Shown one piece after another: positions 1 to 64,000 of a stretch of 64,000 nucleotides of DNA. The position numbers and the translations under genes were made by a program. The DNA comes from Actinopolymorpha sp. NPDC004070. Its GTDB lineage: Bacteria > Actinomycetota > Actinomycetes > Propionibacteriales > Actinopolymorphaceae. The stretch is from the NCBI RefSeq assembly GCF_040610475.1, contig NZ_JBEXMJ010000009.1, positions 262,848 through 326,847 of the forward strand. The letters are read 5' to 3'. How positions within the stretch are numbered: position 1 is the first letter of the stretch; every line of letters starts with the position of its first letter. The notes beneath the pieces were generated by a model. That model was not told the origin of the DNA. It searched no databases and was given only the letters and a program-made list of their open reading frames with translations.

Positions 1-344
1 ACCACGGGCGACACGGCCATCGGCAGCTCGATGAGGGCTGCCAGCAGCCTTTTGCAGGGGAACTGGTGACGTACGAGTAGGAGCGAGGCCCCGACCCCGA
101 AGGCGGTGTTGGCCCCGACCGCCCAGGCTGCGACGACGACGGTCACCCGGAATGCGTGCACGGCCTCAGGGGAGGTCAGGGCTGTGACGAACGGGCCGAT
201 CCCACCACCGAAGGTGCGCCAGGCGATCAGGCCGACCGGCAGAACCAGGAGAAAGAGCAGGTAGACCAACGCGAGCGTCCGCAGCCAGTACTTCGCAGCG
301 GTCGGCTCGGACGTGCTGACTCCCGTCCCTCCACCGCTAGCCAC
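1..344 (-). CDS. cysW: Sulfate ABC transporter permease CysW, 5' part only
   Basis: Membrane permease of the sulfate/thiosulfate importer, pairing with CysT. Only the first ~114 codons are present; the gene runs off the left edge. The GTG start at 344 overlaps the cysT stop by 8 nt. After a short polar N-terminus comes a hydrophobic helix (YLLFLLVLPVGLIAW) and later the segment LIELPMAVSPVV, the usual permease pattern. Neighbours cysT and sbp are upstream in the same direction, so it should be the third gene of the operon; the ATPase CysA is presumably beyond the window. Family assignment is by context plus sequence pattern. Confidence 0.9.
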   Translation of the reverse strand, partial: MASGGGTGVSTSEPTAAKYWLRTLALVYLLFLLVLPVGLIAWRTFGGGIGPFVTALTSPEAVHAFRVTVVVAAWAVGANTAFGVGASLLLVRHQFPCKRLLAALIELPMAVSPV

Positions 345-1230
345 GGCGAGCTCGCCAGCGTTGAACGAGGTCGAGGAGGAATAGTACGAGCAGGGCGACG
401 ACCAGCAGTACGGTCGACACTGCCGCGGCGCCGATGGGATCGTCACTCTCGATCTTGCCGAAGATGTTCACTGCCGCGACCTGGGTCTTGAACGGCAGGT
501 TGCCCGAGATGAGCACCGTCGAGCCGAACTCCGCCATCGAACGCGTGAACGCGAGCGCCGTACCTGCAATCATCGCTGGTAGCAGGTTGGGCAGGATGAT
601 CCGACGGAAGGTCAGCCAGCGTCCGGCGCCCAACGACGCCGCGGCCTGCTCCATCTCCTGGTCGAGTTCGAGCAGGACCGGCTGCACGGTGCGTACGACG
701 AATGGCAGCGTCACGAACAGCAGGGCGGCCACGACGCCGGCTCGCTTGTAGGCGAGGTTGATGCCCAAGGGGCTGTGCTGGCCGTAGAGCGCCAGCAGTA
801 CCAGCCCGGCAACGATCGTGGGCAGCGCGAACGGCAGATCGATCAACGTGTCGACGATGCTCTTACCCGCAAACTGGTCGCGAACGAGTACCCAGGCGAT
901 GACCGTCCCCATCACCAGGTTCACCACAGCGACGATCACCGAGGCGCCGACCGTGAGTTGTAGCGCTGCCCAGGAGTCAGGAGTGGTGACCGACCGCCAG
1001 AAGTAGCCGGGTCCGTGTCCGGCCGAACGCCACACGACAGCAGCGAGCGGAATGAGAACGATCAGGCTGAGATAGATCAGTGCCGTGCCCAGGCCGAGCG
1101 CGGTGCCAGCCCGGCCACGAAACGCGAGCCCAGCGTTCCGGCCGGTGCCGTCGGCCCGGGCCGACGGCACCGGCTCACCCGAGGTCGGGTCTCGGGGCTT
1201 GTTCGTGAGTTCCTGGATCGACTCCGGCAC
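337..1230 (-). CDS. cysT: Sulfate ABC transporter permease CysT
   Basis: Integral membrane permease (297 aa, GTG start) of the sulfate/thiosulfate importer. Hydrophobic segments include TALIYLSLIVLIPLAAVVW near residue 48 and a C-terminal stretch rich in L and V. The cytoplasmic EAA-type loop is visible as MEQAAASLGAGRWLTFRRII, followed by LPNLLPAMIAG. The phrase DLPFALPTIVAGL is typical of CysT. Only 4 nt separate it from the sbp stop, so the two are one transcript. Length is normal for the family. Expression should follow the operator site upstream of sbp. Confidence 0.93.
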   Translation of the reverse strand: MPESIQELTNKPRDPTSGEPVPSARADGTGRNAGLAFRGRAGTALGLGTALIYLSLIVLIPLAAVVWRSAGHGPGYFWRSVTTPDSWAALQLTVGASVIVAVVNLVMGTVIAWVLVRDQFAGKSIVDTLIDLPFALPTIVAGLVLLALYGQHSPLGINLAYKRAGVVAALLFVTLPFVVRTVQPVLLELDQEMEQAAASLGAGRWLTFRRIILPNLLPAMIAGTALAFTRSMAEFGSTVLISGNLPFKTQVAAVNIFGKIESDDPIGAAAVSTVLLVVALLVLFLLDLVQRWRARRG

Positions 1231-1234
1231 GGTT

Positions 1235-2269
1235 CTACTTCTTCACCGACACGCCCTTGTCGCGTTCGATAGCCGCGACCGCGCCGTTCTGGGTGTCGAA
1301 GAACTCCTTCATCACCGTTGGCCAGCCGCCCAGATCCTTGATCGTGAAGAGGCCTGACGGAGTTGGGAACTTGTCGGCACCGGGGACGCCGTGCTCGACC
1401 GGCCGGTAACCGTTCTCGACGAAGATTTGCTGAGCCTGCTTGGAGTGAAGGAAGGCGACGAACGCTTTGGCTTCCGTCGGGTGCTTGCTCTTGCTCGTCA
1501 CAGCGACCGGGTTCTCGATGAGGATCGTCGAGTCGGGCAGGGTGTAGTCGATGGCCTGGCCGTTCTGCTGGGCGAAGATCGCCTCGTTCTCGTAGGCCAG
1601 CATGGCGTCACCTTTGCCGGAGGTGAACGTCTGCAAAGCCTTCCTGGCGGAGTCGTCCTGGACCGGCACGTTCTTGAACAACCCGTTGAGATAGGTGATC
1701 CCGGCCGCCTTGTTCGCGCCCTTGTCCGAGACGGCGCCATACCCTGCCATCACGTTCCACCGGGCCCCGCCAGAGGTGAACGGGTTGGGCGTGATCACCT
1801 CGACGCCGCGCTTGGTGAGGTCCCCCCAGGTCCGCAGGTGCTTGGGGTTGCCCTTCCGGGTGGCGATCACGACCACGGAGTCGGTCACCATACCCTTGGT
1901 CGCATCGGTGTTCCAGTCCTTCGTGACCAGGCCGGCGTCGACGAGCCGCGTCATGTCCGGCTCCAACGAGAAGGCCACGACGTCGGCGTTCAGGCCCGCC
2001 GCCACTGCGCGGCTCTGGTCGCCGGATGCCCCATAGGACTGGGTGAAGGTGACGTTCTTACCCTCGGGCGTGGCCTGGAAGGCCTTGATGATCTTCTCGT
2101 AGGCAGCCTGCGGAGTGGAGTACGCCACCAAGGACAGCGACACCTTCTTGCCTTGCGAGTCACCGCTTCCCGAGGAGGCGTTCCCGCCACCGCAGGCTGT
2201 CATCACCAAGGCGACGACGGCAGCCAGCGCAGCTGCGGCCACCTGAGTTCCGGTTTTCGATCGTGACAT
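1235..2269 (-). CDS. sbp: Sulfate-binding lipoprotein
   Basis: Extracellular substrate-binding lipoprotein (344 aa) that delivers sulfate (or thiosulfate) to CysT/CysW. The signal peptide ends in the lipobox LVMTAC with Cys26 as the lipidation site. The mature part carries SYGASGDQSRAV and LNADVVAFSLEPD, recognisable sulfate-binding-protein motifs, and NPFTSGGARWN. Start ATG at 2269 follows a GGGG-type ribosome site (AGTAGGGGCGAAC). The 17-bp CCTA-N9-TAGG site lies at 2286-2302, 16 nt upstream of the start codon, so the whole operon should respond to sulfur supply. Symbols sbp and cysP are both used for this family. Confidence 0.93.
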   Translation of the reverse strand: MSRSKTGTQVAAAALAAVVALVMTACGGGNASSGSGDSQGKKVSLSLVAYSTPQAAYEKIIKAFQATPEGKNVTFTQSYGASGDQSRAVAAGLNADVVAFSLEPDMTRLVDAGLVTKDWNTDATKGMVTDSVVVIATRKGNPKHLRTWGDLTKRGVEVITPNPFTSGGARWNVMAGYGAVSDKGANKAAGITYLNGLFKNVPVQDDSARKALQTFTSGKGDAMLAYENEAIFAQQNGQAIDYTLPDSTILIENPVAVTSKSKHPTEAKAFVAFLHSKQAQQIFVENGYRPVEHGVPGADKFPTPSGLFTIKDLGGWPTVMKEFFDTQNGAVAAIERDKGVSVKK

Positions 2270-2285
2270 GTTCGCCCCTACTTAA

Positions 2286-2302
2286 CCTACTTTGCCGATA
2301 GG
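2286..2302 (-). promoter_or_regulatory. Sulfur-regulon operator site 1 (sbp operon)
   Basis: CCTACTTTGCCGATAGG, an exact CCTA-N9-TAGG inverted repeat, 16 nt upstream of the sbp start. Reading toward sbp, the distal arm continues TAGGTT, which fits an actinobacterial -10 (TANNNT), so a bound protein would block the polymerase. One of six sites in the first 14 kb. The regulator is unknown. Confidence 0.75.
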
Positions 2303-2462
2303 AAAAGTTAGCTCAGAGGTAGCCGTCACTCAACGAAGAAACATCCAATGGACAGGTTCGTCACGGCGCGCGACCAGTCGATGCGTAGAACCAACCCAGG
2401 CCGCCAACGGTCAGCCCTGAGTTGTGCGGGATCGCACCATTGTTCGTAGATAACCCATCTAA

Positions 2463-2479
2463 CCTAGTGAGTTAGTAGG
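2463..2479 (+). promoter_or_regulatory. Sulfur-regulon operator site 2 (FAD protein gene)
   Basis: CCTAGTGAGTTAGTAGG, exact CCTA-N9-TAGG, 36 nt before the GTG at 2515. The distal arm runs into TAGGAT, a plausible -10 hexamer, which would put transcription start close to 2487-2490. Sites 1 and 2 lie back to back between the divergent genes, about 160 bp apart. Confidence 0.72.
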
Positions 2480-2514
2480 ATTACGCGGAGCTATATGGAC
2501 ACGGGGGTGGAGGG

Positions 2515-3888
2515 GTGAGGTCGCGAGTTGTCGTAGTGGTGGGAGGCGGGTGCACCGGGGTCATGGTCGCCGTGGAGGCGCTGCAACGTACGGACGATCG
2601 TGTGGTCGTGGTCGAACCGACGTCCCGGCTGGCGCGGGGTGTGGCCTATGAGGCTGCGTCCCCTTGGCACCTGCTGAACTCGCCGGCCAAGTCGATGAGT
2701 GCCGACCCGGCCGACATGGACGGGTTCCTCATGTGGTGCCGGTCGCGGGGGATGCCGGTCCAGGCTGGAGATTTCCTGTCTCGCTTGGTGTATGGGGACT
2801 ACCTGGTGTCCGTGCTCGAGGCGGCGTCCGCGGCCGCGCCGGGAAGGCTGACAGTGCGCTCCGCGCAGGCTACCGCGACACGGCCGGGTGCGTCGGGGCA
2901 GCTCGTGGAGTTTGATCGCGGACCTGCCGTTCGTGCCGATCACGTTGTCCTCGCGCTTGGCAGTCCCCGGACGTTGTGTCCACGCACCGACGTTTGGTCG
3001 AAGGCGCCCGGCGGGCGGGTGGTTCACGTGTGCGACCCGTGGTCGCCGCAGGCGCTGGCAGCAGTGCCCAGGACCCGACCGGTCCTGCTGATGGGAACCG
3101 GCCTCACGGCGGTCGACGTGGCATTGACCTTGTTCAGGACGGGACAGAGCGCCCAGGTGACCGCGGTGTCGCGGCATGGACTCCTGCCGCGGACGCATCC
3201 CAAAGGCGAGACGAGGGCTCCGCTCATTTCCCTTCCACCCCGGCTGCCCTCGTCGCTGCCGGCCCTGATCCGGGTCGTACGCAGGTCTGCGGACCACTGC
3301 GGGGACTGGCGGGCCGTCATGGACGCCATGCGGCCGCGGCTGAACGAGGTGTGGGCCAGCCTGTCCGTCGCGGACCAGGAGCGGTTCCTCCGCCACCTGG
3401 CCCGGCACTGGGAGATACACCGGCACCGGATGGCCCCGACGGTGGCCGAGGAGCTCGCCGGCCTCCAGGCCGCCGGCGCGCTCCGGCTGCGTGCGGTAGG
3501 CCCGGACGGTCGCGATCCGCGCTCGGGGCAACGCTCGGGAGAGAGGATGACGCCGCCGGGGAAGGACGGCTTCGGTGCCACCGTCACCTGCACGGGTCCG
3601 GGTCGCCTTCCCGCCGCCGCGGACGGGCTGGTACGCACGCTGCTCGACGAGGGCCAGGCGCGGCTTGGCCCGCACGGGCTCGGCCTCGACGTGAGTCCGC
3701 ACGGCAACGTCGTCGGGCGCGACGGGCATCCGAACCCGCGGATGTGGTTGGTAGGTCCACTGCGGCGCGGCCGGTTCTGGGAGACCACGGCGGTCCCCGA
3801 GATCCGCGCGCAGGCCCGTGATCTCGTGACGGCACTGGCCTGCGGGCCGTCCGGACGAGGGCGCATTCCTGAGCTTGTCCCGCAGTAG
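2515..3888 (+). CDS. FAD/NAD(P)-binding protein of the sulfur regulon
   Basis: 457-aa flavoprotein with an N-terminal Rossmann motif (VVVVGGGCTGVMVAVEAL) and a second nucleotide-binding glycine patch, LLMGTGLTAVDVALTL, near residue 195. It fits the FAD-NAD(P)-binding family distantly related to flavin monooxygenases; the substrate is unknown. GTG at 2515 is the only plausible start. It overlaps the stop of a 7-codon ORF (ATG at 2495, MDTGVEG) that could couple translation, and lies just after GGGGGTGGAGG. The operator at 2463-2479 places it in the sulfur regulon. A second, longer protein of the same broad type is encoded at 11813-13786. It ends 78 bp from the convergent dioxygenase gene. Confidence 0.85.
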   Translation: MRSRVVVVVGGGCTGVMVAVEALQRTDDRVVVVEPTSRLARGVAYEAASPWHLLNSPAKSMSADPADMDGFLMWCRSRGMPVQAGDFLSRLVYGDYLVSVLEAASAAAPGRLTVRSAQATATRPGASGQLVEFDRGPAVRADHVVLALGSPRTLCPRTDVWSKAPGGRVVHVCDPWSPQALAAVPRTRPVLLMGTGLTAVDVALTLFRTGQSAQVTAVSRHGLLPRTHPKGETRAPLISLPPRLPSSLPALIRVVRRSADHCGDWRAVMDAMRPRLNEVWASLSVADQERFLRHLARHWEIHRHRMAPTVAEELAGLQAAGALRLRAVGPDGRDPRSGQRSGERMTPPGKDGFGATVTCTGPGRLPAAADGLVRTLLDEGQARLGPHGLGLDVSPHGNVVGRDGHPNPRMWLVGPLRRGRFWETTAVPEIRAQARDLVTALACGPSGRGRIPELVPQ

Positions 3889-3965
3889 ACAAACCAGGGA
3901 TTGTCACCTGTTCAGGCTTAGGGCGTGTCCTAGCCGCCCGCTGGTCGTCCGTACGGTCATGGACG

Positions 3966-4487
3966 TCAGGGGAGCGGATCCTGTTCGGGCTCGTCGGTCA
4001 CGTCGGTCCGTGCAACGCTCAGCCCGTTCGGGCCGTACCGGTAGTAGGTCATGCGGGTGAGGCGTGGCGCGTAGGCGTGGATGCTGATGGCGGGTGCAGC
4101 GTGGTTGTTGCGGACGTCGTGCACGTCGCCGACAGCGACCCGGCCGGTCTGCCCCGGCGTGAGGACCTGGGACGTGAGTGCTCCGCGCTCGTCGGGACGG
4201 ATTTCGTCGAGCGCGCCGGCGACCACCGTGAATGCCCCCGCGGACTCTCCGTGGTCATGCAGTTCGGTTGCCTGGGTGCTCAGCCAGGTGAGCAGCCACA
4301 CGTCAACCTGGTCGTCGGCGAACAGGCGTGCCCACCAGCGCTTCCCCGGCCGGAAGCGGACGAGCGGCCGCCATCGGGCGGTGTCGTCGGCCACCTCCTG
4401 GACGAGCTCGGCGAGCGAGGACAGGTCCTGCTGCGCGGTGCCGGAGACCATTCCGGTCGACGTCCTGGTGATCATCATCGGTTCCAT
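3966..4487 (-). CDS. Cysteine dioxygenase-type thiol dioxygenase
   Basis: 173-aa single-domain cupin of the cysteine dioxygenase family, which oxidises a thiol (cysteine, or 3-mercaptopropionate in some bacterial relatives) to the sulfinate using non-heme Fe(II). Visible: HDHGESAGAFTVVAG with iron ligands His77 and His79, a third ligand His123 in DVHDV, and the Ser135-His137-Tyr139 triad in SIHAY. Start ATG at 4487 has only a weak ribosome site; three in-frame Met codons lie close together, so a start at 4478 or 4475 is possible. The operator at 4538-4554 controls it. A cysteine-consuming enzyme in an apparent sulfur-starvation regulon is odd, so the true substrate may be another organic thiol. 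Confidence 0.88.
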   Translation of the reverse strand: MEPMMITRTSTGMVSGTAQQDLSSLAELVQEVADDTARWRPLVRFRPGKRWWARLFADDQVDVWLLTWLSTQATELHDHGESAGAFTVVAGALDEIRPDERGALTSQVLTPGQTGRVAVGDVHDVRNNHAAPAISIHAYAPRLTRMTYYRYGPNGLSVARTDVTDEPEQDPLP

Positions 4488-4537
4488 TGCAGCTGCTTGT
4501 GACTGAACTGGCCGGGTGGCCTCAACGAGCCGGGTAC

Positions 4538-4554
4538 CCTACCAGACCGATAGG
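4538..4554 (-). promoter_or_regulatory. Sulfur-regulon operator site 3 (dioxygenase gene)
   Basis: CCTACCAGACCGATAGG, exact CCTA-N9-TAGG, 51 nt upstream of the dioxygenase start. Toward the gene the distal arm extends to TAGGGT, a good TANNNT -10. Its CCTATCGG half is the same as in site 1. Confidence 0.75.
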
Positions 4555-4743
4555 GAAACTGTGATAGTCGGATGCTCCGACTCCAAACCCGGAAAGGTCT
4601 CTGATCGGCCGGCCGCTTCGGTCCGCATCGTCTTCACCGCTCCGGCGCTTGAGCTGAACAAGACCGGGTGGAGGGGAGAAGTGCGCGGGAGCAGCGGGTA
4701 CGCGGGCATCCTCATGCATCGGTGACCCTGCCGGGTCGGCGTC

Positions 4744-5856
4744 CTACTTCGAGGCAGGTCCTGACTCGGCATCGCGCTTGGCGACCTCCTCGCGGACGAT
4801 TGGAATGACGTACCGACCGAAGTCGATGGCGTCGCCGAGAAGGTCGTATCCGCGAGCGGAGAGGATGTCCACGCCCAGGTCGTAGTAGTCGAGCAGAGCC
4901 TGGGCGACCGTCTCCGGTGTCCCGACGAGGGCGTTGGAGTTGCCGGCGCCACCGGTGGCGGCCGCCGTCGGTGTCCACAGTGCTCGGTCGAAGCGCTCAC
5001 CCTCGGCCGCGACCGCGAGCAGGCGCTGTGACCCGGTGTTCTCGGGGGAGCTGAGCCGGTGCCGGCGGGTGAGCGGCGTGGTGCCACCGTTCGTACGAGC
5101 CTTGATGGTGTCCACCGTCCGGTGGGCCTTCTCCCACGCGAGTTCCTCGGTTGGCGCGATGATCGGCCGGAAGGCCACCTGGATCTTCGGGGTGTCGGTG
5201 CGGCCTGCCGCCCGCGCGGCCTGCCGGACCAGCTCGATCTGCTCGGCCGTCTGGGCGAGCGGCTCGCCCCACAGGCAGTAGATGTCCGCCTCGGCACCAC
5301 CGGCCGCGTAGGCCGCCGGTGACGAGCCACCGAAGGACACGCGAGGGCGGGGCTGCTGAACGGGGAAGACGTCGCTGACGAAGTCGGCGAAGCGGTAGTG
5401 CGGGCCCTCGTGGTCGAACGGCTCCCGGGTCGTCCAGGCCCGCTTGACGATCCGGATGTACTCCTCAGTCCGGGTGTAGCGCTCGTCCTTGGTGAGATAG
5501 TCGCCCTCGCGCTGCTGCTCGTGGTCGTTCCCACCGGTGATGAAGTGGACGGTCACCCGGCCGTCGCTGATGTGGTCCAGGGTCGCGAACGTCTTGGCGG
5601 CGAACGTCGGGATCGACAGGTTGGGCCGGTGGGCGATGAGCAACTGAATGCGCTCGGTCCGGGCGGCGATGTACGCCGCGGCCTGTGCCGGGTCCGGCGA
5701 ACCTGACCCGTACGCCGTCAGGATCCGGTCCCAGCCGTGGTCCTCGTGCGCGCGGGCCAGGCGAAGCGTGTAGTCCTTGTCGAAGCTGGCGCCGGACCGG
5801 GGCGTCGTCTCCGAGCCGTCGTTGGTCGCTGCGATACCGAGGAACTCGACCGGCAT
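4744..5856 (-). CDS. ssuD: SsuD-like FMN-dependent alkanesulfonate monooxygenase
   Basis: 370-aa LLM-class (luciferase-like) flavin-dependent oxidoreductase resembling SsuD, which uses FMNH2 and O2 to release sulfite from alkanesulfonates. Supporting motifs: AHRPNLSIPTFAAKTFATLD, HISDGRVTVHFITGGND, and FGGSSPAAYAAGGAEADIY followed by LWGEP, all at the positions found in SsuD. Length fits the family (~380 aa). Start ATG at 5856 has a strong GGGAGGGAG ribosome site. The mRNA should begin near 5896 with a 5'-terminal stem-loop (5875-5891), and the operator lies at 5901-5917. Reduced flavin could come from the reductase at 16867. Exact substrate is not determinable; other sulfonates or sulfones are possible. 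Confidence 0.85.
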   Translation of the reverse strand: MPVEFLGIAATNDGSETTPRSGASFDKDYTLRLARAHEDHGWDRILTAYGSGSPDPAQAAAYIAARTERIQLLIAHRPNLSIPTFAAKTFATLDHISDGRVTVHFITGGNDHEQQREGDYLTKDERYTRTEEYIRIVKRAWTTREPFDHEGPHYRFADFVSDVFPVQQPRPRVSFGGSSPAAYAAGGAEADIYCLWGEPLAQTAEQIELVRQAARAAGRTDTPKIQVAFRPIIAPTEELAWEKAHRTVDTIKARTNGGTTPLTRRHRLSSPENTGSQRLLAVAAEGERFDRALWTPTAAATGGAGNSNALVGTPETVAQALLDYYDLGVDILSARGYDLLGDAIDFGRYVIPIVREEVAKRDAESGPASK

Positions 5857-5874
5857 TCTCGTACTCCCTCCCAG

Positions 5875-5891
5875 GCGGGCCGACGGCCCGC
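5875..5891 (-). other. 5'-UTR stem-loop before the SsuD-like gene
   Basis: GCGGGCC and GGCCCGC form a perfect 7-bp stem with a 3-nt loop, ending 18 nt before the ATG and leaving the GGGAGGGAG ribosome site free. If transcription starts near 5896, the hairpin sits almost at the mRNA 5' end, where it could stabilise the message. Function inferred from position only. Confidence 0.5.
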
Positions 5892-5900
5892 GACCGAATC

Positions 5901-5917
5901 CCTACTATTCAACTCGG
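5901..5917 (-). promoter_or_regulatory. Sulfur-regulon operator site 4 (SsuD-like gene), one mismatch
   Basis: CCTACTATTCAACTCGG: CCTA-N9-TCGG, one base off the consensus arm. Reading toward the gene the core is AATAGTAGGGATT, nearly identical to the promoter cores of the two leader-peptide units (GATAGTAGGGAT). AATAGT is the likely -10. Confidence 0.68.
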
Positions 5918-6027
5918 AATTCGGTTCGGCCACCGCGATCCCATGGTGTGGACATGCCGGGACGCGGCAGCCGTCGAACCCGGACGGGATGTCCAGTTTC
6001 TGGGACGACGGTTGGCGTCCGGCAATT

Positions 6028-6044
6028 CCTACCTGGATAGTAGG
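6028..6044 (+). promoter_or_regulatory. Sulfur-regulon operator site 5 with promoter (ABC importer operon)
   Basis: CCTACCTGGATAGTAGG, exact CCTA-N9-TAGG. The inner GATAGT is a fair -10 and is followed, after 7 nt, by the ATG at 6049, so transcription probably starts at the ATG itself, giving a leaderless leader-peptide mRNA. Site 4 lies 110 bp away, facing the other direction. Confidence 0.75.
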
Positions 6045-6048
6045 GATC

Positions 6049-6147
6049 ATGCATTGGCGGCTCTTCCTCACCTCGCGGCGTGCCATCGATCTGATGCGGG
6101 TCGCGAGTGGTCTGTGTCCCTGCCCTCGGTGTCACAGCGACCGGTAG
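6049..6147 (+). CDS. Cysteine-rich leader peptide (32 aa)
   Basis: ATG at 6049, stop at 6145-6147. The peptide contains RRAIDLMRVASGLC and ends GLCPCPRCHSDR, with Cys codons TGT, TGC, TGT clustered near the end. It shares DLMRVASGLC with the leader at 13885-13959, and such short ORFs recur upstream of actinobacterial sulfur genes, where they are usually labelled putative leader peptides. Promoter spacing suggests a leaderless transcript. Slow translation at the Cys codons under cysteine limitation would be the signal. The 207 nt to the first structural gene contain self-complementary stretches (for example GTGCGCGCAC near 6220) that could form alternative hairpins, but no clear terminator was identified. 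Confidence 0.8.
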   Translation: MHWRLFLTSRRAIDLMRVASGLCPCPRCHSDR

Positions 6148-6354
6148 TTCTCACTGTCGTCAGTCCTTACTGTCGTACGCCACGTCACTTCGTCGACGGG
6201 GTGCGGCTCACCACCGCTGTCGTGCGCGCACCACGCGACTCGCACCTGCTCCCTCTTCCGTCCGGGTTCGTTCGGCTCCCCCAGCCCTGCTCGCCGGCTG
6301 GAGGTACGAACGTCTCGTCACCGCATTCGCCACTGTCCTACCGGAGGAACCCGG

Positions 6355-8037
6355 ATGTCCTTCCTTCCCTCACTCGCGCGCGGGGCACATACTCATGCCC
6401 CGCGCGGACACCGCCCCCTGGCAGCGCTTCTGGTTGCCCTGCTCCTGTGCGCGGTCGCGGGGTGCGGTACGTCCTCCGGTGGTTCCGGCTCGGCAGCCGG
6501 AGCGGACGCGAACGGATCTGACGCCGGCAAGCCACGCGCCGGGGGCAACGTCAACTTCGCGCTGTCGCTGGCACCGGCGTGCCCGGACCCGCAGCAGGCA
6601 ACCCAGAACATGGCCATCTACATCGCCCGCCAGGTCACCGACTCCCTGACCGACCAGGACCCGAAGACCGGAAAGATCGTGCCGTGGCTGGCGAAGTCCT
6701 GGGAGATCGGCAAGGACGGCAGGGAGTTCACGTTCCACCTGCGTGACGGGGTGACCTTCAGCGACGGCACCGCGCTCACCGCCCAGTCCGTACGGAAGAA
6801 CTTCGACTCGATCGTGCACGACCTCGGTGCGGCCGCTCCGCTGGCAAGCACCTACCTGTCCGGCTACCAGCAGACCCGGGTCTCGGACAAGCTGACGGCC
6901 ACAGTGGTCTTCGCCCAGCCGAACGCGCAGTTCCTCCAGGCGACCGCGACCCATTCGCTCGCGATCGTCGCCGACAGGACGCTCGCCACGCCACCTGAGC
7001 AGCGCTGCCAGGGAAAGGTGATCGGCTCGGGTCCGTTCGTGGTGAAGCGGTTCGTCCAGGGTGGCGACGTCGTCCTGGCCAAGCGCAAGGGGTACGCCTG
7101 GGGCTCGAAGGTCTTCGGCCACACCGGGGACGCCTACCTCGACACCATCACCTACAAGATCGTGCCGGAGTCCGGCGTGCGTGCCGGAAGCCTGGCCACC
7201 AACCAGGTGGACGCGGTCAGTGACGTGCTCCGGCAGGACGAGCCACAGATCGAGGGCGCCGGCGGGAAGGTGCTCACGATCACCAATCCGGGCGTGGTGT
7301 TCCTCCTGCAGCCGAACGTGTCCCGCGAGCCGCTGAAGGACGAGCGCGTCCGGCAGGCCGTCCAACTGGCGGTGAACCGTCAAGAGGTGGTTGACACGGT
7401 GCTCGGCAAGCACTTCAAGGCCGCCAGCAGCGTGCTGGGCCGGCGTACGCCTGGCTGGACCGACCTGTCCAGCCTGCTGAACCACGATCCGAACCGGGCG
7501 AAGGCTCTGCTCGACGCCGCCGGCTGGCGTGCCGGCCCGGGCGGCATCCGGGTCAAGGGTGGCCGGAAACTGACCATCGACGTGGTCTACTCACCCAACT
7601 TCAACGGCAGCCAGCCCGCTCTGGAGCTCGTCCAGCAGCAGCTTCGCCAGGTGGGGATCGCGCTGGAACTGCGGCAGGTCACCAACGCCCAGTCCAGTGA
7701 GATCGACCAGAGTGGTGACTTCGACACCTTCTTCTACAACATCACCCGCGCCGACCCCGACATCCTGCGCACGCAGTTCTCGACAAAGCTCGCCAACCGC
7801 GGCCGGCGCGCCCCCGACCAAGCACTCGATCCGCTTCTGGACAAGGAGGTCCGGACCCTCGACGAGGCGGGCCGGGACAAGCTCGTCGGGAAGGCGCAGC
7901 GGCTGCTGGTCGAGCACGGGTACGTGATCCCGATCTTCGAGTTGTCCCAGGCGATCGGGGTCAGCAGTCGCGTGCACGGTCTGCGGTTCGAGGCGTCGTC
8001 GCGGCTGCAGTTCTACGACACCTGGATCTCCCAGTAG
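6355..8037 (+). CDS. Peptide-type ABC transporter substrate-binding lipoprotein
   Basis: 560-aa extracellular solute-binding lipoprotein of the DppA/OppA type (SBP_bac_5). Signal peptide with lipobox ending at Cys37 (LLCAVAGC), then a Ser/Gly-rich linker. Family landmarks: LAKSWEIGKDGREFTFHLRD, GVTFSDGTALTAQSV, and KDERVRQAVQLAVNR. Start ATG at 6355 has a good GGAGGAA site. It heads a complete importer operon (two permeases, one double ATPase) behind a cysteine leader peptide and operator. This suggests the cargo is a sulfur source such as a thiol peptide or organosulfur compound; that is inference, since family members also carry peptides, nickel or opines. Confidence 0.9.
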   Translation: MSFLPSLARGAHTHAPRGHRPLAALLVALLLCAVAGCGTSSGGSGSAAGADANGSDAGKPRAGGNVNFALSLAPACPDPQQATQNMAIYIARQVTDSLTDQDPKTGKIVPWLAKSWEIGKDGREFTFHLRDGVTFSDGTALTAQSVRKNFDSIVHDLGAAAPLASTYLSGYQQTRVSDKLTATVVFAQPNAQFLQATATHSLAIVADRTLATPPEQRCQGKVIGSGPFVVKRFVQGGDVVLAKRKGYAWGSKVFGHTGDAYLDTITYKIVPESGVRAGSLATNQVDAVSDVLRQDEPQIEGAGGKVLTITNPGVVFLLQPNVSREPLKDERVRQAVQLAVNRQEVVDTVLGKHFKAASSVLGRRTPGWTDLSSLLNHDPNRAKALLDAAGWRAGPGGIRVKGGRKLTIDVVYSPNFNGSQPALELVQQQLRQVGIALELRQVTNAQSSEIDQSGDFDTFFYNITRADPDILRTQFSTKLANRGRRAPDQALDPLLDKEVRTLDEAGRDKLVGKAQRLLVEHGYVIPIFELSQAIGVSSRVHGLRFEASSRLQFYDTWISQ

Positions 8038-8067
8038 CCGTCGAAGCCGTCAAGGCCGGAGAGGTGC

Positions 8068-9018
8068 ATGAGACGTTATCTGGCGGGGCGGGCGCTGCAG
8101 GCGGTCTTCGTGTTGTGGGCCGCCTTCACGCTCACCTTCGTGGTGTTGTACCTGCTGCCGAGCGACCCGGTGAGCATCATGCTCGATCCCGGCGGCCAGG
8201 GTTCCTACGTCGATCCGGCGCAGGTGGCGGCACTGCGCGCGCGCTACCACCTCGACCAGTCGATGCCCGTGCAGTACGCCGCGATGCTGGGCGATGCCGT
8301 CCGCGGTGACTTCGGCACCTCCATCACCACCGGAGCACCCGTGCTGCTGCTCATCTTCCAGGCCCTGCCGGAGACGCTGAAGCTCGCCGGCAGCGCGCTG
8401 CTGCTCGCCCTGGTCGCGGGCGTGGGGATTGCGTTCCTCGCGACGTACACGAGGGTGGCGTGGTTGCGGCAGTTCCTGCTCGGCCTGCCGCCGCTGGGGA
8501 TCTCGGTGCCGACGTTCTGGGTGGGACTGCTGCTGGTGCAGGTGCTGTCGTTCCGGCTCCCGGTGTTTCCGGCGATGGGCAACCAGGGACTGCGAAGCCT
8601 GGTCCTGCCTGCCGTGACGCTCGCGGTGCCGACGACGGCGGTGATCGCCCAACTGCTCGCGAAGAGCCTGGACATGACCTGGGGGCAGCCGTACGTCGAG
8701 ACCGCGTGGGCGAAGGGAGCGACCCGGCTGCATGTCCAGGCCCGGCATGTCTTTCGCAACGCGGTCATCCCGACCCTCACGATGGTCGGCCTCACGGTGG
8801 GGAACCTGGTGGCGGGGTCGGTCGTGGTGGAGACGGTGTTTTCCCGCAACGGCATCGGGCGGCTCACCCAGCAGGCCGTCGAAGCGCAGGACATCCCCGT
8901 CGTGCAGGGGCTGGTGGTCTTCGCCGCGGTGGTGTTCGTGGCCACCAACCTGCTGGTCGACCTGATCTATCCGCTGGTCGATCCGCGCATCGCCCACACC
9001 CCGTCCCCGAGCCGCTGA
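8068..9018 (+). CDS. Peptide-type ABC transporter permease 1 (DppB-like)
   Basis: 316-aa inner-membrane permease with the DppB N-terminal helix and conserved [11 protein letters not shown], then [13 protein letters not shown] and GDFGTSI. The EAA loop is [20 protein letters not shown], which contacts the ATPase. About six hydrophobic helices are apparent. ATG at 8068 follows GGAGAGGTGC. It lies 30 nt after the binding-protein stop and 11 nt before the next permease, so it is co-transcribed. Confidence 0.92.
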
Positions 9019-9029
9019 CAGGAGCACAG

Positions 9030-9932
9030 GTGAGCGAAACCCAGGTCCGAGCGCTTGCTGTCGCGGACGGGCTCGCCGAACCCATCGGAAGCGTGCCCCA
9101 GGAAGAGGTCGGCCCACGCCGGTGGGGCCTACGGCGTCTGCTCGGGCAGCCCGGACTCGTCCTCGCCGTGCTGGCGATCCTGGTCGCGCTCGCCTGGGCG
9201 GCGGTTCCGGCCGTGTTCACGACGTACGACCCGATCACCGGCGTGCCGGCGCAGCGGCTGGTGCCACCGAGCGCACAGCACTGGTTCGGCACCGACCACC
9301 TGGGCCGCGACCTCTACACCAGAGTCGTCTACGGCGCCGGACTGTCGCTGCGGGCAACGGTGATCGCGGTGGCGATCGCGTTCGTCGTGGGCTCGGCCCT
9401 CGGTCTGCTGTCGGGGTTCTTCGGCGGGGTCGTGGACACCGTGCTGATGCGCCTGGTCGACGTGCTGCTGGCCGTTCCGGGGCTGCTGCTGTCGCTGGCG
9501 GTGGTCACCGCGCTCGGGTTCGGTACGACCAATGTCGCCATCGCCGTGGGGGTCGCGGCGGTGGCGAGCTTCGCCAGGGTGATGCGCGCGGAGGTGCTGC
9601 GGGTGCGCCGTGCCGCGTACGTCGAGGCAGCAGGTGCCTGCGGCGTCCGCCGGATCACGACCCTGTGGCGGCACGTCCTTCCGAACTCCACCGGCCCGGT
9701 CCTGGCGCTCGCCGCGCTGGAGTTCGGCTCGGCGATCCTCGCGGTGTCGGCGCTGAGCTTCCTCGGATTCGGTGCGAAACCGCCCACCCCCGAGTGGGGG
9801 TCCCTGGTGTCGGAAGGACGCAACTACCTGGCCACCTCCTGGTGGTACACCACGCTGCCCGGGCTGGTCGTGGTGGCGGTCGTGCTGGCGGCCAACCGGA
9901 TCGGCCGAGCGCTCGACGCCGGACGGAGATGA
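9030..9932 (+). CDS. Peptide-type ABC transporter permease 2 (DppC-like)
   Basis: 300-aa second permease of the importer. GTG at 9030 with GGAGCACAG just upstream is the only sensible start; a longer open frame upstream lies over permease 1 and is spurious. DppC signatures: [20 protein letters not shown], the EAA loop [20 protein letters not shown] followed by LPN, and [17 protein letters not shown] near the C-terminus. The stop overlaps the ATPase start in an ATGA, indicating translational coupling. Confidence 0.92.
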
Positions 9933-11713
9933 GCAGGGGGATGAGTGGGATGGGGAACCTGGCTCCGAGGCCGGACGACGCTCGGCCGCGACCGCTGCTC
10001 GAGGTGGAGAACCTCAGCGTGTCCTACCACGTGCACGGGCGTGCAGTGGGCGCAGTCCGCGACCTCAGCCTGAGCGTGAACCCGGCCGAGATCGTCGCGG
10101 TCGTCGGCGAGTCCGGGTCGGGGAAGTCGACGACCGCGCACGCCGTGATCGGCCTTCTTCCGCGCGGAGGAACGATAGACGGCGGGCAGGTCCGCTTCGC
10201 CGGTGACGACATCGTGGGCTGGTCGGAGCGGCGCATGCGGTCGGTGCGCGGTGCCCGGATCGGTCTCGTTCCGCAGGACCCTGGTGTGTCGCTGAACCCG
10301 GTGAAGCGGATCGGTGACCAGGTGGCGGAGGTGCTCAGGCTGCACGGCCGCGCCGACCGGCGTGGAGCCGCGGTGCGAGCGGTGAAGATCCTCGCCGAAG
10401 CAGGCCTGGACAGTCCCGGCGTACGGGCGCGGCAGTACCCCCACGAATTGTCCGGGGGAATGCGGCAGCGGGTGCTGATCGGCATCGCGCTCGCGTGCCG
10501 GCCGCAGCTGGTGATCGCCGACGAGCCCACCAGCGCACTCGACGTCACCGTGCAGAAGAAGGTGCTGGACCACCTGGAAGGCCTGTGCGGGGAGTTCGGA
10601 ACCGCGGTCCTGTTCATCACCCACGACCTCGGTGTGGCGGCCGACCGGGTGCACCGGATCGTCGTGATGCGGCAGGGTCAGGTCGTCGAGGAGGGGACGG
10701 CGGCCGCGATCCTGGACGACCCCCAGCATCCCTACACCCGGGAACTGATCGCCGCCGCGCCCAGCCTGGCGAGCAAGCGGCTGGTGCAGGCACGCTCGGC
10801 CCCGAGTGCCCAGACTCCTGCGTCCGCAGGTGGGTCCGCGCCCGCCGCCTCCCGCGACATCCTCCGGGTGCGGGGGCTGACCAAGGAGTTCGGCGTGCCG
10901 AGGTCGGGCAGCGATCCGGCCGGCACCTTCCGCGCGGTCGACGACGTGTCCTTCCGGATCCGCCGGGGCGAGACGTTCGGGCTGGTGGGGGAGTCCGGTT
11001 CAGGGAAGTCCACCACCGCACGGATGGTGCTACGGCTGGAGCGGCCCACCAGCGGGTCGGTGCAGTTGGACGGAGCCGACATCACGAACGTCGGGGGAAC
11101 TGCGCTGCGCCGGCTGCGGCGGCGGATGCAGCTGATCTACCAGGACCCGTACTCCTCATTGGATCCCCGGATGAACGTCGGGCAGATCGTGGCCGAACCG
11201 CTGCGCGCGTTCGGTGTCGGGGACCGGACGGCCAGGCGCCGGCGTACGGCCGAACTCCTCGACCACGTGGCGCTGGACTCGTCGATGCTGGCCCGCCGAC
11301 CGGCCGAACTGTCCGGCGGACAACGCCAGCGGGTGGCGATCGCCCGGGCCCTGGCGCTCGAGCCCGATCTCGTGGTGTGTGACGAACCGGTCTCCGCCCT
11401 CGACGTCTCCGTACAGACCCAGATCCTGCGGCTGCTGGTCAGATTGCAGGAGGAGCTGGGGTTGTCGTACCTGTTCATCTCCCACGACCTGGCCGTCGTC
11501 CGGCAGATCTCGGACCAGGTGGGGGTGATGCGTCGTGGCCGTCTCGTGGAGGTGGGACCCGTCGACGACATCTTCTCCGCGCCGAAGGACGGCTATACGC
11601 AAGAGCTGCTTGGCGCGATCCCCGGTGTCCGGGGTGCACGCGCAGGAGGACGGCCGCATGAGGTTTCTGGTGAACACCTCTATCAGCAAGGGTCCCAACC
11701 TGCTGACTGGTGA
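9929..11713 (+). CDS. Double ATP-binding protein of the importer (DppD-DppF fusion)
   Basis: 594-aa cytoplasmic ATPase with two complete nucleotide-binding domains in one chain. Domain 1: Walker [10 protein letters not shown] near residue 68, signature LSGGMRQRV, Walker [13 protein letters not shown]. Domain 2: Walker [10 protein letters not shown] near 354, signature LSGGQRQRV, Walker [14 protein letters not shown] low-complexity Ala/Ser linker joins them around residue 290. ATG at 9929 overlaps the permease stop (ATGA). It replaces the separate DppD and DppF subunits, a common arrangement in actinobacteria. The last ~19 codons overlap a small ORF starting at 11658. Confidence 0.92.
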
Positions 11714-11816
11714 CCAGCTCACCACTCAGGGCCGATTCCGCATGACCGTCGACTGGGCCGTGGCCGTGCTCAGTCTGCGGGATCGAAACCAGGAGAAGTA
11801 CGAGCTGATCCGCTAA
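11658..11816 (+). CDS. Small ORF (52 aa) at the end of the importer operon
   Basis: ATG at 11658 is preceded by GGAGGA at good spacing. The ORF overlaps the ATPase 3' end by 56 nt and continues 103 nt past it. The predicted peptide starts [18 protein letters not shown] and ends NQEKYELIR; it has no membrane helix or cysteine, and I recognise no family. Its stop overlaps the stop of the convergent flavoprotein gene by 4 nt. The ribosome site and operon position favour a real product, but it could be the stub of a truncated gene. Confidence 0.45.
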
Positions 11817-13786
11817 ACCGATCTGTCCCGGGCCGTGGACATACACGGCGCACCCTGCCGCCCGGACGGTTTGTCGGTCGGTGACGGCGCCAAGTCCGGA
11901 CCGTTGAAGTCGACCCGCAGGATTTCGCGGGCCAGCGCGTCGTTCTGGCGGAAGAACGGCGCGTTCATCCGGGGCCGGGGGAAGGCACCGCCGGCCGCGG
12001 TCCCGGCCACCCAGTAACCCGCCGCGAACAGGTCCGGTGACGGCGTCCCGTCGCCACGGACCACCCGCAGGTCGGCCGGCCTGGCCCGAAGCCGGCCGGT
12101 CGGCCGGGCGTCGCCGTTGGCGTCGATCGCGACGTGCTCGGCGGCCTCCCCGCGCGACAGCAGGCTCGCGACAAGCGGATCGGTGGTGCGGGCGACGTCC
12201 GGTCGGGGTAGCCGGGACTCCACCAGCCACCGGGCGGTGACCCGGTGGGACATGCTGGCGCTGGAGGCCACGAACGCACCACGCGCCGGGTCGGTCTCGA
12301 CCACCATGTCCGCGCCGAGGAAGTCGACGATCCCGGCCCGGGACAGCGCGAGCAGCTCCTCCAGGCGCGGAGCCGGCGGCCCGCTGGCGAAGTAGCTGAA
12401 GAACCCGTGCCACCAGCCCTCGATGTCGGCCTGGGCCCGGGTCGACAGGCACCCGGTGGCCGTCGCGGTGGCGAGTGTGCCGTAGACCACGAGCAGGGCC
12501 AGGAACGCGGCCCCGTCCGCGCTGAAGTACGGGTCGGCCCGCCGGTCGAGGTCCGCACGGATGTAGTCGCGCAGCCAGGTCCGCAGATCCTGCTGATCCA
12601 CGAAGGTCCTTCCGGCCAGCGGCCGGTCGAAAGACGCGAGGTCCAGCCTGTCCTCGCGCTTCGGGACGGCCTGGGCCACGAGCGCGGCGAGGCCGGAGTC
12701 GTCCCGGTCGGGGTCGGCGTAGCCGGCGGCGAAGTCGTCCCAGGACATCGTGACGCGGTCCGGGTGGGCGGTGAACAGCTCGCGGTAGTAGGCCCAGCAG
12801 ATCTCCCTCCACATCAGGGGAAACAGGTCGTCCCAGAAGTCGAGCGGGCCCCGCTCGGCCCGCAGCTGCTGGCAGACGTTCGCGGTGAAGAACCTCGGCG
12901 TGGGTGGCCGTCCCAGCTCATAGGAAATCTTGGCGTGGTACGGAACACCCCGGCCGGAACCGACCACGAGCCGGGGTTCACGCCCCGACGGAACGTAGGC
13001 GAGCTCGCCGTCCCGGCGTTCGAACCGCCCGCCGCGCCCCTGGCCGAGCAACACCATCAGGTCGACGAACGCCAGACCGAACCCGCGCAGCAGCACGGTT
13101 TCACCGGCAGGAATGTGGTCCAGGTCGAGGTCGGCGGTGTAGGCGGCCGGCAGGTACCCCAGTCCGTGCCGCTCGGCGAACGAGCCGAGCCGCTGCTCCT
13201 CCAGGGTGGGCCTGGCGTCAAGGTGGCCTTGCGTGAGGACGATCCGGTCGACCGTGAGCTGGTCGCTCCCGCCGTGCAGGCTCACCAGGTGCCGCCCGGT
13301 GCCCGGCTCAGGCGTCACGTCGACGGCATGGGTCGGGTGCACGACGATGCCGACCCGCTCCGGCGCGCTCGCCCGGACCCGTTCGAAAACCCAACCCAGG
13401 TAGGCACTTTGCAACCTGCGGGTCGCGAACGAACCAGGGCCCAGACGCCGGGCCTCCGCACCCACGGGAGAGCCGGCCGGGAGCAGCCGGCCGACGTCTC
13501 GCACCCACTCCCACAGGGATGGCCCGGCCACCACGGGGCCCTCGCACCGCACGGAGTCGTCCGGGAACGTCGTCACGTCCGCGGTGGTGGAGTTCATCCA
13601 CAGCAGCGGCGACTGGTCATGGCGCCAGACCCGGCCTCCACCCGGCGGGTGCGGGTCGACGAGATGGACCTCCAGCCGGCGGCCGGGTTCGAGCAGGTCG
13701 ACGTTGGCCACCAGGCGTTCGAGTACGGACGTGCCGCGAGGACCGCCCCCGACTATGCACACCACGAGCGGGCGCTGAGCATGCAT
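11813..13786 (-). CDS. Large FAD/NAD(P)-binding protein of the sulfur regulon
   Basis: 657-aa flavoprotein with an N-terminal FAD motif, CIVGGGPRGTSVLERLVA, followed by LEVHLVDPHPPGGGRVW, and a middle phrase VLLRGFGLAFVDLMVLLGQG that looks like a second nucleotide-binding patch. It resembles the FAD-NAD(P)-binding family; a reaction cannot be assigned. Start ATG at 13786 is chosen because GGAAGGAGGCGC precedes it; an in-frame GTG at 13804 would add six residues. It lies 98 nt downstream of a leader peptide (13885-13959) and the shared operator at 13964-13980, so it is probably subject to both repression and attenuation. It stands alone in its direction and converges on the importer operon. 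Confidence 0.82.
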   Translation of the reverse strand: MHAQRPLVVCIVGGGPRGTSVLERLVANVDLLEPGRRLEVHLVDPHPPGGGRVWRHDQSPLLWMNSTTADVTTFPDDSVRCEGPVVAGPSLWEWVRDVGRLLPAGSPVGAEARRLGPGSFATRRLQSAYLGWVFERVRASAPERVGIVVHPTHAVDVTPEPGTGRHLVSLHGGSDQLTVDRIVLTQGHLDARPTLEEQRLGSFAERHGLGYLPAAYTADLDLDHIPAGETVLLRGFGLAFVDLMVLLGQGRGGRFERRDGELAYVPSGREPRLVVGSGRGVPYHAKISYELGRPPTPRFFTANVCQQLRAERGPLDFWDDLFPLMWREICWAYYRELFTAHPDRVTMSWDDFAAGYADPDRDDSGLAALVAQAVPKREDRLDLASFDRPLAGRTFVDQQDLRTWLRDYIRADLDRRADPYFSADGAAFLALLVVYGTLATATATGCLSTRAQADIEGWWHGFFSYFASGPPAPRLEELLALSRAGIVDFLGADMVVETDPARGAFVASSASMSHRVTARWLVESRLPRPDVARTTDPLVASLLSRGEAAEHVAIDANGDARPTGRLRARPADLRVVRGDGTPSPDLFAAGYWVAGTAAGGAFPRPRMNAPFFRQNDALAREILRVDFNGPDLAPSPTDKPSGRQGAPCMSTARDRSV

Positions 13787-13884
13787 TGCCGCGCCTCCTT
13801 CCACGAAAGGTGCCTGCTGTCAGGTCCAGGTCTGCCGTCAGGCCCTGGTTCTTCGTCAGGTCCGCTGCCGGCCGGTGCGGAAGG

Positions 13885-13959
13885 TCAGCGACACAGGCCG
13901 CTGGCCACACGCATCAGGTCGACGACGCGGCGAATCGTGAGCAGGAGAAAGCGTGGCAC
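13885..13959 (-). CDS. Leader peptide (24 aa) of the large flavoprotein gene
   Basis: GTG start at 13959, stop at 13885. The peptide contains RRVVDLMRVASGLC and ends at LCR, sharing DLMRVASGLC with the leader at 6049. Promoter layout is the same as for that leader: GATAGT, 7 nt, then the start codon, pointing to a leaderless transcript. It has one Cys codon, the second-last sense codon, so if it senses cysteine it does so with a weaker stall than the 6049 leader. Confidence 0.75.
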   Translation of the reverse strand: MPRFLLLTIRRVVDLMRVASGLCR

Positions 13960-13963
13960 AATC

Positions 13964-13980
13964 CCTACTATCGGACTAGG
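13964..13980. promoter_or_regulatory. Sulfur-regulon operator site 6, shared by divergent units
   Basis: CCTACTATCGGACTAGG, exact CCTA-N9-TAGG, immediately upstream of the leader peptide at 13959 (minus) and 120 nt upstream of the monooxygenase gene at 14101 (plus). On the minus strand GATAGT inside the site is the -10. It is the only site in the gap between the divergent units. Confidence 0.75.
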
Positions 13981-14100
13981 AGATCGATCCGGCCACCGTC
14001 GTCCCACGCATCGGACAGCGGGAAATCTCCACCGGTGAAGCCGGAATACCAGCGTGCACGAGTCTGTTGCAGACCACCAACCGAGTTCTGGAGGCAGTCG

Positions 14101-15318
14101 ATGCCAGCTCCGCTCCCACTGCACCTCGCGGTGGCCCTCGAGGGTGCCGGGTGGCATCCGTCGGCCTGGCGCGATCCGCGGGCACGTGCCGACGAACTCC
14201 TCACCCCGGCGTACTGGACCGATCTGGTCCGCGAAGCGGAGACCGGCACGCTGGACTTTGTCACCATCGAGGACTCCCTCGGCATCCAGACGACCAGCCC
14301 CGACGGGCCGGACGAACGGCTCGACCAGGTGCGCGGACGGCTGGACGCGGTGCTGGTCGCCGCCCGGGTGGCCCCGCTCACCAGGGGAGTGGGGGTGGTG
14401 CCGGTGGCGACCGTCACCCACACCGAGCCGTTCCACGTCTCCAAGGCGATCGCGACGCTGGACTACGTGAGTGGTGGCCGGGCCGGCTGGCAGGTGCGGG
14501 TGTCCCCGCGCCAGTGGGAGGCCGAACTCTTCGGGCGCCGGACGGTTCCTGCGATCCAGGGAACCGACCTCGACGCGCCGGAAGCGGCAGCGGTTCTGGA
14601 GGACCTGTTCGACGAGGCCGCCGACCACGTGGAGGTCGTACGCCGGCTCTGGGACAGCTGGGAGGACGACGCGGAGATCCGGGACGTCGCCACCGGCCGG
14701 TTCGTGGACCGGGACAAGCTGCACTACATCGACTTCGAGGGCCGCTGGTTCAGCGTGCGGGGGCCCTCCATCGTCCCGCGCCCGCCGCAGGGGCAGCCGC
14801 TGGTCACCGCGCTGGCGCACCGCTCGGTCGCCTACCGGCTGGCCGCGAAGGCCGTCGACGTGGTGTTCGTGACCGCCCATGACGCGGAGGATGCCGGTCG
14901 GATCGTCGCCGAGGTACGCCGGGAGCAGGCCGCGGCCGGGCGGGAGGACGAACTCCTGCACGTGTTCGGTGACCTGGTGGTCTTCCTGGCCGACGACGAG
15001 CACTCGGCGGCCGAGCGCAAGGCGCACCTGGACGCCCTGTCGGACGCGGACTTCACCAGTGACGCGCCCGTCTTCGTCGGCACACCGGCTGCGCTCGCCG
15101 ACCGGCTGGAGGACCTTCGGTGGGCGGGGCTGACCGGCTTCCGGCTGCGGCCGGGAACGCTTCCACACGACCTGGAGGCGATCACCCGCGGGCTGGTGCC
15201 CGAGCTGAGACGCCGGGGGATCTTCCGCGAGAGCTACGACGCGTCCACTCTCCGCGGGCGGTTGGGCCTCGAGCGTCCGGCCAACCGATACGCCGCCACG
15301 ACCGGGGGAGCCCGATGA
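14101..15318 (+). CDS. LLM-class flavin-dependent monooxygenase 1
   Basis: 405-aa luciferase-like flavin monooxygenase of the NtaA/SnaA/DszA type. Landmarks: FVTIEDSLGIQ (strand 2), VGVVPVATVTHTEPFHVSKAIATLD, and YVSGGRAGWQVRVSP; the middle has HVEVVRRLWDSWEDDA and the C-terminus a GTPAALADRLEDL motif. ATG at 14101 has GGAGGCAG upstream; the longer open frame is not supported. It heads a four-gene operon (second monooxygenase, 53-aa ORF, flavin reductase) divergent from the large flavoprotein gene. Probable role: oxidative C-S cleavage of an organosulfur compound with FMNH2 from the reductase. Substrate unknown. Confidence 0.88.
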   Translation: MPAPLPLHLAVALEGAGWHPSAWRDPRARADELLTPAYWTDLVREAETGTLDFVTIEDSLGIQTTSPDGPDERLDQVRGRLDAVLVAARVAPLTRGVGVVPVATVTHTEPFHVSKAIATLDYVSGGRAGWQVRVSPRQWEAELFGRRTVPAIQGTDLDAPEAAAVLEDLFDEAADHVEVVRRLWDSWEDDAEIRDVATGRFVDRDKLHYIDFEGRWFSVRGPSIVPRPPQGQPLVTALAHRSVAYRLAAKAVDVVFVTAHDAEDAGRIVAEVRREQAAAGREDELLHVFGDLVVFLADDEHSAAERKAHLDALSDADFTSDAPVFVGTPAALADRLEDLRWAGLTGFRLRPGTLPHDLEAITRGLVPELRRRGIFRESYDASTLRGRLGLERPANRYAATTGGAR

Positions 15319-16712
15319 GCCAGCCGAGTCAGAAGAGTCAGACGAGCAAGCCCCGCAAGCAGATTCACCTGGCCGCGCACTTTCCGGGGGTGAACAACAC
15401 CACGGTGTGGAGCGATCCGCGCTCGGGCAGCCACATCGAGTTCGACTCGTTCCTGCGGTTCGCACAGACCGCGGAGCGGGCGAAGTTCGACTTCCTCTTC
15501 CTGGCCGAGGGACTCCGGCTGCGCGAGCAGGGTGGGCAGATCTACGACCTCGACGTGGTGGGACGCCCGGACACGTTCACCATCCTGGCCGCGCTGGCTG
15601 CTGTCACCGAACGGCTGGGCCTGGCCGGCACGATCAACTCGACGTTCAACGAGCCGTACGAGGTGGCACGTCAGTTCGCCAGCCTGGACCACCTGTCCGG
15701 CGGTCGGGCGGCCTGGAACGTCGTCACTTCCTGGGACGCGTTCACCGGCGAGAACTTCCGTCGCGGTGGCTACCTCGCGCAGGAGGACCGCTACGAGCGG
15801 GCGAAGCTGTTCATGCGGACCGCGTGGGAGTTGTTCGACTCCTGGCGGGGCGACGAGATCGTCGCGGACAAGGAGAACGGCGTCTTCCTCGCCGACCCCG
15901 GCGCGGGGACGTTCGAACGCCACGACGCGCAGTTCGACATCCGTGGCCGGTTCGACGTCCCGCGCAGTCCGCAAGGTCGGCCGGTGATCTTCCAGGCGGG
16001 CGACTCCGACGAGGGCCGGGAGTTCGCCGCGGCGACCGCGGACGCCATCTTCAGCAGGCACGCCACTCTTGAGGCGGGCCAGGCGTTCTACACCGATGTC
16101 AAGGGACGGTTGACGAAGTACGGCCGTACGCCCGAGCAGTTGCTCATTCTCCCGGCGGCGACGTTCGTGCTCGCCGACACCGACGGGGAGGCGCGGGAGT
16201 ACGCGCACGTTGTTCGCCGGCAGCAGGTCAGCGGCCAGACCGCGATCCGGTTCCTGGAACAGCTGTGGAATCGCGACCTGAGCGAGTACGACCCCGACGG
16301 GCCGCTTCCCGACGTCGATCCCGTAGTGGGCGAGAACACCATCGCCCGCGGCCGGGCGAGCGTGCGGATGTATCGCGACCCGCTGCAGACCGCACGGGAG
16401 TGGCGCGAACTCGCCGAGGCGAAGAAGCTGTCCATCCGCGAACTGATGATCGAGGTCACCGGACGCCAGTCGTTCGTCGGCTCACCCACGACCGTCGCGG
16501 ACGAGATCGACGACCTCGTTCAGCGCGACGCCAGCGACGGTTTCATCCTCGTTCCGCACATCACTCCGGACGGCCTGGACGACTTCGCCGACAAGGTGGT
16601 GCCCATCCTGCAGGAGCGTGGGGTCTTCCGGACCGACTACGCCGGCACGACGTTGCGTGATCACCTCGGACTTGCCCCTTTGGAGGTCCCGTTGCCCGCA
16701 CGCCGCCGATGA
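15315..16712 (+). CDS. LLM-class flavin-dependent monooxygenase 2 (DszA/NtaA-like)
   Basis: 465-aa member of the two-component flavin monooxygenase family that includes NtaA, SnaA and the sulfone monooxygenase DszA. Visible: FPGVNNTTVWSDPRSGSHI, FDFLFLAEGLRL, and HLSGGRAAWNVVTSWDAFTG, followed by GRPVIFQAGDSDEGREFAA. Start ATG overlaps the previous stop (ATGA), and its own stop overlaps the start of a 53-aa ORF (ATGA). Length is normal for the family. With monooxygenase 1 and the reductase it may act stepwise on one substrate, like Dsz or dimethylsulfone pathways; this is inference. Confidence 0.9.
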   Translation: MSQPSQKSQTSKPRKQIHLAAHFPGVNNTTVWSDPRSGSHIEFDSFLRFAQTAERAKFDFLFLAEGLRLREQGGQIYDLDVVGRPDTFTILAALAAVTERLGLAGTINSTFNEPYEVARQFASLDHLSGGRAAWNVVTSWDAFTGENFRRGGYLAQEDRYERAKLFMRTAWELFDSWRGDEIVADKENGVFLADPGAGTFERHDAQFDIRGRFDVPRSPQGRPVIFQAGDSDEGREFAAATADAIFSRHATLEAGQAFYTDVKGRLTKYGRTPEQLLILPAATFVLADTDGEAREYAHVVRRQQVSGQTAIRFLEQLWNRDLSEYDPDGPLPDVDPVVGENTIARGRASVRMYRDPLQTAREWRELAEAKKLSIRELMIEVTGRQSFVGSPTTVADEIDDLVQRDASDGFILVPHITPDGLDDFADKVVPILQERGVFRTDYAGTTLRDHLGLAPLEVPLPARRR

Positions 16713-16870
16713 CCATGGCGAAGCAGACGCCCCTGGACGACGCAGGGCTCGCCGGTCCGGGGCCACCGGCTGGACAGGAGACCTCGCCCGACTCGAACTC
16801 CCATTCGGTCAGCGCCGACCTCGCGTACCAGATCTCGTCGCCCCGGCCTGTTCAGGAGATCGCACGATGA
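16709..16870 (+). CDS. 53-aa ORF coupled between monooxygenase 2 and flavin reductase
   Basis: ATG at 16709 overlaps the stop of monooxygenase 2 (ATGA), and the TGA at 16868-16870 overlaps the reductase start (ATGA). The ORF exactly fills the gap between two operon genes. The peptide begins MTMAKQTPLDDAGLAGPGPP and ends PRPVQEIAR; it is polar, rich in Pro, Ser and Asp, with no membrane helix and no cysteine. Its 3' part contains the AGGAG ribosome site of the reductase. No family recognised. It may be a real small protein or only serve to carry ribosomes to the reductase start. Confidence 0.6.
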   Translation: MTMAKQTPLDDAGLAGPGPPAGQETSPDSNSHSVSADLAYQISSPRPVQEIAR

Positions 16871-17436
16871 CCAGCTGTGCAGAGGTAGCGAACCCATGCA
16901 GATCCGAACCCTTGCCCGACCTGTTCAGGTCGGTGTTCCGGCGATACGCCGCGGGGGTGGTCGTGGTCACCGCGGACGCGGGGTTCGGCCCGGCCGGATT
17001 CACCGCCACCTCGCTGGCCTCGATCTCGCTGGACCCACCGCTGGTGTCGTTCGCCCTGTCCACGAACGCCTCCAGCTGGCGCACGATCAGCGTGGCCGAG
17101 TCGGTGGTGGTCAACTTCCTGGACGCCGAGCAGCACACGCTGGCCCGGACGTTCGCCACCAGTGGAATCGACCGGTTCGCGCCGCCGACGCGGTGGTCCC
17201 GACTGCCCGACGACGGCGAACCAGTGCTGGACGACGCGGCCGGGGTGCTGCGAGGCCGCGTCGAGCACCGTTTCCCGGTGGGTGACCACCACCTGGTGGT
17301 CGCACGGATCATCGACGGCACGAGCAGGGAGCACGCACCGCTCGTCTACCATGCCGGTGCGTACCGCACCGTCGACTCCTTACGTCCTGTCGGCCGGTCC
17401 GGACCGGCGGATTCTTCGTTGGTGGACACCCGATAA
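16867..17436 (+). CDS. Flavin reductase (FMN) of the monooxygenase operon
   Basis: 189-aa flavin reductase-like protein that would supply FMNH2 to the LLM-class monooxygenases. Features: FRRYAAGVVVVTADAG, GFTATSLASISLDPPLVSFA (flavin-binding segment), FLDAEQHTLARTFA, and a closing region with VEHRFPVGDHHLVVARI. ATG at 16867, with TTCAGGAG upstream, overlaps the preceding 53-aa ORF by 4 nt. It could serve the SsuD-like enzyme at 4744 as well, since no other such reductase is seen nearby. Confidence 0.9.
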   Translation: MTSCAEVANPCRSEPLPDLFRSVFRRYAAGVVVVTADAGFGPAGFTATSLASISLDPPLVSFALSTNASSWRTISVAESVVVNFLDAEQHTLARTFATSGIDRFAPPTRWSRLPDDGEPVLDDAAGVLRGRVEHRFPVGDHHLVVARIIDGTSREHAPLVYHAGAYRTVDSLRPVGRSGPADSSLVDTR

Positions 17437-17790
17437 CGGTCCGCATGGGTGGCAGCAGGCGCGAAACCAGGCGGCAGTTGCTGCCGCGGCATCGCGGCTA
17501 TCCGAAACGTCGGCGGCGGGCCTCTGCGACATCGACAAGGGCACCTTGCATGTTGTCGCCGACAGGTATGCCAGGTCGGCGTTCGAGGTCACTGCATGAG
17601 CTTTGCTGCGTAATGGGCGCGGCACCGGTGCCATGCCGCAGCCGGGGCAGGGTGGCGTCGCGTGTCTACGTCCGCCCGGCGGGGACGAAGCCGACCCGGC
17701 ATCGCCAGGCTTCGGGACGTCCGTCGGCTCTCGGGGAAGGTTCTAGGAGAGGACATGCGGAGGGGTGTGTCGTCGAGCAGGGGTAGGTCA
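17437..17790. other. Intergenic gap after the sulfur island
   Basis: 354 bp without a convincing gene. A 12-bp palindrome GGCACCGGTGCC lies near 17618 and could form part of a terminator hairpin. An alternative start for the next gene (ATG 17755, after AGGAGAGGAC) lies at the right end. Confidence 0.4.
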
Positions 17791-19407
17791 ATGTCCGACG
17801 ATGCGGATGCGGTGGTTGTGGGTTCTGGCGTCAACGGGTTGGTCGCGGCGGCGGAGTTTGCCCTGGCTGGCTGGTCGGTCGTCTTGGTCGAACGGAACCG
17901 GGACATCGGAGGTTTTATCGCCACAGAGGAGCGCACGCTCCCCGGCTATCTGCACGACACCTATTCCTCGTGGCAGCCGTTGTTCGTCTCCGGTGCGGCA
18001 TACGCAAGTCTCGGCGACCTGCTGCACAAGCATGGTCTCGAGTACCGCAACACCGACGGTTGGACGACCGGGAGTGTGGCCGCCGACGGGCGGACGACGC
18101 TTCTACACCGGGACCCCGAACGCACTGTTGCGGAGTTCGAGCACTGTGAGGACCGGGCGGCCTATCTGGCCTCGCTGGCCTTCCTGGCCGAGAACATGGG
18201 GTCGATCGGTGGGCTCATGAGCAGTGAGCTTCGCTCGCCCGCGCTGGTGCGGTATTCGGCCGGGTTGGTCAGGAGGAGCGGCCGTCACGGCATGGAACAG
18301 CTGTTGCGTTCGGTTGCGACGAGCGGGCGCGGGTACGCGCGCCGGGAGTACCGCGGGCCAGAGGTGGATCACCTCCTGGTGCCGTGGCTGCTCCATGCCG
18401 GGCTGTCGCCGGACCACGCGTCGGGCGGGCTGACGGCGCCGTTGCTGGCCGCGACGCTGCACGGGTTCGGCCTCCCGGTGGTCCTGGGTGGGGCCGGTCG
18501 GTTCGTGGCGGCGTTCCGGTTGCTGCTGGACTCCCTCGGCGTGCGCGTGGAGACGGGGACACGGGTGGAACGCATCCTCGTCCAGGAGGGCCGCGCGACC
18601 GGCGTCCTGGCCGGCGGCAGGGCGATCCGGGCACGCCGGGCCGTGGTCGCCTCCGTGACCCCTACCGCGCTCTACGACGACCTGCTTCCGGAGGGGACAG
18701 TGCCGCCCGCGATCGTCGAGGAGGCTCGAAGGTTTCGTTACGGCCGGGCGGCGATGCAGATCCATGTCGCCCTGTCCGGACCGATCGGCTGGCGCGACGA
18801 ACGCCTCGGCACGATTCCGCTCGTCCATCTGTCCGACGGGTCAAGCAGCACCGGGATCGCCTGCGCGGAGGCGGAGGCGGGGCTGCTGCCGAGGAGGCCG
18901 ACATTGGTGGTCGGGCAGCAGTACGTCCTGGACCCGAGCCGGGTACCTGCCGGAGCCGCCAGCCTCTGGCTGCAACTCCAGGAGGTGCCGCACCTCCCGC
19001 GCGGGGACGCCGCCGGTGAGCTCGACACGGCCTCCGGCTGGACCGCCGCGCTCGCACATGGCTACGCCAAGCGGGTGCTGAACCAGATCGCCGAGCACGC
19101 ACCCGATCTGCACGATCGGACCCGCGCGGTCGACATAGTGACTCCAACCGACCTAGAAGCGCGCAATCCGAACGCCGTCGACGGCGACCCGTACGGCGGT
19201 TCGGCGGAACTGGACCAAAGCTATCTGTGGCGCCCGTTACCCTCCGCCGGTCGACACGCGACCCCGGTGGACGGGCTCTGGCAGATCGGTGCCTCGACTC
19301 ATCCGGGAGCCGGACTCAACGGAGCATCCGGCCACGTCGTCGCGAAGGCCCTCACCGAGCCTGGCCGACTGACCCGACTTGGTGAGCGACTGGCCAGGCG
19401 TACATGA
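17791..19407 (+). CDS. CrtI/PYROXD2-like FAD-dependent oxidoreductase
   Basis: 538-aa protein of the phytoene desaturase-like flavin amine oxidase superfamily. FAD motif VVVGSGVNGLVAAAEFALAG sits at the very N-terminus, followed by VVLVERNRDIGGFIATEE. The C-terminal FAD-contacting motif is LWQIGASTHPGAGLNGASGH. The substrate is not predictable; no carotenoid genes are nearby. Start at 17791 puts the FAD motif at residue 7, as usual; ATG 17755 has a better ribosome site (AGGAGAGGAC) and would add 12 residues, so the start is uncertain. No sulfur-regulon operator was seen upstream. Confidence 0.85.
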   Translation: MSDDADAVVVGSGVNGLVAAAEFALAGWSVVLVERNRDIGGFIATEERTLPGYLHDTYSSWQPLFVSGAAYASLGDLLHKHGLEYRNTDGWTTGSVAADGRTTLLHRDPERTVAEFEHCEDRAAYLASLAFLAENMGSIGGLMSSELRSPALVRYSAGLVRRSGRHGMEQLLRSVATSGRGYARREYRGPEVDHLLVPWLLHAGLSPDHASGGLTAPLLAATLHGFGLPVVLGGAGRFVAAFRLLLDSLGVRVETGTRVERILVQEGRATGVLAGGRAIRARRAVVASVTPTALYDDLLPEGTVPPAIVEEARRFRYGRAAMQIHVALSGPIGWRDERLGTIPLVHLSDGSSSTGIACAEAEAGLLPRRPTLVVGQQYVLDPSRVPAGAASLWLQLQEVPHLPRGDAAGELDTASGWTAALAHGYAKRVLNQIAEHAPDLHDRTRAVDIVTPTDLEARNPNAVDGDPYGGSAELDQSYLWRPLPSAGRHATPVDGLWQIGASTHPGAGLNGASGHVVAKALTEPGRLTRLGERLARRT

Positions 19408-19642
19408 CCCCGTGGCCCGCCGTGCCGGCCGACGATGAGCGCCCGGCCGACGAACTCGCGCGCCCGCAGCCGATGGTTCGGGACGACGAGGCAATGGGCA
19501 ACTGCACCTCTGCCACCAAGATCACCGTCGGGTGGTTCTTGGTGAGCACTGGCGTACGTCGTTTCGCGTCCCGTCCCGCACTGCACACCCCCAACTGTCC
19601 GCGAGCTGATGTGCGACCTGGGGTGGGCGTTGGCGCTACCGT

Positions 19643-20872
19643 CTAGGCCCGTTCGGGAGGAAGAGGGACGTTCCAGGTCAGGGCGGCGCCCTCGCCAGGG
19701 CTGTGGATGGTGAAGGTGCCGTGGTGGCGTTCGGCGCGGACACGGAGGTTGCGCAGGCCGCTGCGGCGGGTCGTGTCGCCGATGCCGCGTCCGTTGTCGC
19801 AGACACGGACGGTCAGGCCGCTGCCGTTGACGGTGACGTCGACGCTGACCTGGGTGGCGTGGGCGTGCCGAGCGGTGTTGGACAGTGCTTCGCGGACGAC
19901 CGCGAGGAGATCGCCGGTGATGGCGTCGTCGACCAGTTCGATCGGGCCGGTGAAGTGGATCGACGGCGCGTACCCGAGTGACGGGGTGGCGTCGTGAACG
20001 ACGTTCAACACTCGTTGCCGCGCGCCATCACCGGACTGCTGGTACGGCACCGGGGAGGGGCGAAGCCCGAAGATCGTCATACGGATCTGGCCGATGACGT
20101 CATCGAGCGTGGCCACCGTCTCCAGCAGCCGCTGCCGCAGCCGCGCGCGGGGTTCGGCGTCTGCGGCAGCGGCCATGCTCTGCAGTCTCATTCCGGTGAC
20201 GAAGAGTTCCTGGAGGACGTGGTCGTGCATGTCGCGGGCGATCCGGTCGCGCTCTTCCAGCAGGCGCAGACCTTCGGCCTGGGTGCGGTGTTCTTCCTGC
20301 TGCTTGGCCAGCACGGCCTGCGAGGCGAACGAACTGAGCATTGCCACGTCCAGGTCGTCGAAGTTGGGCCGGCCCCGACGCTTGCCGACGTTGAACGTGC
20401 CCAACTGGGCTCCCTCGGGGTCCACGATCGGGACGCTCATGCCCGGACCGAAGGGAGCCACCCATGAGCGCGCTGGAGGGTAGAGATTGGAGTGTTTGCC
20501 CCAGTCGTTCCAGAGCTGCGGCTCGCCGGTGGTCAACGCCAGTCCAGCGATTGAACCGTTCAGAGGAACCCGCTGACCCAGTAGCGTGTCGGCGCCCTCG
20601 CCGTCCACGGCAACGTTCATCAGCCAGTTCGGGTCGCCGGTAGGCAACACGACCAGGGCCACGTCCGCATTCGAGGCCACGCGGGCCCTGCTCGCGATGA
20701 GGGACCACAACGCATCCGTCCCGGTGCCCGCCAGCATCGCCGAGGTGATCTCCACAGTCGCCTGCAGCCACGCCTCACGACGATGGAGCGCTTGTTCGCT
20801 AGATGTGGGCATCTTTAATGAACTGTGCAGCAACTTAGTCAACGTATCAACCTCTGCGGGGGTGATTGTCAC
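19643..20872 (-). CDS. GAF-domain sensor histidine kinase (NarL/DevS type)
   Basis: Cytoplasmic histidine kinase, up to 409 aa: one GAF domain (about residues 40-195), a HisKA_3 dimerisation helix with phospho-acceptor His216 in RDMHDHVLQELF, and a HATPase domain with REALSNTARHAHA and VCDNGRGIGDT. It looks like a DevS relative with only one GAF domain. No response regulator is adjacent. Start is uncertain: GTG at 20872 lacks a ribosome site; ATG at 20812 (MPTSSEQALHRR) is a reasonable alternative. The ligand is unknown; DevS GAF domains bind heme, but no heme motif can be claimed here. Confidence 0.88.
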   Translation of the reverse strand: MTITPAEVDTLTKLLHSSLKMPTSSEQALHRREAWLQATVEITSAMLAGTGTDALWSLIASRARVASNADVALVVLPTGDPNWLMNVAVDGEGADTLLGQRVPLNGSIAGLALTTGEPQLWNDWGKHSNLYPPARSWVAPFGPGMSVPIVDPEGAQLGTFNVGKRRGRPNFDDLDVAMLSSFASQAVLAKQQEEHRTQAEGLRLLEERDRIARDMHDHVLQELFVTGMRLQSMAAAADAEPRARLRQRLLETVATLDDVIGQIRMTIFGLRPSPVPYQQSGDGARQRVLNVVHDATPSLGYAPSIHFTGPIELVDDAITGDLLAVVREALSNTARHAHATQVSVDVTVNGSGLTVRVCDNGRGIGDTTRRSGLRNLRVRAERHHGTFTIHSPGEGAALTWNVPLPPERA

Positions 20873-21513
20873 TGGTCACTACTATGCGGCGATTCAGCAT
20901 TGCTCACCTCTGATGCACCTGGGCAACCCACGGCAATGTTGCGATAGTCGAACAAGTAAACCGACCGACTTCTTCCCGGGAGGGAACGGCATTCTCTCAA
21001 TGAGAGGATCTGCGGCCCAGCACTGTCCAGCGTTCTATTAGGCGCCCATTTGCGGCGTAGGGACCCTTCGTCGAATCGCGAAGCTTGCAGAGCTGGTAAC
21101 CGCGTTGGAAGTCTGCAGGTGGTGGCCCCTACATGTGTGCAGCAAGGGTCGGCTTCCACCTGATGGTCAGGGTGGATACCTATCTGCCTCTAATCCCAGC
21201 CAGTAGACATTCGGTCTAGGTCGGGCCATATGGCCTAAATGCCTTACCTGGGATCTTCGCGGCCGCGCGGGCACTCAACGCCATCACCGTTGTAGAACAG
21301 GCCGAAGGTGTTGGCGATGCCGCGATGATTCGGGGTGGATTCCGCCCCGGATCGGGTGGTGGACGGCGCGTTGGCGCGGCTGAGCACCAAAGACTGCCGA
21401 GGTTGCGCTGGCCGGTGTGACTCGGCGGTCATGGGACCGATGAAGGTGAAACACACTTTCGGCGTTGGCATCGGCGTCGGCGCGGTCGACGGATCTGACG
21501 GAGAATGCCTGGA
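20873..21513. other. Intergenic region with a 12-bp palindrome
   Basis: About 640 bp between the divergent kinase and antiporter genes. No credible gene. GGCCATATGGCC at 21224-21235, within TCGGGCCATATGGCCTAA, is a perfect palindrome and a possible operator. Confidence 0.4.
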
Positions 21514-23400
21514 GTGACGAGTCCTCAGCCAGACGTCCCGTTGTCAGCGCGCACGGTCTGGTCCCGCGCTGTGCCGACGCCGTTGCGCGAGTTCGTCCGA
21601 ACGGAGACAGGTAGCGCTGTCGTTGTGCTGGTGGCGGCGGTTGCCGCGCTTGTGTGGGCCAACGCCGACGCGACGTCGTACGACATGGTGTGGCGAAGCC
21701 CGATGTCGATCGAGATCGGCGCGTTCGGTCTGACCCAAGACATTAGGGGCTGGGTCAACACCGGACTGATGACGTTCTTCTTCTTCGTCTTCGGCCTCGA
21801 GGCTCGACGCGAGTTCGACATGGGGGAGTTACGCGATCGGCGGCGGCTGGTGCTCCCGCTGGTTGCCGGATTGTGCGGCATGGCCGTCCCTGTCGGTATC
21901 TATCTCGTTCTCAATGCAGGGCATTCCTCAGCGTCCGGTTGGGGCACGGTGATGTCGACGGATACTGCGTTGGCGCTCGGCGTGCTCGCCGTCGTAGGTC
22001 CTCGCGTGCAGGTGCGAACGCGTGCGTTCCTGCTCACTGTCTTCGTTGTGGACGACATCGCCTCGTTCGTGGTCATCGCGGTCGCCTACTCCGAGCGGAT
22101 TCGGGTGGCCGCCCTGCTGGTCGCACTGGGATTCTTCTGTATGGTCCTGCTTGTCCGCGCCGCCGGCGTCCACCACGGTGCCGTGTATCTGGTGCTCGGC
22201 GTCGGGATGTGGGTCGCGCTGTTCGAGTCCGGTATCGAGCCGGTACTCACCGGACTACTGATGGGCATGCTCGCCTACGCCTATCCGGCCAGCCGCAGTG
22301 AACTGGAGCGGGCGACCGACCTGGTCCGGCGCTTCCGGGAGCAGCCGACACCGGAGCTGGCGCGGTTGGCACGGCTGGGGGTGGGGTCGGCCATCTCACC
22401 AAACGAGCGGCTGCAGCTGCTGTATCACCCATGGACGAGCTACCTGATCGTTCCGGTCTTCGCGCTCGCCAACGCCGGAGTCGTCGTCACCGGCGACATC
22501 CTCGCCGACGCATTCACCTCTCCGATCACCCTCGGGATTTTGATCGGCTATGTCGTCGGCAAGCCCGTGGGAATCTTCGCTGCCACCTGGCTGACCACTC
22601 GGCTGAGCCGGGGTCGGATCCGTCCGCCGGTCGGGTGGGCGGCAGTGGCCGGCGGTGGCATGACCGCAGGGATCGGCTTCACGCTGTCTCTGCTGATCGC
22701 CACCCTCGCCTTCACCGGCCGCCAGCTCGAGGACGCGAAGATCGGCATCCTCTGTGCGGCGCTCTGCGCGGCGGTGCTGAGTGGGGTCGTCTTCCGCATC
22801 ATCGCGTCGCTTCCGCCGCACCTTCGCAGCCGTGCTCTCCTGGGTGAGACCGACGCCATGATCGACCTTGGCGTACCGGTCGACCCAGCTCGTGATCACC
22901 TGCGCGGCCCCCACGACGCTCCTGTCACCGTCGTCGAGTACGGCGACTTCGAATGCCCCTTCTGCGGACGGGCGGAGCCAGTTCTGCGAGAGCTTCTCGC
23001 CGAGAGCGGCGACGTCCGCTACGTGTGGCGCCATCTTCCCCTCAACGACGTTCACCCGCGGGCCCAGCTTGCCGCGGAGGCGGCCGAGGCTGCCGACATG
23101 CAGGGCGCGTTCTGGCAGATGCACGACCTGTTGCTCGATCAGCAGGACGACCTCAAGCCAAGTGACCTGGTCCACTACGCCGATGCTCTTGGCCTCGACG
23201 TCCACCGGTTCCGTGAGGATCTCCGGAGCCATAGGGGCGCGGCCCGGGTCGCCGAGGACATCGACTCGGCCGACCTCAGCGAGGTATCCGGAACGCCGAC
23301 GTTCTTCGTCAACGGCCAGCGACACCACGGCGCGTACGACATCGCCGCGCTGTCGACGGCGGTACGCCTGGCCCGGATACGGGCAGGAATAGCGTCGTAG
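21514..23400 (+). CDS. nhaA: NhaA Na+/H+ antiporter fused to a DsbA-like thioredoxin domain
   Basis: 628-aa membrane protein. Residues ~15-430 are NhaA, with FFFFVFGLEARREF and the ion-binding pair Asp180-Asp181 in VFVVDDIASFVV. Residues ~450-625 are a DsbA-like domain with C481-P-F-C484 in YGDFECPFCGRAEP and the cis-Pro loop SGTPTFFVNGQRH. NhaA exchanges Na+ for protons; the extra domain suggests redox control or thiol chemistry. Fusions of this type are known in actinobacteria. GTG at 21514 is preferred because GGAGA lies 9 nt upstream; ATG at 21505 is only 1 nt from the same GGAGA. The gene stands alone. Confidence 0.9.
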   Translation: MTSPQPDVPLSARTVWSRAVPTPLREFVRTETGSAVVVLVAAVAALVWANADATSYDMVWRSPMSIEIGAFGLTQDIRGWVNTGLMTFFFFVFGLEARREFDMGELRDRRRLVLPLVAGLCGMAVPVGIYLVLNAGHSSASGWGTVMSTDTALALGVLAVVGPRVQVRTRAFLLTVFVVDDIASFVVIAVAYSERIRVAALLVALGFFCMVLLVRAAGVHHGAVYLVLGVGMWVALFESGIEPVLTGLLMGMLAYAYPASRSELERATDLVRRFREQPTPELARLARLGVGSAISPNERLQLLYHPWTSYLIVPVFALANAGVVVTGDILADAFTSPITLGILIGYVVGKPVGIFAATWLTTRLSRGRIRPPVGWAAVAGGGMTAGIGFTLSLLIATLAFTGRQLEDAKIGILCAALCAAVLSGVVFRIIASLPPHLRSRALLGETDAMIDLGVPVDPARDHLRGPHDAPVTVVEYGDFECPFCGRAEPVLRELLAESGDVRYVWRHLPLNDVHPRAQLAAEAAEAADMQGAFWQMHDLLLDQQDDLKPSDLVHYADALGLDVHRFREDLRSHRGAARVAEDIDSADLSEVSGTPTFFVNGQRHHGAYDIAALSTAVRLARIRAGIAS

Positions 23401-23893
23401 ACGAGCGTGCCGGGAGCGTGACCTCGGGGGAGGTAGGTTCCGTGACGTCGGTCGAAACTGACACTACGAACGGCATCCGCAACATGCAGCTGTCCCACAG
23501 GTTCGCGGCGACTTCTGCGGTGTTCGACGAGCCGAATCTGGTGTCGTCGGCTGGGCTGGTCCCGGTGATGGGTCTGGCGGAATCGGCCAGCCAGCCACCG
23601 TGCGGGTTACGAGGAACGAATGGCATCGCTGGCCCTTGAGCCGTCGGATGAGCTCAGCGTTCGGCGTCTTCGGGTCGTCGTGCGTGTTTGCTGCTGGCTT
23701 TGACTTCCGAGGAATCGCCACCCGCTATGAAAAGCTCGCCGCTCACTACCGCACCGCCGTCACCGTCGCCGGCCTCATCCTGTGGATCAACCAAGATCCA
23801 CAAAACAGGCCTGGCAGACAGTGCCGGCGTGCTCATCCCTGCACTTGATGGCAAGTTGCTGAGGCTCCAAGAGAAATCGCATTTCTCGTCAAC
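23401..23893 (+). mobile_element. Non-coding gap with an IS5-like transposase C-terminal remnant
   Basis: Most of these 493 bp hold nothing recognisable. At about 23690-23790 the plus strand reads FRGIATRYEKLAAHYRTAVT then VAGLILWI, the usual C-terminal end of IS5-family transposases. No start, catalytic residues or inverted repeats remain, so it is an inactive scar. Confidence 0.6.
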
Positions 23894-24871
23894 CTAACCC
23901 GCGTTGGCGCGGCGGGCCGTGCTGAACCGGCGTTGGTAGGCGGTGGGGCTGATCGACAGCTTCCTGGCGAAAACCCGTCGCATGCTCTCGTAACTGGGGA
24001 ACCCGGCGAGGACCGCGGCCTGCGTCGCGGTATGTCCTTGGTCGAGCAGCGCCCTGGACATGTCGAATCGGATGTTTTCCACGTAGCGGGCCGGTGTCGT
24101 GGCCAGCTCGTCGTGGAAAAGCCGGGTGAGGTGCCGCGTGCTCACGTTGAGGTGTTTCGCGAGTTCACCGAGCGAGTGGTCCCCGCGGGGGTTCGCCGCC
24201 ACCAAGTCGGTGATCTTACGGAGAGCCGGCGAGCGGGGCGGCGGTAATTGCAGCGGGGCCGAGAACTGGGACTGGCCGCCCGCACGCTGCATGTACACCA
24301 CCAAGGCGCGGGCGACGTCGCGCGCCAGGCGGGGCCCGTGGTCCTCTTCGATGAGAGCGAGCGCCAGATCGATGCCGGCCGTCACCCCTGCCGACGTGTA
24401 CGTGGTGCCGTCGCGAACGTAGATCGCGTCGGGCTCGACGCGGCACGTCGGACAACGGGCGGCGAGCTCGTGCGCGACCTTCCAGTGTGTGGTCGCGCGC
24501 TTGCCGTCGAGGAGGCCGGCGGCGGCGAGAACGAACGCCCCAGTGCAGATCGACGCGATCCGGCCGGCCACAGCCGCCGGTACCCGCGCGGCGTCCGCCA
24601 GGTCGCCGGGGACACGAGCGCGCGGATAGAGGTCGGACCCGGCCACTAGCAACGTGTCGAAAGCCGACTCCGACGAGACGGCGCCGTCGACCGCGAGCTG
24701 GACCCCGAGGCTCGACGTGACGCCCGCACCGGTCGGCGACAGCAGCACGGTCCGGTAGTCGGCGCCGAACCGGTTCGCCTCCTTGAACACCTCCGCGGGA
24801 CCGGCGACGTCCAGCAACGTCACTCCGTCGTAGACGAGGATCGCGACGCGATGGGGGGCAGCGTTCACCAC
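23894..24871 (-). CDS. GlxA-family transcriptional regulator (DJ-1/PfpI + AraC)
   Basis: 325-aa regulator with an N-terminal DJ-1/PfpI-like domain (HRVAILVYDGVTLLDVAGPA, and SICTGAFVLAAAGLLDG with a nucleophile-elbow Cys) and a C-terminal AraC helix-turn-helix pair (LGELAKHLNVSTRHLTRLF, and ATQAAVLAGFPSYESMRRVF). GTG at 24871, after CTGGAGGGACC, gives the normal family length; the longer open frame to 25129 is rejected. It is divergent from the HD-domain gene at 25266 and may regulate it. Confidence 0.9.
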   Translation of the reverse strand: MVNAAPHRVAILVYDGVTLLDVAGPAEVFKEANRFGADYRTVLLSPTGAGVTSSLGVQLAVDGAVSSESAFDTLLVAGSDLYPRARVPGDLADAARVPAAVAGRIASICTGAFVLAAAGLLDGKRATTHWKVAHELAARCPTCRVEPDAIYVRDGTTYTSAGVTAGIDLALALIEEDHGPRLARDVARALVVYMQRAGGQSQFSAPLQLPPPRSPALRKITDLVAANPRGDHSLGELAKHLNVSTRHLTRLFHDELATTPARYVENIRFDMSRALLDQGHTATQAAVLAGFPSYESMRRVFARKLSISPTAYQRRFSTARRANAG

Positions 24872-25265
24872 TCCGGTCCCTCCAGAGCCGGTGACCGGGC
24901 GGACCCCGGCGGCACCGACCGCGGTCGAGCCGGCGACGCAGAAGGCATGAACACCGTTCCTTGGTAGCACACCGTCATCCTGGGATGACGGGGGCCCTCG
25001 TGGGCGGAGTTGCTCAACCGGCAGCGGGCGCCGAAGCCACCCCCCTCCGGCCGCCTTGGGGTGGTTCCGCGGTGCCGCGGCGGGGTGCGGGTCGTCACGA
25101 GAGTCAGTGCAGCGGTCGTGGTGGAGCACCCGGCTGCGATTTCGCCCCGTCCGGATTTAAGTGCTTCCTGGCCGGACGAAGGCAGCGCCGCACGCCGCCC
25201 CGCCGGCAGCATGGACATCGGACACACGGTCCACAGCCAGCACAGTCCCCAGAAAGTCAGAGGTC
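24872..25265. other. Divergent promoter region between regulator and HD gene
   Basis: 394 bp separating the GlxA-type regulator and the HD-domain gene. No gene is supported. It should hold both promoters and the regulator's binding site; no clear inverted repeat stood out. Confidence 0.4.
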
Positions 25266-25904
25266 ATGGCAGAGGTCATCGCGGGGTTGGAGATTCCTGA
25301 GACAGCGGCCGTCGCCGAGGCGACCCGGCTCATCCAGGAGACGACCAGCCCCCTCATCTACCACCACTCCCGGCGGGTCTTCTTCTTCAGCCTGATTCAC
25401 GCTCACAGGCTCGGTGTGAAACCGGATCCAGAGTTGCTCTACGTGGCGGCAATGTTTCACGATACCGGTCTGTTGACTCCCTTTTCCGACGTCGAGCAGC
25501 GTTTCGAAGTCGATGGCGCCGATCACGCGCGCAAGTTCCTCCTGGAGCGGGGTTTCTCGACCGCCGCCGCCGACGCCGTCTGGACGGCGATAGCGCTGCA
25601 CACCACGCCGGGCATCCCCGACCGGATGGGCCCGGAGATCGCGACCACGTACCTCGGCGTCTTGACCGAGGTGATGGGCTTCGGCCTGGACGGATTGGAC
25701 CGCGTCCAGCTGGACGCAATCCTCGCCGTCCACCCACGAGGGGACTTCAAGAACCAGTTCCTGCGAGCCTACGTCGAGGGGCTGAAAAACCGCCCCGAAA
25801 CCACGAACGGCACCGTGAACTCCGACGTGCTCGAGCACTTCATCCCCGGCTTCCAGCGCACAACGACGGTCGAGCGCATGCTCGGCGCACCTTGGCCGAG
25901 CTGA
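25266..25904 (+). CDS. HD-domain protein, cyanamide hydratase-like
   Basis: 212-aa metal-dependent HD-domain protein. The metal motif is split as YHHSRRVFFF then LLYVAAMFHDTGL (the HD pair) and later AIALHTTPGIPDRMGPE. It most resembles the cyanamide hydratase/HD hydrolase group. ATG at 25266 follows AAAGTCAGAGGTC and removes a non-conserved N-terminal extension. Its divergent neighbour is a GlxA-type regulator, a frequent pairing. Substrate not determined. Confidence 0.82.
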   Translation: MAEVIAGLEIPETAAVAEATRLIQETTSPLIYHHSRRVFFFSLIHAHRLGVKPDPELLYVAAMFHDTGLLTPFSDVEQRFEVDGADHARKFLLERGFSTAAADAVWTAIALHTTPGIPDRMGPEIATTYLGVLTEVMGFGLDGLDRVQLDAILAVHPRGDFKNQFLRAYVEGLKNRPETTNGTVNSDVLEHFIPGFQRTTTVERMLGAPWPS

Positions 25905-26323
25905 GTGAGAACGGTGTCAGTCATGTCGGCAACGGGCGTCGTCTCGGAGGTCGTGCCTCGTTCGTCGTGCTCCTCGAGTGGATGCACAATGGCGCTCTGG
26001 CGATTCGTGCGCAACTTCCCAACGAGGCCTACTACGCAGCTGCGAGTGCCCTGCGCCTGTGACGCCTGGAGCACCGGAAGTACGTGCTGCCGGCGTCACC
26101 CGCTGCTCTCCGCACCGAGGATGACCGGCCGAAGTAAGCGGTGACTACTGGGGACAACGAAGGAGCGGACTCGATGGCCACGCCCTGAGGGCCCTGCCTC
26201 GTCTCCCTGATGAGAACCAACGGACAGACGAAGATGCCCTGCACGTGAAGGGGCTGTGCACTCGGGTTGCCTCCACGCACCCGAAGGACACGGCGAAGAC
26301 CACACGAAGGAATCAAAGGAACC
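25905..26323 (+). other. Gap with an unidentified coding fragment
   Basis: At about 25962-26148 the plus strand reads FVVLLEWMHNGALAIRAQLP and ends ALRL, then after an in-frame TGA resumes as RLEHRKYVLPASPAALRTED. This looks like the tail of a decayed gene; the family is not recognised. The rest contains nothing clear apart from the AhpD-like gene's ribosome site. Confidence 0.35.
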
Positions 26324-26782
26324 ATGACCAACACCCAGCGCGTCAACATCGGCAAGCAGCACCCGGCCGCCTACAAGGCCCTTATCGCCATGTCGTCGGG
26401 GGTAGAAGAGGCCGCCGCCGAAGCAGGCCTCAACCCGCTCTTGGTCGAACTGCTGAAGATCCGCACCTCCCAGATCAACGGCTGCGCATTTTGCCTGCGT
26501 ATGCACACCCGCGACGCCCTCGAGAAGGGCGAAGCCCCCGACCGGATCGCCGTGCTACCTGGCTGGGAAGAGACCGACTACTTCTCCGAGACCGACCGTG
26601 CCGCCCTCCGCCTGACCGAGGCGATCACGCGCGTGGCGGACGGACACGTCAGCGACGAGGACTTCAACTCCGCCGCGGCCGTACTCACGGCGGACCAGGT
26701 GTCGGCAGTCGCCTGGCTGGCAACCGTGATGAACGCCTTCAACCGCGTCGCGATCACCAGCCGGTACCCCGTCGGCAGCTGA
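26324..26782 (+). CDS. AhpD/carboxymuconolactone decarboxylase-like peroxidase
   Basis: 152-aa protein of the AhpD-like alkylhydroperoxidase family. The redox motif is Cys54-A-F-Cys57 followed by His61 in NGCAFCLRMHTRDA, the arrangement used for thiol peroxidase activity. LLVELLKIRTSQINGC precedes it as usual. ATG at 26324 follows AAAGGAACC. It stands alone; its 3' end converges on a decayed YbaB-like gene. Confidence 0.9.
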   Translation: MTNTQRVNIGKQHPAAYKALIAMSSGVEEAAAEAGLNPLLVELLKIRTSQINGCAFCLRMHTRDALEKGEAPDRIAVLPGWEETDYFSETDRAALRLTEAITRVADGHVSDEDFNSAAAVLTADQVSAVAWLATVMNAFNRVAITSRYPVGS

Positions 26783-26854
26783 CCTCGCCGGTGACACCGG
26801 CGGTGAAGTGATGGTGGAATCAGTCGGACAGCTAGCGCGAGCTGGCGCAGGTCT

Positions 26855-27487
26855 GAGCGCGTCCGAGGCCACGATCTGCTGGGGATGTCCAACCTGAGCG
26901 CCGATTCGAAATCTGTCTGGGCGGGGTCCGGAAGTTCGACACCCAGGCGTTCCTGAAGGTCCGCCTTCATGGACGTACTCATGGTGCGCTGCGCTGCCTG
27001 GACCGATTCGATCACTGCCCGTCCGAGCTCCTCGGCGTCGAGGTCGCGCATACCCCGAGCCGTGATCTTCAGCGACGTGACTTCCCCGGTGCCGTGGACC
27101 GAAACCTCGACAGCACCGCGTTCGTCAACGCCGTCGTAGGTACCGTTGACCAATTCCTCGACGAAGGCGGACATCTCGTGCAACTGCTCGTGGAGGTCCG
27201 CCAGCTTGCCGTCAAGCGCTCGGGCGGGACACTCCCGGGCTTCTCGGCCGGATCGCTTGGGCGGACGCCTGCTCTCGGTCCAGAGCGCTGAGGAGAGCGG
27301 CGGCCTGGTCGTCCGGACCCTTGATGGTGTTGTCCTCCTCGGCCTTCTTGTACCAGGCGGCCACCTTGTGAACAGCGGAGCTAACCTCGCCGAGTGAGGT
27401 GCTAACCGCGTCGACGGCCTTGTCCATGAAGTGCTGCGCCTGGTCGTAGGTGGACTGCGCACCGAGCGCGACGAGCGGCCAGGTCAG
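26855..27487 (-). pseudogene. Decayed YbaB/EbfC-like and WXG-like secretion-target ORFs
   Basis: Two overlapping minus-strand fragments. One (27427 down to 27212) reads MDKAVDAVSTSLGEVSSAVH, KVAAWYKKAEEDNTIKGPDD, resembling small helical type VII secretion targets; its frame is open upstream to a TAG near 27490 without a better start. The other frame has LADLHEQLHEMSAFVEELV, AVEVSVHGTGEVTSLKITAR and LGRAVIESVQAAQRTMSTSM, the pattern of YbaB/EbfC DNA-binding proteins, but lacks a proper start and runs past its expected end into antisense of the AhpD-like gene. Such gene pairs occur in actinobacterial type VII-associated loci. Truncation and frame breaks suggest they are not functional. Confidence 0.5.
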
Positions 27488-27624
27488 GTCCGTAAGTGAC
27501 TAACGCCCTGTCCTGTGGACAGCTGGCGTCGACGACGAGGCAAGTCCTGGCACCATCCAGCGCACGAACTCGCCTACTACAGATGCGGCCGCGTCGACGG
27601 TTGCCCGCACGGTCATCCGGACCT

Positions 27625-27969
27625 CTACTCCACGAATCCGCCGCCGGCGACGGGTCGGACCTCGACCCCTCCGCCTTCCTGGCAGGCCGGGTTGAGCTTG
27701 GCGATCGCCAGCGCCGCGTCCAGGTCGGGCGCCTCGAGGATGTAGAAGCCGGCGACGACCTCCTTCGCGTCCACGAACGGGCCGTCGATGATCGTGTCGC
27801 CGCGCACCGAGGTGGCGAGGTCTCGGGGAGTCAGCGCCCAGGCCGCAACCATGGCGCCGGTCCGCTCCAGTTCCTCGGCGTGCCGGTCGCACGTCTCGGT
27901 GTCTTCGGCGGTGTGATTCGGGCGGTGGGCGGAATCGGTCGCGTAGATCAGAACCGCGTATTGAGCCAT
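27625..27969 (-). CDS. YciI-like protein
   Basis: 114-aa small protein of the YciI/YCII-related family: N-terminal MAQYAVLIYATD, middle GDTIIDGPFVDAKEVVAGFY, then PDLDAALAIAKLNPAC and a C-terminal VEVRPV. In actinobacteria such proteins often sit beside ECF sigma factors; none is seen here. ATG at 27969 has GGAAGG upstream. Function unknown; a ferredoxin-like fold is expected from the family. Confidence 0.85.
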   Translation of the reverse strand: MAQYAVLIYATDSAHRPNHTAEDTETCDRHAEELERTGAMVAAWALTPRDLATSVRGDTIIDGPFVDAKEVVAGFYILEAPDLDAALAIAKLNPACQEGGGVEVRPVAGGGFVE

Positions 27970-28454
27970 GACGGGTGCCTTCCTGCTCCTGTGTTCTGGG
28001 TCGGTACACCTCTACGTCGAGCGGTCCACCCCAATTCGACAGGACTGTACGACGAGATTCGGAAGGGATTCCGTTCAACCTGACCCGCGCCGCAGCCACC
28101 CTCACCGGTCCCGCGCTGGCCAAGGCGACCACCGCCACCATCCGCGCCAACTGATCGCAGTCCCCGCACGCCTGGCAACCTCCGCCCGACGGATCGTCCT
28201 GTATCTGCCGGCCGCCTGGCCGTGGGAAAGCGCGTGGACCCGCATGTTCACGACCGTCCTCGGCTGCGGGCCACCCACCCCGGCAACGACCTGACCACCC
28301 AGCCTCAACGGCGCGATCCGGAACCCCGAACGTGGACACCCTGGCAACCAGGCCAGGCGAAAGCCCCTGCCCGACCACAACCCCAACTGCCAATCCCACA
28401 CCGAAACGATCACCTATAAGCCATCGGTGGATTCGGGCTCAGTGACCCTCAGTG
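27970..28454. other. Intergenic gap, nothing recognised
   Basis: 485 bp between the YciI-like gene and the nitroreductase stop. Open frames here look non-coding and no repeats stood out. Confidence 0.4.
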
Positions 28455-29120
28455 TCACATCCCGAGGAAGCTCACTGTTTCTGCGATGTCCGCCCGCATT
28501 GTGCGCAGCTGCGGCACGCCTTCCATCTCGAAACACACCGAGACACCGCAGAACAGCACGAGGCCGTCACCGGCCCCGACTATCTCGCTGACGGTCTTGC
28601 GATACATCGTCCACATCACCTGTGGACAGCTGTGCAACCCTTCCGCCCTCAGCAGCAGCATGATCGTCTGTAGGTACATCCCCGCGTCCCCCCACTGACC
28701 GGGCCCCATCGACCGGTCGAGGTAGCAGAACAGCACGACCGGTGCGCCGAACGCCTCTGAGTTCAAGGCGGCGATCTTCATGGGCCTGTCGGGATCGTCG
28801 CGGGCGATCCCCAGCGCTTTGTACCTCTGGGCGGCCGCAGAGGAAAAACGGTCCAGGTATGGCGAGGTCATTTCGGCCGGGTACATCGGATACTCTCGCT
28901 CATCGCCCGGGTCTCCCGCTAGTGCCCGAGCGGTCGCGCGCCTCTTCAGTTGGGCCAAGGGCTTGCCGGTCACGACATACACATGCCATGGCTGAAGGTT
29001 TCCACTCGAAGGCGCGCGCGATGCTGCGTCCAGTACTCGTTCGAGTACCTCCTTGCGTACCGGCTCATCGCTGAATGCCCGCACGGCCCGGCGACTGTTC
29101 ACAGCTTCATACACATCCAC
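28455..29120 (-). CDS. Nitroreductase family FMN oxidoreductase
   Basis: 221-aa FMN-dependent nitroreductase. The N-terminal SRRAVRAFSDEPV and APSSGNLQPWHVYVVTG contact the flavin phosphate; GAPVVLFCYLDRSMGPGQW and LQTIMLLLRAEGLHSCPQ are also typical. The C-terminal motif is shortened (LRTMRADIAETVSFLGM). Likely cytoplasmic NAD(P)H-dependent reduction of nitro or quinone compounds; natural substrate unknown. The gene is monocistronic. Confidence 0.9.
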   Translation of the reverse strand: MDVYEAVNSRRAVRAFSDEPVRKEVLERVLDAASRAPSSGNLQPWHVYVVTGKPLAQLKRRATARALAGDPGDEREYPMYPAEMTSPYLDRFSSAAAQRYKALGIARDDPDRPMKIAALNSEAFGAPVVLFCYLDRSMGPGQWGDAGMYLQTIMLLLRAEGLHSCPQVMWTMYRKTVSEIVGAGDGLVLFCGVSVCFEMEGVPQLRTMRADIAETVSFLGM

Positions 29121-29772
29121 GTTCTCGTCCTCTCACCAACGACAACCATGTCTTTACCGTCGTCGGTGCCGGCGACGTGCAACGGGGTCGCGTTCGTTGA
29201 GGTGCCGGGCGAACCGGCGTCGGTACGCGCGGGCGAGCGTACCGCTCGACATCGCGGACGGAACCGTGACGGGAGCGGGCCAGCACAAACAACGTGCCGA
29301 TATGCCGGTTGACCTGCTCGTTGACCTGTCGCTGTTCCTCACCAGCAGGCTGGCGTAGCTGCCGAGCTGCGCCGGGGCTCAGTACGTCCCAGTGGTCGCC
29401 AGCAAGTTCGGGATGACCGGACGGCAGCGGCACGGTAGTGGGCGCCAATGGCGTTGGCGGGACCGACAAACGACGGCGAGACGTCTACCCCGCTTGGGAA
29501 AGTTGTTACTCAGGCGGCCCTGACGTCGGACTTCGTGTGTCCGCGTCCGGCCGCACGTCAGTCGTCGCTCCGGCAGCCGCGCAGGGAGTCGATGGGGAGG
29601 CAGTGCTCAACGTTCGATCGACTGGATGACCGTTGACGGCTTGCCGGTGAACGTTGCCGCGCCAGTCGGATAATTCATCGGTCGACGTGTTCCGCTCCCA
29701 GTATCCGGTCGCTACCGTTTCCTCGAATGCGCGAAGGACTTCGTTCGCGCCACACGTGGGAGGGAACGACAC
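29121..29772. other. Intergenic gap with possible minus-strand debris
   Basis: About 650 bp. The minus strand near 29150-29400 has short stretches in two frames (for example SPGAARQLRQPAGEEQRQVN and RFARHLNERDP) that look like leftovers of a coding sequence, but no family can be named. A GGGAGGGAACGAC ribosome site for the next gene is at the right end. Confidence 0.35.
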
Positions 29773-31597
29773 GTGGCAGACAGGGGCTTCTCGCGTCGAG
29801 GAATGTTGGGAATGGGACTCGGGCTGGGTGTCACTGCGGCCGTGGGTTCCACAACCACCCCGGCCGCGTTCGCCGACGAGGCGGTGACGGGGGTAACGAG
29901 CAACCGTGCGGTGAGCATGGTGCTGCACACGCACTCCTGTTTCAGCGAGGGCGGCAGCTGGGCCGCCGGTGGGGGCGGTGCGAGCATGATGGCCCAGCTC
30001 GAACAGGCCGTCCGAAACGACATCGATGTGGTCTGGTGGACCGACCACGACTGGCGGATGGAGGCGTACGGCTACTACGACGGCATCGCGTTCGACGGCA
30101 CCGACGAGAACGGTGGCCTGCAGTGGTTCGTGCAGAACGACGGCGCAGTCACTGATGCCGAGCACGCCTTCGTCGACGACCCGCACAGCCCGAACGAGCC
30201 CGGCAAGGCGCTGCGCGTCAGCGCGTCCGGACCGCAGGCCGAGTGGGGGGCCTCGTTCCTGTGGGCGAAGGCTGGCAACAGCTTCTATTCGACCAACCTG
30301 TCCGACACCACCTTCACCGTCGACGTACTCGGCGAACGGATCGGGCCCGACGCCGAACTCGTCGTTCAGCTGGAGACGTCCTACCGTCCTGCAACGGCCG
30401 GCCGGCCCGCGGGTGTCTACGTGCTGGAGTACCGGCTCGCGGCCACGGCCGGCCGCAGCCTGGCCGACCCACTGATCGGGGTCGTGGCGGTCAAGTCCGA
30501 CGGAGGCTGGCAGCGGCTGACCATGCACCCCGTCGACGACATCCGGGCGTTCTGGCCGGACCTCGTGGCCGAGGACTCCGGGCTCGCACGGAGTCGGTTC
30601 GGCGTACGGGCGCGCAACGGCGCCACCGCGTCCGGCGTGTTCGACCGCCTGCGCATCGACCGTACGCGTGACCCGCTGCACTGGCCAATTCGCACCCAGC
30701 GCGACCTGATGCGGCAACTGCGCAGCACGTACCCGGGCGTGACCCAGCTTCTGTCCGCCGAGGTGTCGATGGTGCGTCACATGAACGTGTTCATGGAGGA
30801 CTTCGAGCTCTACCCGTACCCGACGAGGGGAAAGGCGCCCGTCCTCGACAACTCGGTCGAGGCAGCCGAGGCGATGGTGGCCTGGTACCACGAGCGGGGA
30901 GCGCTCGTGCAGTACAACCACCCGCCCATCAACCCCGCCGAGTTGGTCGCCAGCCGCGCCCTGGGAGCCGACCTCATCGAGGTCGCCAACGCCGACGGCG
31001 ATTTCACGGTGATCCGAGACCGGATCGACCAGTACGACGTGGCCGCCCGGAACGCGATCTTCCTGACCGCGACCAGTCAGGTCGACGACCACGGAGGCCG
31101 CGACTGGCAGGAAAAGCCCCACCTCTACACCACCGCGGTGTGGGCGGGGTCGCGTCAGGCACGGGAGCTCCTCACCGCGCTGCCGGCGGCCAGGCATGGT
31201 GGTACCACCAGCGACTGTGGCCGACCGGGCAGCTCGACCTGGCGGTGGGTGGTCGGCGGGCGATGGGTCGGGTCGTACGGACCCCGGCGACTCGCGTCCC
31301 GGTCGACATCGTGGCGAACAACCTGCCGGAGAACGCGACAGTGCAGGTCGTGGTGGGGGAGTGTGATCGCACCGCCCCGCGACGCCCGCGGTCACCCGGC
31401 ACACCTACCCTGTCTCGGCGTTCGCTTCAGGTCGGCTGAGGTTCCAGTTGGACCGGGAGAACGGGCGTTACCTACGTGTGGAGGTCCGCGACGCCGAGGA
31501 CGTGCTTCTGGGCTTCGGCAATCCGGTCTGGCTGCTCTCACCACGCGACGACGTGGAAGTGCCGCGCGCCCGCCGACTCTCCTACGCCGGCCGCTGA
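29773..31597 (+). pseudogene. Secreted PHP-domain protein with two frameshifts
   Basis: Begins with a Tat-like signal (SRRGMLGMGLGLGVTAAVG) and reads well through VSMVLHTHSCFSEGGSWAAG, VVWWTDHDWRM and ALVQYNHPP, the metal-binding pattern of PHP-type phosphoesterases. Near 31180 the sense moves to a second frame (AWWYHQRLWPTGQLDLAVGG, VDIVANNLPENATVQVVVGE) and near 31380 to a third (VTRHTYPVSAFASGRLRFQL, VLLGFGNPVWLLSPRDD), ending with TGA at 31595-31597. Both shifts are in the same direction and equal the loss of one base. Either the gene is dead or the assembly has indel errors; the same kind of break occurs in two other genes here. The intact product would be about 607 aa, with a C-terminal beta-rich domain. 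Confidence 0.72.
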
Positions 31598-31791
31598 CCC
31601 TGAAGCTGACCCACACCGGCGGTATCTGCTCGCCGGGCACCCCGCCATGAACCAGAACGGTGGAGTCGACGGTCAACGCGCTGACGAGCTTCACCTGCCC
31701 ATCCACCCGAGGTATCTTCACCGGCAAGGGTGCCTGCTCTGATTGACGGAAGGAGCGATACCCGTGACGAACCGTTGGAGCGGCGTCACCC

Positions 31792-32133
31792 GTGGACTGC
31801 ATTGACCCGCGCCGAGTGGCGCGGTTCTGGAGTGAACTGCTCGGCCGCGAGGAAGGTTCGTCCGAGCCTGGATGGGTCTACCTCGGAGGCCGCGACGACC
31901 TATTGCCGAGGCTGGTGTTCCAGCCGGTGTCCGAGCCCAAAGTGGGCAAGACCAGGATCCACCTGGATATCGTGGTCGACGACATCGCAGTGGGCATCGA
32001 GGAGGTCATCTCTCTCGGTGGTTCTTTCACACGCGAGCGCCACGACTACGACGAAGGTGTCGCCGTGGTCCTGACTGGCCCGGACGGCAACGAGTTCTGC
32101 CTGTGCCAGTACTACTCGAGCCAGAGCGCATGA
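31792..32133 (+). CDS. VOC/glyoxalase-like protein, N-terminus in doubt
   Basis: 113-aa glyoxalase/bleomycin-resistance (VOC) fold protein: DPRRVARFWSELLGREEG, IHLDIVVDDIAVGIEEV, VVLTGPDGNEFCLCQY. The GTG at 31792 is the first start in frame. In the frame one base away, a GTG at 31764 begins VTNRWSGVT, which is how relatives usually begin, directly before the DCIDPRR segment, so one extra base may have split the true N-terminus. Co-directional with the acetyltransferase 25 nt downstream. Confidence 0.75.
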   Translation: MDCIDPRRVARFWSELLGREEGSSEPGWVYLGGRDDLLPRLVFQPVSEPKVGKTRIHLDIVVDDIAVGIEEVISLGGSFTRERHDYDEGVAVVLTGPDGNEFCLCQYYSSQSA

Positions 32134-32157
32134 GACGTATTCGAACGGAGGACACTG

Positions 32158-32844
32158 ATGCACGTCTCCTCACCCGGGACCACATTCACCTGTCCGGTGC
32201 TGGAAGGACGTCTCGTACGTCTGGAACCGCTCGGACATCATCACGCCGGCGACCTTGCCCGGGCAGGTGAGGAGGACCGGCGTCCGTACGCATTCACCTG
32301 GGTGCCCACCGCCGGCGAGGTCAAGGCATACATCGACGCCCAGCTTGCCCGGGCGGCCGCCGGGAAGCTTGCGCCGTACGCCGTGATGGAGCAGACCTCC
32401 GGACGCGCGGTCGGCGCCACGGCGTACTGGGATCCACGGCCATGGCCCGACGGGGGAGGACTGTGCGCGGTCGAGGTGGGGTTCACCTGGCTGGCCGCGT
32501 CGGCGCAGGGCCGCGGCATCAACACCGAGGCGAAGCTGCTGCTGTTCGACCACGCGTTCACCGAATTCGGTGTCGCCCGGGTCGACCTGAAGACCGACGC
32601 ACGCAACATCCGCTCCCGCGCGGCGATCGAGAGCGTCGGCGCAAGCTTCGAGGGCGTACTGCGCCGGTGGTCGCGGTCGTGGGCTCCTGGTGAGGAAGGG
32701 CTGCTGCGGGACTCAGCGATGTACTCCATCGTGGCCGACGAATGGCCAGAAGCGCGTGCTCGGCTGCTCGAACGTCTGGCCAGGCACCTGCCGCCGGGCA
32801 GCCGTTCCTTCCGGCTGGGGGCGGGAGCCTCACCGGACAGGTGA
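32158..32844 (+). CDS. GNAT family N-acetyltransferase (RimJ/RimL-like)
   Basis: 228-aa acetyl-CoA-dependent transferase. Motifs: [19 protein letters not shown] at the N-terminus, [20 protein letters not shown] (acetyl-CoA-binding Q/RxxGxG/A region), and [23 protein letters not shown] at 32158 has AACGGAGGACACTG upstream. It follows the VOC gene closely and may be co-transcribed. Substrate unknown. Confidence 0.9.
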
Positions 32845-32879
32845 GGTGACTCCGCTGGGCGGTGCGCTGCCCACGCGTG

Positions 32880-33060
32880 CGGTCGGGGGTTTCTGCATCG
32901 TCGGCGGCCGGCGGCCGGCGGATCAGGCCAGGCATCCTGTACCGCAGCTCGGCGTTGTCGTACCTGTCCGACCAGGATCGCGACCACGCTGGAGCGCCTG
33001 CAGATCCGTACGGTCATCGACCTTCGCGGGCCCGGATGGGCGCCAAGATCTCCCTGCTGG
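32880..33060 (+). pseudogene. Tyrosine phosphatase-like N-terminal fragment
   Basis: Across two frames the plus strand reads GRRIRPGILYRSSALSYLSD then RLQIRTVIDLRGP and DGRQDLPAG, the start of the Siw14/IphP-like tyrosine phosphatase family (NFRDLGG, RPGxLYRS, TVIDLR). The catalytic Cys loop is absent. A non-functional fragment ending before the palindrome at 33154. Confidence 0.5.
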
Positions 33061-33153
33061 ACGCCTGGCGTGGTGCACGGCACGGCGCCTCTCCGGCTGC
33101 GGTGGAGGCCGGCGCGTAGCGCCGACCCACCCCTGCTGTCCACAGACAAAGTA

Positions 33154-33180
33154 GGGGCCCCGCGACTGTCGCGGGGCCCC
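33154..33180. terminator. Perfect 27-bp palindrome, probable bidirectional terminator
   Basis: GGGGCCCCGCGAC and its exact complement GTCGCGGGGCCCC meet around one T. In RNA this forms an 11-bp GC-only stem with a 5-nt loop. It lies 43 bp beyond the stop of the minus-strand binding-protein gene. No U-tract follows, which is common for actinobacterial terminators. Confidence 0.65.
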
Positions 33181-33223
33181 CATTCACTCACTGTCCGGCT
33201 CTCCGGACCGGGCGACTCCGCCC

Positions 33224-35068
33224 TCACGAGTTCTTCGGGCGGATCTTCCCCTGGAACATCAGCATGGTCACGAAGTTGTCCGCGTACGGCGAGTTCTTGA
33301 GGATCGGGTCGTCGTCGGCCGGGAAGCCTTCGATGTGGTCCTCGAGCGCCGCGTTGTTGCCGTAGCGCTCGTACAAAGGCACGATCGGCAACAGCTCGTT
33401 GAACGCCACGGCGGCAGTCGCCACGTTCTTTTTCTGAGCTTCCTGGTCGAGACCTTCACCGGCGTTCGTGACGGCCTTCTCCAGGTCGACCTTCCCGAGC
33501 GTGTCGGTGTCCTGCTTGAGCGGGAAGTCCATCCCCTTGCCGCCCTGGTTCGCCGCGACCGGGATGTTGTGGGTGAACAGGTCCGCGACGAAGGCGAAGT
33601 GGGGGTGCGGACTGCTCGAGGATCCCCAGCCCTGGATCGCCAGCTGGAAGTTCCCCTTGTCGACGTCGATCGGCTGCTGGGTGAACGTCACCCCTCTGCC
33701 GGTCACGCCGAGCCCGAAGTCCGACAACTGCTGGGCCACGTTGGCGCCTGTGGCGGACCAGTCGGCGTACTCCGAGGGGAAGGTGAGGTCGTACTTGGCC
33801 GGAGTCCCGTCGGGCTTCATCCACGACTTGCCCTGCTTCTTCCAGCCGGCCTGGGTGAGCAGGTCGGTGGCCTTCTTCTCGTCGTATTCGTAGTGGTTGA
33901 GCTTGCCCTGGTCCTCCGAGCTCAGCCAGTCCGGTACCTGGATGTCGGAGAAGCCCGCCATGAACTTCACCGCGACGCCGGAGTCGGAGAGGGAAACCTT
34001 GCCCACCTCGTCCCGCTTGATCGCGTGGGCGAACGCCCGGCGGACCCGGACGTCCTTGAACTCGGGCTGCTTGCCCATGTTGAAGAAGATCGCCGGACCG
34101 GAATAGACCGGGGGCCGCAGGATCCGGATGCCCTTCGCGATGAACTGCTTCTCGGTGGCGACCGGGAAGCCGTGCGTGGCGTACTCGACCTTCTTGGCCA
34201 GGACCAGGGGTGTGATGGTCGGAGTCTCGCCGTTGTAGAGGGTGATCTTGTCGAACTTGACCTTGTCCGCCGCCCAGCCCTTCTTGTTCTTGACCAGGGT
34301 GAGCTGCGCGTTGGTGATGCTGTTGTAGTCGTAGGTGAACGGACCGTTGGTGACGACCTCGTTCTGCGGGTTCTTGGGCCGCCAGGCCTGGAGGTCCTCG
34401 TTGAGCTTCTTGCCTTCGGGGCTGTCCAGGTCCTTGTCGGACGAGAACAGCTGCTCGGCCCGCTTGCTGAAGTCGCCGTAGGTCGCGGCGCTCAGGATGT
34501 TCGCGCGGACGATGTAACGCTCGACTACACTCGAGGGATTGTTCATCGTGAAGACGACCGTCTGGTCGTCCTTCGCCTCGACCTTGGAGAGGAACTGCCA
34601 CTCGGTCTGGCGCATCACCCGCCGACACATGAACGTACTGATCACGTCCTGGCTGGTGACATCCTTGCCGTCGCTCCACTTGACGCCCTTGCGCAGGGTG
34701 TAGGTGAAGGTCTTGGCCACCTCGTCGAAGCCCCACTTCTCGGCGAGCATCGGCTCCCACTTCTTCGCATCCCAGTAGTACATGCCACCGGGCAGGAAGA
34801 TGAGGTCGAAGTAGGCGCCGGGGTTGATCGCGTCCGTGACGCCCGCCATCAGGTTGAAGTGGCCCTTCGGCGGCACCTGGTAGGGCCAGGCACCGTTGAA
34901 GACGGCCTCTCCGCCGCCACCGCCCCCTCCGCCGCCACCGCCACCGCCGTTGCCGCTGTGCTCGCCACAGGCTGCCAGCACGGCGGCCCCCGCGGCACCG
35001 AGGCCGAAGATCTCGAGCACCCGTCGCCGGGAGAGCTCGGGGCCGAACGGGCCTGGTGTTGCGTTCAT
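33224..35068 (-). CDS. Orphan peptide-type ABC substrate-binding lipoprotein
   Basis: 614-aa extracellular solute-binding lipoprotein (SBP_bac_5). An SRRR-containing N-region leads to the lipobox with Cys34 (VLAACG), then an unusual run of 13 glycines (residues 41-53). Family landmarks: FTYTLRKGVKWSDGKDVTSQ, AIFFNMGKQPEFKDVRVRRA and FAHAIKRDEV. ATG at 35068 has GGGAGGAACTG upstream. No permease or ATPase gene lies near it. An inverted repeat at 35102-35124 is a candidate operator. Unlike the sulfur-island binding protein it has many Lys and Asp and no CCTA-N9-TAGG site. Substrate unknown, possibly an oligosaccharide or peptide. Confidence 0.9.
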   Translation of the reverse strand: MNATPGPFGPELSRRRVLEIFGLGAAGAAVLAACGEHSGNGGGGGGGGGGGGGEAVFNGAWPYQVPPKGHFNLMAGVTDAINPGAYFDLIFLPGGMYYWDAKKWEPMLAEKWGFDEVAKTFTYTLRKGVKWSDGKDVTSQDVISTFMCRRVMRQTEWQFLSKVEAKDDQTVVFTMNNPSSVVERYIVRANILSAATYGDFSKRAEQLFSSDKDLDSPEGKKLNEDLQAWRPKNPQNEVVTNGPFTYDYNSITNAQLTLVKNKKGWAADKVKFDKITLYNGETPTITPLVLAKKVEYATHGFPVATEKQFIAKGIRILRPPVYSGPAIFFNMGKQPEFKDVRVRRAFAHAIKRDEVGKVSLSDSGVAVKFMAGFSDIQVPDWLSSEDQGKLNHYEYDEKKATDLLTQAGWKKQGKSWMKPDGTPAKYDLTFPSEYADWSATGANVAQQLSDFGLGVTGRGVTFTQQPIDVDKGNFQLAIQGWGSSSSPHPHFAFVADLFTHNIPVAANQGGKGMDFPLKQDTDTLGKVDLEKAVTNAGEGLDQEAQKKNVATAAVAFNELLPIVPLYERYGNNAALEDHIEGFPADDDPILKNSPYADNFVTMLMFQGKIRPKNS

Positions 35069-35101
35069 CAGTTCCTCCCATCAATCAAGTGATCAATGCC
35101 G

Positions 35102-35124
35102 CGCTAGGAGGGTTCTGCCTAGCG
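35102..35124 (-). promoter_or_regulatory. 7-bp inverted repeat upstream of the orphan binding protein
   Basis: CGCTAGG-N9-CCTAGCG, perfect arms, 33 bp upstream of the ATG at 35068. Position and symmetry suggest an operator. The arms are the reverse order of the sulfur-regulon site (TAGG-N9-CCTA rather than CCTA-N9-TAGG), so I treat them as unrelated. Further upstream ACCGGGAACGT occurs twice, at 35242 and 35259. Confidence 0.5.
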
Positions 35125-35394
35125 ACTCTTCAGACGTACTAGAACGAGGACCCGACGACACACGCGCACACTGCGCAGCAGAGCCGTCACTTATCCATAC
35201 AGAGATGCGGGTTCACCGATGTGCTCCCCGTACGGATTCGCACCGGGAACGTTTGATGACCGGGAACGTATACCTTCACCGGGGTCGAGCGGAACCGTAT
35301 GGCGACAACTTGTAACCTGAATTGTTGCGAAATCTGCGCAGTCCCGGCCATGTCCACCCGGATTCGCGCAGCGGCTCGCGGCTTATGTGGCCCC

Positions 35395-35612
35395 CCCAGG
35401 CACCGGACCTGGTCAACCGGCAGTTCGGCGCCCAGGCTCCGAACACGTTGTTCGTGGCGGGTTTCACCTACGTCCTCCTGATCGGCGGCTTCGTCTACAC
35501 GGCTTTCGTCGTCGATGCGTTCGCCGGGGTGATCGGCGGTTGGAAATCTCGACGTCCAAGCGGTCCGCGGTCATCGAACGGTCCATCGCCACGGCCCGCG
35601 CGCTACGGCGAA
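35395..35612 (+). mobile_element. IS3-family transposase (OrfB) fragment, catalytic Asp lost
   Basis: The plus strand reads PDLVNRQFGAQAPNTLFVAG then FTYVLLIGGFVYTAFVVDAF, and after a frame change ISTSKRSAVIERSIATARAL: the DDE domain of IS3 OrfB. In intact relatives the first motif is WVADFTYV; here the catalytic Asp is Gly. Surrounding parts of the element are gone, so it cannot move. Confidence 0.68.
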
Positions 35613-35653
35613 GGCAGAGTAATCCCCCTGAAAAATATGGCGATCCACCACTC

Positions 35654-35695
35654 GGACGCCGGACGCCGGACGCCGGACGCCGGATGCCGGACGTC
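35654..35695 (+). repeat. Tandem 7-bp repeat, six units
   Basis: GGACGCC four times in a row, then GGATGCC and GGACGTC. It sits in the scar between the IS3 fragment and the integrase remnant and codes for nothing recognised. Confidence 0.8.
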
Positions 35696-35953
35696 CGGAC
35701 TTTCCGCGTCTGAGTCGGCGGCGGTGTCCTTCGGATTCGGCGAACGCTTTGGTGGTCGGGAGGGTCATCGCCGGATGTGCAGGCACGGGTGCGGGCCATG
35801 CGACGGTAGGAGACTGCCGGGAGCCGGCGCTGGTCCGTCAGCTCTGGGATGAGGACGGCGAGGACGGGGCCGGTTCACAACCAGATCGGGGACGTGGCAA
35901 CCCCGTGACCCGACCGAATACGCCTGGGTGGAGGAGCAGAAGGCGACGGCAGC

Positions 35954-36510
35954 ATGAGTGTGGAGAAGCGCGGCGACCGGTGGCGGGCCAGCTACCGCGG
36001 TCCGGACGGGCGGGAGCGTACCAAGAGCTTCCGCCGCAAGGTCCACGCCCGGCGCTGGTTCGCTGATCAGCAGGTCGGGATGTCACGCGGCGAGTGGATC
36101 GACCCGGCGGCGCTGCGCGTGGACTTCGGGACCGTCGCGACGGAGTGGCTGGACACGACGCTGCACCTGGATGTACATGTTCTCGGCGGTGTGCCAGTAC
36201 GCGGTTCGCGGTCGGCGGCTACTGGTCGGTCCCGTGACGGGCCTCAAGTTGCCGAAGCCTGTGCCGGCGGGGGAGCGGATGTTCCTGACGCACGAGGAGG
36301 TGGGGAAGCTCGCCGCGGCCGCCGGCTCGTACGCGTTGTTCATCCAGACGTTGGCTTACACCGGCCTTCGCTGGGGTGAGGCAACAGCGCTGCGGGTCCG
36401 CGACGTCGATCTGGAGCGCCAGCGCCTGGAGGTGCGGCGGGCTTTCGTCGACATCGCGGGCAAGCTCGACAGCCGGCAGGTTGCTCCGGCCATAACTCAC
36501 CGCCGGTACC
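35954..36510 (+). pseudogene. Tyrosine recombinase (phage-type integrase), internally deleted
   Basis: Starts intact with ATG 35954: VEKRGDRWRASYRGPDGRER and KSFRRKVHARRWFADQQVGM, the arm-binding N-terminus of actinophage-type integrases, up to TEWLDTTLHL. The sense then jumps frame: most of the core-binding domain is missing, and catalytic-domain sequence follows (FLTHEEVGKLAAAAGSYALF, IQTLAYTGLRWGEATALRVR), with the first catalytic Arg in TGLRWGE. Nothing after about 36500 matches the rest, so the His-x-x-Arg and Tyr motifs are lost. It supports past integration of an element in this region, probably bounded by the direct repeats at 36.8 and 49.0 kb. Confidence 0.75.
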
Positions 36511-36789
36511 CCCTCGGCATCGGCCGAATGCGTCAAGCATCCGGCTTCCGGCGCAGGAGGCGTTCATCTCGGGGACTCCACGGCGCCGTGAACATACCCC
36601 GCATGTAGGCGTCAGCCAACTCAGTCTGTCCGGACAGCACGCGGCTGGCCGTGGTGCGGGGTGCCTGGGGCCCGCGCTAGCGGCCCGCCTCGGCTTCGTT
36701 CGTCATGGGAGTGCCGCCCTGGTGGCGATCGTCCCTGTCGCAACAGTCGATCCGACGTCGCCGACATCCCTCGCTCGGGGTGCTGCGCC

Positions 36790-36902
36790 GACGCACCGTC
36801 TACAACACCCTCACCAGCAGCTTTACCACCAAGATCACCCTCACCAGCCCCTTGGCGAGCACTGACAGACGGCGTTTCGCACCCCCGTCCCGCACCCCGA
36901 TC
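36790..36902 (+). repeat. Direct repeat R1, left copy
   Basis: About 110 bp from GCACCGTCTACAA to CCCGCACCCCGA, matching 49028-49145 in the same orientation with scattered mismatches and three small indels. Shared core: GGCGAGCACTGACAGACGGC. The rest of the 36511-37033 gap holds no supported gene. Best read as an ancient element end or attachment-site duplication. Confidence 0.75.
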
Positions 36903-37033
36903 AGGGCTTGACATCGGGGCGCGGGTGCGATGTAGAAGCCGGAGAGACGAGAGCCGGCAGCCTGGCATACCAATGCATGGTGCTCGTCGAGCAGGGTGCG
37001 GGTCTGGGCGACGCCCGCCATCGAGCCGTTCAC

Positions 37034-37981
37034 CTACTTCGAGCGATCGGGCACGTTCAATTGAACCTCCGTACCGCCATGGGGGCCCGGGCCGACGGCG
37101 AGATCGGCGGCGATCAGGAGGGCGCGTTCGCGCATGCCGGCAAGGCCGGTGCCGACAAGTGCGCTGCCGATGCCGCACCCATCGTCACGAATCCGCAACT
37201 CAATACCATCGGCGTGCCGGCCTAGCACGATGTCTGCATTCTTCGCCCGGGCATGACGCGCGACATTTGTGAGCCCTTCTTGGGCTACCCGATATATGAC
37301 CAGTTCGGTCTCGTGATCGAGCTGAGGGAGTTCAGTGTCGAGTTGGCAGTGCACAGTCACCCCACCGTCGGTGGAGAACTCGTCGGCGAGCGACCTGAGA
37401 GCCCTGACCAGGCCGAGGGTCTCCAGATCGCCAGGGCGGAGCCGGCGGGCGATCCTGCGGACCTCATCGTGACTGCCGCGGGTCATTTCCTGGATGTGCG
37501 CCATGTCCGTGTGCATGCACTGGGGCGCCTTGTTGGAGACACGTTCGAGTTGGAGGAGAACTGCGGTGAGGGTCTGTCCTACTTCGTCGTGAAGCTCCAG
37601 TGCGATGCGTCTCCGCTCGCCCTCCTGGGCCGAGAGGGCTTGTGCCGCGCTGTTTCTCCGCTCGGCTTCCAACCGGTCGAGCATGGTGTTGAAGTTTCTG
37701 ATCAGATCGGCCACGATGCCGTTCCCACTGATGGTCAGACGGGTGCCGGGGCGTGTCAGGTCGATCGTCATCATTAGACGGGTAAGGCGTCGCAGCGGAG
37801 CGAGGCCGAGCCGCAGCAGGGCGGCATTCGCGACGAGCATGGCAGCGAGGCCTGCGGCGAGGATCAACGCCTCGGTAAGTATCAACGGCGTGGAAACGGT
37901 CAAAGGCGTAAGCAGGAGTACAGTCGTCGCCGCGGCCAACACTGCGGCGTTGAGCAGGAAAATCCTCCAGAACAGCGACAC
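37034..37981 (-). CDS. Membrane sensor histidine kinase (NarL/UhpB type)
   Basis: 315-aa kinase: two N-terminal membrane helices (residues ~5-28 and ~33-58), a short HAMP-like linker (PLRRLTRLMMTIDL), the dimerisation helix with phospho-acceptor His131 in ALELHDEVGQTLTAVLLQLE, and a HATPase domain with YRVAQEGLTNVARHARAKNA and IRDDGCGIG, ending MRERALLIAADLAVGPGPHG. GTG at 37981 is chosen because GGAGGAGG lies 6 nt upstream and it places the first helix at the start; the longer frame is not coding-like. No response regulator is adjacent. Signal unknown: there is almost no extracellular loop, so it may sense within the membrane. Confidence 0.85.
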   Translation of the reverse strand: MSLFWRIFLLNAAVLAAATTVLLLTPLTVSTPLILTEALILAAGLAAMLVANAALLRLGLAPLRRLTRLMMTIDLTRPGTRLTISGNGIVADLIRNFNTMLDRLEAERRNSAAQALSAQEGERRRIALELHDEVGQTLTAVLLQLERVSNKAPQCMHTDMAHIQEMTRGSHDEVRRIARRLRPGDLETLGLVRALRSLADEFSTDGGVTVHCQLDTELPQLDHETELVIYRVAQEGLTNVARHARAKNADIVLGRHADGIELRIRDDGCGIGSALVGTGLAGMRERALLIAADLAVGPGPHGGTEVQLNVPDRSK

Positions 37982-38538
37982 GTGCCGGCCTCCTCCGACT
38001 GCTGGACTCTCCGGCCCTCCTGACGCCGGTACTCCTTCCGTTCTCCAGGTCCAGGCGGCCTGCTTCAGCGCGCTCAGCGCCCTGCGCGGCGCTTTCACGG
38101 GTTGTCGCACCGTACGCTGACCACCACGTCCCTGCTGACCATCTCGGCCCTCCGGTGCTTCGTCGATGACAACGCTAGACACGAGAGCCTGTCCAACCCG
38201 GTGCTGGACTACCCCCGTGAAGTGGTGCGACAAGCCCCCGGACAACAGGCCATGGGCTCAACAACGGGGCCGCCGTTCACGCTAGTCCGCGCGTCGGCTT
38301 AGGGGGATCTGGCGCGGAACATCCAGCTAGGCCCGCAGCCGCACAGGGGACAGGCCTGCTCGGATAGGCGGCGTGCACCCCCCGCGAAGATCACGGGCCC
38401 TGAGGAATGGCCGGGTGCGAATTGGATTTTCAGAGCGAGTTTGGCACGCAGGTGTCGAAGCGAGCGGTCCGGGCCACCGGCCCGGTCGGCCACGAGGTCT
38501 GCGGTGAAGACATGCGCCAACAGCGCTGGGTGGCATGG
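37982..38538. other. Gap between kinase and PRPP synthetase genes
   Basis: 557 bp holding the kinase promoter and the 3' side of the PRPP synthetase gene. Open frames here are weak and no family was recognised. Confidence 0.4.
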
Positions 38539-39474
38539 TCACGTGTGGACGAGCAACTCGTCGAGCGGTTCCCCACGGTGCAGCCGCCCAATGGCGTCGG
38601 CGAGCAGCGGCGCGATGGAGTGCACCTCAAGGATGGGCATCGTGTTCTGTTGCTGGCCAGTGCTGTTTGTGACGACGACACGCTGTATCGGAAGTGCGCT
38701 GAGTCGGTCTGTTGCGGGTCCGATCAACAGGCCGTGGGTGGCGGCGACCGCCACATCTGGTGCCGAGCCGTGGTCCAGCAGAATCTCTACCGCGGCACTG
38801 ACGGTTCCTCCTGTGCTGATCATGTCGTCGACCACGACGGCGGGAGCGCCGGCGACCGCGCCGACCAACTCCTCGGCACGCACGCGTGCTCCGCTTTCTC
38901 TGCTCTTGCGTACAAGTGCCACTCGGGTATGGAGCAGCGAGGCGTAGTGTTCGGCGAGTTTCGCCGCGCCGAGGTCGGGTGCGACGATGATGGCGTCGCT
39001 TGGCACAGACGTCGAGAGTGCCTGTGCCAGGAGTGGTACTGCGGTCAGCATTTCCACCGGCATGGGGCACATCGCTTCCAGCGCCAGGGTGTGTGGATCG
39101 ACACCGACCAGTCGATGGACTTGGGTCGACGCGATCGCATCTGCAAGAACGCGGGCCCCGACAGGCTGACCAGCTCGGCTCCGGCGGTCCTGCCGGGCGT
39201 AGCCGAAGTACGGCACAACCGCTGTCACCCGGGCGGCACCGGCTCGGCGGCACGCGTCAAGGAGGAGAAGTAGTTCGACCACATGCTCGGCGACCGGCGG
39301 GCCGGTGGGCTGGACCACATAGACGTCAGCGCCGGCTATGCCAGCCACCGCGGGTCGTAACTCTCCATCGGGAAACCGGTCCACGACGCATGCGCCCGCC
39401 TCGATTCCCAACGCAGTCGTGATGCCATCCGCGAGCCGTTGACCAGCTGTCCCCGCCACGATCTGCAGTGTCAT
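38539..39474 (-). CDS. prs: Ribose-phosphate pyrophosphokinase
   Basis: 311-aa PRPP synthetase-like enzyme that makes phosphoribosyl pyrophosphate from ribose 5-phosphate and ATP. Motifs: VVDRFPDGELRPAVAGIAGA, VVPYFGYARQDRR (ATP loop), HRLVGVDPHTLALEAM, and the PRPP loop VVVDDMISTGGTV, where Ser replaces the usual Asp of DDMIDT. ATG at 39474 follows AGCAGGATGCGCG. Placed near nicotinate phosphoribosyltransferase, a PRPP user, and a universal stress protein, it looks like a second, stress-associated copy rather than the housekeeping gene, which normally neighbours glmU. Confidence 0.9.
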   Translation of the reverse strand: MTLQIVAGTAGQRLADGITTALGIEAGACVVDRFPDGELRPAVAGIAGADVYVVQPTGPPVAEHVVELLLLLDACRRAGAARVTAVVPYFGYARQDRRSRAGQPVGARVLADAIASTQVHRLVGVDPHTLALEAMCPMPVEMLTAVPLLAQALSTSVPSDAIIVAPDLGAAKLAEHYASLLHTRVALVRKSRESGARVRAEELVGAVAGAPAVVVDDMISTGGTVSAAVEILLDHGSAPDVAVAATHGLLIGPATDRLSALPIQRVVVTNSTGQQQNTMPILEVHSIAPLLADAIGRLHRGEPLDELLVHT

Positions 39475-39618
39475 CGCGCATCCTGCTCGGTATTGATTGC
39501 CCGTCACGAACCTGCACGGTTCGCTGCCCTGGTAGCCCGCCACCCATATGCGCCGGCCGTGCGAGTTCCTGCATGCCGACTGCCCCCTCCAGCGCCTGGC
39601 TTCTCCAGGTTGTTTGTG

Positions 39619-40497
39619 TTACACGCGTCGGCGGGACGTCGGCGGGACTGACATGAGCGGGCAGTGCGCGTGGTGCAGCAGCGCCTGACTGACCGATCCA
39701 ATAAGCATGCCGGTGAACCCGCCGAGGCCTCGCGCGCCGACCACTATGAGGCCTGCCCGGTTGGAGAGGCGGACAAGGACCCCGGCCGGGTGTCCAGCCA
39801 TGACCTGGTCCTCGATCTGGAGTTCGGGAAACTTGTGGCGCCAGCCGCGCAGAGCATCGGTGAGCAGTGCGTTTCCGTCCGAGGTGTCACTCGCCGCCGG
39901 CTGCGTGCCCCGGCCCCGGTAATGGTGGACGACATGCACAGCAAGCAGCCGCCCGTGTCGAAGCATGGTCTCTTGGATGCCGACCTGTAGGGCTGCGTCT
40001 GCCAGTGGCGAGCCGTCGACTCCGACGATAACGAGACGGTCGTCGCGTTCTGGATCAACGAGGCTGCGCACGACGGCGACTGGCGCATGTGCTCGGGCGA
40101 CGAGGGCGAGCGTGGTGGAGCCGGCCACCATGTCGGCAACTGCGCTCCGGCCGGCGGCGCCCACAACGACGTACAACGCATCGTGGCTTTCACCGACCAA
40201 GAGCGGTAGCGGAAGCTCGCGTACCACAGCAGTACTCACGTCGACATCAGGCGCGGCCGCGTGGGCGGTCGCCGCCGCCTCCCGGACAAGCTGATCCGCG
40301 TGTATGCGCAACCTGTCTTCGGTCCCCGTCCCCCACAGTCCGGTCGGCACTCGCAGGACAGACTCGGCGAACCCGTAGACGATCCGCAGCGGTACGTCGT
40401 GCAGGGCGGCTTCGCTAGCCGCCCATGCCGTGGCGTTGAGCGCGCTCTCAGACCCATTGACGCCCACGACGATCGACCGAGCGTCACGTGTCGCCAT
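39619..40497 (-). CDS. Universal stress protein, two Usp domains
   Basis: 292-aa tandem Usp protein. Domain 1 opens with SIVVGVNGSESALNATAWAA and contains GRSAVADMVAGSTTLALVAR; domain 2 opens with LVIVGVDGSPLADAALQ and contains VVGARGLGGFTGMLIGSVSQ, an ATP-binding G-x2-G-x9-GS pattern. In actinobacteria such tandem proteins are frequent members of hypoxia/dormancy regulons. It is 144 bp upstream of and co-directional with the PRPP synthetase gene. Start ATG at 40497 is the first in frame. Confidence 0.92.
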   Translation of the reverse strand: MATRDARSIVVGVNGSESALNATAWAASEAALHDVPLRIVYGFAESVLRVPTGLWGTGTEDRLRIHADQLVREAAATAHAAAPDVDVSTAVVRELPLPLLVGESHDALYVVVGAAGRSAVADMVAGSTTLALVARAHAPVAVVRSLVDPERDDRLVIVGVDGSPLADAALQVGIQETMLRHGRLLAVHVVHHYRGRGTQPAASDTSDGNALLTDALRGWRHKFPELQIEDQVMAGHPAGVLVRLSNRAGLIVVGARGLGGFTGMLIGSVSQALLHHAHCPLMSVPPTSRRRV

Positions 40498-40723
40498 CCG
40501 ATCGCTGCCTTTCGCCAGATACTCACCATGGACGCGAACCGGTGTCCCTCAAGGCCCAGTTCTCACGATCCCGCAGGCTGGCGGGAGGACAGACTGGCAA
40601 CGGTCCTCCGCCAGTCCCAGCGAAGGTCCCAGCCGCGAGGCGAGGGCGGCATTCGTCGCATCTGACCAGAATGCGATCGAGCATCCCGACGCCTGGTGGC
40701 TCGACAGTCGGCCCTTCATCACG

Positions 40724-41008
40724 CTAGGCGTCGAGCATCTTCCTGGCGATGTCGGTGGTGTCCTCGGCGAGTTTTGTGGTCTCGACATCCAGGGTCGCGT
40801 GTGATCCGGCGCCGGCGCGGAGAAGGTCGGCACCTTCGGCGACCGCATGCACGACATCGCGTTCGGACAGGATGCCGACGAGGCTGTTACCGTCGACCAC
40901 AGCAAGCGCACCGACGTGCCGGCTGGTCATCTTGCTCGCCGCCTCCGACGGCGAGTCGGTTGCCTCACGGGCGAACGCTTCGGGCCGATAGACCTCTTCG
41001 ACGCGCAT
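40724..41008 (-). CDS. CBS-domain protein, truncated after the first CBS motif
   Basis: 94-aa protein with one complete CBS motif (SEAASKMTSRHVGALAVVDG, LVGILSERDVVHAVAEG) and the beginning of a second (TTDIARKMLDA) that stops where the conserved GVRHLPV part should follow. Family members of ~140 aa bind adenine nucleotides with a CBS pair; this one cannot form a normal pair within one chain. ATG at 41008 has GGAAGGGATCC upstream. The stop is in clean sequence, so a nonsense or frameshift mutation is likely. It lies in the Usp/PRPP/NAPRTase cluster. Confidence 0.75.
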   Translation of the reverse strand: MRVEEVYRPEAFAREATDSPSEAASKMTSRHVGALAVVDGNSLVGILSERDVVHAVAEGADLLRAGAGSHATLDVETTKLAEDTTDIARKMLDA

Positions 41009-41210
41009 CAGTGGATCCCTTCCATATAGAGCAATTGATCTTCTGTCTCGCTCCGGTTGACGCCGTTCCAGCAGGGCCGAACGTCATCAGGGCGCCCCGA
41101 CGGATCGGTTCACTGGACCACCGTCGCAAGGGGACCGTCGAAGGAGATCCCGCTGTGGGGACGCACCGAACGCACGCTGGCGAGAACGTGAGGGGCGGAG
41201 GGAACGAACG

Positions 41211-42545
41211 ATGGTGGCGGGACTCGTAACGGATCTCTACGAGTTGAAGATGGCCGCGAGCTACCTTCGGCGTGGCATGTCCGGACCGGCCGCCTTCAGC
41301 CTCTTCGTCCGTGCCCTGCCACCCGACCGCGGCTTCCTCGTCGCCGCCGGTCTGGAGGACTGCCTGACCGCTCTGGAATCCTTCGCTTTCGAGGCGGAGG
41401 ACCTCGACTGGCTGCGCGACGCCGGCTTCGACGACGCGACCGTTCAGGCGTTCGCCGGGCTGCGCTTCACCGGGGACGTCCGCGCTGTCCCCGAGGGCCG
41501 CGTGGTTCTCGCCGACGAACCCCTCCTGGAGGTCACAGCGCCAGCGGCGGAGGCGCAACTCGTCGAGACCGTGCTGCTCAACCACATCACCTACCAGACA
41601 GCGATCGCCACCAAGGCGGCCAGATGTCGTCTCGCGGCGGGCGACATGGAGCTTGTCGACTTCGCGTTCCGGCGTACTCACGGGATCGAGGCCGGCATGG
41701 CCGTCGCCCGCCTGTCGTCAATCGCGGGTTTCGCCGCCACCAGCAACGTCGAGGCGGCGCGGCGCTACGGGCTGCCGGCGGCCGGCACGATGGCTCACTC
41801 CTACGTCGAGGCGTTCCCACGTGAGATAGACGCGTTCCGGGCGTTCGCCGAGGACCTGCCCGGGCCGGTCACGTTCCTGGTCGACACGTACGACACGCTC
41901 GCCGGGGTGCGCACCGCGGTGCGGGTGATCAAGGACATGACCCTCGACAGGCCGCTCGCCGTACGGCTGGACAGCGGTGACCTCGTGGCGCTCGCCCGCG
42001 AGGCACGGCAGATTCTCGACGAGGCGGGTCTGCGCAAGGTCCGCATCTTCGTCAGCGGAGGGCTGGACGAGTACGACCTGGAACGGTTCGTCCTGGAACG
42101 AGCACCGATAGACGCCGCCGGTGTCGGCACCCGCATGGGCGTGTCCGCCGACGCGCCCTCTCTGGACAGCGCGTGCAAGCTGGTCGCGTTCGGCGGCCGC
42201 CCCGTCTGCAAGCTCTCGCCCGGCAAGGCCACCCTCCCCGGAGCGAAGCAGGTGTGGCGACACTTCCCGATCGAGCAGGACGTCCTAGCCCTTCGCGAGG
42301 AGGCCGGACCCGACGGCTTCGAACCCGTGCTCGTCGAGGTCATGCGGAACGGTCGACGTCTCGGGAGCGAGGGCACCATCGACGCGGCGCGTGAACGTTG
42401 TGTGCGAGACGTGACCGCGCTGCCGCCCGACGTCCGCCGCATCCGTGGGCCGTCGTCACCCCGGATGCGCGTCTCCGAAGGGCTCGCCGCATTGGCGACG
42501 CGGACCGCGCGGTCCGCCGCCAGGACGCAGGACCTCACATGGTGA
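41211..42545 (+). CDS. pncB: Nicotinate phosphoribosyltransferase
   Basis: 444-aa NAD-salvage enzyme joining nicotinate and PRPP to nicotinate mononucleotide. Signatures: LVTDLYELKMAASYLRRG, the catalytic region VDFAFRRTHGIEAGMAVARL, TMAHSYVEAFPREIDAF, and LAVRLDSGDLVALAREA. ATG at 41211 follows GGAGGGAACG. Actinobacterial dormancy clusters often pair this gene with Usp and CBS proteins, as seen here. The divergent CBS gene is 202 bp away, so the two may share a regulatory region. Confidence 0.93.
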   Translation: MVAGLVTDLYELKMAASYLRRGMSGPAAFSLFVRALPPDRGFLVAAGLEDCLTALESFAFEAEDLDWLRDAGFDDATVQAFAGLRFTGDVRAVPEGRVVLADEPLLEVTAPAAEAQLVETVLLNHITYQTAIATKAARCRLAAGDMELVDFAFRRTHGIEAGMAVARLSSIAGFAATSNVEAARRYGLPAAGTMAHSYVEAFPREIDAFRAFAEDLPGPVTFLVDTYDTLAGVRTAVRVIKDMTLDRPLAVRLDSGDLVALAREARQILDEAGLRKVRIFVSGGLDEYDLERFVLERAPIDAAGVGTRMGVSADAPSLDSACKLVAFGGRPVCKLSPGKATLPGAKQVWRHFPIEQDVLALREEAGPDGFEPVLVEVMRNGRRLGSEGTIDAARERCVRDVTALPPDVRRIRGPSSPRMRVSEGLAALATRTARSAARTQDLTW

Positions 42546-42648
42546 GCGCGGCGACCTGCGCGCCCGGCTGACCGACCTGTCAGGTCAGTCACCCGGCCGG
42601 CGTGGCGGTGGAACGGGACAGTGACGGGACAGTACGGAGGCCGGGCAG

Positions 42649-43284
42649 ATGGCGCGGTGGTCGTCGGAGCACCTCGTGGCGGCTGCGCGCCGTACGGGTG
42701 TCAGCGATCCCGCACTGCTGGAGGCGCTGCGGGTGGTTCACCGGTCGGCGTTCGTTCCGCCGGAGTACGCCGACGCGGCGAACGAGGATCGTCCGGTCCC
42801 GATCCCGCACGGGCAGGTGACTACACAGCCTTCCCTGTCGGCCGGCATGATCGAGGCGCTCCGCCTGACCGGCACGGAGCGGGTGCTCGAGATCGGGACC
42901 GGCTACGGCTACCAGACGGCGCTGTTGTCCCGGCTGGCGTACTTGGTGACGAGTGTGGAGCGCTGGCCGGACCTCGCCGCACGAGCACGCGAGAACCTCG
43001 CGGCCGAGGACGTCACGAACGTCGAGGTCGTGGTGGGCGACGGTACCGAGGGTGCGGCGGACTCCGCGCCGTACGAGGCGGTACTGGTCTCCGCCGCGTA
43101 CCCCGAGGTTCCTCCGCCGCTGGTCGAGCAGATGCGGCCCGGTGGGCGGCTCGTCCAGCCGATCGGGCCCGGCGGCGCGGAGGAGGTGACGGTCTTCCGG
43201 CGTACACCTGAAGGCCTGGACGCGGGAAGGCCAGTAATTCCGGCCCGCTTCGTCCGCCTGCGCGGCCACTTCGGTTACAGGTGA
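42649..43284 (+). CDS. pcm: Protein-L-isoaspartate O-methyltransferase-like enzyme
   Basis: 211-aa SAM-dependent methyltransferase that starts repair of isoaspartyl damage in proteins. Motifs: HRSAFVPPEYADAANEDRPV, IPHGQVTTQPSLSAGMIEAL, and SAM motif VLEIGTGYGYQTALLSRLAY. ATG at 42649 has ACGGAGGCC upstream. Co-directional with and 103 nt after pncB, it fits a maintenance role in slow-growing or stressed cells. Confidence 0.9.
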   Translation: MARWSSEHLVAAARRTGVSDPALLEALRVVHRSAFVPPEYADAANEDRPVPIPHGQVTTQPSLSAGMIEALRLTGTERVLEIGTGYGYQTALLSRLAYLVTSVERWPDLAARARENLAAEDVTNVEVVVGDGTEGAADSAPYEAVLVSAAYPEVPPPLVEQMRPGGRLVQPIGPGGAEEVTVFRRTPEGLDAGRPVIPARFVRLRGHFGYR

Positions 43285-43388
43285 GTGGTGTCGTCGTCGG
43301 CGCGTCGCTCCTGGCCGCACCAGCCGGCGTTTCGTCGGGGTGACAATGGACGGCGGAGATTCCACCTGTGAGCGGCTAGCGTGGTGAC

Positions 43389-43532
43389 ATGAGCGCATCG
43401 GGTGTGCTGCGGGAGGCCTTCGTTCGAGATGCCCTGGCATACGTCGAATTGGCAGAAGCGGTATCCGTAGGAGATAGCTCAATTCACTGTCCAACATGCC
43501 ATCCTCAGCTGCGCTGCTTGATCCGGTGGTAG
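43389..43532 (+). CDS. Possible 47-aa ORF
   Basis: ATG at 43389 begins MSASGVLREAFVRDALAYVE and ends with a Cys-rich tail, SSIHCPTCHPQLRC. Its last 28 nt overlap the stop region of the convergent gene at 43505. The first half looks coding, the tail may be run-on into antisense sequence, so this could be the stub of a gene cut at about 43490. No family recognised. Confidence 0.25.
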   Translation: MSASGVLREAFVRDALAYVELAEAVSVGDSSIHCPTCHPQLRCLIRW

Positions 43533-44805
43533 GGGCGAACGACGTCGTTCCACAGGGAGCGCAGGTAGATGAATCCGAAGTCGGGGTCGTCGCTGCACAG
43601 GATGCCGGAGAACCGGGCGTGGGAGTAGTTGCGGTACCCGTGGTCGAGCTTGTACCAGAGATCTGTCACACCGACGCGCATCAGGCTGACGATGTGGTCG
43701 GCAGTCGGGCCGGACTTCCACATGCCGTTGGCGATCAGGACGGCCTGGGTGATCAGGTTCGGCTTGTAGCCGCCGTAGGCGTAGTCGGCCGAGCTGCGTT
43801 GCCCTTCGGCGTCGACGGAGGTGAACTCCAGCAGCATGCCGGGGCGGCCGAGGTTGGGGAGTCCTTCGCAGCCGCTGTCGATCACGCCCGCGTGTGTGCC
43901 GTCGGGCATCAGGATGCCGGTCCCGTTCAGGCCGCACTCGACGGTGCCGCCGTAGGTGTTCTCGCTCAGCTGCGCCTCAAGGTCCATCACCCGGTCCAGG
44001 GTGATCCCGTGCAACGACCAGCTGTGGACCGCGGACTCGATCTGCGCACCGGTGGGCGCGGCGGATTCCGGATGCGCCGCCTTCCAGGTGAACGTGCCGT
44101 ACGCGTTGGTCAGCCCGTCGGCGGCGAGCCGGGCGACGAAGGCGTCGTGATCGTAGGTGCGCAGGATCTCCTTCGCCCGGTCGACCCCGAAGTACGCCGT
44201 CGCGACCAGGACCGAGCCGCCCATCCCCTCGCGGTAGTTGGGGTTCCAGTCCCGGTTCACGTTACGGTCCCCGTCCAGCGTGTACTGCTGGCCGCCGGAC
44301 AGGACGAACGGGTTGTGGTCACTGGTGGTGAAAGCGGAGGCCACCAGGGACGCCTCCATCAGCGTGTCGACCCGGGTCCGTTCGGCGGGCCGTAGTCGAT
44401 GCCAGACCGGCGGCACCAGCTTGGCCGTCGCGAACATACCCGTCACCTGGAGCTCGTGCTGGGCTGGATAGCCCCCGTTCGCGGCGATGTCGTTCCCGCC
44501 GGTGAGGGTGTAGCGGGCCTGTTGCAGCAGCCGCGCGTCGGCGGAGTGGTCGCCCGCGAGTGCGGCGAACGCCAACGTGATCGCTGCGCCCCCGGAGTTG
44601 CCCGCATTGGTGTAAGCCCCTCCAGGCAGGTCACGGGCATAACGCACGAACGGGGCTTGGCGGGCCGTGGCGACCACGTCGGCGGCCGGTCTGCCCAGGC
44701 GATGCTCGCGTCGGCCAGGGCATCGCGATCGACCGACGGCAACTGAGCCCACGCATTGCTTGATGGGGGACGGCGACGACGTATGCGGGTGGCCTTTGTG
44801 CTCAT
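43505..44805 (-). pseudogene. Unrecognised enzyme-like gene, frameshifted near 44690
   Basis: ATG at 44805 overlaps the stop of the MFS gene (ATGA), and this frame reads VDRDALADASIAWADRPP. One base later the sense moves to the frame that stays open to 43505: RPAADVVATARQAPFVRYAR, GGQQYTLDGDRNVNRDWNPN, YGGTVECGLNGTGILMPDGT, GFIYLRSLWNDVVRPYHR. Restored length is about 433 aa. No signal peptide is visible and I do not recognise the family; the Asn/Tyr/Trp-rich helical character recalls toroid-fold carbohydrate enzymes, which is only an impression. Coupling to an exporter suggests joint work on one compound. The break could be a real mutation or an assembly indel in GC-rich sequence. Confidence 0.6.
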
Positions 44806-46424
44806 GGGTCCGCACCCGTGTGTGTGCCCGGCTGGTGGGTGGGAATGCCGCGGTTGACGAACGTGGCCGCGAGCACGATCAGAGCCAGGACTGCCAGTGC
44901 GGCGCGGAGACCGACAAGGCGGGCTTCGGTGTTCTCGTCGACGATGGCGTCTGCAGTCGGCCCAGGCACACCTGCGGCGCCGAGGGCCCGCTTAAGATCC
45001 GAGTCGGGAATGAATGGCACTCCGCTCGTCAGTTCGATCGCTGCTTTCGAGGACAGCTCCCTGGGGATCGCGGGATTGTCCTGGATCCCGGTGATGAACG
45101 ACGTGGTGAGCGCGGCGATCAACACTGTGCCGGCGAGCGCCGTTCCGATGGATGCGCCCAGGTTGGTGACGGTGTTCTGCAGGCCGCCAACCTCCGGCGC
45201 CAGGGCGTCGGGTACCGCCGACACCGTGACACTGCCAAGTTGCGAGGCGAGTCCACCCACACCGAGCCCGGCCAGGAGCATGGGCCACGTGACGACCTCC
45301 GGTCCGACCCCGAGGTCGAGTGCGGCGACCAGCATGAGAATTCCGAGGAACAGCGAGAAGAAGCCGAGCCGGACGACGCGGCGAGGTGACGCGTTCGGAA
45401 AGAATTTCGGCACGCCAACCGCTCCGAGCAGGAGGGTTACGGACAGCGGGAGGAGGCGCAGGCCGGTTTCTATCGCGGACAGTCCGAGTGCGACCGACAG
45501 GAAGAGCGGTACGGTGAAGAACAGTCCTGCCTGAAGCAGGTACTGGAAGAAGAACGAGGCAAGGCCGCCGCGAAGGTTCCGGTAGCGCAGAATTGCGGGG
45601 TCGATCAGCACTGCCCTACCCCGGTCACGCCTGTGTCGCTCCCAGGCCAGGAAGCCTGCGAGTACCCCGCATCCAGTGAAGATAAGCCAGATTGCCGGCG
45701 ACAGCCCAAGCCACTGCGGCGCGCCGGGCTTGGCGATGACGAACCCCCACGTCCCCGAGCGCAGGACGCCGTACACGACCAGGCCAAGGCCCAGAGCCGA
45801 CAGCAGGGTGCCGGCGAGGTCGAGCCCGCCGTCGCGCTCGGGCGGCGTGTCGGACATTCTCCTGGCCGACGCCAGGATGACCAGTACGAGCAGCACCTCG
45901 CCCGCGAAGACCCATCGCCAGGACGCATAGGTGGTGAAGAGCCCGCCGATGAGCGGGCCGGCGGCGACGGCGATCGCGCCCGCGGCGGCCACCAGACCGT
46001 AGGCGCGCGGCCGCTCGGGCCGGCCGAAGTTCGATGCCACGAGTGCGACAACCGCCGGCATGATGAGCGCCGCACCAACGCCTTCAAGGCAAGACCACCC
46101 CAGGATGAGAACCGGCAGGTTCGGAGCGAGCGATGTCGTGAACGATCCACAGCCGTAGATCACACAGCCGATCGCGAACGCACGCTTCCTGCCCAGGATC
46201 CGCCCGACCTTGCCACCTGTGATCATCAATGACGCCATCACCAAGGCGTACATCGTGAGCGCGGTCTGGACCCCGGTGACCGTCGTCCCGATGTCCTTCG
46301 CCACCGTAGCGATCGACACGTTCATCACCGACGTGTCCAACGTCATCAGGAACTGCGCCGACGCCAGGGTCAGCAGGATCGCTCCCGCGCTCGAGGCGGA
46401 GCGCCCGGACGAGGAAGTCAGCAC
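44802..46424 (-). CDS. MFS drug/metabolite exporter, 14-helix DHA2 type
   Basis: 540-aa proton-driven exporter of the EmrB/QacA group. Motifs: FLMTLDTSVMNVSIATVAKD (motif D1), GRILGRKRAFAIG (motif A), GAALIMPAVVALVASNFGRP, and AVAAGPLIGGLFTTYASWRW (antiporter motif C region). About 14 hydrophobic helices are apparent. A ~55-residue extracellular loop lies before the last helix (ITGIQDNPAIPRELSS). GTG at 46424 follows GCAGGGTGCC. The stop overlaps the next gene. No TetR regulator is adjacent; the divergent gene encodes a membrane protein. Substrate unknown. Confidence 0.92.
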   Translation of the reverse strand: MLTSSSGRSASSAGAILLTLASAQFLMTLDTSVMNVSIATVAKDIGTTVTGVQTALTMYALVMASLMITGGKVGRILGRKRAFAIGCVIYGCGSFTTSLAPNLPVLILGWSCLEGVGAALIMPAVVALVASNFGRPERPRAYGLVAAAGAIAVAAGPLIGGLFTTYASWRWVFAGEVLLVLVILASARRMSDTPPERDGGLDLAGTLLSALGLGLVVYGVLRSGTWGFVIAKPGAPQWLGLSPAIWLIFTGCGVLAGFLAWERHRRDRGRAVLIDPAILRYRNLRGGLASFFFQYLLQAGLFFTVPLFLSVALGLSAIETGLRLLPLSVTLLLGAVGVPKFFPNASPRRVVRLGFFSLFLGILMLVAALDLGVGPEVVTWPMLLAGLGVGGLASQLGSVTVSAVPDALAPEVGGLQNTVTNLGASIGTALAGTVLIAALTTSFITGIQDNPAIPRELSSKAAIELTSGVPFIPDSDLKRALGAAGVPGPTADAIVDENTEARLVGLRAALAVLALIVLAATFVNRGIPTHQPGTHTGADP

Positions 46425-46645
46425 GGCACCCTGCGGCTCACGGCAGGCACTGCAGAGAGCTCGTCCTCAGCCACACAAAGCATCCTGCGCGCATCGCGCC
46501 GCCGGATCAGTCGGATTGCAGGCGCTCCGTCAGGTGGACGGCCCGTTCACGAGTTTCACCCGCGCAGGGTGAGCCTCGCCGTCTACCGGTGAGCCAGCAT
46601 TGCTCGCAGGCGTCCGCAGGGCGCTGGGGGAGGGCTCTGTGCGTC

Positions 46646-48016
46646 ATGAGTGGCCCACTTGACGAGGACGAACGTGCGGAGCTCGAGCGGCTTCGCGCAG
46701 AGGTGGGCAAGGCGCGGGCCGAAACCGAACGGTTGACAGCCCAACTGCACGCTGCCGCCCCTGCGGCACCGCAGGAAGCAGCTGGCGGCGCCGTGGAGAG
46801 GCCACGCAGGCTCTGGCGTACGCCTGTAGCGGTGCTGGTCCTCGTGCTCGGGTGCCTGCTGGCTCCGATCTCCGTGGTCGCGATCTGGAGCAACACGACC
46901 ATCTCCGACACGAACCGCTACGTGGAAACCGTGGCCCCGCTGGCCAAGGATCCTGCGGTCCAGAACGCGGTAGCCTCCCGTACGACCGAGGAGATCTTCA
47001 AGAGGTTGGACCTGAGGGGCCTGCTGAGCCAGGGCGTCAACGGACTCCTCGCGTCGACCCACCTGCCGCCCCTGGTGCAGGAACGGCTACGCAGTCTGGT
47101 CGGGACGATCTCGAACGGGATCGAGGAGTTCGTCCGGTCCAAGATCGGCGACCTGGTGAAGAGCGACCAGTTCGCGGCCGCCTGGGTACAGGGAAACCGG
47201 GTCGCTCACCAGACGATGATCAAGGTCCTGTCGGGCGAAAGTCGTGGGATCACCGTCCAGGGCAACACCGCCTATCTGCAGTTGGGGCCCTTCATCGATG
47301 TCGCGAAGCAAAGGCTTGTGAAGGCGGGCTTCGGGCCGGCGGCGAGCATTCCACAGATCAACCCGAGCGTCGCGCTCTTCCCCGCGAAGGACCTGGTGAA
47401 GCTGCAGACCGCATACACCTGGCTCAACCGGCTCGCGATCATCCTGCCCGTTCTGACGCTCGCCCTCCTCGGCGCGGCGGTCGTCCTCGCTCGCCGGCAT
47501 CGCCGGATGCTCCTCGCCGGAGGCCTCGGCCTGGCGGCCTCCATGGTGGTGCTCGGCCTGGGGCTGGTGGCCGCTCGGGCGATCTACCTCAGCTCCCTTC
47601 CATCGGACGGCATGCCCCCGGACGCTGCCGCGGCGATCTTCGACACGCTTGTGCGGCTTCTGCAGGCGCAGCTGCGCACGTTGGCGGTCGTCGGGGTCGT
47701 GGTTGCGGTGGGTGCGGCCGCGACCGGGCCGTCGACCGCGGCCGTGCGCACCCGGTCTGTGTTGTCGACCGGTATCGGCAGACTCCGGGACAGTGGTGAG
47801 TCGATCGGCCTGCGGACCGGCCGCGTCGGCAGCTGGACCTACGACCACCGAACCCTCCTGCGGGTCGCAGTCATCACGATCGCTGGGATCGGATTCATCG
47901 CGTGGAACGATCCCAGCATCGCGGTGGTGCTACTGCTGGCCCTGCTGGTGCTGGTCGCACTGGCGCTGATCGAATTCATCGCCCGCCCACCCCGGGAACC
48001 ACGCGCAGCAACCTGA
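46646..48016 (+). CDS. Multi-pass membrane protein of unknown function
   Basis: 456-aa integral membrane protein. An N-terminal coiled-coil-like stretch (DEDERAELERLRAEVGKARA) precedes the first helix at residues ~57-80 (VAVLVLVLGCLLAPISVVAI). A ~190-residue extracellular domain follows (TTISDTNRYVETVAPLAKDP, AVQNAVASRTTEEIFKRLD), then four or five more helices toward the C-terminus. The layout is common in actinobacterial conserved membrane proteins without known role. ATG at 46646 follows GGGGGAGGGC at a long spacing; an upstream in-frame ATG at 46589 is less likely. Confidence 0.82.
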   Translation: MSGPLDEDERAELERLRAEVGKARAETERLTAQLHAAAPAAPQEAAGGAVERPRRLWRTPVAVLVLVLGCLLAPISVVAIWSNTTISDTNRYVETVAPLAKDPAVQNAVASRTTEEIFKRLDLRGLLSQGVNGLLASTHLPPLVQERLRSLVGTISNGIEEFVRSKIGDLVKSDQFAAAWVQGNRVAHQTMIKVLSGESRGITVQGNTAYLQLGPFIDVAKQRLVKAGFGPAASIPQINPSVALFPAKDLVKLQTAYTWLNRLAIILPVLTLALLGAAVVLARRHRRMLLAGGLGLAASMVVLGLGLVAARAIYLSSLPSDGMPPDAAAAIFDTLVRLLQAQLRTLAVVGVVVAVGAAATGPSTAAVRTRSVLSTGIGRLRDSGESIGLRTGRVGSWTYDHRTLLRVAVITIAGIGFIAWNDPSIAVVLLLALLVLVALALIEFIARPPREPRAAT

Positions 48017-48104
48017 GCACCCGGCCGGACACGGAACCGAGCGGTGTGCGAGCCACGGACACGGCCGGAGGACTCACTCGGTCGCCCTCCCTCGGCCCGG
48101 TCGT

Positions 48105-48260
48105 TCAGGTGAGGATGTTCGACTTGGCGTTCTGGAACTCGGCTTCGGAGAGGTCGCCGTCGTCCCTGAGCTGGGCGAGCTTGATCAGTTCGGCCGCCTG
48201 ACTCTGGATCCGTGTGGTCTGCCGTACGCAGTCCTGGTAGTCGGCCTCCTGCTTCGTCAC
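48105..48260 (-). CDS. SHOCT-domain peptide, probably a gene remnant
   Basis: 51-aa ORF (GTG at 48260) ending in a SHOCT motif: AAELIKLAQLRDDGDLSEAE then FQNAKSNIL. SHOCT modules normally close longer membrane or phospholipase-D-like proteins. In-frame sequence upstream meets a stop after about 11 codons, so the body of the original gene appears lost. Confidence 0.5.
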   Translation of the reverse strand: MTKQEADYQDCVRQTTRIQSQAAELIKLAQLRDDGDLSEAEFQNAKSNILT

Positions 48261-48960
48261 CTGTGCCAGCGCACGTGGTCGATCATGGAGCGACTACCTG
48301 CGAGCACGTAGGGCCAGGTCGGCAGCGGATGGGCGGACAGCGCCGCCAGCGGCCCGGAGTGCTCGAGCAGCGGGCCGAGCGCTTCGGCCACCCCAGTCGG
48401 ACGGGACCATGACCTCGTCTGACGGTCTCGTACCGCGACGGTTCGCGCCCTTCGCTAGCAAGGGAGATCGGTTCACCCAAGTGTGGTCCGTCAGCGAGAG
48501 CGGCAGGCGTCCCGCGAGTAGGAAGCAGGGTTCCCGAGGTATCGACTGGACCTCAGCGGTCGGGGTTGGTGTCCCCGTCAGACCCCGGGGTGGTCGGGTG
48601 GTGGCCGTCGGCTGGCCGACACCGCGCACCAGCGCCCTGGTTGCGGTGGCCGTCGGGGTGATCGGGGCCGAGGTATCCCATCTCCTCGAGGCGGCGGTCT
48701 GCCGTCTCCGGCTGCCGCTGGAGCGGATGGGGGAGCGCGCCGCGCACGTTTGCCTTGACGACGGTGAGCGATCGTCGGGTGAGCATGCCGTCGGCGCGGC
48801 TGTGGTCCTGCATCGACCTAAAGTCAACCCTCTGCGCGCACCGATCCAGGTCTCCGACCGGGCCGGTGTCGTGACGCGAAATCATCCTCGGCGGCGCGGG
48901 TAGCGGGCATTTCGCACCCCGCGGTCCACGCCAGCACCGCCGACCGCTGCATACTCGCAG
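48261..48960. other. Scar region with one doubtful minus-strand ORF
   Basis: 700 bp without a recognised gene. The minus strand from 48786 to 48553 has a 77-codon ORF with coding-like third positions (begins MLTRRSLTVVKANVRGALPH), but no ribosome site or family, so it is not called. Confidence 0.3.
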
Positions 48961-48966
48961 GTCAGA

Positions 48967-48990
48967 GTGCGCCCGGGAGTGCGCCCGGGA
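48967..48990 (-). repeat. Tandem duplication of the tRNA acceptor end (12 bp x 2)
   Basis: GTGCGCCCGGGA occurs twice head to tail. On the minus strand this is the 3' acceptor strand CGGGCGCA of the adjacent tRNA remnant, repeated once, a pattern that recombination at a tRNA attachment site can leave behind. Confidence 0.7.
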
Positions 48991-49016
48991 GGATTCGAAC
49001 CTCCGACAACCCGGAT
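48979..49016 (-). other. 3' end of a tRNA gene (Arg-like), not a complete tRNA
   Basis: The minus strand has a perfect T-arm, GGAGG-TTCGAAT-CCTCC, followed by acceptor strand CGGGCGCA, as in actinobacterial tRNA-Arg genes whose 5' end is GCGCCCG. Upstream, AATCCG could be the 3' side of an anticodon stem, but no D-arm or matching 5' acceptor strand is present. Interpreted as the tRNA 3' part that integrases use as an attachment site. Confidence 0.65.
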
Positions 49017-49027
49017 TGGAAGAATCA

Positions 49028-49145
49028 CACGCAACGTCTACAAGGCCCGCCCTCACCAGCAGCTTTACCACCACGATTACCCTCGCTAGCTAGCCGCTTG
49101 GCGAGCACTGACAGACGGCATTTCGCACCCCGTCCCGCACCCCGA
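49028..49145 (+). repeat. Direct repeat R2, right copy
   Basis: Matches R1 (36790-36902) from GCAACGTCTACAA through CTCACCAGCAGCTTTACCAC and GGCGAGCACTGACAGACGGC to CCGTCCCGCACCCCGA. It lies directly next to the tRNA 3' remnant. The two copies bracket about 12 kb. Confidence 0.75.
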
Positions 49146-49763
49146 GCGGTCGCCTCCGGCGGATGGCATGGTGAGCGGTTCCGGACACCGAGGTCGACGC
49201 GACCAGGGCGCCCGTCGGTGAGTTCATGGCTTTCGCCACCAGCCTTGGCGCTCTCCGGGGCTTGCCTAGTCCTGCGACCGGCGGGCGAACTGCTTCCTGA
49301 AGGGGCCGTCTGATCCGCCCTGTGCTCGGTCGAGGCCGATGCGGGGTCAGGGCGGTCCGGTCTGCGGCCGGGTACACAGGCTCCTTACGGGGGCATGGTG
49401 AGAACAAGAAAGGGAGAGTGCGGATCGGGTGCATGCCCGTGCCCCGATGTTCGGTTAGTTCGTACACGCAAATACTCGGATTTGTCATGGCCGGAGGCAA
49501 CTCGGCCGATTGCCTCTCTGCGACGATCGCCCGGCGACAGAGCCGCCGAGAATGTGCGGCTGCATCGGACGCTCTGCGACGGCGCGGCGCTCGGCCGGGT
49601 CGCTCCGGGGTTCGTGTGGTGGCCCGGGTTGAGCGTCGGCTCGTCGGCAGGCATGGAAGAGGAGTTCTGAACTCGGCGGTCTACGATGAGTTCATGAGCA
49701 GCACGGCGGCCCATCGGGCAGTGCCTGCCCCTCCATCGCCGAGGTAGGAATCTGGTTGGTCAC
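49146..49763. other. Intergenic gap, nothing recognised
   Basis: 618 bp to the right of R2. Open frames on both strands look non-coding; no repeats or hairpins stood out. Confidence 0.4.
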
Positions 49764-51470
49764 GTGGCGGATGTGGAGCTGAGGCGGGAGCTGGGGGAGC
49801 TGCTCCGGTCCGCTTGTCGTATGGCCGGAGCCAGCCACGCAGCGTTGGCGGTGGCCGAATCCAACTGGAATGTCGCCGAATTCCTCACCTGCGACCTTGA
49901 CGAACAATGCGGACCTGACGTCGCCTGGCCTTCGGTGAAGGAATGTCTTGACTTGACGTCGAACTCGCAGCGGACCGTGCGAGTTCCTGCACCCGAAGGC
50001 GACGGACTTCCAGAATGTCCACCACATCCCCAGATCACGAGTCTGCTGGCTGTGCCAGTTCGTCTGCGGTCGGAGTCATACGGGTGCCTGTGCTTGTTGA
50101 ACAAGGCTGGTGACGCCGACTTCACCGACCAGGATGAGGAAATGGCCGCCGAGATCGCCACCTCCGCGGCCAGAGCCGTCGAGATTTCTCGACTTCACCG
50201 GCAACGGCGCCGGCGAGAACGATGGCTGAAAGGGGCGTCTGAGCTGACGACCATGCTGCTGGGTGAGGTCGACCTGTACGAAGCGATGCGGCTCGTCACC
50301 CGGCGCGTACGCGAAATCTCCGGTGCGGAGTTCAGTTCAGTCGTCTTATGCACTCCTGACGATCATTCTGAGTTCGCGTATAACGCTGTTGACGGCCTCG
50401 GCTTGGGGGGCTCCGTCGTTCGAATTCACCGGCCGGGCATCGCAGCTTCGGTGATTGACTCCGGGCGCCCCGTCGTCACCAATGATCTCACGCAGGACGA
50501 GCGCTACAATCCGCCCGTGGAGTGGCGGGAACGCCTGGGCGTCCTCGGCCGTGCCATGTTCATGCCGCTAACCGCATCAGAACAGGTGCTGGGCACTCTC
50601 GTCGTCGGTTGGCGGAAGGGTTCGCCGGAGGAAAGCATGGCCGCCCGCGAGGCCCAGAATGTTCAGATCTTCGCCGGCCACGCGGCGCTTGCGCTGCAGC
50701 AGGTACGGGTGCGACATGAGCGGACTCGTCACGGGTTGTGGGTCGAGGCCACCTCAAGACTTGCCAGTCTGTTGCTTCGCGAGGTCGACCGCGACGAGGC
50801 GATGCGCTTGGTGGTCGATCAACTGCGCGGGATCTCCGGCGCTGACTTCAGTGGCATTCTCCTCGTCGATCCGTCTGACACCGACAGCGTCTCTACGGTC
50901 GTGTTCGAGGGGGTTGGCCTGCCGAGTGTGCCGTCCGACGTGAACATCCCGAGACAAGGCCTCGTGGCTTCAGTCATCGAATCGGGCCGGCGTGTCGTCA
51001 GTGCCGACTACGCCCGTCTGGAGGGTCACCTGCCGCCTTCCGCCTGGCGGGTCGCACTGTCTGTGGTCGGGTTGGGCATGCTCGTTCCGCTGGTTGCCGA
51101 CGGGCAGGTGCTGGGCGTTCTGTTCGCCGCTTGGCGGCGCGGGTCGCCCCACGAGAACATTGCTGCGGGCGAGGTGGAGCAGGTGCAGACTTTCGCCGAC
51201 CTGGCCTCGCTGGCTCTGCAACGGGTCCGAACACAGAACGACCATGAGGAACTGCTCCTCCTGCAAGACCGTCAGCGGATCAGCCACGACCTGCACGATC
51301 ACGTGCTCCAACACATGTTCGGTATCAGTCTCCGCCTCAAAAGCGCCCTCGATCTACAGGCCGATCTGGAGGCGCGGCAACGGGTGGGCGAAGCGATCGA
51401 GGATCTGGACGAGACCAGCCGGCAGGTTCGTGCCGTGGTATTCGGGCCTTCGCATGATGACGTCGGTTGA
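49764..51470 (+). CDS. Three-GAF sensor protein with HisKA_3 but no ATPase domain
   Basis: 568-aa cytoplasmic sensor. Three GAF domains in series: residues ~1-140, ~155-315 (ELTTMLLGEVDLYEAMRLVT, GISGAEF-type phrases) and ~325-490; GAF2 and GAF3 are near-duplicates (VDLYEAMRLV and VDRDEAMRLV; VIDSGRPVV and VIESGRRVV). Then a HisKA_3 helix with phospho-acceptor His511 in RISHDLHDHVLQHMFGISLR. Translation stops ~58 residues later, before any HATPase domain, so it cannot autophosphorylate alone. It resembles DevS/DosS-type kinases. Either the 3' part was lost by rearrangement (a HATPase scrap lies inverted at 52590-52759) or it works with another kinase. GTG start at 49764. Confidence 0.85.
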   Translation: MADVELRRELGELLRSACRMAGASHAALAVAESNWNVAEFLTCDLDEQCGPDVAWPSVKECLDLTSNSQRTVRVPAPEGDGLPECPPHPQITSLLAVPVRLRSESYGCLCLLNKAGDADFTDQDEEMAAEIATSAARAVEISRLHRQRRRRERWLKGASELTTMLLGEVDLYEAMRLVTRRVREISGAEFSSVVLCTPDDHSEFAYNAVDGLGLGGSVVRIHRPGIAASVIDSGRPVVTNDLTQDERYNPPVEWRERLGVLGRAMFMPLTASEQVLGTLVVGWRKGSPEESMAAREAQNVQIFAGHAALALQQVRVRHERTRHGLWVEATSRLASLLLREVDRDEAMRLVVDQLRGISGADFSGILLVDPSDTDSVSTVVFEGVGLPSVPSDVNIPRQGLVASVIESGRRVVSADYARLEGHLPPSAWRVALSVVGLGMLVPLVADGQVLGVLFAAWRRGSPHENIAAGEVEQVQTFADLASLALQRVRTQNDHEELLLLQDRQRISHDLHDHVLQHMFGISLRLKSALDLQADLEARQRVGEAIEDLDETSRQVRAVVFGPSHDDVG

Positions 51471-51558
51471 TGGCTTTCGGGCCTCCGAACCGCCGGCGGG
51501 TGACGGTGTTCGATCACACCGGCTACCTGATGCACTTCACCGGAGGAACATCAACAAC

Positions 51559-52467
51559 ATGAAGAAGACGCCGTACACCAACGGGATCGATTGGCTGGAG
51601 TTCGACGACCCGGAAGAGGAACACGTCACCTGGCGGGTGCAGTTGAACTTCCTCATGTCCAACTGGAAGTGCCTGTTCGGCAATGGGTGTCCCGGACTCT
51701 TCGCGGTCAACGACTCAACCGTCAACCCGGACACTGCCTGCTGTGTGCACGGTGCCTGGTTCCACGATCGTGACGACTACCAGCAGGTTGCCAAGCGAGT
51801 CGAGCAGTTGACTTCCGAGGACTGGGACGACGAGCTTCGGAAGGTGGTCGACAAGAAGGGGTGGGCGTTCATCACCAAGGACAATCCACCGTACGACGAG
51901 GCAGACGACACCGAGGATGACTTCGAGGGTCGTACCCGAGTCCACGACAAGGGTTGTGTGTTCTCCAACCGTGCCAACGGCAGCGTGGGAAGTACGGGCA
52001 AGACGGGATGCGCCTTCCTTCACCTCGGCAACCGTCTGAACGCGAACAAGCACGACATCGAGGACAACAGCCAGGAACACGAACAGTTCATGCCGCGGGT
52101 TTGCTGGCAGGTACCGCTTCAGATGACCTACCACGAGGACGAGACGCGGCAGGTTGAAGTTCGTTCCGTTTTCGCGTTCGACATCGATGTGTGGGGCGTG
52201 CGGGACGAGGATGGTACCCACGACAGCACCATCGCGTGGTGGTGCACGGAGACACCTGATGCCTACATTGGCACGCGCATGGTCTACCAGAGCATGGAGC
52301 GGGAACTTCGGCGCATGATGGGCGACAAGCCCTACGACCGTATGGTGCAGTTGATCCAGGAGCGCAAGCCGACCCCGGCGCCGATGCCGGGAGCGGTCAT
52401 CAACGAGGGACGTCCGCTGATCCCGTTGATTGTCGGCAACCGCAAGCCACGACGAGTCGCACCGTAG
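51559..52467 (+). CDS. Cysteine-rich protein of unknown function
   Basis: 302-aa soluble protein with Cys38, Cys44, Cys61, Cys62, Cys133, Cys151 and Cys182, and His64, in phrases SNWKCLFGNGCPGLF, DTACCVHGAWFHDRDDY, DKGCVFSNRANG and GKTGCAFLHLGNRL. The CC-x-HG pattern and spacing recall YkgJ-like/DUF3109-type Cys-cluster proteins that may bind zinc or an Fe-S centre, but I cannot confirm the family. It has no signal peptide or membrane helix and is rich in Asp, Trp and Glu, unlike its neighbours. ATG at 51559 with CGGAGGAAC 10 nt upstream. It lies 88 nt after the truncated sensor and may be co-transcribed. Confidence 0.7.
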   Translation: MKKTPYTNGIDWLEFDDPEEEHVTWRVQLNFLMSNWKCLFGNGCPGLFAVNDSTVNPDTACCVHGAWFHDRDDYQQVAKRVEQLTSEDWDDELRKVVDKKGWAFITKDNPPYDEADDTEDDFEGRTRVHDKGCVFSNRANGSVGSTGKTGCAFLHLGNRLNANKHDIEDNSQEHEQFMPRVCWQVPLQMTYHEDETRQVEVRSVFAFDIDVWGVRDEDGTHDSTIAWWCTETPDAYIGTRMVYQSMERELRRMMGDKPYDRMVQLIQERKPTPAPMPGAVINEGRPLIPLIVGNRKPRRVAP

Positions 52468-52589
52468 CTTCCTATTCGGGGCCGGCCAGCCGCATCCGGG
52501 CGTCGGCGCGCAGGGAGCAGAACTCATCCAGTAAGGCCTGGGGCCTGTTCGACGGTGAGGTCATCGCGCAGTGGCCCGGACCGGGGTCG

Positions 52590-52759
52590 GGGACGGCCTG
52601 CTCCGGACGGGCGAACCGGGCCGGGACGAACCCGATCCCGTCGTCGCGCACGTCCAGCGACACGACGTCCTCCACGTAGGACAGCGTCAGCCCGACCCGC
52701 GTGGTCCGCACCCCTTGAGTCCTGCGGAGGTGTCGGTGCACGGCTTGTACGAGGCGCAC
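52590..52759 (-). pseudogene. Histidine kinase HATPase fragment
   Basis: Minus strand reads RLVQAVHRHLRRTQGVRTTR then VGLTLSYVEDVVSLDVRDDG and IGFVPARF, the N and G1 boxes of a NarL-type kinase ATPase domain. No dimerisation domain precedes it and the end is run-on sequence. It faces the three-GAF sensor, so a simple deletion does not explain both. Confidence 0.6.
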
Positions 52760-52863
52760 TGGCAGACTGCGATTAGTCGTGGCGGGCCTGCTGTTCGCGG
52801 CTCTGAGCCACGGCGCCGACCGGCAGGGCGTCGTGGGTCACGAGTCGATCGCGGTCGAGGAGA

Positions 52864-52990
52864 ACTAACTACTTCGACCCGGAAAAGTCGGCGCGTGTCG
52901 GCCCGGGTGTCGAGGGCTGTTGGTCGAGACGATGGCCTCGATCCCTTGGGCCAGAAGGGATCGAGGTCATCGTGTTTCGTACGGCAGGCG
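52864..52990 (+). repeat. IS-associated repeat, copy 1 (solo)
   Basis: Matches 56996-57120 in the same orientation: CTACTTCGACC, AAGTCGGCGCGTGTCGG, then the hairpin GATGGCCTCGATCCC / GGGATCGAGGTCATC (one G-T pair) with loop TTGGGCCAGAA, ending TCGTGTTTCGTACG. Copy 2 directly precedes an IS1182-like transposase remnant, so this copy is probably the stranded end of the same IS type. The hairpin could also terminate transcription. Confidence 0.75.
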
Positions 52991-52996
52991 ACGTGA

Positions 52997-54769
52997 CTAG
53001 CGGCGCGCCGACGTCGCCGCGAACTGCGGCTGGGTGCCCGCGAGCTCGGATCCGACCTTCGGCAGATCGTCCGGTCCGGTCGGCACCGGTACGCCCTGAC
53101 ATCCGGTGGCGCCGGGGTCGCCGGTGTCGAGGTAGGCGACGATGTGGGTGGCGCAGCCGGGCTCCATCAATGCTGAGCCGTGCATGTCGTCCTCGACGGT
53201 GAAGATCTTCCCGCCGACCGCATCCTGCATGTCACCGGTCCATTCGTACGCCGAAACGGACTCGTAGCGGTGCCCCGACAGCTGCAACGAACCTCCGGTG
53301 TGCAGGAGTCGGATGTGTTCGACGGGCAGTGGCCAGCCGGCGCACGACGGAATGGGGAAGCGCAACACACCCGTGACGGGGTAACGCGTCAGGCCGTCCT
53401 GGTAGGCCGCCCACGCAGAGTCGAAGTCGCGTGCACCACCGTCTCCGTTGCAGAAGATCGCCTGGTTCGCCGTGCTGTTGTCCATCTCGGGCACCCCGAC
53501 CGGCGGTGGGGTGCGCTCGCCGCCGCCGAGCACCTCCTTGACCGTGGGCGGCGCGGTCGGGCCGGTCGCATCTCGCAACTCCGCGAGAACCTTGGCTGCG
53601 AGCGGCCAGGCGACGGACGGCTGGGCGGCCGAGATCGCGATCACGAACCCGTCGACAGGCCTCTCGAGGTCGGTGAACGTCCTGGGACGGGCGTCGAAGT
53701 CCCGCCGCAGTTCGGCCAGTGCGGCCTCGACCTGCTCAGATGTCGTGCCAAAGCCGTACGTGTCGTCGAACCTCGCCATCCACGCCGCCATCCGGGAGAA
53801 GTCCATCGCGGTGGCCTTCGCCCGTCCGGCTTCGAACGCGTCCATCCGCGGGTCGGGCGGCGCGACGCTGTCGACCCACATCCGGCCCACCTTGCCGGGG
53901 AACAGGCTGCGATACACCGGCCCCAGCCAACTCCCCCAGGACACCCCGAGGTAGCTCAGCTTGTCCTCGCCCAGCCCGATCCGGATCCGGTCCAGGTCGC
54001 GAGCCACGTTGCCGGTGGTCAGTTGTCCGATGAACGCCGGATCAGTCTGGGCGCAGTCTTGGTTCGCCTGCGCCTGCTTGTCGTACGTTCGCCTGGCGTC
54101 GTCCTCGGTGATCTGGCTGGGCGACGCATCCTGCGCCTGCAAGCCCTGGAGACCAGCCAAGCCATGGAGACCAGCCAAGCCCTGTGCCTGTACGCCCGCG
54201 GGGCCGTAGGCCTCGCAGTCGACCTTCGTGCTGTAGCCGACACCGCGCGGATCGAAGCCGATCAGGTCGTACCGTTCGTTCAGCTTCGCGGTCGGCGCCC
54301 CGGGCTGGCTCAGCTCGATCGGCATCAGGTAACCGCTGCCGCCCGGACCGCCGGGGTTGACGGCGAGACTGCCCAACCGGTGTGCCTGGTCGGTTGCCGG
54401 CAGTCTGGTCACCGCGACGCCGATCGACCGGCCGGAGGAATCGGCGTAGTTCAGGGGAACCTCGACCGTTCCGCAGCCCATCCGGGCCATCGTCGCCCGG
54501 AACCACGCCTTGCCGCGGATCCCCATCCAGTCCAGAACCTCGTCGGAATACTCGGGGCAGGCCTTCCACTTCATGGTTGACAGAGAGCCTGGCTGCGGGC
54601 TGGTCGAAAGGGAGGCTGGCTGCACGCTGGCCTGGGCCGGCAGGCCCCCTGCCACGGTCGTCGTGCCGAGGACGGCCAACGGGGCCGTCACAGCGGCGAG
54701 AAATCTTCGTAGATTCATGCGGACAAGCCTGTGAACCGGCCCGCCCGCCGCACATCTGCCGCCAGCCAT
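52997..54769 (-). CDS. Secreted alpha/beta hydrolase (tripeptidyl aminopeptidase-like)
   Basis: 590-aa secreted hydrolase like the SlpD/TAP aminopeptidases. A signal peptide around MNLRRFLAAVTAPLAVLG follows an 17-residue N-extension; ATG 54769 is preferred for its AGGAGAGG site, ATG 54718 is the alternative. Features: GSLAVNPGGPGGSGY (oxyanion loop), YDLIGFDPRGVGYS, nucleophile Ser in YLGVSWGSWLGPVY, and C-terminal His in VEDDMHGSAL. The usual catalytic-Asp segment (GDLDPVTP) reads GGSLQLSGHRYE here, so that Asp seems missing. A Gly/Leu/Gln low-complexity insert (GLAGLHGLAGLQGLQ) comes from a short DNA duplication. Neighbouring two-component genes are divergent. Confidence 0.85.
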   Translation of the reverse strand: MAGGRCAAGGPVHRLVRMNLRRFLAAVTAPLAVLGTTTVAGGLPAQASVQPASLSTSPQPGSLSTMKWKACPEYSDEVLDWMGIRGKAWFRATMARMGCGTVEVPLNYADSSGRSIGVAVTRLPATDQAHRLGSLAVNPGGPGGSGYLMPIELSQPGAPTAKLNERYDLIGFDPRGVGYSTKVDCEAYGPAGVQAQGLAGLHGLAGLQGLQAQDASPSQITEDDARRTYDKQAQANQDCAQTDPAFIGQLTTGNVARDLDRIRIGLGEDKLSYLGVSWGSWLGPVYRSLFPGKVGRMWVDSVAPPDPRMDAFEAGRAKATAMDFSRMAAWMARFDDTYGFGTTSEQVEAALAELRRDFDARPRTFTDLERPVDGFVIAISAAQPSVAWPLAAKVLAELRDATGPTAPPTVKEVLGGGERTPPPVGVPEMDNSTANQAIFCNGDGGARDFDSAWAAYQDGLTRYPVTGVLRFPIPSCAGWPLPVEHIRLLHTGGSLQLSGHRYESVSAYEWTGDMQDAVGGKIFTVEDDMHGSALMEPGCATHIVAYLDTGDPGATGCQGVPVPTGPDDLPKVGSELAGTQPQFAATSARR

Positions 54770-54942
54770 GAACCCTCTCCTGTCTTCCGACACGCACTGG
54801 GCATAGAGCTGCCTGCCGATCTGGAGCCGCAACGGGCCACCTGGTCGGTGCACCGGAGGAGGCATCTGGCTGCGGTCATGCTCCAGACCCTGTCTTCAGG
54901 GAGAGTTCACCCGACGTGGGCAAGACGTAGGCTCGCGCTGGA

Positions 54943-56328
54943 ATGTACGAACGCGCAGCGGCCCTCTGGGCCTGGGCACGCAGGCCGGGGATCCAGGACG
55001 CCGGCCTGGCTGCCGTGCTCTTCGTCAGTTCAGTCGCGATGAGCGATGCCCGTCTGGGAATCGTCAAGATCTACGGCGCGGACGACGACCCTCGGCCGAT
55101 CCAGCTCTGGATCTGGTGGGTGGCGACCGGGATCTGCGTGGCCGCCGTGGTTGTCCGCCGCCGGTGGCCGGTTCCAGCGCTGGCCGCCGCCACGGTCGCC
55201 GCGATAACCCACATGGCCCTGATCGCCGGACCGGTGCCCGCCGACCTGGCCGCCCCACTCGTCCTCTACACCATCGCCACCCGATTCCGCCGCAGAACGT
55301 CACTCGCGCTCCTGGGCTTGACGCTGCTCGCGGCGGTGGGCTGGTCCGTCCTCGTCGGACTCGACGGTATGAGCGACGGCTGGACCTACCTGAATCCCCG
55401 CGATGACGGCGCGCCGAGGCCCGTCGAGCTGGCCAAGCCGAGCATGCCTGGGGACGTTCCCCTGGGTGACGTACTCCCCGCGGATCCTCCATTTCGCCCA
55501 CCGCTCTCCGGGAAAGTGCCGGATGGGAAGGTGATGGATGCGCCGGTAGGACCTACCGGCTGGGGAGGCATTCCCATCCTCGGCCCGATTCTCGTGGCCG
55601 GCTGGGCCATCGGGTCGAGCGTCCAGAGCCGCCGGGCGTACCTCGACGAGCTCACCGCGAGGGCGCGCGACCTCGAACGCGAACGGGACCAACGGGCCGC
55701 CCTCGCCTCGGCCTCCGAGCGCAGCCGGATCACCCGCGAGCTGCACGACGTGGTGGCACACGGCCTCTCCGTGATCGTCATGCAGGCACAGGGCGGTGCA
55801 GCGGCATTCGAGAAGCGGCCCGCGGACACCCTCGCCGCGCTGGGCACCATCGTCGAAACCGGGCGGGCCTCGCTTGCGGACATGCGCCAGGTGCTGGCCG
55901 CCGTCGGGCCGGTGGACGGCTCTCCCCATCCCGTACCAGGGCTCGACTGGCTGCCCCACCTCATCGACCAGGTACGCCAGGCCGGAACCCAGGTGCAGCT
56001 GCACATCGACGGAGCACCGGGAACTCTTCCCACGACCGTCGACCTGTCGGCGTACCGGATCATCCAGGAGGCGCTGACCAATACCATGAAGCACGCCGGC
56101 CCGCGCGCCTGCGCCCAGGTGAGTCTCACGTACGGAAAGTACGAATTCGGAGTGGAGATCAGCGACAACGGTGCCGTGGCGCCTGCCCCCGATGGCGTCG
56201 GCAACGGGCTTCGCGGCATGCGCGAGCGGGCGGAACTGCTGGGTGGAGAGCTGTTCGCCGGTCCAGGGCGGCACGGTGGTTTCGTCGTACGAGCCCGACT
56301 CCCCTTCGCGAGAAGGCTGGTCACATGA
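54943..56328 (+). CDS. Membrane sensor histidine kinase (NarL/DesK type)
   Basis: 461-aa kinase with about five N-terminal helices (residues ~20-140), a Pro-rich segment of ~65 residues, probably extracellular (DGWTYLNPRDDGAPRPVELA), a further helix near 210-225 (IPILGPILVAGWAIGS), a coiled linker, then the dimerisation helix with His268 in ITRELHDVVAHGLSVIVMQA and a HATPase domain (YRIIQEALTNTMKHAG, ISDNGA, GLRGMRERAELLGGEL). Its stop overlaps the response-regulator start (ATGA). Typical of kinases that sense cell-envelope stress and drive an exporter, but none is adjacent. Confidence 0.92.
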   Translation: MYERAAALWAWARRPGIQDAGLAAVLFVSSVAMSDARLGIVKIYGADDDPRPIQLWIWWVATGICVAAVVVRRRWPVPALAAATVAAITHMALIAGPVPADLAAPLVLYTIATRFRRRTSLALLGLTLLAAVGWSVLVGLDGMSDGWTYLNPRDDGAPRPVELAKPSMPGDVPLGDVLPADPPFRPPLSGKVPDGKVMDAPVGPTGWGGIPILGPILVAGWAIGSSVQSRRAYLDELTARARDLERERDQRAALASASERSRITRELHDVVAHGLSVIVMQAQGGAAAFEKRPADTLAALGTIVETGRASLADMRQVLAAVGPVDGSPHPVPGLDWLPHLIDQVRQAGTQVQLHIDGAPGTLPTTVDLSAYRIIQEALTNTMKHAGPRACAQVSLTYGKYEFGVEISDNGAVAPAPDGVGNGLRGMRERAELLGGELFAGPGRHGGFVVRARLPFARRLVT

Positions 56329-56990
56329 TCCGCGTACTCCTGGTCGACGATCAGGCGCTGCTCCGTGCCGGTGTCCGAATGATCCTCGAGAACGCCGACG
56401 ACGTTGACGTCGTTGGCGAGGCCGAGGACGGTGCTCGGGCCGCGGCGATGGCGGCCGAGACCGCGCCCGACGTCGTGCTGATGGACATCCGGATGCCCGA
56501 CGTCGATGGCGTCGAGGCCACCCGCCGCATCCGTGCCGAGCTCCCCGACGGACCGAGGATCCTGATCCTCACCACGTTCGACCTCGACGAATACGTCTAC
56601 ACAGCCCTGCGCGCCGGCGCCAGCGGATTCATCCTGAAAGACACCCTCGCCCCTGACCTGCTGTCGGCGATTCGCGCCGTCGCCCGCGGCGACGCCATCG
56701 TCGCCCCGACCGTGACCAGACGGCTGATCGAACGCCACATCGGGACCAACACCGATCCACTGCCCCTTTCCGAGGTCGAGCTTCGCGCCCTCACCGAACG
56801 AGAGCGCGAGGTACTCGAGCTCATCGCCCGCGGACTGTCCAACGCCGAGATCGCTGCCCGTCTCTGCCTCACCGGAGGAACCGTGAAGGGCCATGTCAGC
56901 CGGATCCTGAGCAAACTCGGCCTGCGCGATCGCGTCCAAGCCGTCGTTCTCGCCTACGAATGTGGCCTGGTCCGCGCTGGCAGCAACTAG
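56325..56990 (+). CDS. NarL/FixJ-family response regulator
   Basis: 221-aa DNA-binding regulator, partner of the upstream kinase by ATGA overlap. Receiver domain with acidic pair in VLLVDDQALLRAGVRMIL, phospho-acceptor Asp54 in VVLMDIRMPDVDG, and Lys in GFILKDTLAPDLL. LuxR-type HTH at the C-terminus: LTEREREVLELIARGLSNAE then IAARLCLTGGTVKGHVSRIL. It ends 6 nt before the IS-associated repeat at 56996, whose hairpin may end the transcript. Confidence 0.93.
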   Translation: MIRVLLVDDQALLRAGVRMILENADDVDVVGEAEDGARAAAMAAETAPDVVLMDIRMPDVDGVEATRRIRAELPDGPRILILTTFDLDEYVYTALRAGASGFILKDTLAPDLLSAIRAVARGDAIVAPTVTRRLIERHIGTNTDPLPLSEVELRALTEREREVLELIARGLSNAEIAARLCLTGGTVKGHVSRILSKLGLRDRVQAVVLAYECGLVRAGSN

Positions 56991-56995
56991 GGTGT

Positions 56996-57120
56996 GCTAG
57001 CTACTTCGACCTGAAGAAGTCGGCGCGTGTCGGTCCGGCTGTTGGGGTCTGTTGCTCGCGAGGATGGCCTCGACCCTTGGGCTAGAAGGGATCGAGGCCA
57101 TCGTGTTTCGTACGTAGGCG
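56996..57120 (+). repeat. IS-associated repeat, copy 2
   Basis: Second copy of the element at 52864-52990, with hairpin GATGGCCTCGACCC / GGGATCGAGGCCATC around TTGGGCTAGAA. It stands directly before the IS1182-like transposase remnant and directly after the response-regulator stop. Confidence 0.75.
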
Positions 57121-57124
57121 ATCA

Positions 57125-57682
57125 GCCGTCTTTGTTCGCGTCGGTGCTGCTTGAGGAGTTGTTGAGGCTCCCGCTGGAGCTGGCTCGGGGCGACGCGATG
57201 TGGATGATCCGGAGTTCTTCGCGCCGTTCGTGCCGTTCTTCGACCCGCGCATCGGGCGCCCCTCCACGCCGGTGGAGGTCTACCTGCGGTTGATGTTCTT
57301 GAAGTTCCGGTACCGGCTGGGCTATGAGTCGCTGTGCTGTGTGCTGTGAGGTCACCGATTCGATCACCTGGCGACGGTTGTGCCGGATTCCGCTGGACGG
57401 TTCGGTGCCTCATCCAACAACGTTGATGAAGTTGACCACCGACCCGGCGGGTCAGCCCTGCACGACCCCGGTGCCCGGCCGATCGCCAAGGGCCGGCTCG
57501 GCAAGCCGGTGGAGTTCGGGCACAAGGCCCAGCTCGTCGAAGGTGACGACGGGGTGATCGTCGACCACACGGTCGAACGCGGCAACCCGGCCGACGCGCC
57601 CCAACTCGCGCCGCCCGTGGAACGGATCCGCATGGACGAGTTCGCCCTCGAAGCCGAGATGAAGTGGGATGAGGGCAAGTAG
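57125..57682 (+). mobile_element. IS1182-like transposase remnant, deleted and frameshifted
   Basis: Plus strand reads DDPEFFAPFVPFFDPRIGRP, YLRLMFLKFRYRLGYESLC, then after a frame break VTDSITWRRLCRIPLDGSVP and HPTTLMKLTT. A large central part is missing, and the sequence resumes as RPIAKGRLGKPVEFGHKAQL and VDHTVERGNPADAPQLAPPV. This order matches IS1182/IS5-type transposases, where this spacing is several hundred bp longer. Inactive. Confidence 0.7.
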
Positions 57683-57742
57683 GGGCCGGCCGTGCAGAGA
57701 GCGCACTGATGGGGTCAGCCAGATGCCTCTTTCGCAAGCCTC

Positions 57743-58520
57743 CTAGAACACGATGCTGAGGTCGATCGGTCCGTTGTGCGTGATCCGCAGGATGAGGGTC
57801 TGCGTGGCGGCGTCCCAGGTTTCGCTGTGGCCGTAGGGGCGTGAGTGATTCGGGTCCTGTTTGCGTACTGGACGGTCGGTCTGGCGCCGGTCACCGTTAT
57901 GGTCGTCGTACGAACGTCTCGCGGGCTCTGGTCGTTGAGCACGCGTCCACCGGCGGTGAGTACGCCTCCGTCGGCGTTGGTGATGACGTTGCCGGAGGTC
58001 TCGCGTCGGACGGTCATCCGGTCGTAGATGTACTCCGTGGGATTGGTGAGGTCCTCGTCGGGGACGAGGTCGGCGTACACGTCGGTGAGGTCGAGTCGGT
58101 AGTTGTTGAGGTGCACGTGGGCCACCCCGTCGTCCTCACGGAAGGTCCCGAACGTGTGGTTGGTGGCGACGACGCCGATGGTGATGTCCGGAGCCTGGTG
58201 TAGGGAGAACGTCGACGAGGCGAGGAAGTGGTCGTTCTCATGTGAGTTCATCCAGAACCACGTGTCCTGGAACCGCAGGGTGAAGTCGTTGGCGGAGACG
58301 GTCTGACTGGGGTAGAAGCTGTTGAAGTACCTGTCGTCCTTTGCCGTTGTGAGCACATGTCCGAGGCGGGCGGCGTCCCCTGTCGGGACGTTGCGGGGAA
58401 GGAGCGAGACGATCCCGTACCGACCGGAGGACGGGATGATGTTGGACGTGTCGTGGTCGGTCCAGTACGGCACCTCGAAGGCGTCAGTCTGGGTGATGCG
58501 CCCCGGGTTTCTCGAGCAGC
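57743..58520 (-). pseudogene. C-terminal part of a large enzyme gene, cut by an IS3 element
   Basis: Minus strand reads VPYWTDHDTSNIIPSSGRYG, DTWFWMNSHENDHFLASSTF, VATNHTFGTFREDDGVAHVH and LTNPTEYIYDRMTVRRETSG. Near 57850 the sense moves one frame to GHSETWDAATQTLILRITHN and GPIDLSIVF, ending TAG at 57743-57745. The N-terminal part is missing: upstream sequence is the IS3 OrfA below. The Trp/His/Asn-rich character suggests a secreted carbohydrate-active enzyme, but I cannot name the family. Confidence 0.55.
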
Positions 58521-58522
58521 AC

Positions 58523-58837
58523 CTATCGTGGCATTGACGCGAAGAAAGCCGTTGCCCGCTTGAGGATCTCCACATCCTCCTTCAGCCGCCGGTTGTCCCT
58601 GCGCAGCTGAGACAGCTCCTCCCGCTCTGCGCTGGTCAGCCCGCCGTCGAGGCGGTCTCCGGCGTCGCGTTCGGCCTGCTTGACCCACTCCCGCACCGCG
58701 GTCTCGGTCAGATCGAAGTCCTTCGCGACCTGACCGACGGTCCGGTCACCACGTTGGCACAGTTCGACGATCTCGGCCTTGAACTCCGGCGTGAACGAGC
58801 GGCGCGGGCGCGGCTGCTTCTTGCCCATGCTCTCCAT
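58523..58837 (-). mobile_element. IS3-family OrfA transposase, OrfB missing
   Basis: 104-aa helix-turn-helix OrfA: RRSFTPEFKAEIVELCQRGD, TVGQVAKDFDLTETAVREWV, and a leucine-zipper-like end, LSQLRRDNRRLKEDVEILKR, finishing ATAFFASMPR. ATG at 58837 starts MESMGKKQPRPRR. In intact elements a -1 frameshift near this point leads into OrfB, but downstream sequence is the truncated enzyme gene, so the element has lost its catalytic half. A separate OrfB fragment lies at 61958 on the other strand. Confidence 0.85.
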
Positions 58838-59114
58838 GGTCCGACATCCTTCCCCAGGACCGAAGCCCTGATCTTGGATGTCCGTCAAACCGGGTCAGCT
58901 CCAGACTCGCTGCACTGAGTGGTAGCCCCACAGGGTGCATACATGAAGGCCGCGCTACTTCTTGTGAACGAACGGGTCCGCTGCGTTCCTATGGCCTGCT
59001 TGGTGGGAGTTTCCCAGACCGATTACGGCCGCATAGTCGCCAGAACGTGGGGTAGGGCCCCGATCAGGGCGGCCAATGCACTACTGGAGCGGGCCGGAGG
59101 GAAGGACAGCGCAG

Positions 59115-60557
59115 ATGACGCGGCATGACCTCCTCGACGGCAGGTATGCGCTCCATCGGATCGTCGGGCACGGCGGTATGGCGAAGGTGTGGAAAGGCGA
59201 GGACGTCCAATTCGGACGTCCGGTCGCCGTGAAGGTGTTGCGCAGCGACCTTTGTCGCGACCCGGTGTTCCGTGCCCGGTTCGCATGGGAGTCCCAGGCC
59301 CTGGCCAGTCTCAGCCACCCGGGCATCGTCTCGTTCTACGGCAGCGGCGTCGACGTGACCGACGACAACCCCGTCCCGTACATGGTCATGGAGTACGTCG
59401 AGGGCAGCACGTTCCGCGAGGTGCTGGGAGAAACAGACCGGGTCGCCCCGGACCGAGCGCTTGAGTTGACGGCGCAGGTCCTCGCCGCGCTCGCGTACAG
59501 CCATCGGCTGGGGATCGTCCACCGGGACGTGAAGCCCGCCAATGTCATGATGACGTCGTCGGGAACGGTCAAGGTCCTAGACTTCGGCATCTCACGTGCC
59601 ATCGCCGAAATGTCGTCGCACCTGACGGAGCCGGCGACAGCGGTAGGCACGGCGCAGTACCTCTCGCCGGAGCAGGCGCGCGGGAAGCCGGTCGACGGGC
59701 GCAGCGACATCTACGCGGTCGGCTGCATGCTGTACGAACTGCTCACCGGTCGCGCTCCGTTCCTGGGCGACTCCCCGCTCGCTGTCGCCCTTCAGCAGGT
59801 GGAGCAGGATCCGCCTGCTCCCTCGGACATCGCGGACGTGCCGCAGCCCCACGCGGCCATCGCCATGCGGGCACTGCAGAAGAGCCCCGGCCGGCGGTAC
59901 CAGAACGCCGACGAGATGGTCCACGCGATCAACGCCGTACTGGCCGGAAGTGTGGCGGACACCGAGGTGGCATCGGCCCCCGAACCCGTACGGCGCGCGT
60001 CCGTGATCGCGGGTCCGGTGGGTCTGGAGGCCCGGCACACCAGGCCGGTCAGCTCCTCGATGCGGGGGAAACGGGCGTACGCGTTCTCGGCGGTCGCAGT
60101 CCTGGCCGTCGTCGCCGCCATTGCGGGAGTCGTCCAGTTGGTCGGCCCCGGCCAGCTGCGTATCTCCGTCGTGCCTCCGCTGCACGAACCCGCCCCTCTT
60201 GCGCTAGCGCCCGCGAAGAAACCCGTGCCCGTCGACCGGCCCGCGGACTCCCTCGCACCAGGAACCACCGGCCGCCCGGCCGGCGATGTGGGTGCGGGAC
60301 AGGCCGCGGTGGTCAACAACGCCCTCCTCGCCCGGACGAAGCCTGCGGCCAAGCACAACCACAGGGCCGCCAAGTCACGGGGCGGCGCACGAGGGGTATC
60401 TCACAAGAAGGCCGGCTCCGCCCCGGTGCGAGCGCGCTGGGCGGGCCGTGCTCACCCGCTTGCGAAGAAGGACGGATCCCACGTGAGCGGTGCGAAGAGG
60501 CAAAGCGGTCCGAGCACTCGGGGAGGAGCCGGGGGCCGAGGTAGGCACGGGCACTAA
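59115..60557 (+). CDS. Transmembrane Ser/Thr protein kinase (PknB-like)
   Basis: 480-aa kinase. Gly-rich loop VGHGGMAKVWKG, ATP-binding Lys40 in VAVKVL, catalytic loop HRDVKPANVMM with Asp138, DFG at 156-158 (VLDFGISRAI), and activation-loop end GTAQYLSPEQARG. A membrane helix at residues ~322-344 (FSAVAVLAVVAAIAGVVQLV) is followed by a ~135-residue extracellular tail rich in Lys, Ala, Pro and Gly with no PASTA repeats. The tail is strongly basic near the end (AKSRGGARGVSHKKAG) and could bind anionic wall polymers. ATG at 59115 follows GGAGGGAAGG; it is monocistronic. Targets unknown. Confidence 0.92.
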   Translation: MTRHDLLDGRYALHRIVGHGGMAKVWKGEDVQFGRPVAVKVLRSDLCRDPVFRARFAWESQALASLSHPGIVSFYGSGVDVTDDNPVPYMVMEYVEGSTFREVLGETDRVAPDRALELTAQVLAALAYSHRLGIVHRDVKPANVMMTSSGTVKVLDFGISRAIAEMSSHLTEPATAVGTAQYLSPEQARGKPVDGRSDIYAVGCMLYELLTGRAPFLGDSPLAVALQQVEQDPPAPSDIADVPQPHAAIAMRALQKSPGRRYQNADEMVHAINAVLAGSVADTEVASAPEPVRRASVIAGPVGLEARHTRPVSSSMRGKRAYAFSAVAVLAVVAAIAGVVQLVGPGQLRISVVPPLHEPAPLALAPAKKPVPVDRPADSLAPGTTGRPAGDVGAGQAAVVNNALLARTKPAAKHNHRAAKSRGGARGVSHKKAGSAPVRARWAGRAHPLAKKDGSHVSGAKRQSGPSTRGGAGGRGRHGH

Positions 60558-60602
60558 CCGTACCGCGGCCACCGGCTTCTCTGTCGCGAGCCAGGGTGCA
60601 CG

Positions 60603-60869
60603 TCACCGGAGGGAATCACGACGGAACTGCTCCGGTCGGTCGGTGGCGGTGGCCACGGCGTGGCGGCAGTCGGCGACCTGTTTCAGGGACCGATCACGCA
60701 GTGTCCGGTACCGCCAGGCCGTCGCAACGAGCTGCTGCAGGTGGGCGAGACCCCCGAACTCGCCGTCGTCGGAGTCTCTTCGAGCCCGCTGCAGGTCCAA
60801 GAAGACCAGTTCATCCGGCGCGGCGGAGAAGCGCAGACATCGGGCAGCGGGCACCTGGAACATTCGCAT
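60603..60869 (-). CDS. 88-aa ORF with faint similarity to lasso-peptide B proteins
   Basis: ATG at 60869, stop at 60603, GC-rich third positions throughout. Phrases: RCLRFSAAPDELVFLDLQRA and LVATAWRYRTLRDRSLKQVA. The first recalls the PqqD-like recognition element of lasso-peptide B proteins (VFLDL), the second their helical linker. The catalytic domain is absent and no precursor, cyclase or exporter genes are present, so at most this is a remnant. Treat the resemblance as tentative. Confidence 0.3.
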   Translation of the reverse strand: MRMFQVPAARCLRFSAAPDELVFLDLQRARRDSDDGEFGGLAHLQQLVATAWRYRTLRDRSLKQVADCRHAVATATDRPEQFRRDSLR

Positions 60870-61591
60870 GGACCGTCTTGAAGACGTCGGTGTCCCAGTA
60901 GCGCCGTAGCAGAACTTCGCCGCGATGCAGGGATAGCCGGCTGCCACCACCTGGAACGACGACGACCCGACGAAAGCAGGGGACGGTGGGGCACATCCCG
61001 CCACTGTTGCCTTGACTGCGTCCGCTGGCTTATTGGCACTTTCCAGCGGATGAGGCCCACGTCGGCGTCAACGCCGAACGCAGCTTCGACGCCGATTACC
61101 TGCTGCTCGAATGGCTGCCTGTTCACGAGCAGGTGGCTGACCTTCAGCCCGAGCTGAACCGCTGCCTGGCGAATGTCGTCCCCCTTCCCCATGGACTCGT
61201 CGCGGTTCATGCCGAGTCACAGTCAGTGTCGTGTGTCGGTCTGGCCAGCGGGCGAAGGCTGGCGAGCTCGGTCATGGCGGGTTGTCCATCAAACTGACCA
61301 GGTGCATAGCCTGCCCAGGCCGAAGTAGTGGCCTGATCGGTTCTCACCAGCCGTCGACGATCTGGGCGTCGAACATGCGTCGGTGCGTCTCCGCAGGTCA
61401 CCGGCGGTCACAAGCGAGAGCCAGTGGGGGCCGTGCACGACCTGCGACAAGCCTTACGTGTTAAGTCTGCTGTCGGGGGTAGACGGGCACGATATGCGTC
61501 CAGGGCCGGGGGAAGTGGCGCGCAGAGCATCGGCGGTGGGGGGCTGCGAATCCGCTAGGTCACTTCTGCTTCGCAGGCAGCCTGCAACTTC
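60870..61591. other. Scar region with coding-like debris
   Basis: About 720 bp. The plus strand near 61035-61230 has a GC-biased stretch reading HFPADEAHVGVNAERSFDAD then YLLLEWLPVHEQVADLQPEL, probably part of a lost gene; the family is unknown. Nothing else is supported. Confidence 0.35.
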
Positions 61592-61900
61592 ATGAGAGCG
61601 GAAAGTATGAATCTAAGGCGGGAAACGGTCGGCTCGCTGCGCACCCGGCTCGCTGCGGCGGCCAAGGCGCTCAGCCCGGCCTCCCGGGACGTCGCAGACG
61701 CCTTGGAGCATGGCCGTCGTGTTGGACTGTCAGAGGATGAGGCTCGCGAAACTCTCTCTACTTGGCGTGCCTTCTACGCCAACCAACCCTTCCCACTCCA
61801 ATGGGAGACTGTGTGGGAAGCGATGACGCTCCGGGCTCTCGGGGACGAGTGGCGACCGGAGCGTCTACCCCGTGACTGGCGCGCGGAGTTCCGCTTGTAA
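61592..61900 (+). CDS. Small hypothetical protein (up to 102 aa)
   Basis: Helical, polar protein: LRTRLAAAAKALSPASRDVA, DALEHGRRVGLSEDEARETL, and a tail rich in Trp and Arg (ALGDEWRPERLPRDWRAEF). ATG at 61607 (MNLRRET) with GAGAGCGGAAAG upstream may be the real start, giving 97 aa. No family recognised; it is flanked by mobile-element scars. Confidence 0.5.
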   Translation: MRAESMNLRRETVGSLRTRLAAAAKALSPASRDVADALEHGRRVGLSEDEARETLSTWRAFYANQPFPLQWETVWEAMTLRALGDEWRPERLPRDWRAEFRL

Positions 61901-61957
61901 GGGATTGATTCGTCGCCGGCCAGCGCACGCGTCAGTATGGCCGGTTCGTTGTGCCTG

Positions 61958-62280
61958 GCGCAGCCGGGCCGAGACCCCACCCAGGGCCGCCGGCGCGAGC
62001 TCGCGGCCCACATACGCCGGGTGTTTGAGGAATCCCGGCAGACCTCGGGGTGTCGCCGGGTGGCCGCGGCGTTGAACCGTAAGGGCCATGAGTGCTCCGT
62101 CGGCTTGGTCGCTGACTTGATGCGTGAGCTCGGGCTGCGGGCGGTCCAGCCGCGGGCGTACAAGGGCACCACGGTGCCTGGTGAGCACGCCGAACCGGTC
62201 CCGGACCTGATCGGGCGGGATTTCACCGCGGCAGCGCCCGGGCAGCGGCTGGTCGGTGACATCGTCCGCGCGGGCCGGTC
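61958..62280 (+). mobile_element. IS3-family OrfB fragment
   Basis: Reads RRELAAHIRRVFEESRQTSG, CRRVAAALNRKGHECSVGLV, ADLMRELGLRAVQPRAYKGT and IGRDFTAAAPGQRLVGDI, the N-terminal HTH_21 part of IS3 OrfB up to the first catalytic Asp. It breaks off there into unrelated sequence, so the DDE domain is missing. Confidence 0.8.
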
Positions 62281-62430
62281 TGGCCGGCCGATGGCGACAA
62301 CCAGTTCGTCGTCATACATTCGGCACGTCGGGGGCCGCCCTGGCCGTGCACCAGTCAGTCCCCAGCCCTGTGGCCATGCTGGGGCGGTCCCCGATCCCGA
62401 ACGTCGCGCGCGAGGGGAGGGTCCCAGACC

Positions 62431-62655
62431 ATGGCCGGCCGGACCGATGGTGTGACGGTGTTGGCAACGTTCGAGCGCACCGCGGAGGGGCGACGGCGGG
62501 CCGTCATAGCCCGCGAGAAGGCAGTCCGCCGGCTGCGGAGCCTCAAACTCACCCGCCGCTACGGCGCCAGCCTGCTTGACCGCCAGGGCGTGGTGTGGTT
62601 GGTCCTGTTCGACCGGGACGACGGCGCGAGCCGAGGTGGCAGTGCCGCCGGATAA
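62431..62655 (+). CDS. Hypothetical ORF (74 aa)
   Basis: ATG at 62431. Basic, coding-like: VTVLATFERTAEGRRRAVIA, EKAVRRLRSLKLTRRYGASL, LLDRQGVVWLVLFDRDDG. No convincing ribosome site and no family recognised. It lies directly after the IS3 fragment, so it may be part of a lost accessory gene. Confidence 0.35.
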   Translation: MAGRTDGVTVLATFERTAEGRRRAVIAREKAVRRLRSLKLTRRYGASLLDRQGVVWLVLFDRDDGASRGGSAAG

Positions 62656-63494
62656 CTCGTCGGCAGCCTTCGGGTCCGACGTCGTCAGCGTATGGAGACG
62701 GCGGCCGGCTGCCGGGCGACGTTGACGCCCTGGCCCTCAGGTCGGGCCTGTACGACCGGATCGCCGCCAGGCGGTCGGGGCATGACGGTGGGCTGGCCAC
62801 GGGTGAGGTGTCCCGCGCCGGAGTAGCGCTCCCTGCGGGTTGTCGACGAGACGAGACGCTGATCTTCGCTGACGATCATGGCTTTCGCGTCAGGATGCCA
62901 GCGCGCTTTGGGTGAGCGCGATGCGGTTCTGGGTCATGGTGAGGGCGGATCGGTGTGGCTTGGTCTGTCCGGACGGACCTCGGTGTTTGTGGGCCTTGCG
63001 CGGCCCTCGCGTGGGTCAGATTCGGCGGCGCAGCGCACACAGGAGGTAATTCACGGGAAGATCGCCAGCAGCAGTCTGGGCTCCGCTACAGGTTGGGAGT
63101 CCGACCCGTTGGTTCGCACTTCTGAGCTCCGGTGTTTCCTCCGTCGCCGTAGGCCAGTCCCCCTGGTGAATCAGCGGGTCGGATGCGAGCTTGGTGCGGG
63201 GTTCACCTCCCGGGAACCCCGCCCCGGCCATCGCCCTGCGTCGATGGGGGTCACGGTGGCCGTTGGCGTCCGCGGCACGCGCTGTCGGCAATGCCTGTGC
63301 GCTTCGTCAGCGGCTAACTTCGAACTCCACTAGCTTCATTGATGATCGCCCCGGCCGGTCCTCGGATGGCTCCGGCAAGGGGAGGGTTAGGGCCCGTGTC
63401 GATGACTGTGAGGGGGGCCGGGGCGGTCACTCTCCGGTTCGCCGGCCGCTGATGAACCGGCCGTCGTTGGCTCGCCGTCGGCAGCGTGGCTGTG
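62656..63494. other. Right-hand scar region, no gene recognised
   Basis: About 840 bp. Several open frames exist on both strands but none has a recognisable motif or ribosome site. No direct repeats or hairpins stood out by eye. Confidence 0.35.
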
Positions 63495-63845
63495 CTAGGC
63501 GGGCTTCTTCTGCTCTTGTTGGTGCAGCCGCTGTTCGCACTGGTCCAGCAGGCGTTCACGCAGGTCGAGGAGGCGTTCGCGTTCATCGAAGAGACGCTCG
63601 CGATCCTGGGCCCGGACCTCACGTGCGTCGGCGATCCGATCACGTTCGGCGGCTATCTGGTCGCGTCGGTCGGCGTCGGCTTCGCGTTGGTCGGCGATCC
63701 AGTATCGGTAGTCGGCCGCGACGTCTCGTTCCGCAGCAGCCCGTTCATGCTCGTCCGGGCCGAGGGTGCCCGTCTGGTCGACGAGTCCCCGGCGGGTGTG
63801 CGCCGCCAGCTGGCGCAGGAGGGCTGCAAATGCCCGATTGGCCAC
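63495..63845 (-). CDS. Coiled-coil hypothetical protein
   Basis: 116 aa from GTG at 63845; the frame stays open upstream to at least 63975, so the true start may lie further right or beyond the window. Almost entirely heptad-like and charged: ERDVAADYRYWIADQREADA, DRRDQIAAERDRIADAREVR, RLFDERERLLDLRERLLDQC. Repeating D-R-x-x and R-E-R units suggest a long coiled coil. Such proteins are common in actinobacteria near GAF/ANTAR regulators, but no such gene is in view. Function unknown. Confidence 0.6.
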   Translation of the reverse strand: MANRAFAALLRQLAAHTRRGLVDQTGTLGPDEHERAAAERDVAADYRYWIADQREADADRRDQIAAERDRIADAREVRAQDRERLFDERERLLDLRERLLDQCEQRLHQQEQKKPA

Positions 63846-64000
63846 CGCCCGGACACGTTCGGCCGCGGCGAGTTGACGGGGCGGTGGCGGGTGGCTCGGA
63901 CCTGGCTTAGCCCGGATCCGCCGATGGGCTGGGTGTGGTGAGCGGGTCGTGACGCGAGAATGCCCTTGCGTGTTGGAGGATCGGTCTTGTCGAAGGAACG

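Follow-up and report, generated by a model that had tools for sequence, protein, structure and literature searches.

CymR, a regulator of the Rrf2 family, takes O-acetylserine as its signal. In B. subtilis and S. aureus it controls sulfonate and cysteine genes, with CysK acting as co-repressor (PMC2940859, PMC3828012). Sulfur genes of actinobacteria are known to be regulated by McbR, CysR and SsuR in Corynebacterium and by NdgR in Streptomyces coelicolor (PMC2580772, PMC4340878), all of which belong to other protein families than the Rrf2 protein considered here. A CymR/Rrf2-like protein of Rhodococcus qingshengii, IGTS8_peg394, was proposed as a global sulfur regulator on the basis of proteome data and its similarity to CymR; its gene is said there to have no sulfur neighbours, and the passages that describe it give no operator or regulon (PMC8557817). 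For mycobacteria, a passage of a 2011 review says that no counterparts of the regulators CysB and Cbl had yet been identified (PMC3141025). Cysteine leader peptides ahead of actinobacterial cys operons were predicted in 2005 (Seliverstov, PMC1262725). In titles and the beginnings of abstracts, with subscription journals mostly outside the search, no description of the operator reported below or of an actinobacterial Rrf2 sulfur regulon was found, which is weak evidence of absence.

The window, i.e. the whole 64-kb stretch of Actinopolymorpha DNA that was analysed, opens on an island of sulfur genes that reaches from beyond the window start, where a second sulfate permease and an ATPase are encoded (L022), to about 17.4 kb. 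Genes were called with a codon-usage script instead of a standard gene finder, family tests were run on those calls, and some genes were named from the resemblance of their N-termini alone. A pattern scan of the window confirmed the six predicted sites with the arms CCTA and TAGG (fuller form CCTAYYNNNNNRRTAGG), of which 2286, 2463, 4538, 6028 and 13964 are exact and 5901 has one mismatch. All six are candidate operators, to which no strand was assigned. The first, CCTACTTTGCCGATAGG (2286..2302), belongs to a sulfate ABC transporter unit on the minus strand with a sulfate-binding protein (1235..2269, -; TIGR00971, 188 bits, cutoff 155.5) and the permease CysT (337..1230, -; TIGR02139, 289 bits, cutoff 246), followed by the second permease and the ATPase beyond the window. 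CCTAGTGAGTTAGTAGG (2463..2479) lies upstream of a gene for an FAD/NAD(P)-binding protein (2563..3888, +; PF13454, tested from 2515), CCTACCAGACCGATAGG (4538..4554) upstream of a cysteine-dioxygenase-like gene (3966..4487, -; PF05995), and the imperfect site CCTACTATTCAACTCGG (5901..5917) upstream of a luciferase-like monooxygenase (4744..5856, -) that is nearest to the alkanesulfonate monooxygenase SsuD and scores under the cutoff of the SsuD model. CCTACCTGGATAGTAGG (6028..6044) is followed by a leader-peptide-like ORF and a peptide-type ABC transporter, composed of a family-5 solute-binding protein, two permeases and an ATPase with two ABC domains (6355..11713, +). CCTACTATCGGACTAGG (13964..13980) is common to two divergent units and separates another FAD/NAD(P)-binding protein (11813..13786, -; PF13454) from a luciferase-like monooxygenase (14101..15318, +; under all cutoffs, with a PF00296 match on a longer call). 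An NtaA/DmoA family monooxygenase (15315..16712, +; TIGR03860, 405 bits, cutoff 279.7) and a flavin reductase-like protein (16867..17436, +) follow. The peptide-type transporter and both FAD proteins are linked to sulfur by the company their genes keep and not by their families.

The claim that every one of seven promoters carries a site is confirmed, with one correction. Since the 13964 site sits between two divergent genes, six sites are enough for seven units. The flavin reductase gene at 16867 lacks a site; its orthologues in three related genomes (G005, G006, G007) adjoin one. Contrary to the original prediction, regulator genes are present in the window, though outside the island, namely an AraC-like protein (23894-24871) and a histidine kinase/LuxR-type response-regulator pair (54943-56990). 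Other histidine kinases were also seen outside the island among 30 of the window's further gene calls that were scanned.

The 9-bp spacer is fixed as described, and among spacers from 3 to 15 it is the only one with exact CCTA..TAGG pairs in the 64-kb window. The 6.37-Mb genome contains 9 exact sites, 5 of them in the island, and the earlier figure of one occurrence per 65 kb by chance accordingly overstates chance. A cluster of 5 of 9 sites within 11.7 kb did not arise in any of 200,000 random placements (clustering bound 7e-9). Spacer-7 sites also number 9 in this genome. With one mismatch allowed, the window holds 10 matches compared to a shuffle mean of 5.4, and 7 of 100 shuffles reach 10; because this count is not decisive, weight was put on the exact sites, their clustering and their conservation.

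A genome scan had been named as a test that could overturn the prediction. Besides the five of nine exact sites in the island, it revealed sulfur genes at two of 15 intergenic places with one mismatch. The pattern CCTAYYN5RRTAGG with one mismatch occurs at 32 places in the genome, and the 27 outside the island were all placed (12 coding, 15 intergenic). One of the two sulfur genes encodes a second SsuD-like monooxygenase (C11:18072), whose upstream site has the second best score of the weight matrix among intergenic places outside the island (17.5). The other is the TauE/SafE permease gene tauE (C5:336366), with a site of score 12.1 that ends 25 bases ahead of the start. Both sites were outside the training set of the matrix. 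The remaining 13 intergenic places have no evident sulfur gene, and some of them score like the tauE site (12.5, 12.1 and 12.0).

The four exact sites outside the island (on contigs C1, C22, C13 and C16) were left out of the regulon. The C1 site lies at the end of a coding gene and the C22 site inside one. The C13 site has a gene of the penicillinase-repressor family (BlaI-type, PF03965) on one side and PAP2/VTT-domain genes on the other; it is kept in four genomes and is probably the BlaI-type repressor's own operator, the operator box of such repressors being TACA/TGTA. CCTACAGTCNTTGTAGG-like palindromes between these genes were found at L018 6223, L093 5378, L115 5609 and L128 5351, with a family test in the first of the four genomes. 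The C16 site, upstream of a ROK-family gene without evident sulfur link, has the highest score of all intergenic sites outside the island (18.4). CCTA-N9-TAGG sites with a TAATTRGA-like half are found upstream of a ROK-family gene in three genomes (L019 6074, family-tested; L097 5654; L116 5474).

Related species keep the sites; lack of conservation there had been named as the other result that could overturn the prediction. Among the 57 exact sites in seven genomes of the same family (G001-G007), all read in context, 18 lie beside sulfur genes, none of them more than 461 bases away. Orthologues of island genes carry an exact site in G002, G003 and G004. In G003 (L118), the 2286 site is found with almost the same and the 2463 site with the same sequence, and the orthologue of the cysteine-dioxygenase-like gene has a site upstream too. 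The gene pair around 13964 likewise has the site between both genes in G004 (L096) and G002 (L108). Exact sites further accompany tauE (G001, G004, G005), the flavin reductase gene (upstream in G005 and G007, 3' of the gene in G006), an SsuE-like FMN reductase (G005, G006), luciferase-like monooxygenases most similar to the SsuD-like one of the island (G002, G005, G007), a fused FMN-reductase/FAD protein (G007) and a sulfatase-like gene that scores under the models' cutoffs (G002). The other 39 sites have no sulfur assignment; nine are coding, three are at BlaI-type genes, two at ROK genes, two at a small conserved gene and 23 elsewhere. At the small conserved gene, the same palindrome CCTAGACTGCAGCTAGG occurs 43-44 bases upstream in two genomes (L083 5476, L113 5525).

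To identify the regulator, the own genome was searched with PF02082. One of eight matches exceeds the family cutoff, a gene on another contig than the island (C17:67743-68192). It encodes a protein of 150 residues (P0001) that is a member of the Rrf2 superfamily (PF02082, 124.9 bits, cutoff 30; TIGR00738, 124.5 bits, cutoff 73.3). Its best structure match is the BadM/Rrf2 protein 4cic, and the solved CymR structures 3t8r (E 1.8e-21) and 2y75 (E 3e-18) are matched as well. It shares the family with CymR, which has sulfonate and cysteine genes under its control, but comes from another phylum and reaches 96.4 bits with the CymR equivalog NF047409 (cutoff 195); its putative regulon is made up of genes for the uptake of sulfate and organosulfur compounds, for flavin monooxygenases and for TauE. 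IscR, NsrR and RirA, in contrast, are Fe-S Rrf2 regulators, and NsrR and RirA have three cysteine ligands, whereas the Actinopolymorpha protein contains no cysteine at all. Both this protein and IGTS8_peg394 are proposed sulfur regulators, likened to each other by description, with an operator and a promoter list given for the present one alone as far as the published passages on IGTS8_peg394 go. Of 38 genomes in the order, 30 have a match to this protein, counting the own genome, and 97 of 110 rrf2 loci, some genomes being counted twice, lack cysteine in the aligned part. By comparative linkage, the C17 protein is the likely regulator of the island.

Within the order, tauE is present in 23 genomes, and its promoters were sorted by the Rrf2 type of the genome. 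With an E-type ('KFLE/KYLE') Rrf2 protein, 10 of 10 tauE promoters carry a site whose arms have no mismatch or a single one, ending 21-39 bases ahead of the start; these ten promoters are not independent, as they come from just two families (eight from the own family, two from f2). Among the 13 others, with the 'GFLQ' type (12) or no rrf2 match (1), a one-mismatch match is found once, at -9. Shuffled tauE upstream regions match in 993 of 46,000 cases.

An alignment-based scan of species genomes gave at least 553 Rrf2 relatives, the best 80 of which were used, 78 of them outside Actinopolymorpha. Genes for TauE or sulfate transport lie within 10 kb of rrf2 at 31 of these 78 loci, mostly from Actinomycetota (tauE orthologue at 14, sulfate ABC genes at 17), and at four more a cysteine-dioxygenase-like, FAD or monooxygenase homologue is encoded; as many contigs are short, such counts are lower bounds. 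The 78 loci contain ten exact CCTA-N9-TAGG sites in eight loci, all intergenic, compared to four with spacer 8, two with spacer 11 and none with any of the remaining eight spacers in the range 4-14. Half of the ten occupy the intergenic space immediately 3' of rrf2. The eight loci, again among the best 80 of at least 553, are from Streptomyces (L172, L177, L214), Dactylosporangium (L145, L211), Microlunatus (L176), a Propionibacteriaceae bin (L185) and a Frankiales bin (L159). The order rrf2, site, tauE is found at L176, L185 and L214 and also in genome G008 (L137); at L177 and L211 the site is followed by a lipoprotein taken as a solute-binding protein from its N-terminus. The weight matrix trained on the own family finds 12 sites scoring at least 14 at the rrf2 loci of this sample (best 80 of at least 553), all 12 intergenic; of 200 permuted matrices, 14 reach as many matches at score 14 and one does so at 17. 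On a Streptomyces plasmid (L222), rrf2 adjoins a solute-binding protein and an annotated leader peptide, with three matrix matches; the other two of three plasmid loci looked at (L221, L223) have no match of 11 or more. A search with a DszA-like protein had Streptomyces and proteobacterial plasmids as its first matches. Within Actinopolymorpha, rrf2 is not linked to the island, and in the eight genomes of the own family the surroundings of rrf2, out to about 1.5 kb, contain no site even when one mismatch is allowed.

Outside the order, six of the 14 rrf2-linked tauE promoters from the best 80 of at least 553 relatives carry a site that is exact or has a single mismatch (L165, L170, L176, L185, L188, L214). 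Four Janibacter and four Cellulomonas tauE promoters have at best two arm mismatches despite an E-type Rrf2 protein, and show other common elements. In Janibacter (L157, L158, L163, L183) a common GTTACTTGACC[CG]ATAAG element lies upstream of tauE, next to rrf2. None of 16 upstream regions of sulfate-binding protein genes beside rrf2, three of them incomplete, reaches one mismatch, and exact sites are absent from all 17 sulfate-linked loci (both among the best 80 of at least 553). Where sites are missing outside the order, either the operator has changed together with the protein or the genes are under other control. Spacer-8 palindromes (CCTATCGATCGATAGG and similar) close to rrf2, at L189 5461 and 5516, L205 3321 and L216 7669, are possibly variant operators.

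Two leader-peptide-like ORFs follow the sites of the island. MHWRLFLTSRRAIDLMRVASGLCPCPRCHSDR (6049..6147, +) and MPRFLLLTIRRVVDLMRVASGLCR (13885..13959, -, GTG start) have their first base at the fifth position after the 6028 and the 13964 site, respectively, and their cysteine-final ends read RRAIDLMRVASGLCPCPRCHSDR and RRVVDLMRVASGLCR. Similar ORFs follow sites in five stretches of the same family (L084, L085, L096, L131, L136). Like the leaders predicted by Seliverstov (PMC1262725), at least as described in the passages on them, these ORFs are short, contain cysteine codons close to the stop and directly precede sulfur genes; unlike them, the window ORFs start 5 bases past an operator, end in [D]LMRVASGLC and precede organosulfur-type genes. 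In five tauE upstream regions of family f3 (L246, L247, L248, L250, L251), where the site is absent, a leader-like end RRRHVDLLRVNS[AS][GS]C is encoded.

Taken together, the sulfur regulon is very likely real. That one repressor governs its genes, as originally predicted, is the best reading of the clustering, the relatives and the comparative linkage, with repression itself inferred. The explanation as a whole, in which CCTA-N9-TAGG is the operator of a cysteine-free, CymR-like Rrf2 repressor and a leader peptide adds a further check, is probable. While reduced sulfur is plentiful, an Rrf2 dimer would cover the -10 or start region and shut off sulfate uptake, organosulfur uptake, the flavin monooxygenases, the cysteine-dioxygenase-like enzyme and the TauE/SafE permease; upon sulfur starvation it would release the operator. 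This direction, repression under sulfur sufficiency, is suggested by the protein family and the gene content. At two island promoters, the cysteine-ending leader peptide would form a second, translation-coupled check on a probably leaderless transcript. More tentatively, and with slightly less than even confidence, the E-type, mostly cysteine-free Rrf2 protein may be the ancestral master regulator of sulfur genes in a large part of Actinomycetota. It would control the uptake of sulfate, the assimilatory reduction of sulfite and the scavenging of organosulfur compounds via CCTA-N9-TAGG and drifting variants, with changes of the recognition helix tracking those of the operator, and would work in tandem with cysteine leader peptides right behind the operator.

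A site at sulfur-scavenging promoters, with rrf2 near such genes in many species, provides a testable sulfur-regulator candidate for soil Actinobacteria. With the operator defined, the regulator gene named and the promoters listed, the mycobacterial and Rhodococcus question would become a direct binding test. The system would also offer a way to approach sulfate repression in strains that degrade organosulfur compounds, and an example in which an operator and a leader peptide work together.

The operator might be real but bound by another regulator, e.g. a ROK protein, with rrf2 near sulfur genes for some other reason. SsuR and CysR of C. glutamicum are ROK-type sulfur regulators (PMC2580772), the site of matrix score 18.4 in the own genome precedes a ROK-family gene, and sites in G003 and G004 precede a gene with nearly the same N-terminus. 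However, neither the CysR core box (TGAAtnnAAt) nor the NdgR box occurs as an exact pattern on either strand within 100 bases of any of the six sites in the island, the TAATTRGA-like half common to the three ROK-gene sites is absent from the island sites, and the gene next to the ROK gene encodes a xylose-isomerase-like protein. Moreover, the presence of the tauE site follows the Rrf2 type within the order, and sites adjoin rrf2 in several families. Another regulator is therefore considered unlikely, and the Rrf2 protein is preferred.

It is less likely still that the motif is a promoter element, made up of an extended -10 and the start region. By eye, plausible -10 elements are located inside the sites at 5901 (GAATAGT), 6028 and, on the minus strand, 13964 (GATAGT), 2463 (GTTAGT) and, on the plus strand, 13964 (TACTAT), and the remaining sites are closely downstream of a plausible -10 on the reading strand. 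Several tauE promoters show a TAnnnT box a few bases upstream of the site, so that the site would cover the start. Such positions would suit a promoter element, but both arms are kept as an inverted repeat of fixed spacing even where the -10 seems to be upstream, and the element varies with Rrf2 type within the order.

Across 148 genomes of the class, the bare motif is not enriched, and a genome-wide excess was dropped as proof, since spacers 7 and 11 are equally common. In 97 genomes with rrf2, spacer 9 is found 265 times compared to 275 for spacer 11 and 341 for spacer 7; in the 51 others, the counts are 89, 113 and 150. Chance palindromes, over-read in a sulfur-rich region, would fit these control-level counts and the one-mismatch count of the window that 7 of 100 shuffles reach, but are the most improbable explanation, already disfavoured by the clustering and the tauE promoter comparison, and further by the conservation at orthologous promoters and by the fact that the motif led to more sulfur genes in the own genome and in genus g45.

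Genus g45 has 35 spacer-9 sites compared to 12 and 10 for control spacers, a post hoc excess because the genus was picked after the excess was seen. Twenty of the 35 sites, mostly chosen as consensus-like, were examined, and ten of them have no evident sulfur gene. Six (in six genomes) lie 10-52 bases from a small lipoprotein-like gene and 289-303 bases from a sulfite/nitrite reductase gene, three are 33-36 bases upstream of an SsuE-like FMN reductase and one is 153 bases upstream of a flavin reductase. One member of each group was family-tested and the rest were named from near-identical N-termini. In two g45 genomes (L331, L333), a site is found 85 bases 3' of an acyltransferase-like gene.
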